Source of the DNA: a virus
DNA length: 31,263 bases
Reading direction: 5' to 3' (one strand)
Virus record (IMG/VR): IMGVR_UViG_3300046804_002164
Location: 1 to 31,263 of that record
In this document: piece after piece, positions 1 through 31,263 of the stretch
Numbering within the stretch: the first letter of the stretch is position 1
Layout: each line of letters opens with the position of its first letter
Notes under the pieces: model-generated
What the model was told of the DNA's origin: nothing
What the model saw: only the letters and a program-made list of their open reading frames with translations
The model's database searches: none
Position numbers and translations under genes: made by a program

Positions 1-4
1 TATC

Positions 5-193
5 TCATTTTTTTAAGTCATCCAAACAAGCAATAAGTTTTACGATGTGATAGTTTTCTTTGAAATGCTCTGTGTTATTCAATTCCTCATAGGCATCTTC
101 TATTGTAAGGTAAATGACTTGATTGGTCTTGTGTAAATCAGCATAGACCTTACCATCCTGCCTCTTCAACATAATCACATAGAATTCAGTCAT
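5..193 (-). CDS. small hypothetical protein (62 aa)
   Basis: Unrecognised 62-residue soluble protein. It starts at an ATG whose ATGA overlaps the stop of the upstream 84-aa gene (190-193), so the two are probably translationally coupled. The sequence has a plausible alpha/beta pattern (a strand YVIMLKR, then a helix rich in Glu and Asn). There is no signal peptide, membrane segment or metal-binding motif. It is the last complete gene of the minus-strand cluster inside the window. It is called coding because of the packed same-strand context, not by homology. Confidence 0.6.
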   Translation of the reverse strand: MTEFYVIMLKRQDGKVYADLHKTNQVIYLTIEDAYEELNNTEHFKENYHIVKLIACLDDLKK

Positions 194-444
194 TTCAGTT
201 CCTCTTCTACTTTTTCAATCTCAAAGATAGCATTTAGAAACTCCAAACCATACTTAGCAACCACAAATGCATCTTTATCCTCAAAGAACCGATCACCTAT
301 GGTTCTCATATCATAACCTTCTTTGTGTTTATCAAAGAAAGCAACGACACAACAAGTTTCACCGTGAGTTTGAGGATACCACTTGACGAGTTCATACTTT
401 TGATTGCATTTACTCCAACGGAACTCTACATTACGAAATCTCAT
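190..444 (-). CDS. small hypothetical protein (84 aa)
   Basis: Unrecognised 84-aa protein. The N-terminal half is rich in aromatic and basic residues (FRW, KWYP) and the C-terminal half is an acidic helix ending in EKVEEELK. It contains a CC pair in the middle of a hydrophobic strand but no CxxC motif. Its stop overlaps the start of the next gene by 4 nt, and it begins 3 nt after the ANL-type enzyme gene ends, so it belongs to the same transcription unit. No function is proposed. Confidence 0.6.
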   Translation of the reverse strand: MRFRNVEFRWSKCNQKYELVKWYPQTHGETCCVVAFFDKHKEGYDMRTIGDRFFEDKDAFVVAKYGLEFLNAIFEIEKVEEELK

Positions 445-447
445 GCG

Positions 448-1179
448 TTACAATCCTTTTTTGGGGTTGTCAAAGTCAACTTCCACATTGGTTCTGCCAG
501 TGTAGAACAGGATTCCATCCCTGTCAACCACTTTGTCCTTCGTATGATACCACTCATCAAAGATACTAATGTCTCCCCTCACCACCAGTTCTTCATTTTC
601 TACTTTATACTCACAATGTTTATCACTTCCTAACACCGTGGCATTTGATGGGCATATATTTTTAACTCTTTGAACTTCATCCATTGATTTAAATGTATGA
701 GTGATTGCAAATGGCCCGATCTCACTCATACCCCAAACGGAAATAAACTTTGCACCTCTAGATACAAATCCTTCAACAATATCCCAAGTTACAGGTTCAG
801 AACCACAAGAAATTGTAATACCAGAAAAGTCCAAACCATCAAAACTTTTTGTCTTCATGATGAGTTTAGCGTGTGCAGGACTTACAATACTATGCGTATA
901 ATCTTTTATTTCACGAACAAACTGATACGCATTAAATTGTTCAATTTTAATTGCTGCACCGATTTCATATGCAGGCAGAGTTTGAGCAAACAATCCTCCT
1001 GCATGAGTCATCTTCATAATCGTATAGATTCTACTTTCACTTGTAATACCCTGCACCTTTCTTGCAACTTCATTTGCAGCTTTGATCTTCGCAGGTGGTT
1101 GAAAATATGGTTTAGCTTCTCCAGAAGATCCAGAACTATAGATTGTGATTCCTTCTTGAATAATCGTATCGTAGTCCAT
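448..1179 (-). CDS. miniature ANL-superfamily adenylate-forming enzyme (AMP-binding core only)
   Basis: This 243-aa protein carries several core motifs of acyl/aryl-CoA synthetases in the right order. A phosphate-loop-like SSGSSGEAK lies at residues 16-24 (compare TSGSTGxPK). A VWGMSEIGP near residue 150 matches the YGxTE motif. WYHTKDKVVDRDG followed by YTGR near the C-terminus matches the TGD and GR motifs. Families such as MenE (o-succinylbenzoate-CoA ligase) run to about 450-550 residues. Here the roughly 100-150 residues before the P-loop and the whole C-terminal swivel domain with its catalytic lysine are missing. It could be a reduced adenylating enzyme, an adenylate-binding protein, or a partner for a host protein supplying the C-domain. 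Superfamily assignment is fairly secure from the motifs; substrate is unknown. It lies within a run of small phage genes, with DUF6356-like directly upstream. Confidence 0.75.
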   Translation of the reverse strand: MDYDTIIQEGITIYSSGSSGEAKPYFQPPAKIKAANEVARKVQGITSESRIYTIMKMTHAGGLFAQTLPAYEIGAAIKIEQFNAYQFVREIKDYTHSIVSPAHAKLIMKTKSFDGLDFSGITISCGSEPVTWDIVEGFVSRGAKFISVWGMSEIGPFAITHTFKSMDEVQRVKNICPSNATVLGSDKHCEYKVENEELVVRGDISIFDEWYHTKDKVVDRDGILFYTGRTNVEVDFDNPKKGL

Positions 1180-1180
1180 G

Positions 1181-1378
1181 TTACCTAAAGTATTTTTCTG
1201 TATATTTTACTACTTTCTTTGCAAGTTTATAAGGAGTAAAAGGAAAGATAAAAGGCAAAAATGCATGAATCAATCCAGTAAATGCTGCAGCAAACAATAA
1301 TGCCACAAGATAAAGGGCTATAATTAGATGTCTAAAATAACCCGATTTAACTTTAGTTAGGTGATTGAAATCAATCAC
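1181..1378 (-). CDS. small membrane protein, DUF6356-like
   Basis: A 65-aa protein starting at GTG. The GTG overlaps the TGA of the preceding gene (GTGA), which favours coupled translation and this start. Residues about 17-50 are very hydrophobic (LIIALYLVALLFAAAF and IHAFLPFIFPF), giving one or two membrane segments, and the C-terminus is basic. The pattern of an N-terminal FxHLTKV, a membrane segment and then IHAxxPFxF resembles the DUF6356 family of short membrane proteins found in bacteria and phages. That resemblance is from memory and its function is unknown. It probably sits in the cell membrane of the infected host. Confidence 0.65.
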   Translation of the reverse strand: MIDFNHLTKVKSGYFRHLIIALYLVALLFAAAFTGLIHAFLPFIFPFTPYKLAKKVVKYTEKYFR

Positions 1379-1560
1379 GAATAATACTCCGACTCATCAA
1401 ATGTAAAGTATTCATGAATTGCAGACATCACTGCATCCTCAATAGCATCTTTGATACTTTCTTCAGAAGGATTCTCTACATGTTTATGAGCACGATGCCA
1501 TCCCCGTTTGACACCTTCCTCAACTGCAATATCAAGTATGTGATAGATTTTGGGTTTCAT
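1375..1560 (-). CDS. small hypothetical protein (61 aa)
   Basis: Unrecognised 61-aa predicted helical protein with several acidic and His residues (GWHRAHKHV, then SIKDAIEDAVMSAIHEYF). It overlaps the GTG start of the next gene by 4 nt (1375-1378). The stop of the upstream 70-aa gene lies 9 nt before its ATG. There is no membrane segment or signal sequence. Coding status is supported by operon packing only. Confidence 0.55.
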   Translation of the reverse strand: MKPKIYHILDIAVEEGVKRGWHRAHKHVENPSEESIKDAIEDAVMSAIHEYFTFDESEYYS

Positions 1561-1569
1561 AATGAGTTA

Positions 1570-1782
1570 TCACTTAAATCCAAGTTTTTGCCATACAATT
1601 AGGAATGGACATACACCAGTAATTGCAGCAAGTGATAGTGCAATCGGTGGAATCCATAACACCCAAGAAATTGTACCCCAACCAGTTAGGGTGTTACCGA
1701 TAGCTACAACAGCAGCAATCGAAAGAAATGTCATGCGATTTGCTGACACATTATTCTGTAGTTTCCGAATCAGTTTCTTCAT
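1570..1782 (-). CDS. two-segment membrane protein, DUF2892-like
   Basis: A 70-aa protein with a short basic N-terminus (KKLIRKLQNN) followed by two hydrophobic segments (about residues 17-34 and 38-62). It ends in TGVCPFLIVWQKLGFK. The layout of two helices with a CP near the end of the second resembles the small DUF2892/YgaP-type membrane proteins, which I treat as a tentative match. The ATG is preceded by GGAG about 8 nt upstream and lies inside the 3' end of the upstream 119-aa gene (32-nt overlap). Confidence 0.6.
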   Translation of the reverse strand: MKKLIRKLQNNVSANRMTFLSIAAVVAIGNTLTGWGTISWVLWIPPIALSLAAITGVCPFLIVWQKLGFK

Positions 1783-2110
1783 CTTCGTTTCTCCATTCTT
1801 TTAATTCATCTTTTAATCTTTCCATCACCTCATCCATAGGATATGTTTTCTCTTTACCAGTATCAATATCTTCTACGAGTTGATGCAGGTAATCAAGAAA
1901 CTCCTTAGGATAAGTTTCATCTAAGTTAATAGAAGTCCAAAACCAATTATAACATTCTTCGTAAGGATCGTCATCTTTTAGTAGAGCATAGTTCTCATAA
2001 TTTTCACTGATGAGATCTCTCCACATCTTAAAGTTATTCCAGATTTCTCTCCAACCAGTTTGGAAACAATGTCCGAAATAATACTCAAACCAGTTTAGTT
2101 TCTTCGCCAT
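1751..2110 (-). CDS. hypothetical acidic protein (119 aa)
   Basis: Unrecognised protein, rich in Trp, Tyr and acidic residues. The N-terminal half contains many aromatics (WFEYYFGHCF, WREIWNNFKMW). The C-terminus is a highly charged helix ending in a Glu/Asp/Thr-rich tail. There is no export signal. Its 5' end overlaps the upstream 104-aa gene by 26 nt and its 3' end overlaps the downstream membrane-protein gene by 32 nt, so it is embedded in a compact operon. No family is recognised. Confidence 0.6.
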   Translation of the reverse strand: MAKKLNWFEYYFGHCFQTGWREIWNNFKMWRDLISENYENYALLKDDDPYEECYNWFWTSINLDETYPKEFLDYLHQLVEDIDTGKEKTYPMDEVMERLKDELKEWRNEDEETDSETTE

Positions 2111-2399
2111 CTTTACCTCTGTTTAGTTCATCATCACTCAAATGACCCCAATCCCAAGTACGGGAAAGAACATCAATATCAAACCCAAACTTATATGCCC
2201 AGAAAAGAATACCTAGAGCAGTTCCACTACCAGAAGTAATCTGAATGTAGGGCCAACTTGTGTAATCATTCCAACTTACAGAGAATTGGAAGAGAGATTT
2301 ATCCTTTAGAAACTTGGGAAAATGTCTACCAGTATTCAGAATCTGAATGTAATATTCATGGCCAAAATCATAACGATAATTGAATTTAATCAAGTTCAT
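2085..2399 (-). CDS. hypothetical protein (104 aa)
   Basis: Unrecognised soluble protein with alternating aromatic strands at the N-terminus (IKFNYRYDF, YYIQILNTGRHFP). A middle segment, SWPYIQITSGSGTALGILFWAYKFGFDIDV, could form a strand plus amphipathic helix. An acidic tail overlaps the start of the next gene. The context is the same minus-strand operon. It may be an inhibitor or regulator of a host process, as many small early cyanophage proteins are presumed to be, but nothing in the sequence establishes this. Confidence 0.6.
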   Translation of the reverse strand: MNLIKFNYRYDFGHEYYIQILNTGRHFPKFLKDKSLFQFSVSWNDYTSWPYIQITSGSGTALGILFWAYKFGFDIDVLSRTWDWGHLSDDELNRGKDGEETKLV

Positions 2400-2405
2400 T
2401 AAAAA

Positions 2406-2615
2406 TCATGCGTAAGGATTGAATTTCTTTTCTACTTCTTGTCTGTGTTGGCGTTCATAATCTGCCATGTGAGACAATTCTCCATGAACATGTCTGCGAT
2501 GTCTCATACCCGCAAGAGCACTTGCTTTAGTATTCGCAATACTTTTCTTTGCAGCAAGTTCTTTTTGTTGTTGTGCAAGTTCAATCTGTTCTAGAAATTG
2601 TTGAAATGTTTTCAT
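2406..2615 (-). CDS. small basic helical protein (69 aa)
   Basis: A 69-aa protein dominated by a long helix rich in Gln, Lys, Ala and Arg (FLEQIELAQQQKELAAKK, then MRHRRHVHGELSHMADYERQHRQEVEKK). The net positive charge and histidines could suit nucleic-acid binding, which is inference. An AATAAATA box sits at 2634-2641, about 19 nt before the ATG, and resembles the T4-type late promoter. It is preceded by the exported-protein gene ending at 2642. No family is recognised. Confidence 0.6.
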   Translation of the reverse strand: MKTFQQFLEQIELAQQQKELAAKKSIANTKASALAGMRHRRHVHGELSHMADYERQHRQEVEKKFNPYA

Positions 2616-2633
2616 TGCACTTATCTTTTTAGT

Positions 2634-2641
2634 TATTTATT
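2634..2641 (-). promoter_or_regulatory. possible late-type promoter box AATAAATA
   Basis: AATAAATA on the minus strand differs from the T4 late box TATAAATA at the first base only. It lies 19 nt before the ATG of the 69-aa gene at a suitable distance. The region is AT-rich, so chance occurrence is possible. Confidence 0.3.
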
Positions 2642-3031
2642 TTAATTGCAACCAAACACCGCACCACCCACGGCCGCACCCACAGGCACCGCCCACCACC
2701 TTCCATCACCTCTTGATAGTGCAGCACCTACACCGCCTCCCAGAAGTGCGCCTAGTGCGCTCTGCGTAGGATTACAATAACCGCGGCCATAATAATTATT
2801 CCCATAATAGCCATTTCCGCGTGGCTGATAATTGACGGGTCCATTTCCGCAAGGGACTTGGTATGACTGAGTAGAAACATTTCCTTGTACATAATTACCA
2901 TACCTATCATAGTAACCAGGATTATAAACCTCACGATACTTTGTGCAGATTTGATAATCATTAACCTGTTGTGCTTTTACAGGTATTGAAAACAGGGATG
3001 CAACTAGTGGAAGTAGAAGAAGTTTCTTCAT
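2642..3031 (-). CDS. exported protein with glycine-zipper C-terminus
   Basis: With the start at 3031 the protein is 129 residues. It begins with a textbook signal peptide: MKK, a hydrophobic core LLLLPLVASLFSI, and an AQ-Q type cleavage region near residue 20. The open frame extends upstream to 3106, but a TTGACA/TATCGT promoter at 3053-3081 lies inside that extension, so the internal ATG is preferred. The mature part is Tyr/Asn/Gly-rich (YGNNYYGRGY). It ends in a hydrophobic Gly/Ala stretch, ALGALLGGGVGAAL then VPVGAAVGGAVFGC, like the glycine-zipper of 17-kDa-antigen-type envelope proteins. It probably enters the host periplasm or outer membrane. Possible roles are superinfection exclusion or envelope perturbation; neither is shown. 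Confidence 0.7.
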   Translation of the reverse strand: MKKLLLLPLVASLFSIPVKAQQVNDYQICTKYREVYNPGYYDRYGNYVQGNVSTQSYQVPCGNGPVNYQPRGNGYYGNNYYGRGYCNPTQSALGALLGGGVGAALSRGDGRWWAVPVGAAVGGAVFGCN

Positions 3032-3052
3032 GAGTTTGAGGTGTTTGACGCC

Positions 3053-3081
3053 ACGATAACAGGTATTTAGTGACTTGTCAA
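3053..3081 (-). promoter_or_regulatory. sigma70-type promoter
   Basis: A perfect -35 box TTGACA (3076-3081), a 17-nt spacer and a TATCGT -10 box (3053-3058), reading toward the exported-protein gene starting at 3031. The implied transcript start near 3046 would leave a leader of about 15 nt. This fits a host-polymerase-recognised early promoter. Confidence 0.6.
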
Positions 3082-3084
3082 GCG

Positions 3085-3360
3085 TTACCACAAAGACATT
3101 GGGCATTCTGATGCTTCAAATTTCCATTTCATTTGCATGTAACAACCGCAGAGATAACATCTTTTACTATCTCTATTGAATTGAGAACAATCGTTGCAAG
3201 TTTCTTCTCTTTTTTTATGTTTCTCATCAGAAACAAAAATACCATCTCCAGCAACAATATTCTGTCCAACAGATTCAGCAAATTCTTTGAAATGTTTCAT
3301 CTGTTCCCAAAAGTCTGGATATTGTTTTGGATCTATAAATTCTGGTGTTGGATTCTCCAT
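3085..3360 (-). CDS. small zinc-binding (six-cysteine) protein
   Basis: A 91-aa protein if started at the ATG at 3360; a second in-frame ATG at 3369 is also open. The start at 3360 is preferred because the -10 box of the promoter at 3378-3407 would put transcript start near 3371. The C-terminal half holds a Cys pattern: CxxC (CNDC), then CxxCxC (CYLCGC), then a final C before PMSLW. This resembles the short phage and bacterial zinc-ribbon proteins of the form CxxCxxF...CxxCGCxM...CP. It is probably a structural zinc site for protein or nucleic-acid contact. No enzyme motif is visible. It overlaps the -35 region of the following promoter. Confidence 0.65.
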   Translation of the reverse strand: MENPTPEFIDPKQYPDFWEQMKHFKEFAESVGQNIVAGDGIFVSDEKHKKREETCNDCSQFNRDSKRCYLCGCYMQMKWKFEASECPMSLW

Positions 3361-3377
3361 TCTAAACAAATAAATTA

Positions 3378-3407
3378 ATTGTAAGATAAAAAAAGGGGAA
3401 TTGTCAA
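3378..3407 (-). promoter_or_regulatory. sigma70-type promoter overlapping a terminator
   Basis: TTGACA (3402-3407), an 18-nt spacer and TACAAT (3378-3383), reading toward the zinc-binding protein gene. The -35 hexamer is one arm of the inner stem of the terminator at 3388-3424. Confidence 0.6.
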
Positions 3408-3424
3408 TCTTGACAAAGCCCCTT
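3388..3424 (-). terminator. rho-independent terminator after the fibre/coiled-coil genes
   Basis: The minus strand forms AAGGGG...CCCCTT (3393-3398 with 3419-3424), enclosing a second stem TTGTCA/TGACAA (3401-3406 with 3411-3416) with a 4-nt loop. A run of seven T follows (3388-3394 complement). It sits 36 nt past the stop of the 67-aa gene and separates the late fibre genes from the small-gene cluster. Confidence 0.8.
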
Positions 3425-3459
3425 AATTCTTTTTATAATAACTCTGTGGAAGTTAAAGA

Positions 3460-3663
3460 TCAGTCTTTAGCTTCTTCTGAAGGTGGTGCGGGAATCTCTG
3501 TTCCTAAAGCATTCAGAGCTTCTAATGCTCCTTGGATTTTAAGAAACTGTTCTTTTTTGATATTGAACTGTTTCTCAAGTTCCATTAGTTCGTTTCTAAG
3601 GACATCAGCTTGTTTTACAAGTTGTGATGCCATATCATCTCTTTTCAGTGAATCGTCAGCCAT
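3460..3663 (-). CDS. small coiled-coil protein downstream of the giant fibre
   Basis: A 67-aa protein with a clear heptad-type helix from about residue 12 to 50 (SQLVKQADVLRNELMELEKQFNIKKEQFLKIQGALEALN) and a Pro/Glu-rich acidic tail. It starts 31 nt after the giant structural gene stops and is followed by a strong terminator, so it is the last gene of the late unit. Position suggests a virion-associated or fibre-assembly helper such as a trimerisation chaperone. That is inference from location and predicted coiled coil only. Confidence 0.65.
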   Translation of the reverse strand: MADDSLKRDDMASQLVKQADVLRNELMELEKQFNIKKEQFLKIQGALEALNALGTEIPAPPSEEAKD

Positions 3664-3689
3664 AAATTTCAGTAAAGGTGAACTCTAAC

Positions 3690-3701
3690 AATTTTATTTA
3701 G
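3690..3701 (-). promoter_or_regulatory. possible late-promoter variant CTAAATAAAATT
   Basis: A 12-nt box spanning the stop codon of the giant fibre gene, 27 nt before the start of the 67-aa gene. The identical 12-mer occurs at 25192-25203, also on the minus strand at a stop codon and about 20 nt before gp26. Confidence 0.3.
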
Positions 3702-6700
3702 TACCCTTTAATTCGTCAAGTTCTGCACGAAGTTCGGAGATTTCGCCTTTGAGTTCTTTAATGGATTCAATTAGAACAGCAACGATGTTTCCATAAGCAA
3801 CTGACTTCATACCATCTTCTTTAGTATGAACAACATCTGGAAGGACTTTTTCTACTTCTTGTGCGATAACGCCAATTTGATGTGCTTCAATATCTGTACG
3901 ATCATATTCAACACCACGAAGTTGAGTAACTTTATCTAAAGCATTCTCAATCGTTTTGATATTAGTTTTGATTCTTTCATCAGAGTTTGCAGTTACCTCT
4001 CCAGCAGCAGCAATATTTCCAGTATTATCTATTGTGAAAATTGCTGTGTTGGAACTTCCTCTAAATTCATAACCATTCGCTGGAGATCCAAAAATTGTTT
4101 GACCACTTGTTGCCAAGTACAGTCTATTTGCAGAGTCATCACTTGTTTGCCATACATTTGTTTCCCCTCTAAAGAAGTAGGTACTATTTCTTCCATCCAG
4201 TAGATCTGCGTTCAAGTTAGTACATACTGTTGTGGACTGCACTGTAATTGGAGCTGTTCCAGTAGGAATTGCAGATCTGAATAGAGCAGCAGTAACAACA
4301 CCAACAGGATTTCCAGTTGCACCATCACCACAATGAATCAGGGTAATTTTATCAGATTGTCCAAAGTTGGTGATAATACCTGCATTGGCAAAAATACCTT
4401 GACCAGAAGAACTTCCACTTAACCACAAACTTGCACCAACTTGTGCATTTAGATACTTGAGAGTTCCACCAGTAGCACCAGAAGCATTTCCACTTAGAGT
4501 TGTAATAATACCGCTGTTAATATAACCGGTTGGAGCACTCATGTAATTGGTAATTACTGAGTTTGTTGTAAATCCAGTGTTAACATAAGCTGTTGGAGCT
4601 CCAAACCAACCATCAATTGTTGCACCCAAATATCCAACAGAAGGAACGATAAGGGTGGTTACAATTCCAGTATTTACATATACACTTGTAATGCCAGCAG
4701 TTGTACTTTTGAAGTTAGTAATAATACCAGTATTGATTGTAGCGAGAGGAGTTGCAAGGGCAGTATTAGCTCTGACTCCTGTAATAAAGGCATCAGTACC
4801 ATTAATTGTAGTAATTGTGCAAGCAGTACCAGTAAGTGATGTAATGATACCGACATTCATCATAATTTGACCAACTGTTTCACCAACTCCAGCATTTCCA
4901 AGACCACCAAGATATCTGGTACGAATTGCTGTAATGATACCTGAAGTGATATAAGCCTCTGTGGATACTGAAAGTCTGCCAGCATTCAGATTATTAACAA
5001 TCATGTTTGCTGCAGTAATTACACCAGTATTTGCAACTAGGTTATTAACTACTAGTGTTCCAGCAACTGTAGAAACTCCACTATAAGTAGAGTTAAAGGA
5101 CTCTCCGAAGGTTACTTTTGCGGTAGTAAATGTTGCGGCATATCCAGTAACTTCTAAGTTTTGGAATTGTGCAATAGTGTTTGCATTTGCAGTAAGTATT
5201 GTGTAGTTTGTTCCAACTCCAGCAAATTTAATTGTGGAATTGAGATCAATAACATCGAAAGCAGCATTTCCAATCGCCTGAGCACCAGCGAATGTAACAG
5301 CACCACCAACATAAAGATTCTTGACCTTTAATGTTCCATTAACTTCAACAGCATCACTGAAGTTATAAATTCCTGAACTTTGTCCAACACCAATCTGATC
5401 TAATTTTAGATAATCTCTATCTTTATCTTGGGAAATCATTCCCCAACGACGCCAATCACCATCAGCATAAACATGTCCAATAAATCCACCTGGATCTGGA
5501 GTTGCTAAGAATGAAATATCACCAGATCTCTTAGCTTCCGTTGGAGTTGCAATACCAACTGTAAGTAGTTTTGGTTGAGACGCAACACCTTTAATGTATA
5601 AATCTCTAGTTTCTAGTCCAGCATCAGCGGTACTTGTAAGTTTTTGTGTGAAATTAACTGGGCCATAGAACTGGGAAGTTTGGTTATTATTTTCACCACC
5701 TTCAACAGTGAGTCTTTCTTTAACAACCAAGTCATCAAATACACCACTATTTCTTCTCTCTACAGTTTCTCCTTCATCTCCGAAGAATGTAACAACAGGA
5801 GCATCAATAGTTTCTTCTTCACCAGTTGCACCGTTGATCTTAGTAGCACCAGAATAGAATTCACCTCTGTCATTCATACCTGTATAAACAACAGTACCAC
5901 CATCTTGTTCTCTAGCTTGAGATACTAGAACTTCTTCATTACTCAAGATACGATCTTGTTTTACAGGTAAACCAGTTGAGTAGTTACCAGGACCATATCC
6001 AAGATACTCAAAGGTATGTCCAGATGCACGAAGAATAGATGGTCTACGAATCTCCATTGGGAGAATACGAATCTTTCTAACTATTGAACCAGTTTCACTT
6101 GCAGAAGCAGTAGTAGAAAATTGTCCTCTAATAACAGAGAATACATTTGACGCAGCATCACTTACTAGTCGAATAATTTCTGAATTTATACTAATATAAT
6201 CTCCCTTTTTGAATCCATTTGCATTTGTTAAAACAATCGATGTATCAGTTGAAGTAATTGGATTTGCTAATGTAGTGCTAACTCCAACATATAATAAGTT
6301 ACCTCTCCCTCCAAGATTTTCTTCACCTAAACCTAAAGCTCTTCCGTTTGCAGAAATAGCAGATTTTTGAATGGTTACTCCAGTTAGATTCCAAGTCTGT
6401 GTAACAGTAGTAATTCCAGAATAGAATGAGAAAGATGTAATTCCGAGTGTTTCATTAACAATGAACTTTTTAGAGAAATATGTATTACCAATTCCTACAA
6501 GTTTAAAAGAATTTCCCGAAAGTAGTCCATGACCTTCGGTGCAAATAACCGTTGCAATACCTGCAACTTTATTATGTGTAATGGTACTTACACCGATACC
6601 TTTTGCAGATAAGTATGCAATAGGTAATCTGTCATCATTTCTAGTTCTAAAGTTAGTAGATGGCACTCCATTTTCAATTAATATCGAAACACTTCTGGAT

Positions 6701-9700
6701 GATGGGACATCTACAATTTTAAATGTACCATTCATGGTTGGTTCCATGAATCCACTCAAGTCTAAAGAATCACCAATATTATTATTAATTGCTGAAACTT
6801 GTACGAAAGAATAAATTGTTGGAGGACCAGCTGGATCTGGAGATACCGACATAGTATTTCCAATTGCATATGCACTACCACCATCCACAATTTCTACGGA
6901 TGCAATTGTATTTGCTGCGGATACAACTACTTTTGCTGACGCATTTTTTCCAGGTAGAGATGCATTAAGTAACTCTGAAGAATAGATTGTACTTGTAACG
7001 CCAGCGTTGTTGTTATATCCTGCTCCAGGATTGAGTAGAGTTACAGATTTTACTGAATTTAAATTATGTTCAATATCAGTGAATATAGTAACCGTGGTGT
7101 TACCAGCACCACTTACTATGGCTCCAGTAATCGCATATCCAACCCTGTTATTTTCAAAGAAGTAGTTTAAAGCTTCTTTGGTTATAGAATTTTTCTTATC
7201 ACTTGTTCTAACAATACCGAGAGGAGACAACTCAGCATAACTTACTGAAGGTGCTGGGTCTGAGTTGTAGTTATCTCTATCAATTTGAGGAAAAAGATTC
7301 TTTACATCTTGATTAAAGTTTCTATCACTTATACCAAATCCAATTGTTTTAGTTGGACTAATACTACCAGATAAAACAGTAATATTGTAGATACCATCTT
7401 GACCACCAGCACCAGGGATAAGTGGTTTAACTTCAGTACTTCTGTAAATGAAGATACTATCTCTTGACTTTTCTTTTTCAATGGTCGGTAGAGCTTCAAC
7501 CTGTTGTTGAGTAGATCTTTGGTTTACCTGATTTAAAAATGTTCCTGGATCTGAACCAATTCCTACAGAAAACTCTCTAGGATTTGGTACTGTTTGAACT
7601 ACAAAAGATCCATTATAAGATTCTACAGAATCATTTGAACTTACCACATTAGATATTTTTACAGTATCACCTACTTGTAGATGGTGAGGTAGTTCAGTTT
7701 TTATATTAGCGCTTCCACCAGCATAAGAGGCGGTAGTGATAATTTTAGGATTTCTTAACTGAATTACATCAGACAGTTGAGATGATAAGTATGATGCACT
7801 AGTAATTCCTGTTGTCTTTGATTCTTGAAGAACAAATCCATCGGTTGGTGGACGAGCATTTACAAATTCTTTTGGAATAACATAACGCAGTTTATAAACT
7901 CTATCATCTAAACCTCTGTTATCTACTCTTCTTGTAACAAATGTAGATCCGGTTTGATTTCCTAGTAATGTTGTTCCAATACCCACAATACCATCATAGA
8001 TTGTATTGTCAATAGAAATTGGGCTAGTTTGAACATACCATTGTTTCTGAGTATCATCGTATTGAATTGGATGACCAACTTCTCCAGGAGACTTGTCGGA
8101 CACAAAGCTAGTTATTTCTAATCTTCCTCCACCATTTGAAATTCCTGTAATGGTATTTCCAGAACTAGAATCATTAAGTGTTGATGCTAATTTGATTTGA
8201 TTGGCACTTAATGATGTGGTATTTACATAATAGATTTTATCAGCAGATAAGTTTTCTGGAAGATCGCCATTATCACTAGTAACTCTTACTTTTTCTCCAT
8301 TGAAAAATGTATGATTTGATGTGAGAGTTATAATATTTGAACTAATACTATTGATTCCAATTGCTCTACCAACAACGAATGTCTTTTTAGATGAGGTTCC
8401 AATTCCACTTGGAACTTGCATCAAAATTGGAGCTCTAAAGTTACTCTGTTGAGCACCTAGGATAATATTTAAATTCAGTTCTTCACCTTCCTTAGCGCCT
8501 ATTCTATAGGAGTCAATCTGAGAAGGGGGTGGAACTGTTTTACTTTCATAACCAGCAATATAAAGTCTAGATGTAGTTGCTGCAGAAATGATTTTTGATA
8601 CATCTAATGGTAACCAAGTAACATTAGTTTCCCTGTAGATTAATTCCCTAGGAGGAATGACATGCGTAATGTAACCAACATCGTCTCTATCGAATGATTC
8701 TGGTCTAAATCCAACCGCTTCTAAAGATACCGCACCAAAGTTGGAGTTTGAGTTTGTAATTGATTGGTCACCACCACTTTCCGCAACAAAATGTTTTGCA
8801 TAACCAATAGCAAAAATCGAAACACACTGAATGATGGAATTATTGCTACACTTCATGTGTACATTTTCCCAGCCAGGCTTATAAATTGATCTGGAATTTG
8901 TGTGTAGAGGTTTTTCTGATTCAGCTACAGTTAGATTTTCGTTATAGATTCCTGTAGTTTTATCGTATAAAATAAAGGCATTATCATCCTTTTGTAGTGA
9001 AATACCAGTAAACTGAGCAGTCAACATGGATTTAAATCCAGTTGCTTTAGATCCATCTGCATGAAGACCGTTCATGCCATATACAGATCTCAATGTACAT
9101 GCAAAGATATATGGAGAAGCTGATGAAACACTATCAGATTCTACAATTGTTCTTGCATTTAAAATTTGAGTTGATGATGGTAAAGCTATTACTGGAGTTG
9201 ATGGAGCAACATACTGGAATACAGTATCACTAAGCACATCGCTGACTAAGAAAGATCCGTTATATTCATCAACACTGGTTGTAATACCACTAACAAGAAC
9301 TGGTGTATCTTTAAATAGTCCGTGAGCAGTTGATGTAGTTACTGTGACTGTAGTCGTTGGCACAAGTCCATTACCAGCTTTGATGCTAGTAATACCAATA
9401 GGATCTGCACGAAGATCTCCAACAATTCTAAATTCATCTACAGATGGCTCAAAGTCGGAAATATTATTTACGGGATAATTGGGAATACCTCTTCCAGATG
9501 TATCGCCATAAGCATAAGTTACCTTATAATAAAACATTTCAAGGTCTGTAAGACCTGTTGATCCGTGGGATCCTAGGATAACCTCATTTACACCATCAGC
9601 ATATTCAAATGCGGTTAGTTTGTGGTGAGAATAGTTTGGAACAACTTTTCTTCCAGTTGAATCTTTATAACATGCTCTTTGCGGATCTGCATCAAAAATC

Positions 9701-10266
9701 GTAAACGAGGTGAAGTAACAAGTACCAGTTACTCTAAAAATAGCCGATCTTTCTACCGAATCATTTAGAGGATCAGGTACATACATTGGACGAAGTTTGG
9801 TTTTTCTTAGATCCAAACCAACGATGGAAGTACCTCTAGGTAGAATTACACCACCATCAACTGAGTTATATTTGTGTAAATCATTGTCTTCATCAAAAAT
9901 ATCAAAGTTTGAATTTTCTGTAAATTCAGTTAGAGTTGCTCCTGTTGTAGTCCAAACACCATTTACATATCTTCTAAATTCTGCAGTTCCGCCTTGATTT
10001 GTAATTGAGTGCCCAGGTCTATTATCAATATAATGTACACCAGGATAAACTAGGATAGTCGTTGAATCAATTTTATCGTTATTTCTTCCTACTACATACG
10101 AAAATCTTGCTGCCTCAATTACCGCTCTCTGAATTGTTCTAAAAGGTCTTGTAAGTGAGTTACCTCTGTTTTCAATACTATCAGTAGCGTCAAAGTCAGA
10201 AGGGTTTACATAAAGGATATTACCTTCGGCATTCTTTAAAAAATTCTCTAATCTACTTAGGGGCAT
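3694..10266 (-). CDS. giant virion fibre/structural protein with S74 intramolecular chaperone
   Basis: A 2190-aa protein. The N-terminal region (LYVNPSDFDATDS, then RPFRTIQRAVIEAARFS) looks like the parallel-beta-helix entry typical of large cyanophage structural proteins. A long repetitive beta-rich body follows; residues about 1700-2000 repeat short units of the type NTGIIT-x-L/F separated by Thr/Ala/Gly-rich turns. Two GxGY-type repeats occur in the middle. The C-terminus, from about residue 2095, is a Peptidase_S74/endosialidase-type chaperone. It has SDERIK (nucleophile Ser and Lys at +5), IGVIAQEVEKVLPDVV, and a terminal coiled coil IKELKGEISELRAELDEL. By family knowledge this domain trimerises the fibre and then autocleaves. 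It is probably a long tail fibre or baseplate-attached host-recognition protein. A terminator and late-type box precede it. Confidence 0.8.
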   Translation of the reverse strand: MPLSRLENFLKNAEGNILYVNPSDFDATDSIENRGNSLTRPFRTIQRAVIEAARFSYVVGRNNDKIDSTTILVYPGVHYIDNRPGHSITNQGGTAEFRRYVNGVWTTTGATLTEFTENSNFDIFDEDNDLHKYNSVDGGVILPRGTSIVGLDLRKTKLRPMYVPDPLNDSVERSAIFRVTGTCYFTSFTIFDADPQRACYKDSTGRKVVPNYSHHKLTAFEYADGVNEVILGSHGSTGLTDLEMFYYKVTYAYGDTSGRGIPNYPVNNISDFEPSVDEFRIVGDLRADPIGITSIKAGNGLVPTTTVTVTTSTAHGLFKDTPVLVSGITTSVDEYNGSFLVSDVLSDTVFQYVAPSTPVIALPSSTQILNARTIVESDSVSSASPYIFACTLRSVYGMNGLHADGSKATGFKSMLTAQFTGISLQKDDNAFILYDKTTGIYNENLTVAESEKPLHTNSRSIYKPGWENVHMKCSNNSIIQCVSIFAIGYAKHFVAESGGDQSITNSNSNFGAVSLEAVGFRPESFDRDDVGYITHVIPPRELIYRETNVTWLPLDVSKIISAATTSRLYIAGYESKTVPPPSQIDSYRIGAKEGEELNLNIILGAQQSNFRAPILMQVPSGIGTSSKKTFVVGRAIGINSISSNIITLTSNHTFFNGEKVRVTSDNGDLPENLSADKIYYVNTTSLSANQIKLASTLNDSSSGNTITGISNGGGRLEITSFVSDKSPGEVGHPIQYDDTQKQWYVQTSPISIDNTIYDGIVGIGTTLLGNQTGSTFVTRRVDNRGLDDRVYKLRYVIPKEFVNARPPTDGFVLQESKTTGITSASYLSSQLSDVIQLRNPKIITTASYAGGSANIKTELPHHLQVGDTVKISNVVSSNDSVESYNGSFVVQTVPNPREFSVGIGSDPGTFLNQVNQRSTQQQVEALPTIEKEKSRDSIFIYRSTEVKPLIPGAGGQDGIYNITVLSGSISPTKTIGFGISDRNFNQDVKNLFPQIDRDNYNSDPAPSVSYAELSPLGIVRTSDKKNSITKEALNYFFENNRVGYAITGAIVSGAGNTTVTIFTDIEHNLNSVKSVTLLNPGAGYNNNAGVTSTIYSSELLNASLPGKNASAKVVVSAANTIASVEIVDGGSAYAIGNTMSVSPDPAGPPTIYSFVQVSAINNNIGDSLDLSGFMEPTMNGTFKIVDVPSSRSVSILIENGVPSTNFRTRNDDRLPIAYLSAKGIGVSTITHNKVAGIATVICTEGHGLLSGNSFKLVGIGNTYFSKKFIVNETLGITSFSFYSGITTVTQTWNLTGVTIQKSAISANGRALGLGEENLGGRGNLLYVGVSTTLANPITSTDTSIVLTNANGFKKGDYISINSEIIRLVSDAASNVFSVIRGQFSTTASASETGSIVRKIRILPMEIRRPSILRASGHTFEYLGYGPGNYSTGLPVKQDRILSNEEVLVSQAREQDGGTVVYTGMNDRGEFYSGATKINGATGEEETIDAPVVTFFGDEGETVERRNSGVFDDLVVKERLTVEGGENNNQTSQFYGPVNFTQKLTSTADAGLETRDLYIKGVASQPKLLTVGIATPTEAKRSGDISFLATPDPGGFIGHVYADGDWRRWGMISQDKDRDYLKLDQIGVGQSSGIYNFSDAVEVNGTLKVKNLYVGGAVTFAGAQAIGNAAFDVIDLNSTIKFAGVGTNYTILTANANTIAQFQNLEVTGYAATFTTAKVTFGESFNSTYSGVSTVAGTLVVNNLVANTGVITAANMIVNNLNAGRLSVSTEAYITSGIITAIRTRYLGGLGNAGVGETVGQIMMNVGIITSLTGTACTITTINGTDAFITGVRANTALATPLATINTGIITNFKSTTAGITSVYVNTGIVTTLIVPSVGYLGATIDGWFGAPTAYVNTGFTTNSVITNYMSAPTGYINSGIITTLSGNASGATGGTLKYLNAQVGASLWLSGSSSGQGIFANAGIITNFGQSDKITLIHCGDGATGNPVGVVTAALFRSAIPTGTAPITVQSTTVCTNLNADLLDGRNSTYFFRGETNVWQTSDDSANRLYLATSGQTIFGSPANGYEFRGSSNTAIFTIDNTGNIAAAGEVTANSDERIKTNIKTIENALDKVTQLRGVEYDRTDIEAHQIGVIAQEVEKVLPDVVHTKEDGMKSVAYGNIVAVLIESIKELKGEISELRAELDELKGTK

Positions 10267-10301
10267 TTTGCTATCCTACAGCGACAAATCTATTCTTTTT
10301 A

Positions 10302-10308
10302 TATTTAG
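10302..10308 (-). promoter_or_regulatory. possible late promoter for the giant fibre gene (CTAAATA)
   Basis: CTAAATA followed by TAAAAAG, between the terminator (10314-10340) and the ATG at 10266. It shares its core with the CTAAATAAAATT boxes elsewhere and resembles the T4 late TATAAATA. A promoter is needed here because the upstream transcript should stop at the hairpin. Confidence 0.4.
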
Positions 10309-10313
10309 ACACT

Positions 10314-10340
10314 AAAAAACCTCCCAGATGAGGAGGTTTT
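10314..10340 (-). terminator. rho-independent terminator ending the accessory cassette
   Basis: A 9-bp stem AAAACCTCC/GGAGGTTTT (10316-10324 with 10332-10340) with a 7-nt loop. On the minus strand it is followed by a U tract (complement of A at 10314-10319). It lies 56 nt after the Mom-like gene stop. The symmetric A/T flanks would also allow weak termination on the plus strand. Confidence 0.8.
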
Positions 10341-10395
10341 AAAGTTCACACGGAAGGGATTTGTCGCTGGTGTCTTAGTACCACCAGTTATAATA

Positions 10396-11007
10396 TTACC
10401 ACTTAACTTCTTTCCAGGCAAGTCTTTCTTTTAACTCTTTTTGAAAAACCATAAGATACCGATGTTTACGAGACCGATCCCTCCACTCACCATCAGAACC
10501 TTTAATACTACCTCTAGAATGTTTAGTTCCATCAGTATAATAAAAGTCTTTCTTGGGATCTGTTAGACCGTAGTATTGAAAATTGCAAGCTCTGTATATA
10601 GTTCCAGTGTGGTGATCAGAGTCAGCGTAACTAAGAATAACAGAAACTGTGGCATCTTTCCTAAACCTCTTAATGCAACGACTAACGAACCATGAAGTAA
10701 TATTATATTCTTCTTTCTGAACCTCTGGGTCTATGCATAAACGAGAAAGTTCAAATAAACCTTCTTGTTCATCTCTTTGGAGACCAAATGCACCTACAGC
10801 TATTTCTGGTACTGGGAGACCAGTAAAAACGCAAGCGCCAAGACACCTGCCAATTCTAAGGGGACATTCCCACTCAGTATGTCTGAAAAGCCCATAGTTA
10901 TATCCAGATTTAAAGTCTTTAGATTCGTCTTTTAAGTAATGATGTGTATAAAGAAGATCTTTAATATCATCTTTACTAACTCTATCTATGTAAAAATTAC
11001 TTTTCAC
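10396..11007 (-). CDS. Mom-like GNAT-fold DNA-modification enzyme
   Basis: A 203-aa protein with a GTG start. The centre reads FELSRLCIDPEV, then SWFVSRCIKRF, then SVILSYADSDHHTGTIYRACNFQYYG. This is the arrangement seen in phage Mu Mom and its relatives: L-x-R-x-C, a helix with paired Arg, SYAD, and G-TIY-A-N-x-x-Y-x-G. Mom enzymes are GNAT-like proteins that convert adenine in DNA to a methylcarbamoyl derivative and so block many restriction enzymes. The C-terminus is basic (DGEWRDRSRKHRYLMVF), consistent with DNA contact. It is the last gene of the accessory cassette, before the terminator. It could instead be a GNAT relative with another nucleobase or tRNA target; family membership is well supported by the motifs, exact chemistry is not. 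Confidence 0.7.
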   Translation of the reverse strand: MKSNFYIDRVSKDDIKDLLYTHHYLKDESKDFKSGYNYGLFRHTEWECPLRIGRCLGACVFTGLPVPEIAVGAFGLQRDEQEGLFELSRLCIDPEVQKEEYNITSWFVSRCIKRFRKDATVSVILSYADSDHHTGTIYRACNFQYYGLTDPKKDFYYTDGTKHSRGSIKGSDGEWRDRSRKHRYLMVFQKELKERLAWKEVKW

Positions 11008-11020
11008 TGAGTATAATTAC

Positions 11021-11185
11021 TTACTTTTGTTTGTGTTTCACAATATATTCTACCGTATTCGCAACATCACTCATAGCTCCACGCAAATCTTTTTGACTAC
11101 CCGCGTGTTGATCCATTGTTGAGGGATCTGTGAGAGTCCATCTCCATTGATCCATTTCTTTATTGTGCCAGAGATTTATGATCAT
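11021..11185 (-). CDS. small hypothetical protein (54 aa)
   Basis: This short frame begins at an ATG whose ATGA overlaps the stop of the upstream 2OG oxygenase gene (11182-11185), a strong sign of coupled translation. It fills the otherwise empty space before the Mom-like gene. The product starts MIINLWHNKEMDQWRW, has a middle rich in polar residues, and ends in a basic helix (IVKHKQK). No family is recognised and no membrane segment is visible. Its value lies in the context: it is co-transcribed between a 2OG-Fe(II) oxygenase and a putative DNA-modification enzyme. Confidence 0.6.
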   Translation of the reverse strand: MIINLWHNKEMDQWRWTLTDPSTMDQHAGSQKDLRGAMSDVANTVEYIVKHKQK

Positions 11186-11736
11186 TTGAATTCTACATTA
11201 CTGATATTAAAGGCTATTGAAACTCTTTCTTCATTAGATTGATTTTCTTCAACACTGTGAATTAACCAATAAGGAAAAAGTAAAAGTTCATTCTCTAAAG
11301 GAGTATAAGGAGCAACAGAATTCCCATCATTATAATACATCAATGGTTCTGAACGAAGTTGCATATAATTTCTAGGATCCTGAAAAACTATATTTCCGGA
11401 ATTATGTGGAACTTTTACATATAAAATTCCAGAAAGAAATCCACCTCTAGTTAAATGTTCATGTGGATCATTGGATGATCCATTATAATTTATATTTACC
11501 CAAGCATCAAAAGTATAATTCCCAATTCTTAAATCTGGTCTTTGGGGAATGTATTGTCTGATTTTTTTCTCAAAATATTCATCATGAAAATTTCCACCTT
11601 GATATCCACCATTATTGGAGTATTCTCTATTTGGAATATTTTCTTCATGTTCTTTAATTTTTTTATATAGATACTCTAAATCAAAGTCACATTGATGTGA
11701 AAAAATTTGAGTTGGAAATAAATTAATAGTATCCAT
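11182..11736 (-). CDS. 2OG-Fe(II) oxygenase family protein (184 aa)
   Basis: The sequence follows the putative 2OG-Fe(II) oxygenase pattern common in cyanophages (the 2OG-FeII_Oxy_5 type). It has an N-terminal FPTQIF, an iron-binding segment with DPHEH (His92, His94), SGILYVKVP, SGNIVFQDPR, then LLLFPYWLIHSV (distal His160) and ERVSIAFNI (Arg171, expected to bind 2-oxoglutarate). The expected double-stranded beta-helix core fills the protein. Substrate is unknown; cyanophage members are proposed to act on nucleobases, proteins or small molecules. It follows tRNA-Thr and is translationally coupled to the 54-aa ORF. Confidence 0.8.
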   Translation of the reverse strand: MDTINLFPTQIFSHQCDFDLEYLYKKIKEHEENIPNREYSNNGGYQGGNFHDEYFEKKIRQYIPQRPDLRIGNYTFDAWVNINYNGSSNDPHEHLTRGGFLSGILYVKVPHNSGNIVFQDPRNYMQLRSEPLMYYNDGNSVAPYTPLENELLLFPYWLIHSVEENQSNEERVSIAFNISNVEFK

Positions 11737-11751
11737 AATTTTGTTTTAAAA

Positions 11752-11825
11752 AGCCCCCGGCCGGACTTGAACCGGCGACCTACGGTTTACAAAACCGTTG
11801 CTCTATCCAGCTGAGCTACAAAGGC
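11752..11825 (-). tRNA. tRNA-Thr (anticodon UGU)
   Basis: A complete cloverleaf. Acceptor GCCTTTG pairs with CGGGGGC (three G-U pairs), the D arm is GCTC/GAGC, anticodon stem ACGGT/ACCGT holds loop TTTGTAA, and the T arm is GCCGG-TTCAAGT-CCGGC. No CCA is encoded. The anticodon reads ACA, an A-ending codon favoured by AT-rich phage genes. It lies between cpeT and the 184-aa oxygenase gene. Confidence 0.93.
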
Positions 11826-11836
11826 AAAAAATCGGA

Positions 11837-12319
11837 TTATTTCCGATCAAATTCAAAAAAACCTCCATTTACTTGCGTAAATGATCCCCATACATGTTCT
11901 CTAGTATTTACATCATATCCTTTGTCTATGACTCGATAGTGATTCTCGGATAAAAAACTTTCTGTTAAAAGAAAAGTATCTCTACCATCTTTATTTACAT
12001 AACAATTTTCACAACAACTTTTTCCATGAAATTGGGTTCCATCCCACTCAAATATTGTATCGCATCCATCTAAGTATGTCAACCCATTATCACTTTCTTT
12101 ATAATTTTTTGTAATAATTAAATCACCTTCTTGACAAACTTCTATGATTGTGGTTCGATATGGTTCTGATTCATGTGCATATCCTTGAGTAACTTTGAAT
12201 TTGTTTTGTTCAATTGGTTTATGATTTAAAGCAATTAAAGCAAAATCTTGAGGATATGTAAATGCTTGTGTTTGATTGTCAAAGTAACCTGCAAAATAAT
12301 CTTTGAATATTTCAATCAT
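11837..12319 (-). CDS. cpeT: CpeT/CpcT-type phycobiliprotein chromophore lyase
   Basis: A 160-aa auxiliary metabolic gene. The order of motifs matches CpeT/CpcT: an N-terminal GYFDNQTQAF with downstream FALIALNHKPI, then PYRTTIIEV, LDGCDTIFEWDGTQFHGKSC, and a C-terminal TESFLSENHYRVIDKGYD then HVWGS. In cyanobacteria these proteins attach or handle bilins on phycoerythrin or phycocyanin beta subunits in the phycobilisome. Cyanophage copies are known and may maintain light harvesting during infection. The usual calycin-type beta barrel of about 190-200 residues is slightly shortened here. Neighbours are tRNA-Thr downstream and a 2OG oxygenase upstream. A CATAAATA box lies about 25 nt before the ATG. 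The presence of cpeT indicates a phycobilisome- or phycoerythrin-containing host lineage. Confidence 0.87.
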   Translation of the reverse strand: MIEIFKDYFAGYFDNQTQAFTYPQDFALIALNHKPIEQNKFKVTQGYAHESEPYRTTIIEVCQEGDLIITKNYKESDNGLTYLDGCDTIFEWDGTQFHGKSCCENCYVNKDGRDTFLLTESFLSENHYRVIDKGYDVNTREHVWGSFTQVNGGFFEFDRK

Positions 12320-12343
12320 AAACTTAAATTATTACTTGAATCT

Positions 12344-12351
12344 TATTTATG
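12344..12351 (-). promoter_or_regulatory. possible late-type promoter box CATAAATA before cpeT
   Basis: CATAAATA on the minus strand matches the T4 late box at seven of eight positions. It ends 24 nt before the cpeT ATG and overlaps the 3' end of the upstream oxygenase gene. It could give cpeT late expression within the cassette. Confidence 0.35.
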
Positions 12352-12823
12352 AAGTGTACTTTATTGCTAAAGTAAATCTTGGACCTTGCCTAAATGAAGA
12401 AGCGCAATGTCTGATATTTGCATCAAATAACACGGCTCTGTTTGTTATGGGTAAAACACCTTTTATTTCATTATTAATGATGAATTTAGTTTCACCTCCT
12501 TGGTCTAAATCAAAATTTGGATTTGGATAAAACAATAAAGTTTTGTCATTTCCAGTTCCATCTATGTGGTAGTATGGTTTTTCTCCCGGAAGAAACAAAT
12601 TAATATACATTCTGTATACTCTTTGTTTTAAACTAAATGTTCCCTCGCATTTTTCTTTAAAAAATTTAAACCAGAAGTCTTCTTGATTTAGAGTCGTTAT
12701 AAGTCCTGTGGGAGGAGCATATGGAGCATCTTTTTCACCATAAAAATAAGGCGATTTTAAACAAAAATTATAAAAAGATTTTAAATCTAATTCTTCAATA
12801 AAATTATCAACTACTTTAATCAT
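12347..12823 (-). CDS. 2OG-Fe(II) oxygenase family protein (158 aa)
   Basis: A 158-aa single-domain protein with the full iron/2-oxoglutarate signature. YYHIDG supplies HxD (His86, Asp88). GGETKFI is a conserved core strand. AVLFDANIRHCASSF carries the distal histidine (His139), and GPRFTLAIKY holds the arginine that would bind 2-oxoglutarate (Arg149). The architecture resembles prolyl-4-hydroxylase-like enzymes that are widespread in cyanophages. The target is unknown. It is distinct in sequence from the second oxygenase at 11182-11736, so it is probably not a recent duplicate. It lies directly after tRNA-Leu. Confidence 0.82.
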   Translation of the reverse strand: MIKVVDNFIEELDLKSFYNFCLKSPYFYGEKDAPYAPPTGLITTLNQEDFWFKFFKEKCEGTFSLKQRVYRMYINLFLPGEKPYYHIDGTGNDKTLLFYPNPNFDLDQGGETKFIINNEIKGVLPITNRAVLFDANIRHCASSFRQGPRFTLAIKYTS

Positions 12824-12840
12824 TTTTTTATTTTATAAGG

Positions 12841-12924
12841 TAGGGCGAGGGAGACTTGAACTCCCACGGGCATAAGCCCAACAGATTTTAAGTCTGGTGT
12901 GTCTACCGATTCCACCACCGCCCC
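12841..12924 (-). tRNA. tRNA-Leu (anticodon UAA)
   Basis: A class II tRNA of 84 nt. Acceptor GGGGCGG pairs with TCGCCCT (G-U at both ends), the anticodon loop is CTTAAAA, the long variable arm is GGGC-TTAT-GCCC, and the T arm is GGGAG-TTCAAGT-CTCCC. The discriminator is A and no CCA is encoded. It reads UUA. Confidence 0.93.
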
Positions 12925-12936
12925 ATATTTTTTAGG

Positions 12937-13008
12937 TAGGACTGCGGAGAATTGAACTCCGTTCACACCGTTATAAGCAGTGGGCCTTAACCAATAGGCG
13001 ACAGTCCC
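12937..13008 (-). tRNA. tRNA-Ile (anticodon UAU)
   Basis: A 72-nt cloverleaf. Acceptor GGGACTG pairs with CAGTCCT, anticodon stem CACTG/CGGTG holds loop CTTATAA, the T arm is CGGAG-TTCAATT-CTCCG, and the discriminator is A. The anticodon UAU pairs directly with AUA. Most bacteria read this codon with a lysidine-modified CAU tRNA, so a phage-supplied UAU tRNA would bypass that. Confidence 0.88.
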
Positions 13009-13016
13009 ATAAGAAC

Positions 13017-13226
13017 CTACTCTTGTTGGTAGGTCATAGGATTATACTTCAAGTACTCAAAGAATGTCAACTTCATTTCTTTTTGAGTCATTCCGCAATG
13101 TTTTGCAGCCGCAGGTAAGGTCATCTTTGCATGAAACAGTCCTTCATTAGCTTCACGAACATTTTCTGGGGTTGTTTTTACCACAGGTTCGTAAAGATTT
13201 CTGTAATTGATTTTGTAAAGACTCAT
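13017..13226 (-). CDS. small hypothetical protein (69 aa)
   Basis: The open frame extends to a TTG at 13241, but the first ATG at 13226 lies one base after the stop of the upstream gene (13228-13230) and is the better start. The protein begins MSLYKINYRNLYEP. The C-terminal segment (HAKMTLPAAAKHCGMTQKEMKLTFFEYL) could be a helix-turn-helix-like helical pair, where the phrase LPAAAKHCGMT resembles a recognition-helix turn. DNA binding is a guess. The gene stops just before tRNA-Ile and belongs to the promoter-proximal part of the cassette. Confidence 0.6.
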   Translation of the reverse strand: MSLYKINYRNLYEPVVKTTPENVREANEGLFHAKMTLPAAAKHCGMTQKEMKLTFFEYLKYNPMTYQQE

Positions 13227-13227
13227 A

Positions 13228-13377
13228 CTAGATTGGTACAATCTCCAGGTTTCTTACATTGAGTTCGGTCTTAACATAAGACTCCCACCTCATTGCGTCT
13301 TCTATATTGTAGAACACCGCTTCGTGTTTGGCAAGACCCTTTTTCTTGGGTTTGAGGTACTGAACCTTATACTTCAT
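13228..13377 (-). CDS. small basic hypothetical protein (49 aa)
   Basis: The open frame continues to 13422, but the ATG at 13377 is preferred. A GAGGTGG ribosome-binding sequence ends about 7 nt upstream, and this ATG overlaps the 3' end of the preceding gene by 11 nt, a normal coupled arrangement. The product, MKYKVQYLKPKKKGLAK then a helix with FYNIEDAMRWESYV, has a basic N-terminus and a short alpha/beta pattern. No family is recognised. Confidence 0.6.
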   Translation of the reverse strand: MKYKVQYLKPKKKGLAKHEAVFYNIEDAMRWESYVKTELNVRNLEIVPI

Positions 13378-13543
13378 CTGCAACCACCTCACCACGCAGT
13401 TCTGCGAGTTTTGCAGTTGCAAGACATTCTACCATAGTCCAATAGAGTTCACCACTCATCGGAAAATATTCATCAACAAAGTGGGCTGCACAATCTTCTT
13501 GAAATTCACGAAGTTCCTGCAGGGTTTCACGATCAACTTGCAT
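13367..13543 (-). CDS. small acidic hypothetical protein (58 aa)
   Basis: The frame is open from a TTG at 13597, but a promoter (TTGACG/TATGAT, 13569-13597) occupies the first 29 nt, so the ATG at 13543 is chosen. The product MQVDRETLQELREFQEDC then AAHFVDEYFP is mainly helical and acidic. It would be the first gene of the accessory transcript. No ribosome-binding sequence is evident before this ATG. Start choice is uncertain. Confidence 0.55.
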   Translation of the reverse strand: MQVDRETLQELREFQEDCAAHFVDEYFPMSGELYWTMVECLATAKLAELRGEVVADEV

Positions 13544-13568
13544 TAGGGTTGTTGGGAAGAACACTCCC

Positions 13569-13597
13569 ATCATACCAAGATATGATGAGGTCGTCAA
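13569..13597 (-). promoter_or_regulatory. sigma70-type promoter driving the accessory cassette
   Basis: TTGACG (13592-13597), a 17-nt spacer and TATGAT (13569-13574). Five of six bases match consensus at each box. It lies just past the end of the hub/fibre operon and reads into the small ORFs, tRNAs, oxygenases, cpeT and Mom-like gene, so the cassette probably has early expression independent of the late genes. Confidence 0.65.
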
Positions 13598-13604
13598 CAG
13601 GTTT

Positions 13605-13626
13605 GTGACACTTCTTCAAGTGTCAC
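13605..13626 (-). terminator. perfect 9-bp hairpin at the end of the hub operon
   Basis: GTGACACTT pairs perfectly with AAGTGTCAC around a 4-nt loop, overlapping the stop codon of the 565-aa gene. There is no U tract, so it may be a transcript-stabilising or processing structure rather than a classical terminator. Confidence 0.45.
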
Positions 13627-15320
13627 TCAAATTCTCTAAAGTCATTTGATTCTAATGAATTAACTTCCTGAGTTAATCTTTTTACATCATTAATAAGAGA
13701 TCCTCTACCTCTACGATATGCCCAAGCTGTAGATTGTTTTCCATCCCTTATTGATCTCAAAGTCCCACTTTTTGATATGTATTCATTGATGATGGGCAGA
13801 TTTGTATTTTTTGTTGAATTTAATTGAGTTTCTGCAGTGGTAATTGTGGTGTCGGAAGTGTTACAAGTTCCTGCAGAAGGAGCTAATGCTGAAGTTGAAG
13901 TATATCCAATACCAGCACTTGAATAACCTATACCAGCAAGAACGGTTATAGTTTGTCCTTCTGAAGCATAAGAAAAAGTATATCCAGTAATTACTAATCC
14001 AACTATCGTTGGAGTCAATACACCAGGCCAAGAAGTGTTTCCGACATAATAATAATCATATCCTGCCCCTACTGAAGGTTCTGATTGAACATATTCCGTA
14101 TAAGCTTTAGTTACATCCGGATCCCCATTATTAATGAGTATAATAGAGTGTCCATATCCAGTTTTGTTATTATCTTTTATAATCCCAATTTCTATAGGAT
14201 TTTCTCCATTTGTAGTAGGATCAAAATCTTCATCTGTTCCTGTGGATCTTATAATGAAGAAATTATCATCAGATGTTCCATATGGAGTTGTAGTACTGAT
14301 GAAGATAGTAGGATATGAAGTGTAAATTCCTACATTAAAAATTGCTTGAGAAGTAGAAGCAATTGCTGGTTTACTTAAAATAATTGAATTAGTATTAATA
14401 GAAAATGTTGTTGTAACTCCTAAAGTATTAATTCCTGTGACAGAAACTGTAGTTGTTCCAAATCCAACCACTAAACTATCTGTTGAAGTTATTCCTGTTC
14501 TCCATATTTTACTTCCAGTTGTAATACCATTGGTAGTATTAAATCCGGTATAAGCTAAAACAGTAGATCCAACTGAAATACTAGCACCAAAAGTAGTACT
14601 AATACCCAATAAACTTGTTGATCCAAATCCCACAACTTCGGGCAACTGACCAATGGTAAAAATTGTAGGTTGTTCTATGGAATCTGTTATTGTATCTCCC
14701 GTTTGAATTCCTGAAAGAATTGTAAAACCTTGAGTAGTTGTTGTGGAATCATACACAACCATATAAGTACTTCCTATACCAACAGAAGCACTGGGAAGTT
14801 CTTTTACTGCACTTGAACCATAATCTCTATCTTTTGGTCTCTTATAGTATTTCGCACCATAATAGTTTATTTGTCTATAATCAGCAGCTATTTTTTTAAC
14901 TTGATATGTATTGTATACTTGTGGTCCAATTGTACCAATTCCAGTTATTGTCCTTGATGAAATTAAAACCCACTCCAAATCATTTTTACATCCATTTGCA
15001 ATTCTTGCACGATATGCATCACCAACTGCCGTTATTTTTGTGTTTATATCATTAATATATGCAGGAATTTTGTTATCGATGTTTGTGATTAATTCATCAT
15101 ACATATCCAAATCAATGTCAAGTAACAATAACATGTCATTGATTTGTTCTTTTTGTACTTTTTTAGATTGCAACTCAGTTTTAAGAGAATCTATAATTTT
15201 TTGTACTTTTGTTTGGGATGTAGATGTACTGAGTCCCAATATAGATTTTATGGAAGTTGCTGCTTCAGAAACTCCAGATGTAGTGCTTAATTGTGATGTT
15301 GTTCCTATACCTGTTGACAT
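13623..15320 (-). CDS. virion structural protein, Ser/Thr/Gly-rich, coiled-coil N-terminus (565 aa)
   Basis: Residues about 35-95 are helical with heptad character (VQKIIDSLKTELQSKKVQKEQINDMLLLL and DMYDELITNIDNKI). A conserved-looking segment NGCKNDLEWVLISSR precedes a long low-complexity beta region built of short Ile/Gly/Ser/Thr units (VGFGSTSLLGISTTFG, ITTGSKIWRTGITST). The C-terminal 60 residues return to a helix (IRDGKQSTAWAYRRGRGSLINDVKRLTQEVNSLE). This layout, two helical ends around a beta-rich shaft, suits a trimeric fibre or baseplate-attached protein. Its ATG overlaps the stop of the 279-aa fibre-type gene (TAATG), and it ends the hub operon. Exact role unknown. Confidence 0.65.
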   Translation of the reverse strand: MSTGIGTTSQLSTTSGVSEAATSIKSILGLSTSTSQTKVQKIIDSLKTELQSKKVQKEQINDMLLLLDIDLDMYDELITNIDNKIPAYINDINTKITAVGDAYRARIANGCKNDLEWVLISSRTITGIGTIGPQVYNTYQVKKIAADYRQINYYGAKYYKRPKDRDYGSSAVKELPSASVGIGSTYMVVYDSTTTTQGFTILSGIQTGDTITDSIEQPTIFTIGQLPEVVGFGSTSLLGISTTFGASISVGSTVLAYTGFNTTNGITTGSKIWRTGITSTDSLVVGFGTTTVSVTGINTLGVTTTFSINTNSIILSKPAIASTSQAIFNVGIYTSYPTIFISTTTPYGTSDDNFFIIRSTGTDEDFDPTTNGENPIEIGIIKDNNKTGYGHSIILINNGDPDVTKAYTEYVQSEPSVGAGYDYYYVGNTSWPGVLTPTIVGLVITGYTFSYASEGQTITVLAGIGYSSAGIGYTSTSALAPSAGTCNTSDTTITTAETQLNSTKNTNLPIINEYISKSGTLRSIRDGKQSTAWAYRRGRGSLINDVKRLTQEVNSLESNDFREFE

Positions 15321-16159
15321 TATTCTTCGTACTCAATTTCAAGTTTTTCTACATCTTTTCTCTCTGCGTAAACAATATAACTACAGTCAATTGATCCGCC
15401 TGTGTTATTTACCACATTAATTTTTCTTCCCCATTCAATATTTTTAACATAAAGTTCCTGATAATGAGTATGAGGAGTTAAATTTACTGTAATTGTTTCT
15501 GGGTCTATTAAATTATTCCAATAGTCGGGTAGTTCTATTACATTGTTTCCAGTTAATTTACCTCTATAATATACTCCAACTTCAGGCCCTTCAATACACG
15601 CATGTTTTAATCTCATTCCAGGTTTATTTGGATGAGGTATATCAAACAATTTAAATGGTGCTGCTACCGAAGAAAATGCCCCAAGCCCGGCCTTAATTGA
15701 TGTGCAATCTATGTCTCCACCAAAAATTTTACTGGTAAAATTAAGTGACTGGCAATTAATTAATGGAGACTCTAAAAGTGTTTCGACATAAACAGTTTTA
15801 AAGGTATTAACTGAAGATCCAACATTTATGGAACTTTTAATGTTAACTCCGGTTGTGGCACTCAACGCAGCTCTAAGTGTTGCACCTACTTTTGTAGTTA
15901 ATCCAAATACATTTGCAATTGCAACCCGATTAACAACACCCGCAACATTTGTTATTCCAGTGATTTGTAATGTAATTGGGTGAAGTCCAGGACCAATCAT
16001 GCAATTTGCAATAGGGAGTTGGGGTCCACCGGCACCAATCCAGACAGGACCATTTAACACAGTCGTTCCAGGTATAGATGGAACCGCAGGTAAGAATGAA
16101 TAGTCTATCTGACCTACTACAAGTTTATCGCCAATATATTTTACGGGTTCTGCAGGCAT
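15320..16159 (-). CDS. tail fibre / spike-type structural protein (279 aa)
   Basis: The C-terminal half carries a block common in phage fibre tips: FDIPHPNKPGMRLKHACIEGPEVGVYYRG, ELPDYWNNLIDPETITVNLTP, and later IEWGRKINVVNN with SYIVYAERKD. The N-terminal half is beta-rich with repeated short glycine units and a proline-rich entry (FLPAVPSIPG). A very strong ribosome-binding site (AGGAGGTGA, 16163-16171) precedes the ATG, unlike its neighbours, suggesting high expression. Placement after the hub and spike genes supports a virion-surface role; host receptor binding is a reasonable inference. Confidence 0.72.
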   Translation of the reverse strand: MPAEPVKYIGDKLVVGQIDYSFLPAVPSIPGTTVLNGPVWIGAGGPQLPIANCMIGPGLHPITLQITGITNVAGVVNRVAIANVFGLTTKVGATLRAALSATTGVNIKSSINVGSSVNTFKTVYVETLLESPLINCQSLNFTSKIFGGDIDCTSIKAGLGAFSSVAAPFKLFDIPHPNKPGMRLKHACIEGPEVGVYYRGKLTGNNVIELPDYWNNLIDPETITVNLTPHTHYQELYVKNIEWGRKINVVNNTGGSIDCSYIVYAERKDVEKLEIEYEE

Positions 16160-16162
16160 ATT

Positions 16163-16171
16163 TCACCTCCT
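16163..16171 (-). promoter_or_regulatory. strong Shine-Dalgarno site AGGAGGTGA
   Basis: A near-complete anti-16S match with 6 nt between AGGAGG and the ATG at 16159. Most genes in this operon have weak or no such site, so the 279-aa fibre-type gene may be translated at a higher rate. Confidence 0.75.
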
Positions 16172-16172
16172 A

Positions 16173-16724
16173 TCATTCATCTAACCATTTCTGGAATTTT
16201 GTGACAATTCCCATTAATTGGGATAATATGGAAGATTGAGATTTTTCAACACCAGAATTTTGAGTATTTTGCATGTTTCCAGTCGTATCAGTTGATTGAG
16301 CGCCAACTGACGCACTGTTACTCATTACAGTGTTAGATGTTCCACCTTTCATACTTTGCACTGGAGCATTAACAGCAAAATGTTTTCCAGAAACTACTGT
16401 TACTTCACCAGCACCATCAAGGGCAACAACTCTAATGTTTTTACCTCTTAAAATTATATCACCATCCATTGCTTCAATAATAATGTCACCTTTTTTAGCT
16501 CTTATGACTTTTGCTGGTACTTTGTCAGTCCCTTCTACACCAGAAATATCATAAGATGTTTTATTGGCTATTTGTGTATGATTACCATCGGTGGTAAATT
16601 CAAATCCCTGAGCATTGTCAGTAAACATTGCATAATCTATTGTCCTTCCTTTTGCATCTACAGTTCCAGATTTTACTACAAATCCTGGCTTCTTTTCGTA
16701 ATACTCTTTTGGTTGATCTGTCAT
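16173..16724 (-). CDS. beta-helix baseplate spike-like protein (183 aa)
   Basis: The central part (about residues 60-125) alternates strand and turn in a repetitive pattern: VIRAKKGDIIIEAMDGDIILRGKNIRVVALDGAGEVTVVSGKHFAVNAPV. This resembles the triple-stranded beta-helix of T4 gp5 C-terminal and VgrG-type spikes. A low-complexity Ser/Asn/Thr linker and a C-terminal helix follow. It begins 4 nt past the stop of the OB-fold gp5-like gene. I infer that the gp5 needle has been separated into its own gene here, forming the puncturing tip below the hub. This is based on pattern and position, not a direct match. Confidence 0.6.
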   Translation of the reverse strand: MTDQPKEYYEKKPGFVVKSGTVDAKGRTIDYAMFTDNAQGFEFTTDGNHTQIANKTSYDISGVEGTDKVPAKVIRAKKGDIIIEAMDGDIILRGKNIRVVALDGAGEVTVVSGKHFAVNAPVQSMKGGTSNTVMSNSASVGAQSTDTTGNMQNTQNSGVEKSQSSILSQLMGIVTKFQKWLDE

Positions 16725-16727
16725 GAG

Positions 16728-18953
16728 TTACACACAATCTACTACATTTACAACTGAACCTATTCCAACATTCAAATCGGGATTGTCTGCAATGAATTGG
16801 GGAACAAACTGTAGAACTGGATAAATCACAGCTCCTTCACCTGTCTTTGTATTTATGCTGACAATCGGAGTGGTATTGAAAGTTTGTTTGCATGTGCCAT
16901 TTGATTTAAAGTCAATAATGGACCCATTGGCAGTAAGAATTGGTTGATAGAAACAATTTCCTACCTGTATTGTATCACCAGAAGTATATCCAAGTCCGGG
17001 TCGTTCGATAACAAGACTGGTATTAATTCCTACTACTGCATTGGATAATCTACGATTCCCAACATCTAAACATGGCAATTGTGTAGAAGTGGATCCAATT
17101 CCAGTAGTTGAAGCTGGAGAAGTTTCTTCCGTCAAGTTTGTTTGACAATATCCTTGACCAGGATTAACAATGTAAATTGATGTAACTTTTCCGTCTATAA
17201 CCTTTGTTCTTGCTTGAGCGCCTTTACCATAATTGGAGTTATCGACGATTTTAATTTCTGGTGGATATGTATATCCTTTACCAGGATCACACAATAAAAA
17301 TGTTACAATAGATCCATCAACTTCAGATATAACTGCTTTTGCTCTTGCACCGATACCATCCCCATAGATGGTCACTTCTGGTGGAATACATTTATAGAAT
17401 CTAACTCCTATTGGCATTGGAGTAAGATCTTCTTGTGTCTGTGGATTTACAATCTTTTTTCTACAATCTCTAAATGGTGTATCTGAAGAACCAAAAGCGG
17501 ATAGATATCCTAGTGAAAAGTCTGGAGTTCCTAGTGAATTTAGGATATCCATGTTAGATAGAACGCTTTGCCAACTATCTAACGATGGGAAAGATGCTCC
17601 TGCAAAAGGATCCCAAGAAGTCGTGCTCTTGCAAGCTAATGAATCGCAACTTAAAAAACTTAAAATTTGAGAAATCATATTCAATCCACCAGTTAAAGCG
17701 GATGCGATAGAACTAATTCCATTAGCTAACCAATCTAGACCTGATAGAATTGTGGATAAAGCTCCATCTATCATATCCGCAAGTTTATTTACTAATGAAC
17801 CAGTTATTTCTTCAACTGCACATCTAGGTATATTTGGACTCTTACCTATGAGTCCATTTAATAGACCCATAATAAAATCCATCAAAGGTCCAAATAATTT
17901 CTCAAAAAGACAGAAAATAATATTTAAAATATTTTTTGCAGCTTCTGAAATAGGTAATTGTTGTGGTGATGGAATGGTAATACCAAGAAGTTTGAATAAT
18001 TTTCCAATTAATTTGAATATGTTATCTCTCATTCCATTAATCACGAATTTCATAATGGATGCGACAAGTCTTGCTACCGATCTGACTAACTGTTGAACAT
18101 CTACAACAACATTTCTGATTGGATCTATAAAACCTAAAGCAGTTTTTTCATAACTATTGATTGTTTGTATAAATGTTTGTAACGCAGTTGTTATTTGAGA
18201 TAAAATATCATTTCCACAACCATTTTCCCCTTTGACTGGCCCAAGATCTTTTACCGTCTTTAAAAAACCTGCCTCAGCTTTATCTCCATAAAATAGTTGG
18301 TCTTTTGGAATGTTAGGTGCTCCATAAGTTGCTCCAGCGCCACCACTTGTATCAGTTGTTAATGGACTAAATCCTGGATCTAAATCCAAACTACCTGTTG
18401 CGTCTGTTCCAAACTTTGCATTTGAAAACATTTCAAATTGAGAACCAGGACCAAGATTCTCTTCTACTTTTTTAGCTGTACCATCACCTTGAGCTTTATT
18501 TCTAGTTGCCTGTGGTCCAGATGCAAATGGACCTTTACTTCCCGTAAAAGGTTCAAATGGATTTGGATTATCTATATTTTCTACAACAGGACTTCTATGA
18601 AAACATCCCATTACTACTGGTTGTTGAGCTTCTTCTCCATCTAAGAAGAATCCAACAACAGATTCACCACCAACAAGTAATGGAAGTTTACCAAACCCTC
18701 CCTGTGCTGGAGCACCATCAGATGCACTCGTTAATATGTGCGCCCAAGGTAGATCTTCGTCTTTAAGTTCATTTCTATCAAAACTATGATATCCAATAAT
18801 TCTTACTTTACATCTATATCCCCACGCTTCTTTTCCGTTGTCAATGCGTGTTTTATCATTACGCCAATATTTGGGGTCGGCAACTTGTCCGACCCACCAA
18901 ATAAAGCCGTCTCTTCCTAAGAAATTAGATTTTAAAAGAGCTTCATCAATCAT
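16728..18953 (-). CDS. 5: gp5-like baseplate hub protein with N-terminal OB-fold
   Basis: Residues 1-130 match the cyanophage form of T4 gp5: FIWWVGQVADPKYWRND, then a pattern of OB-fold strands (WGYRCKVRIIGYHS, LPWAHILTSASDG, VVGFFLDGEEAQQPVVMGCFHR). T4 gp5 then has a lysozyme domain and a beta-helix. Neither is seen here. Instead residues 240-430 are amphipathic and glycine-punctuated helices, followed by a C-terminal region with GxGY repeats (CDPGKGYTYPPEI, NPGQGYCQTN, RPGLGYTSGDTI). It would sit with gp27 at the centre of the baseplate. Its start overlaps the stop of the CP12-like gene by a base, and the beta-helix protein follows. Confidence 0.8.
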   Translation of the reverse strand: MIDEALLKSNFLGRDGFIWWVGQVADPKYWRNDKTRIDNGKEAWGYRCKVRIIGYHSFDRNELKDEDLPWAHILTSASDGAPAQGGFGKLPLLVGGESVVGFFLDGEEAQQPVVMGCFHRSPVVENIDNPNPFEPFTGSKGPFASGPQATRNKAQGDGTAKKVEENLGPGSQFEMFSNAKFGTDATGSLDLDPGFSPLTTDTSGGAGATYGAPNIPKDQLFYGDKAEAGFLKTVKDLGPVKGENGCGNDILSQITTALQTFIQTINSYEKTALGFIDPIRNVVVDVQQLVRSVARLVASIMKFVINGMRDNIFKLIGKLFKLLGITIPSPQQLPISEAAKNILNIIFCLFEKLFGPLMDFIMGLLNGLIGKSPNIPRCAVEEITGSLVNKLADMIDGALSTILSGLDWLANGISSIASALTGGLNMISQILSFLSCDSLACKSTTSWDPFAGASFPSLDSWQSVLSNMDILNSLGTPDFSLGYLSAFGSSDTPFRDCRKKIVNPQTQEDLTPMPIGVRFYKCIPPEVTIYGDGIGARAKAVISEVDGSIVTFLLCDPGKGYTYPPEIKIVDNSNYGKGAQARTKVIDGKVTSIYIVNPGQGYCQTNLTEETSPASTTGIGSTSTQLPCLDVGNRRLSNAVVGINTSLVIERPGLGYTSGDTIQVGNCFYQPILTANGSIIDFKSNGTCKQTFNTTPIVSINTKTGEGAVIYPVLQFVPQFIADNPDLNVGIGSVVNVVDCV

Positions 18954-19165
18954 CAGTCTTCGTAAATTTTACATTCAGCTGCACCTGGATGAGTATCACA
19001 GTAAAGTTCCAATGGTGTTGGATCGTGATCCTCACCGGGATGATTTACTTTATAAGCTTCTAATGCTTCTAATTCTTCTTGAGTATGTCTTCTTGCCTGT
19101 GGAGAGGTCACAGGATTGTCAAGAATTTCTTTGTCTTTTGCGATGTGTTCGTCTATGTTATTCAT
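18953..19165 (-). CDS. CP12-like small protein embedded in the hub operon
   Basis: A 70-aa acidic protein. Its C-terminus reads DPTPLELYCDTHPGAAECKIYED, close to the CP12 ending (DPLExFC-8 residues-C-R/K-V/I-Y-E/D-D). The two cysteines (56 and 65) are eight residues apart as in the C-terminal CP12 disulphide, and HTQEELEALEAY resembles the CP12 VEELQAE core. CP12 scaffolds GAPDH and phosphoribulokinase to switch off the Calvin cycle; cyanophages are known to carry it. The N-terminal cysteine pair of plant CP12 is absent. It overlaps gp27 (ATGA at 19162-19165) and touches the gp5 start. It might have been recruited as a structural or chaperone peptide instead. Confidence 0.65.
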   Translation of the reverse strand: MNNIDEHIAKDKEILDNPVTSPQARRHTQEELEALEAYKVNHPGEDHDPTPLELYCDTHPGAAECKIYED

Positions 19166-20460
19166 TGTTTTGCTCCATATAATCCGTAGGAGTCTCTAAT
19201 GAGTTTTAATGATGAAATCATTTGATTATCCTCAAAGTGATGTCTTACTTCTTTAATTAAGTAGTTTCCACTTTGTTCTGGATCAACCTCACCAGATTGT
19301 GATGCATCAACTTTTGCAAATTGTGCGTAAATTATAGTTCCCGCTTTCAAATTAATGTTCATGGGTACTATCATATTTAGTCCTTGTGTGAACAACAAAT
19401 TATAACGAGAAAATGATTTAGCCATATCTGTATTATCTCTACCAGAATCATCTGCCTCACCTTCTGCATCCATGATACCAATATCAGAAGATCTGAAAAG
19501 AATTCTTGATGGTCTGTTTCCAAAATCTTTTGGATATGGTAGTTTAGAACCTCCAAGTTTTGATTTAACTTCTGAGTTTAAACTATAAGTTATCCCATCA
19601 ATTTTATTTTTATAAAGATCATAAAAATATGTAATATTTGAATACATACCAACTCTGAGAGATTTCATCAAATCAGTATTCTTTTCAAAGTTGTAGTTGA
19701 TAATATTAAAGTTATTAGTAGTCACATTTGATTCCATGATACCCGGATCATATTTGTATTTTGGAATTGATTCTTTTGATGTACTACCACTTTGGGATTG
19801 TGTTTGCGAAACTAATGTATCTACGCTTCTAAAATTAAATCCATCTCGGTTTTCATAGAAAAGAAATCCAGCAACACCTTTTGCTTTTGTCCCACTATTA
19901 CCCGAAGATGAAGTTGCAGGAACTCCCTTTGGACCCAACCAAGTCAAAACATGAAATGGTTTCTTAAGTGTTCCAATAAAACTATAAGAGTTTGAAGTTT
20001 TCTCTATGTTTTTGGACTTATACTTTTTAGTTTTCAATACATCCTTAAGTATAGCTTCTACATGTTCATTAATTGGTTTTTTGATATACTTCTTTTGAAC
20101 TCTTGCAGTTTCGTTTGTAAGACCTTCTCTGGAACACAGATGTAATGTAAAATATTCTTTTGTTCCGTCTGCAACTATTGCACTTACTTTGTACACATAC
20201 ATTGCATAATCACCAGTAAGTTTGAAGTTTCCACTTGCAGTTTCAATGTCTAGTTCTACTTTTTCACCACCACGAATGGGTAATCCATTATAGATCGAAT
20301 ATGATGCAGCAACTTGAATGGTCATCATCACACAGGGGGATAATATATCCTCATAATAATCACAAAACACCATGGATCCAGTCAAGTCAATCTTCTTATT
20401 TGTTTCTGAAGATTGAATTTCGACAAAATTAAATTTTACAGAACTTACTGCATTTGACAT
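19162..20460 (-). CDS. 27: gp27-like baseplate hub protein
   Basis: A 432-aa protein at the usual gp27 size (T4 is 391). It has the expected hub features: an N-terminal beta-domain (KKIDLTGSMVFCDYYEDILSPCVMMTIQV), GGEKVELDIETASGNFKL, YVYKVSAIVADGTKEYFTLHLCSREGL with INEHVEAILKDVLKTKKYK, a second tube-like domain (HVLTWLGPKGVP, GFLFYENRDGFNFRSVDTL), and a C-terminal domain with FARYNLLFTQGLNMIVPMNINLKAGTII-like segments ending in SGNYLIKEVRHHFEDNQMISSLKLIRDS. In T4, trimeric gp27 forms the torus above gp5. It starts one base after the M23 protein gene and is followed by the CP12-like ORF and gp5. Confidence 0.82.
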   Translation of the reverse strand: MSNAVSSVKFNFVEIQSSETNKKIDLTGSMVFCDYYEDILSPCVMMTIQVAASYSIYNGLPIRGGEKVELDIETASGNFKLTGDYAMYVYKVSAIVADGTKEYFTLHLCSREGLTNETARVQKKYIKKPINEHVEAILKDVLKTKKYKSKNIEKTSNSYSFIGTLKKPFHVLTWLGPKGVPATSSSGNSGTKAKGVAGFLFYENRDGFNFRSVDTLVSQTQSQSGSTSKESIPKYKYDPGIMESNVTTNNFNIINYNFEKNTDLMKSLRVGMYSNITYFYDLYKNKIDGITYSLNSEVKSKLGGSKLPYPKDFGNRPSRILFRSSDIGIMDAEGEADDSGRDNTDMAKSFSRYNLLFTQGLNMIVPMNINLKAGTIIYAQFAKVDASQSGEVDPEQSGNYLIKEVRHHFEDNQMISSLKLIRDSYGLYGAKQ

Positions 20461-20461
20461 A

Positions 20462-22510
20462 TTAACTTCCCGATAAGTTGGTCAACAACATAGTCTTAAA
20501 TAAACTATTTAACACTTGTCCCTCAGGTACTGGGGGCATAATTGTTGTTCCGCCACCTTTTCCTCCAGAAGAAACTACCATTGGTCTTTGTTGAGATCCT
20601 CCTCCTCCACCACCCATCATCATGGGAACAATCATAACACTATTTTGGGGTGTATTATATGATGGATATTGTTGTAATGATTGTGGAGCTACAGATTGTT
20701 GTGATATTCCTTGAACTTGAGATTGTTTTGATAGATCAACCGATGATACCTGTTGAGTTATCATCTTTGCAATTTCGGAAGCCCTTGAACCAGGACTTGC
20801 TATTTTTGCACCAGGAATCATCTGAGCATTACTATCTCCAACAAATGTTGTTCCTTTATATTGACTTGCAATTTCTTTTGCGGAAGCATCAGTCAAATGT
20901 GCGTATGGTATTGCACCACTATTATCTTTCTGTTTATATTGTCCTTTTTTAACAGTTGCACCCATCTCTGCAGCTGCTTGTTGAACTGCTTTAGATACTT
21001 CTGCAGTTTGTCCAACTTCGGATGGTGGAACCACAACTACATTATATCCTTTATCTTGGAGAGCTTTAATCGCTTGTTTTATTCCGGCAGCTCCTCCTTT
21101 TGAATCTCCATAATCATTTGTTCCAGCCATCAACACAGCAGTTGGTCTACCCGGAGTACCCATCAGACCAGTTTGTGATTTTACTTTTGGTTTTACTGTA
21201 ACATTTCCACCAAATCTAAAAAATTTGTCGTCATTATTTCCAGAAGCTGGATCGGATGGTCCACCACCTTTTGGTAAATATTCATAATGTAAATGTTCTC
21301 CTCTAGAGTTACCTGCGCCTGGAGCACCAGGTTTACCACCAGAAAGTCCAATCATTGTTCCTGGTTCTATTTTTTGTCCTGCAGAGACAGTAATTTTACT
21401 TAAATGTGCATATCTTGTTGTTGATCCATCTGCATGTTGAACTTCTACTAATGCACCCCATCCGCCAGGATCATAATTTGAGTCTGCAACAGATACTGTA
21501 CCTGGTTGAACAACACTAATTGGAGTACCTGCAGAAACAAGGTAATCTATTCCATTATGATTTCTTCCGCCTCTAGGTCCAAAAGGAGATCCTCTTTTGG
21601 AACTAGGCAAATCTCCACCAGAAACACTATAATCTCCTAATTCCCCACTATTTTGATTAGTGTTATCTGCACTTTGCATGTCTGGTTCATAGGGATCTTC
21701 ATCTCCAGATTCACCCGCAGTTTCACCACTTGTAGGGCCCAATAATCCTCTATCTGCAGCTTTTTGAAATTCAGTTACAACACTATCAAACTTGTCCAGA
21801 ACTTGTGGAAGTGTCAATTCAGTGGCAGCTGCTTCTAATTTTTGTTTTTTCTCCTGTGCTTTAAGTTTGGCTTTTACTTTTTCTTTTACAGTATCTTTAC
21901 CAGTAACGGCTTCATATCCCCTATCAGCTAAGTAACCTCCCAAAAAATTACCAGCCATACTCCCAACAACAAATCCTAATCCTGGAACTGGTATTAGTGC
22001 TTGTCCTATTGCACCACCTAATAAAGATCCGGCAAGAGCACCACCTGCTCCAGCAGCAGATTTACCTACAGATTCTCCCTCCGCTAGACCAGTTGCAAAA
22101 TCCAATCCAGCAAATGCTGCATTTGCAATACCAATTGCTTTGATTCCGCCTAATCTAATTTTTGAACCTTTTGGTATTGGTTTTCCTGCTTTTGCTTTAT
22201 TTTTTCTACCCCCGAAGAAATCTCCAACCAACCCAGCAGCATCTAATGCACCACTTGCTAAACTTGATAGTAAACTTCCCGCAGATCCAAATGTTGATGC
22301 AACATTCAAGTTAGATAATCTTTTAACCTGACTTTCTTCAGGAAGTTTTATGGCTTTTATATTTTTTATTTCAACATTCATAAATCTCAAAAATTCATTG
22401 TATGAATTTTGAGTAGATCTCATTGTCGATTTTGATCTATTAGTGTTTACAATATTATTAAAAGCGGATACAAGAGGAGATCTTAAAGGTGTATTGGTTG
22501 GTTTTGCCAT
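20462..22510 (-). CDS. tape-measure/hub-type protein with M23 peptidase and SGNH-like domain (682 aa)
   Basis: Domain order: residues 1-100 helical; about 150-195 a glycine-zipper hydrophobic stretch (AAGAGGALAGSLLGGAIGQAL, VVGSMAGNFLGG); 205-250 charged coiled helix. Residues 306-412 are an M23 (LytM) endopeptidase with HNGID (His318, Asp322), YAHL (His369) and HLH (His406, His408). Residues 455-590 have GTND (463-466), AHLT (His538) and GDS (558-560), the signature blocks of an SGNH hydrolase but in permuted order. The C-terminus is Gln/Ser/Gly-rich. It would cleave peptidoglycan cross-links while the tail traverses the wall. It follows a second wall-hydrolase protein and precedes gp27. One of these two probably acts as tape measure (T4 gp29 function). 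Confidence 0.8.
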   Translation of the reverse strand: MAKPTNTPLRSPLVSAFNNIVNTNRSKSTMRSTQNSYNEFLRFMNVEIKNIKAIKLPEESQVKRLSNLNVASTFGSAGSLLSSLASGALDAAGLVGDFFGGRKNKAKAGKPIPKGSKIRLGGIKAIGIANAAFAGLDFATGLAEGESVGKSAAGAGGALAGSLLGGAIGQALIPVPGLGFVVGSMAGNFLGGYLADRGYEAVTGKDTVKEKVKAKLKAQEKKQKLEAAATELTLPQVLDKFDSVVTEFQKAADRGLLGPTSGETAGESGDEDPYEPDMQSADNTNQNSGELGDYSVSGGDLPSSKRGSPFGPRGGRNHNGIDYLVSAGTPISVVQPGTVSVADSNYDPGGWGALVEVQHADGSTTRYAHLSKITVSAGQKIEPGTMIGLSGGKPGAPGAGNSRGEHLHYEYLPKGGGPSDPASGNNDDKFFRFGGNVTVKPKVKSQTGLMGTPGRPTAVLMAGTNDYGDSKGGAAGIKQAIKALQDKGYNVVVVPPSEVGQTAEVSKAVQQAAAEMGATVKKGQYKQKDNSGAIPYAHLTDASAKEIASQYKGTTFVGDSNAQMIPGAKIASPGSRASEIAKMITQQVSSVDLSKQSQVQGISQQSVAPQSLQQYPSYNTPQNSVMIVPMMMGGGGGGSQQRPMVVSSGGKGGGTTIMPPVPEGQVLNSLFKTMLLTNLSGS

Positions 22511-22514
22511 AATA

Positions 22515-24266
22515 CTATCCGTCTACAATATTATAAACAATCTTAGAATATAATGTAAGGAAATTATCATTATTAGATGATGATAAAAATGGCACAGTTA
22601 CACCACCTTTATTCATAATTGGAGGTGCTATTGATTTTTCACCCATTTTTGTGGATTGGGTTTGTGGACTCGCCATATTCATTGGAGCAACTGTAACACT
22701 AGTTGATTGTTGAACTGGTGGTTGTGCAACTGTCTGAGCAACTTGTTGTGCAGTTTGTTGTTGGCCTGGGCCAGGCGCAACTTGTGAAGGTGGTTTTTCA
22801 GCTACAGTACCTGTTGTTTGAGTCGCATAATACTTATTGTAAATTTCAAGAGATTGTGCTGATGTTCTATTGGTTTGTCCATAATAAGGAGTCAGGCCTG
22901 CCCACTGAGTTCCTGCTTTTTCTATATCTGCTTTGGTTGCTCTTTTGGTTGGGTCAACACCAGTAAGTCTTAAATTTGCAAGTCCAAGTTTATCCTGTAT
23001 TTCTGGTGTAAGAGGCGTATTGGGGTCTATTCCTGCTGCTTTTGCAGCCCTTAACATAGTATCTGGCATGAATTGATATGCACCAGTTGCACCACTAACT
23101 TGACCTTTATAACTACCATAATTTACAGTTTTTCCTCCCAATCTTTGTGGAAGTTTTCCTGTTCTGGAAAGTTCTGCAGCTTCGGCAATAGTTAGTTTAC
23201 CCCCAGCAAGTTCTGGAACTACCTGTCCTCCAAATATCTTACCATATCCATCTTTTCCAGCAGTTCCTTCCGCCTCTCTAATTGTCTGTAACCATGCCTT
23301 TTCTTCTTTAGTATCTGCAGTTACATCTCCAGCATTACCACCAGAACCTGGTCCCCCTGGTGGTTTTTTATCATCCGCTGGTTTAGCAGTCCCAGTACCT
23401 AGACTCGGTTGTTTAGGTGCAGGTTTTTGTCTACCTAGAGAGTTTATTGCCGCAGAGAATTTATCTAAAATTGAATTAAATCTATCCAATAGTGATCCTG
23501 GTATCATACCTTCAGACATTGGAGCTGGTTGAACATTTCCATCTGTGGGATCCATCATTCCACTTACGACTTGACTTCCCAAAGCACCAGTACCTACAGC
23601 TGCAGTACCTAAGGCGGCCATTTTTAACATCCTACCAGTTTTACCTCCTGGTAAAGTTCTTTTTAGTGGCCCCCCTGGAACATTAATATCTAAATTTAAT
23701 CCGCCACCGCCTCCAGTCGCTTGAGGTAAATTTGAAAGTTGTTTGACAATTTTTATAATAGTTTGACGAATAATTTTTGCAATATCAAAAGTTTCTGCAA
23801 ATACACTTTGTAAAGCTTTTAAATTATCTCCAAGAGTTTTTACATTTCTCTTGTTACCTAAGAATTGAATATAACCTAACGCTTCTTTATATAAACTTAA
23901 GAAATTTTGTAAGATTGAATTTGGAGTTGCAGAATCAATCTGATCCAATCTTTCTTTATAATTTTGTTCCAATCCACCAATAGCTCTATTAACTACTTGG
24001 GTTACATTCTGATTTATTGATTGTACTCTATTTTCTACATTGTTTAGAATACTTGTAGATAATGTTTGAATGATTCCTTGAAGATCTGGTGGTCTTGCAG
24101 CAACTCCAGCAGCACCTCTTTGGAACCCTACAATTTTATTTGCAGCAGAAGCAACAACTCCTTCACCAAGAGGAGAACCACCAGTAATAAAATTCTGAGC
24201 AGCCGCAGCCGTAGTACTTCTTTCTCTTGCAATACTAGCGGGATTGAGTGCTGAACTAATTGCCAC
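22515..24266 (-). CDS. tape-measure-like protein with lysozyme/transglycosylase-like domain (583 aa)
   Basis: The start is GTG, overlapping the 61-aa ORF by 11 nt. Residues 60-180 are long helices (VENRVQSINQNVTQVVNRAIGGLEQNYKERLDQID and later), 215-235 an Ala/Gly hydrophobic segment, then Pro/Gly-rich linkers. Residues 322-480 resemble the lambda R-type lytic transglycosylase: WLQTIREAEGT with catalytic Glu333, GYGKIFGG, SGATGAYQFMP, a helical lobe, and a final TQWAGLTPYYGQ. The C-terminal 100 residues are Gln/Pro/Val-rich. Following directly on gp26 and the 61-aa ORF, it occupies the position of tape-measure genes in other tailed phages. It is a good candidate for a tape measure with a wall-cleaving domain, with a gp29-like role. 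Confidence 0.78.
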   Translation of the reverse strand: MAISSALNPASIARERSTTAAAAQNFITGGSPLGEGVVASAANKIVGFQRGAAGVAARPPDLQGIIQTLSTSILNNVENRVQSINQNVTQVVNRAIGGLEQNYKERLDQIDSATPNSILQNFLSLYKEALGYIQFLGNKRNVKTLGDNLKALQSVFAETFDIAKIIRQTIIKIVKQLSNLPQATGGGGGLNLDINVPGGPLKRTLPGGKTGRMLKMAALGTAAVGTGALGSQVVSGMMDPTDGNVQPAPMSEGMIPGSLLDRFNSILDKFSAAINSLGRQKPAPKQPSLGTGTAKPADDKKPPGGPGSGGNAGDVTADTKEEKAWLQTIREAEGTAGKDGYGKIFGGQVVPELAGGKLTIAEAAELSRTGKLPQRLGGKTVNYGSYKGQVSGATGAYQFMPDTMLRAAKAAGIDPNTPLTPEIQDKLGLANLRLTGVDPTKRATKADIEKAGTQWAGLTPYYGQTNRTSAQSLEIYNKYYATQTTGTVAEKPPSQVAPGPGQQQTAQQVAQTVAQPPVQQSTSVTVAPMNMASPQTQSTKMGEKSIAPPIMNKGGVTVPFLSSSNNDNFLTLYSKIVYNIVDG

Positions 24267-24441
24267 GGTTTGCTGCCTGTTGTGCCTTTAAGTTTTCTTC
24301 TTCAATGTGCATTTTCAACAGGGTGAGATAGATATCTCTTTCCCAAGGCATCATGTTTTCAATCTCAGTCAAAGAGTATTTATGGAACTGCATGAGAGCG
24401 AAGTTAATACGGAAATATGACTCAAGATCAATATGAGCCAT
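24256..24441 (-). CDS. 61-aa tail-assembly ORF, probably also expressed as a -1 frameshift extension of gp26
   Basis: The ATG lies 3 nt past the gp26 stop, and the frame stays open upstream through the codons CGG CTA ATT to the slippery site in gp26. The protein is a compact helical domain with Phe/Leu/Met-rich character (FRINFALMQFHKYSLTEIENMMPWERDIYLTLL) and a charged helix (KMHIEEENLKAQQAA). This is the pattern of the T part of G-T chaperones and of small gp51-like ORFs in T4 relatives. The ATG has no ribosome-binding sequence at a normal distance; GGAGGG is 24 nt away, better placed to stimulate frameshifting. Independent translation by coupling remains possible. The function proposed, loading or solubilising the tape measure, is inferred from position. 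Confidence 0.72.
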   Translation of the reverse strand: MAHIDLESYFRINFALMQFHKYSLTEIENMMPWERDIYLTLLKMHIEEENLKAQQAANRGN

Positions 24442-24475
24442 AATTAGCCGAAAAAACTTGTTAGACCCTCCAGAG
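24416..24475 (-). promoter_or_regulatory. putative -1 programmed ribosomal frameshift signal
   Basis: Three elements are seen together. An SD-like GGAGG lies in gp26 with 10 nt between it and the slip site. The heptamer T TTT TTC (24450-24456, minus strand) is in exact X XXY YYZ register with gp26. A 9-bp hairpin TATGGCTCA/TGAGTCATA (24434-24442 with 24416-24424, one G-U) with a 9-nt loop starts 7 nt after the heptamer. Slipping back one base joins gp26 residue 241 to Arg-Leu-Ile and then the 61-aa ORF, giving about 305 aa. Confidence 0.75.
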
Positions 24476-25172
24476 TTACTTCATTGTTTGCTTTGGTGTT
24501 TGGATTAACTACTGTAAATGTATGAGATAATTTAGGCATTGTCTCAAAGAACCTTTCAATTTTCTTAAATTGATCGGCATTCATACTTTCAATAAACTCA
24601 ACCAATTCTTTTTTAGTACAATCTGCAGCAGCCCAGGCTTCATCTTCAGTGAAGATGGATTCAATACACGAAGAAATAATATCAAAAGACTTTTCAATCG
24701 TTGATACTGATTCTTGAGTTGTAAAATCAAAGTTATTTTTGATGAATTGATCTAAGGATGGATACTTCATTTTGATGACAATTTTATCATCAAGTTTAAT
24801 TTCTGTAGAATGCTCTGGATCTTTTTGAACCTTGACTTCATCCACATAAACTTTTACAGGAACTTCTGTAACTCCATCATCTGAACAAGTTACAACTAAA
24901 TCTATGGATTCTCCTACAGATTTTCCACGAACATTGAGGAAAATGTATTCAATATCAAAAGATGGAAGTTCTTCTACCTTGACTCCTTTTGTGAGAATAC
25001 AATCTTTGAGTACAGACTTAATTGCAAGAGTAATTTGTTTTACATCTTGACTTTCTAAAGCCAAAATCAAAACCTTCTCTTCTTTAACTAGAAATGGTCT
25101 GTACTTTATGATTTTTCCTGTAGATGGCAACTCAAGTTCATAAGTTGGAGTCGCAATTTTTGGTAATGGCAT
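24444..25172 (-). CDS. 26: gp26-like baseplate hub / tape-measure chaperone
   Basis: A 242-aa protein recognised as the cyanophage form of T4 gp26. The N-terminus is LPKIATPTYELELPSTGKIIKYRPFLVKEEKVLILAL. A beta-rich middle follows (VRGKSVGESIDLVVTCSDDG, VPVKVYVDEVKV), then helices SLDQFIKNNFDFT and KKELVEFIESMNADQFKKIERFFETMP. The C-terminus is beta (TFTVVNPNTKANNEVTLEGLTSFFG). In T4, gp26 acts in hub assembly; its location before a small ORF and the tape-measure genes matches tail chaperones of other phages. The last three sense codons include the slippery heptamer, so two products, 242 and about 305 aa, are predicted. It is preceded by a CTAAATAAAATT box. Confidence 0.8.
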   Translation of the reverse strand: MPLPKIATPTYELELPSTGKIIKYRPFLVKEEKVLILALESQDVKQITLAIKSVLKDCILTKGVKVEELPSFDIEYIFLNVRGKSVGESIDLVVTCSDDGVTEVPVKVYVDEVKVQKDPEHSTEIKLDDKIVIKMKYPSLDQFIKNNFDFTTQESVSTIEKSFDIISSCIESIFTEDEAWAAADCTKKELVEFIESMNADQFKKIERFFETMPKLSHTFTVVNPNTKANNEVTLEGLTSFFG

Positions 25173-25191
25173 ATTAATAATGTAATCAGAT

Positions 25192-25203
25192 AATTTTATT
25201 TAG
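25192..25203 (-). promoter_or_regulatory. possible late-promoter variant CTAAATAAAATT upstream of gp26
   Basis: It overlaps the stop of the gp54-like gene and ends about 20 nt before the gp26 start. Identical 12-mer to 3690-3701. The match to the T4 late TATAAATA is partial. Confidence 0.3.
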
Positions 25204-26167
25204 AGGGGTTTACATAGGGAGCAGCGTCGATTCCAGAATTAACTCCAAATGGTGGTGGAGTTGCTGTTGTATATGTATTGTTTCCTGTCCAAGAAACACT
25301 TGGAGTTGCAACCGGAACTTGGTTCTTATCTTTTGGTGAATCTGAATATTGATCGTAACCTGTACCAAAATGATTTAAAATTACATATCTTTCGTAACTA
25401 AAACTTACTGTCGTTTTTGTGATTGTACTGCCTTCATAAGTAACTGGCAATGCAGTTACATTAGTAGGAAATGCTCTAATGAATTTGTAGGTCAACATGG
25501 AGGGAGTTTTTGCCACATCTCTAGTATTTGGATCTATAAATATATCCCTTTCAAATTTTGTAATTGCAATATTTCTTCTATAAGTGTTTGGATATCTAAA
25601 TCTAAAAAACTGGTTTTCTGATAATTGTCCAACTCCACCTCTAGGGTTTGCTCTCGTCAACCTACCCTCAGTGTTATATAAGGGATTGATAAAATTCATC
25701 CATTCTTCAAATAAACGAATAATTCCATATTCTGCATCCACATAGAATGTCATCGTAATTTCTGGGAAGTCTCTTCTAATGGGAAATCTTTCAACAATTC
25801 CTTGTCTACTTCCAATCTCCTCTGCCATTGACAAAGACACCCCAGGAAGAGAAGTCTCATTACACATGAACTCATAACGAAGGCCATTAAGATATGTCGA
25901 TCCAGTATCTGGCAAAAGGCCACCCAAAACTCCTGCAGTAACTAACCAGGCATTGATATCAGAATCTGATCGACTGGTAATAGCAGTATCTCCAAGATAA
26001 AGAGTAACTTTAAATTGACTTGTAACTGATAGTTCACCAAATAAATCTCTTACACTAGGAAGAGCTGCCCGATCATCATTTGTATTTCTAGGCAGAGTCA
26101 TCCTTGCGTAGATTGGATCTACTCTGTACTCATTTGCAGGAAAATCAGGCCTAAATGGTTCAGCCAT
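25196..26167 (-). CDS. 54: gp54-like baseplate-to-tail-tube initiator (tube-fold protein)
   Basis: A 323-aa protein with tail-tube fold features: SVTSQFKVTLYLG, LRYEFMCNETSLPGVSLS, FPIRRDFPEITMTFYVDAEYGIIRLFEEWMNFINPLY, FRYPNTYRRNIAITKFERD, and SMLTYKFIRAFPTNVTALPVTYEGSTITKTTVSFSYERYVI. These match the strand and helix order of T4 gp19/gp54-type proteins, in which a loop before EW-x-N-x-I is typical. The length equals T4 gp54 (320 aa). It is the first gene of the minus-strand hub operon, divergent from gp4. It could alternatively be another tube paralogue such as a gp48 relative, but gp48 is recognised elsewhere in this window. Role: nucleating the tail tube on the hub. Confidence 0.65.
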   Translation of the reverse strand: MAEPFRPDFPANEYRVDPIYARMTLPRNTNDDRAALPSVRDLFGELSVTSQFKVTLYLGDTAITSRSDSDINAWLVTAGVLGGLLPDTGSTYLNGLRYEFMCNETSLPGVSLSMAEEIGSRQGIVERFPIRRDFPEITMTFYVDAEYGIIRLFEEWMNFINPLYNTEGRLTRANPRGGVGQLSENQFFRFRYPNTYRRNIAITKFERDIFIDPNTRDVAKTPSMLTYKFIRAFPTNVTALPVTYEGSTITKTTVSFSYERYVILNHFGTGYDQYSDSPKDKNQVPVATPSVSWTGNNTYTTATPPPFGVNSGIDAAPYVNPSK

Positions 26168-26168
26168 C

Positions 26169-26176
26169 TATAAATA
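26169..26176 (+). promoter_or_regulatory. T4-type late promoter TATAAATA
   Basis: A perfect eight-base match to the T4 late promoter in the 27-nt gap between the divergent gp54-like and gp4 genes. It lies 18 nt before the gp4 ATG at 26195 and should be read by the gp55-type late sigma factor. It drives the gp4-gp53 unit. Confidence 0.7.
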
Positions 26177-26194
26177 TTTTTTAAGATCTATAGT

Positions 26195-26638
26195 ATGTAT
26201 ATGAGCTATAAGGGAAAATACCGTCCAGAAAACCCCAGAAAGTATAAAGGTGATCCCACAAATATCGTTTATCGGTCTTTGTGGGAAAGGAAGTTTATGA
26301 GATATTGTGACTTAAACGAAAATGTGAACCAATGGCAGTCTGAAGAATTTTGGATTCCTTATAAAAATCCTTTAGACAATAAAGTTCATAGATATTTTCC
26401 AGATTTTTTTGTGAAATATAAAGATAAAAATGGAAATACACGAACCGTAGTCATTGAGATTAAACCCAAGAAAGAAGTAGAAATGCCAGAACAAAATCCT
26501 AAAAGACGAACAAAAGCTTGGGCATACAAGGTCCAAATGTGGATAAAAAATCAAGCAAAATGGGAAGCAGCAAGAGAGTTCTGTGCAGATCGTAATTATG
26601 AATTCCGAGTCATGACCGAGGAGGATCTAGGCATATGA
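26195..26638 (+). CDS. 4: gp4 head completion protein (T4 gp4/gp50 family)
   Basis: A 147-aa protein of the expected size (T4 gp4 150 aa). It opens with MSYKGKYRPENPRKYKGDP then YRSLWERKFMRYCD, followed by SEEFWIPYKNP and a nuclease-like core KVHRYFPDFFVKY with VVIEIKPKKE. The order D...ExK is that of PD-(D/E)XK nuclease folds. In T4 the protein completes the DNA-filled head so that the tail can join. The ATG at 26195 is 6 nt before another in-frame ATG (26201), so either may be used; no strong ribosome-binding site is seen. It heads the plus-strand late unit and overlaps the next gene by 4 nt (ATGA). Confidence 0.9.
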   Translation: MYMSYKGKYRPENPRKYKGDPTNIVYRSLWERKFMRYCDLNENVNQWQSEEFWIPYKNPLDNKVHRYFPDFFVKYKDKNGNTRTVVIEIKPKKEVEMPEQNPKRRTKAWAYKVQMWIKNQAKWEAAREFCADRNYEFRVMTEEDLGI

Positions 26639-27165
26639 CTTGGAGAGATGAACCATATAAAGATGGAGAAGGATTTGGATATGATTTACTTAAACAAGTA
26701 AAGGGTAAAAATAAGAGTGGTGACTGGTTCTCTGGAAAATTAAGACAATACCTAGGAGAACTTGATCAATCGGACATTAATCTTGAAGACACTGGTGGTA
26801 TTGAAGTTGGACGAATGTATTTTTTCATTTATGGTGCAAGTACACAAGGACTTAATTTTTTTGATAGACAACCTCTGACATATATTACTGAAGTTAATTA
26901 TAGTAAAAACTATTTTATTGGAATAAATTTGCATTATCTTAATAGACAATTTCGTGAAGGAATTGCAAAAGGCCTGATAAATAAGTCAGATACAGTAGGT
27001 ATACCTCGTAATACTATTCATCGTTACTTTTTTTCTGGAGTTAGTGGAGGATTTTTAAGAGTTCCAGAAAAAGATTGGCCCTCCGTTGCATTATTACCAA
27101 CTGAAAAATTTGTTGATAATAGAGGACAACCATTTCCCAATCATAAAGCCTGGAGCAAACCCTAA
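26635..27165 (+). CDS. conserved phage protein between gp4 and gp48 (176 aa)
   Basis: The start overlaps the gp4 stop (ATGA). The sequence has a helical N-terminus (GFGYDLLKQVKG, WFSGKLRQYLGELDQSD), then VGRMYFFIYGASTQGLNFFDRQPLTYITEVNYSKNYFIGINLHYLNRQFREGIAKGLI, a stretch I recall as recurring in tailed-phage proteins (MYFF-Y ... P-L ... GINLHYL ... R). The end is basic and Pro-rich (FPNHKAWSKP). Function unknown to me. Placement directly after gp4 and before gp48 suggests virion assembly; T4 gp2 (DNA end protector) lies next to gp4 in T4, but this protein shows no clear match to it. Confidence 0.7.
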   Translation: MTWRDEPYKDGEGFGYDLLKQVKGKNKSGDWFSGKLRQYLGELDQSDINLEDTGGIEVGRMYFFIYGASTQGLNFFDRQPLTYITEVNYSKNYFIGINLHYLNRQFREGIAKGLINKSDTVGIPRNTIHRYFFSGVSGGFLRVPEKDWPSVALLPTEKFVDNRGQPFPNHKAWSKP

Positions 27166-28641
27166 GTGACATATTCAAATGTTAAACCAGGATTCACCGG
27201 CCAAAATGGTGTATCGTATAATTTACAATACGATCCATCCACTGGCGCCGGTAGAATTATCCAACAGAATGCACCTCCAGGAACAAAACCTGTTTATGAG
27301 AATGGGATCTGGAGTAGTTCCGCAACATCATTAGGTTTTTCATCTGCTGACCAAACACAACTTCATCAACAAGCAATCGTATCAATACAAGCAGCTTATA
27401 ATAGTATTGGTGGAGTTAACTCTGGCGCAAAATTAGGTCAGTGGGCTTCTCAAAATTTCTCAAACGGACAACCAGGACAAACATCAGTTAATCCAGCATT
27501 ACCAGTATCTGGTCCTGGAGGAAATTCGGGTAATGGAACTGGCGCAACTTTACTTGATGCTTTAAGGGATGGTGGCCAGGCTCTTAAAAATATAGCACAA
27601 AATAATAATTATTTTGGAGTTGGAAACGAATCAGATTTATATGCTGGAGGTTTAAAATATCCTGAAGATTTAATGATAGATCAACAAGATACTTTGGTTA
27701 TTGATCAATTCAGATATATTGCAACAAAAGGTGAAGCAATTTTTGGAGGTATTCAAGCAGCAGTCAATACATTAAATAACGGACTTCAAATTGGATCTCC
27801 CATAGGGTTTCAAAAACCTATAGGAACTGTGTTTTTACCAATGCCTAATAGTGTTGCTGACAATAATAGTGTTGGTTGGGGTGACGATTCGATGGGAAAT
27901 ATTGCTGCAGCTATAGCCGCAGCAACAATGGGAGATCCTCTGGGTTCAGCAATTGCTGGAGCGGTTGGTGGAGCAGCTGCTGCCCCATTGGGAATACCAG
28001 CATCAATGGGTGCAGGGACAGTTATGATGGGTGTAAATTTAGATAATATAATTAAAAATGGTGGAGGAGCATCAGCAGAATTAACAGCTTTGCTTGGTCC
28101 TGAGTTTGTTTCCAAATTATTAAAACTTCAAGGTCTTGGAACATCTGCAGAATCTATCCTCGCAAGAGGTGCGGGTATTATTCCAAACTCAAACATGGAA
28201 TTATTATTCCAATCGCCAAGTTTAAGACAATTTAGTTTTACTTACAGACTGTCTCCAAGAAGTGCCGAAGAAGCTGCAATGGTAAGAAGGATTATTAGAT
28301 TTTTTAAACAAGGAATGGCAGCTAAAAAGAAAAGTGGTCAAGCTGGTGCGGGATCCTTCTTTTTGGGTACTCCAAATGTTTTTAAATTGGAATATAGAAG
28401 TAAAAATAAACCTGCATCTGGAGTAAATAAATTTAAAGTTTGTGCATTAACATCATTTAGTTGCAATTTTACTCCCGATGGTTTGTGGGCTGCTTATCAA
28501 GAAGGTCAACCAGTTTCCACAATAATTAGCATGAACTTCAATGAATTAGAACCAATCTATGATACTGATTATCAAGACGATATTATTCTAGCAAGAAATA
28601 GTGATCTCTCTCCAGTAGACAATAATTCAATAGGATACTAA
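27166..28641 (+). CDS. 48: gp48 baseplate tail-tube cap
   Basis: A 491-aa protein starting with GTG immediately after the stop of the previous gene. The C-terminal third reads NSNMELLFQSPSLRQFSFTYRLSPRSAEEAAMVRRIIRFFKQGMA, FKLEYRSKNK, NKFKVCALTSFSCNFTPDG, and STIISMNFNELEPIYDTDY. This is the tube-fold signature of T4 gp48 (364 aa). The N-terminus is enlarged, with low-complexity Gly/Gln/Ala segments and a hydrophobic glycine-rich region (AAAIAAATMGDPLGSAIAGAVGGAAAAPLGIPA). In the T4 baseplate gp48 caps the hub and is the platform on which gp54 and the tube start. It precedes gp53. Confidence 0.85.
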   Translation: MTYSNVKPGFTGQNGVSYNLQYDPSTGAGRIIQQNAPPGTKPVYENGIWSSSATSLGFSSADQTQLHQQAIVSIQAAYNSIGGVNSGAKLGQWASQNFSNGQPGQTSVNPALPVSGPGGNSGNGTGATLLDALRDGGQALKNIAQNNNYFGVGNESDLYAGGLKYPEDLMIDQQDTLVIDQFRYIATKGEAIFGGIQAAVNTLNNGLQIGSPIGFQKPIGTVFLPMPNSVADNNSVGWGDDSMGNIAAAIAAATMGDPLGSAIAGAVGGAAAAPLGIPASMGAGTVMMGVNLDNIIKNGGGASAELTALLGPEFVSKLLKLQGLGTSAESILARGAGIIPNSNMELLFQSPSLRQFSFTYRLSPRSAEEAAMVRRIIRFFKQGMAAKKKSGQAGAGSFFLGTPNVFKLEYRSKNKPASGVNKFKVCALTSFSCNFTPDGLWAAYQEGQPVSTIISMNFNELEPIYDTDYQDDIILARNSDLSPVDNNSIGY

Positions 28642-28642
28642 G

Positions 28643-30973
28643 ATGGCATATTTTAAAGAACTACCAAATTTACAAATATTAAACAGAACAAAGAACTTAG
28701 TTTCAAATGATGAAACTTCAGTCGTTAAAAACTTCTTCAAAAGAGCTAAACTTAGAGAAGATATTGGATCTGTAGTATCTGCATTTGAATACTATCTTGT
28801 TACTCAAGATGAAAGGCCTGATCAAGTTGCAGAAAAGGTTTATGGAGATCCAGAACTAGATTGGGTTATTTTAACATGCAACAATATTACTAATGTTCAA
28901 GATCAATGGCCTTTGAATCTAGATTCGTTTAACAAATATATGTTAGACAAATATGGATCTGAAGATGCTTATAATGATGTCCATCATTATGAAACTATTT
29001 CTTATCTCGATTCATTTGGAAGAGAAGTTTTTCCTGGAAGTCTTTTAGTTGATGAAACTTTTTATAATTCACCCGACTATCAAGATGTGGATGAACTTCC
29101 CCCAGGAATAACTCTTCCTCCAATCTACATACCAGGTACGCAAGCAGTATTATCTCCTGTTATTGGAGTTGGAAATACAATTGCAGGAGTCACTATTGTA
29201 AATGCAGGTTTAGGATATCAAACAACTCCAACGGTTACTGTATCTGCACCACCAGTAACAGCAAATGCTTCTGCAGTATGTTCGATTTCTACTTTTAGAG
29301 TATCTGGAATCACGACTATTAATGGAGGTCAAGGATATAATGGTCCTCCAGAAGTAACATTTTCACCACCAATTACATCTGTTCAAGCAACTGCAGATTG
29401 TGAACTGGGTGATGGAATTAATATTGATAGAGTTACTACTATAACTAATTTGGTTGGAGGAATTGGTTATGGCGTAACTGCCCCCACAGTCACATTTTCA
29501 GATTCTCCTAGAGTTGTTTATGGTGTTTATAACAACCAATCAACAGGTGCAGTTGGAAGTGATGTTGAAGGATTCTATTTTAAATCTGATGGTACTAGAC
29601 TATACACCGCAAGTTTTACAGGATCAAATCAAATTAAACAATATAATTTAAGTGAAAGTTGGAAAGTATCTACAATTTCTTTTGGTTATGGTTTGGATGT
29701 AAGTGCTGATTTTTCTTATACAACTGGTATTGAATTCAAACCAGATGGAACTTTAATGTATGTGACAGGTGGAATAGGATTTAATTATAAAATCATTACA
29801 TATGAATTGCCAATTGCATGGGATCTATCTAGTGCTTCAAAATTAAGTGAGATTACCTTAGCGTCTCCTGGTGGAATTAGATTTAAACCAGACGGAACAT
29901 CAGTCTTCGTTCTAGATTATTCAAATCCTGATGTAATTAAAGAATTTACTGTTAGTAATGCATGGGATCTTCTTACAAGAAGTGGATCTGCAATTCGTAC
30001 TTTAAATATCACAACCGCATCTGGTGATAATGATATTTTAGGATTCAATTTTAATTCTGATGGAACCAAGTTATTCACTACAAGTGAGGGTAGTTCAAGT
30101 GTCTATGAATTTGATATGGATTCTTGGCAAATAGATACCGCTGTATTATCATATGTCTTCTTTGTTGGTGATCGACTTATATCTCCATCTGATATTTTTA
30201 TCAAATCAGATAAAGAAAAATTTGTGGTTGCTGGTGGACCGTTAGATAAAATTTTTGAATATAAGATAACTTCTACTGCACAAGGTATAACTCAAATTGT
30301 GAATGGATCTGTATCAAACATTATCATTACACAATCTGGAGTCGCTTACACCGAAGCCCCAACAGTAACCATTGCTTCTCCGTATCCAGCAGTAACAGCT
30401 ACAGGAACAGCAAACTTGTCTAGTGGTATTGTAACAAGTATTACAATCACAAATACTGGATTTGGTTATACCGTTGCCCCAACTATAACGATTGAAAATG
30501 CCCCTATATCTAGACAGGCTGTTATAGGTGTTGAAATTTCTGGTACATCTGTTGCATCATATACAATATATGATGGAGGATTAAATTATGTCAATAATCC
30601 TACAATTACATTAGATGTGCCCGATGAAATATTAAATGTTGAAGTTAATGAAACTTATTCTCAAAATTTAAGAACTTGGAGATGGACTGGAACCATATGG
30701 CAAGAAAAAGTAACTGAGGAATTTCAGTATTTTGATCCCAATACAAATTTGATTGTAAAAGTTCCTGGATCTGTTTTATCGAGACCGATTACAAATTATG
30801 AATACGAAAATAACTTAAATGAAGAGAAGAGGAAACTCTTCATTATAAAACCTGCATATCTAGCTACAATTATAACCGATCTCAGAAATATAATGTCTTA
30901 TGATGAAGACGGACCTAACTATGTCAACGATAAACTGAAGAAAACTTATAACGAAAAAATAATGGGTATATAA
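28643..30973 (+). CDS. 53: gp53 baseplate wedge protein with large beta-repeat and beta-propeller insertion
   Basis: A 776-aa protein, against 196 in T4 gp53. Residues about 1-165 are the gp53 N-terminal part (MAYFKELPNLQILNRT, DERPDQVAEKVYGDPELDWVILTCNNI, NLDSFNKYML, HHYETISY). Residues about 670-776 are the C-terminal part (TYSQNLRTWRW, SRPITNYEYENNLNEEKRKLFIIKPAYLATII). Between them lie three GxGY repeats (residues 180-290), five blades of the type G-F-x-F-K-x-DGT-x-x-Y (310-545), and three further GxGY repeats (550-660). The insertion is bracketed by like repeats, suggesting insertion of one module in a gp53 loop exposed at the baseplate surface. gp53 joins adjacent wedges. It is the last plus-strand gene, followed by a terminator. 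Confidence 0.85.
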   Translation: MAYFKELPNLQILNRTKNLVSNDETSVVKNFFKRAKLREDIGSVVSAFEYYLVTQDERPDQVAEKVYGDPELDWVILTCNNITNVQDQWPLNLDSFNKYMLDKYGSEDAYNDVHHYETISYLDSFGREVFPGSLLVDETFYNSPDYQDVDELPPGITLPPIYIPGTQAVLSPVIGVGNTIAGVTIVNAGLGYQTTPTVTVSAPPVTANASAVCSISTFRVSGITTINGGQGYNGPPEVTFSPPITSVQATADCELGDGINIDRVTTITNLVGGIGYGVTAPTVTFSDSPRVVYGVYNNQSTGAVGSDVEGFYFKSDGTRLYTASFTGSNQIKQYNLSESWKVSTISFGYGLDVSADFSYTTGIEFKPDGTLMYVTGGIGFNYKIITYELPIAWDLSSASKLSEITLASPGGIRFKPDGTSVFVLDYSNPDVIKEFTVSNAWDLLTRSGSAIRTLNITTASGDNDILGFNFNSDGTKLFTTSEGSSSVYEFDMDSWQIDTAVLSYVFFVGDRLISPSDIFIKSDKEKFVVAGGPLDKIFEYKITSTAQGITQIVNGSVSNIIITQSGVAYTEAPTVTIASPYPAVTATGTANLSSGIVTSITITNTGFGYTVAPTITIENAPISRQAVIGVEISGTSVASYTIYDGGLNYVNNPTITLDVPDEILNVEVNETYSQNLRTWRWTGTIWQEKVTEEFQYFDPNTNLIVKVPGSVLSRPITNYEYENNLNEEKRKLFIIKPAYLATIITDLRNIMSYDEDGPNYVNDKLKKTYNEKIMGI

Positions 30974-30999
30974 AAAAGGAGGGATAAAACCCTCCTTTT
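30974..30999. terminator. bidirectional rho-independent terminator
   Basis: A 10-bp perfect stem AAAAGGAGGG/CCCTCCTTTT (30974-30983 with 30990-30999) with a 6-nt loop. U tracts are possible on both strands. It sits between gp53 (plus) and the convergent gp32-like gene (minus), which ends at 31006. Confidence 0.85.
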
Positions 31000-31005
31000 A
31001 GTTTA

Positions 31006-31263
31006 TCAGGACTCAGCGAGTTTCTGGAAGTAACTCAGAGCATCATCTGCATCTTCATCATCTTCTTCCTGAACTGCAGGACGAGCAATCTCAAAGGAAG
31101 GGGTGGAACGCTTCGGAGTCGATTCACCACGGCGTTCTGCTTCCCACTGTTCATCCTCTTCAACAGTCTCAGGATCCTGTCGTGCGGGGGCTTTTGCACC
31201 CAGGACATAATCCAGACGCTTCTTCAGTTCTTCATAAGACTTGAAGTTTGAAGCAGCACTGAA
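31006..31263 (-). CDS. 32: probable gp32 single-stranded-DNA-binding protein, C-terminal part (partial)
   Basis: The frame is open to the right window edge. The last 85 residues include FKSYEELKKRLDYVLG, a linker with many charged residues (VEEDEQWEAERRGES, TPSFEIARP), and a very acidic tail (EEDDEDADDALSYFQKLAES). An acidic C-terminus after a flexible linker is the hallmark of T4 gp32-type single-stranded-DNA-binding proteins, where it docks replication and recombination partners. Cyanophage gp32 proteins end similarly, as I recall. The DNA-binding core lies outside the window, so the assignment rests on the tail. It is convergent with gp53 and shares the terminator. Confidence 0.6.
   Translation of the reverse strand, partial: FSAASNFKSYEELKKRLDYVLGAKAPARQDPETVEEDEQWEAERRGESTPKRSTPSFEIARPAVQEEDDEDADDALSYFQKLAES

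Follow-up and report, generated by a model that had tools for sequence, protein, structure and literature searches.

A candidate circularly permuted SGNH domain beside an M23 endopeptidase in a phage tail protein

Circularly permuted SGNH folds are known from the AlgX/AlgJ and DHHW (PatB1) proteins, which carry their blocks in the order H-S-G-N and have acetyl groups on exopolysaccharide or wall polymers as their targets (PMC9487903, PMC4148444). A tail protein that pairs endopeptidase and SGNH domains has likewise been described, in gp44 (Tal) of Staphylococcus phage phi11 (PMC5380687). The phage domain analysed here differs from both. Its order is N-H-S-G rather than the H-S-G-N of AlgX/DHHW (PMC9487903), and its GTND and GDS motifs are intact, whereas AlgX and AlgJ have a Tyr in block III and a DxH in block V. 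For phi11 gp44 no permutation is mentioned (PMC5380687), and the host and tail type of that phage are unrelated to those of the virus studied here. The combination of an endopeptidase with an SGNH domain is therefore already known from gp44, and only the rearranged order is new; a limited literature search found no report of an SGNH domain with the order N-H-S-G.

By sequence, the best match after rotation of the blocks is the C-terminal domain of OatA, a peptidoglycan O-acetyltransferase (5UFY/5UG1). It shares GDSxAxR with most DxxH-bearing members of the phage family, as well as an Asn in block III and the succession of helix and strand after it. OatA differs in its natural S-G-N-H order, in being a bacterial acetyltransferase fused to a membrane acyltransferase domain, and in length (about 170 residues for OatA-C versus 135 for the phage domain). 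The same domain, in the same order, occurs in the tail 'endolysin' of Synechococcus phages ACG-2014d and S-SSM4 and cyanophage S-SSM6b, whose gene immediately precedes one for a tail protein, but there the carrier protein is different and the motifs have decayed (GSKD, no His, GDQ or GDK). The cyanophage copies are annotated merely as endolysin or hypothetical protein. In the ACG-2014d (L007:2107-4929) and S-SSM6b (L008:2131-4560) proteins all catalytic motifs of the permuted domain are lost; in the related L081 they are intact.

The window, meaning the whole stretch of DNA analysed, is a 31263-base virus contig (IMG/VR record IMGVR_UViG_3300046804_002164). The domain lies in a 682-residue protein, with the following features in and around its gene.

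20462..22510, minus strand: ORF of 682 amino acids, M23 tail protein (ORF call and translation)
21248..21562, minus strand: Peptidase_M23 domain, residues 317-421 (Pfam E 2.8e-21, motif positions)
20738..21154, minus strand: candidate circularly permuted SGNH-like domain, residues 453-591 (family alignments, AF2 pLDDT 90.4, rotated-profile tests)
22515..24266, minus strand: 583-residue neighbour, phage endolysin family (PHROG 90, E 9.8e-26)
19162..20460, minus strand: 432-residue tail protein, directly downstream of the 682-residue gene (PHROG 350, E 1.3e-100)
16728..18953, minus strand: baseplate hub, gp5-like (PHROG 1922, E 2.4e-110)

The N-terminal half of the 682-residue protein is Gly/Ala-rich and hydrophobic, and its M23 domain carries the HxxxD motif as HNGID at 318 and HxH as HLHYE at 406. 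With its gp5-like hub, the locus belongs to a T4-like cluster of baseplate hub genes, in which the other neighbours encode baseplate hub and tail tube proteins. In cyanophage ACG-2014d the gene with the homologous domain likewise lies directly upstream of a gene annotated as a tail protein, and a CpeT-like antenna protein gene near the locus in the window points to a cyanobacterial host. The 583-residue neighbour shows a weak SLT transglycosylase match (Pfam SLT_2, E 0.009), with which the tail may bear three wall-active domains. Two further ORFs adjoin the baseplate genes, at 13623-15320 (565 residues) and 16173-16724 (183 residues), and have no PHROG match.

Within the domain itself, the SGNH features are distributed as follows.

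21113..21124, minus strand: block III GTND, residues 463-466, with Asn465 as the N of SGNH (motif position, hhalign)
20924..20926, minus strand: Asp529, aligned with the Asp of the relatives' DxxH
20897..20899, minus strand: block V His538 (PYAHLT; AHLT from 537), with Pro535 at -3 (motif position, hhalign)
20831..20839, minus strand: block I GDS, residues 558-560, putative nucleophile Ser560 (motif position, profile alignment)
20789..20791, minus strand: Gly574, candidate block II Gly (IASPGSRASEI; SPGS from 572), following the last strand in the model

Along the chain the blocks run III (GTND), V (His538), I (GDS) and II (around Gly574). An earlier note on this DNA had located GTND at 463, His538 and GDSN at 558 and had called their order wrong for an SGNH hydrolase; the positions proved exact and the order real. 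In hhalign comparisons GTND aligns with the GxND of bacterial SGNH proteins and His538 with the His of their DxxH, and GDS is aligned to the GDS of OatA. The same note held that the block V Asp had been replaced by Pro. A Pro does stand at -3 of His538 in the window, where 11 of the 33 family members have Asp, but the acidic residue persists as the aligned Asp529, which six inserted residues separate from His538; relatives read D-P-L-H-L here. The segment described as following block I (PGSRASEIAKMI) is also present, but it sits where the oxyanion-hole Gly of block II belongs, so that the full order is III-V-I-II. This block I-II segment is short, with a link of about 12 residues, and poorly aligned around the candidate Gly574, at whose position relatives show VVGAGT or NYRGQ.

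Relatives gathered by IMG/VR scans and isolate-phage searches comprise 33 distinct domains, among them some pairs of nearly identical sequence; identity falls to about 27%, and the domains occur in at least five protein contexts. In all 33 block III comes first, followed by V and then I; none has the natural order, I-II-III-V, of the SGNH superfamily, and all read III-V-I-II. By analogy with the accepted permuted AlgX family, it is this order that defines the variant. In the L036, L065, L067 and L080 proteins the domain stands at the very N-terminus, starting at residue 2-6; block III is thus shown to be where it starts, and it is no natural-order domain with its front removed. A complete DxxH is found in L014, L015, L025, L026, L041, L053, L058, L061, L064, L075 and L165, which make up the 11 of 33, as well as in L175 and in L173, an extra member read directly and outside the 33. 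One large subfamily combines D-P-L-H-L with GDSNAVRIAG, and in the window's own subfamily the conserved Asp, residue 529 in the window, is set apart from the His by a short insertion.

The carriers include M23 tail proteins, an Amidase_5 protein (L061), a lysozyme-like tail protein (L025) and ACG-type endolysins (L081). The L061 protein (L061:3107-5263) has a similar N-terminal tail-protein region and the permuted SGNH domain, followed by Amidase_5, with no M23 domain detected; the partner hydrolase appears to have been swapped. A search of isolate phages for close relatives in natural order, with the rotated query, returned, beyond one marginal match (E 3), nothing but known members through their block III-V part, and no relative turned up in a scan of bacterial genomes. 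For this domain, every Pfam and NCBIfam model stays below its own cut-off. Single-sequence scans of PHROGs, Pfam and NCBIfam gave sub-threshold GDSL matches only, the Pfam GDSL match in the 682-residue protein being located around block III.

The permutation was assessed with a rotated profile, in which the block I-II segment of an 18-sequence alignment was placed first, with a single cut whose position had been set ahead of any search. Among PDB sequences, OatA-C (5UFY, 5UG1) matched this S-G-N-H profile with an E of 8.8e-7, the alignment spanning blocks I to III; the native-order profile reached E 4.1e-4 with block III alone, and a second weak piece matched in swapped order. The OatA score was 31.9 bits for the rotated profile and 23.9 for the native one, against a maximum of 29.7 in 200 control trials with the columns of the block I-II segment shuffled. 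Averaged over a comparison set of 27 natural SGNH proteins from bacterial genomes, the rotated score again exceeded all 200 column-shuffled controls. Pfam GDSL_2 matched 15 of 18 members after rotation versus 11 of 18 in native order. When sequences rather than columns were shuffled, the family mean was 12.9 for the rotated and 10.5 for the native order, with a control maximum of 11.8 (100 controls); the gain per member in this HMMER test is small, falls short of significance for many single members, and is clear solely for the family mean and at the profile level.

An AF2 model of window residues 440-600 (pLDDT 90.4, pTM 0.84) and one of the DxxH subfamily (pLDDT 89.5, pTM 0.87) were both confident. 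Strands and helices alternate in the succession expected for SGNH strands 3, 4, 5, 1 and 2, and the fold recurs in the independent BFVD prediction for the ACG-2014d protein (E 2e-9). Sequential fold searches of the PDB with two models, performed with tools that cannot follow a permutation, listed no solved SGNH structure; the matches, all with Z below 8, were Usp, short-chain dehydrogenases, glycosyltransferases, HAD proteins and a designed Rossmann protein. The flavodoxin-like SGNH sheet, whose five strands are parallel and form the middle of a three-layer alpha/beta/alpha fold, runs 2-1-3-4-5, and a cut before strand 3 turns it into 3-2-1-4-5, the order of Rossmann and Usp folds. Rossmann-type matches are therefore what a permutation leads one to expect. 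With Z below 8 they may reflect merely a common arrangement, and they are consistent with permutation rather than conclusive. Of the checks put forward in the earlier note, the profile search with blocks in natural order improved the OatA match beyond 200 of 200 shuffled controls, and structure prediction of residues 440-600 returned a confident alpha/beta/alpha model instead of a chain without such a core. Its central proposal, a circularly permuted SGNH domain, gains further support from the conserved permuted order, from relatives with the full DxxH, and from the rotated-profile matches to OatA and bacterial SGNH proteins.

Ser and His are both kept in 23 of the 33 members and both absent in six, and the His alone is lost in four. 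The affected lines (ACG-2014d/S-SSM, L036/L065/L080, L067/L167/L172 and L034) lie at separate places in the tree, in which the intact-motif L081 is the sister of the decayed ACG/S-SSM group. With Ser or His gone from several lines, activity is evidently not required in every carrier. Across 13 pairs of domains dN/dS was 0.09-0.33. The window's clade (the window, L003, L004, L005 and L013) retains Ser, His and Asn throughout, and its pairs are under purifying selection, with dN/dS of 0.19-0.33. Together, the motif losses, their places in the tree and the dN/dS values suit an enzyme that has decayed to a non-catalytic module in some lines.

This pattern bears directly on the idea that the domain has a permuted SGNH fold and in the window is no longer an enzyme, acting as a structural or wall-binding tail module. 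The displacement of the Asp from -3 in the window's subfamily speaks for such a loss, as does the persistence, at dN/dS 0.2-0.3, of clades that have lost Ser or His; we nevertheless consider it rather unlikely for the window, given the purifying selection under which its clade has kept all three residues. An active window domain would have to rely on a Ser-His dyad, or on a triad completed by the displaced Asp529. Both catalysis and the closeness of Ser560 to His538 are inferred. Chance resemblance, with three short motifs falling within an unrelated alpha/beta domain, is in keeping with the brevity of the motifs and the weak single-sequence scores, but we judge it very improbable in view of conservation across a divergent family and the order-dependent gain over shuffled controls. 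An order kept in 33 domains, the dN/dS values and a gain seen only in the natural order together place the motif resemblance beyond chance.

A different descent would also account for the fold. The domain could be a Rossmann-type fold of the ordinary kind, HAD-like most probably, with an inherited 3-2-1-4-5 sheet and with SGNH motifs that arose by convergence. Residues 475-564 match NCBIfam HAD-IIIA (E 0.0058), and the HAD chains 4ap9, 4pnh and 3mmz are among the structural matches at Z 6-7. In native-order hhalign comparisons HAD-IIIA reached a probability of 30%, but it came second to the 27 bacterial SGNH proteins at 91% (Usp, 0.6%). HAD motif IV would then be the GDS, and motif II would fall at the end of the PPS strand, an assignment that we think improbable. 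The DxD of motif I occurs in none of the 33 members, whose first strand ends in AGTND or variants; GTND and DxxH are left unexplained; and the Pfam matches of 18 members include no HAD family up to E 0.1. Descent from such a fold is, on this evidence, quite unlikely.

We therefore lean, with somewhat better than even confidence, towards a C-terminal domain with a permuted SGNH-hydrolase fold of order N-H-S-G, serving wall-ester removal beside M23 in the baseplate hub. The chain would begin at core strand 3 (block III) and finish after strand 2 (block II), and its natural termini would be bridged by a short connection from the helix of block V to the strand of block I. Within the hub, M23 would sever the cross-links of peptidoglycan. 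The SGNH domain would take ester-linked groups, probably acetyl, off peptidoglycan or a wall polymer attached to it, and so open a path for the wall-cutting enzymes when DNA is injected. The sequence evidence for this reading is good, and the structural picture agrees with it but falls short of decisive. The analysis shows the order of the motifs and that it is conserved, a kinship in sequence with SGNH proteins (OatA nearest), a confidently predicted alpha/beta fold and an association with peptidoglycan hydrolases, whereas the sheet order, active-site assembly, activity and substrate are all inferred. Most likely the domain is a wall-esterase module of phages, fused to one peptidoglycan hydrolase or another. 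Its likeliest putative role is to remove acetyl groups from wall polymers, since the nearest relative acts on peptidoglycan acetyl groups and the domain travels with peptidoglycan hydrolases. We give an even chance to the broader proposal of a phage-specific natural SGNH permutant, cut between blocks II and III so that a 2-1-3-4-5 sheet becomes a Rossmann-type 3-2-1-4-5 with the active site kept, and forming a wall-esterase module among tail lysins that repeatedly decays to a non-catalytic state.

If true, the SGNH fold would be known to be cut at a second point by natural circular permutation, and the flavodoxin-like and Rossmann-type orders of strands would have a link in nature. That order-based searches miss the domain would then be explained, and the finding would point to ester removal as a testable step of cyanophage entry. 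Elsewhere in the window, genes for a Mom-like DNA modification protein, a 2OG-Fe(II) oxygenase, the CpeT-like antenna protein and endonuclease V stand in a row at 10396-12823, and a 2190-residue tail fiber protein (PHROG 529) is encoded at 3694-10266, with a C-terminus that resembles distal long-tail-fiber families.
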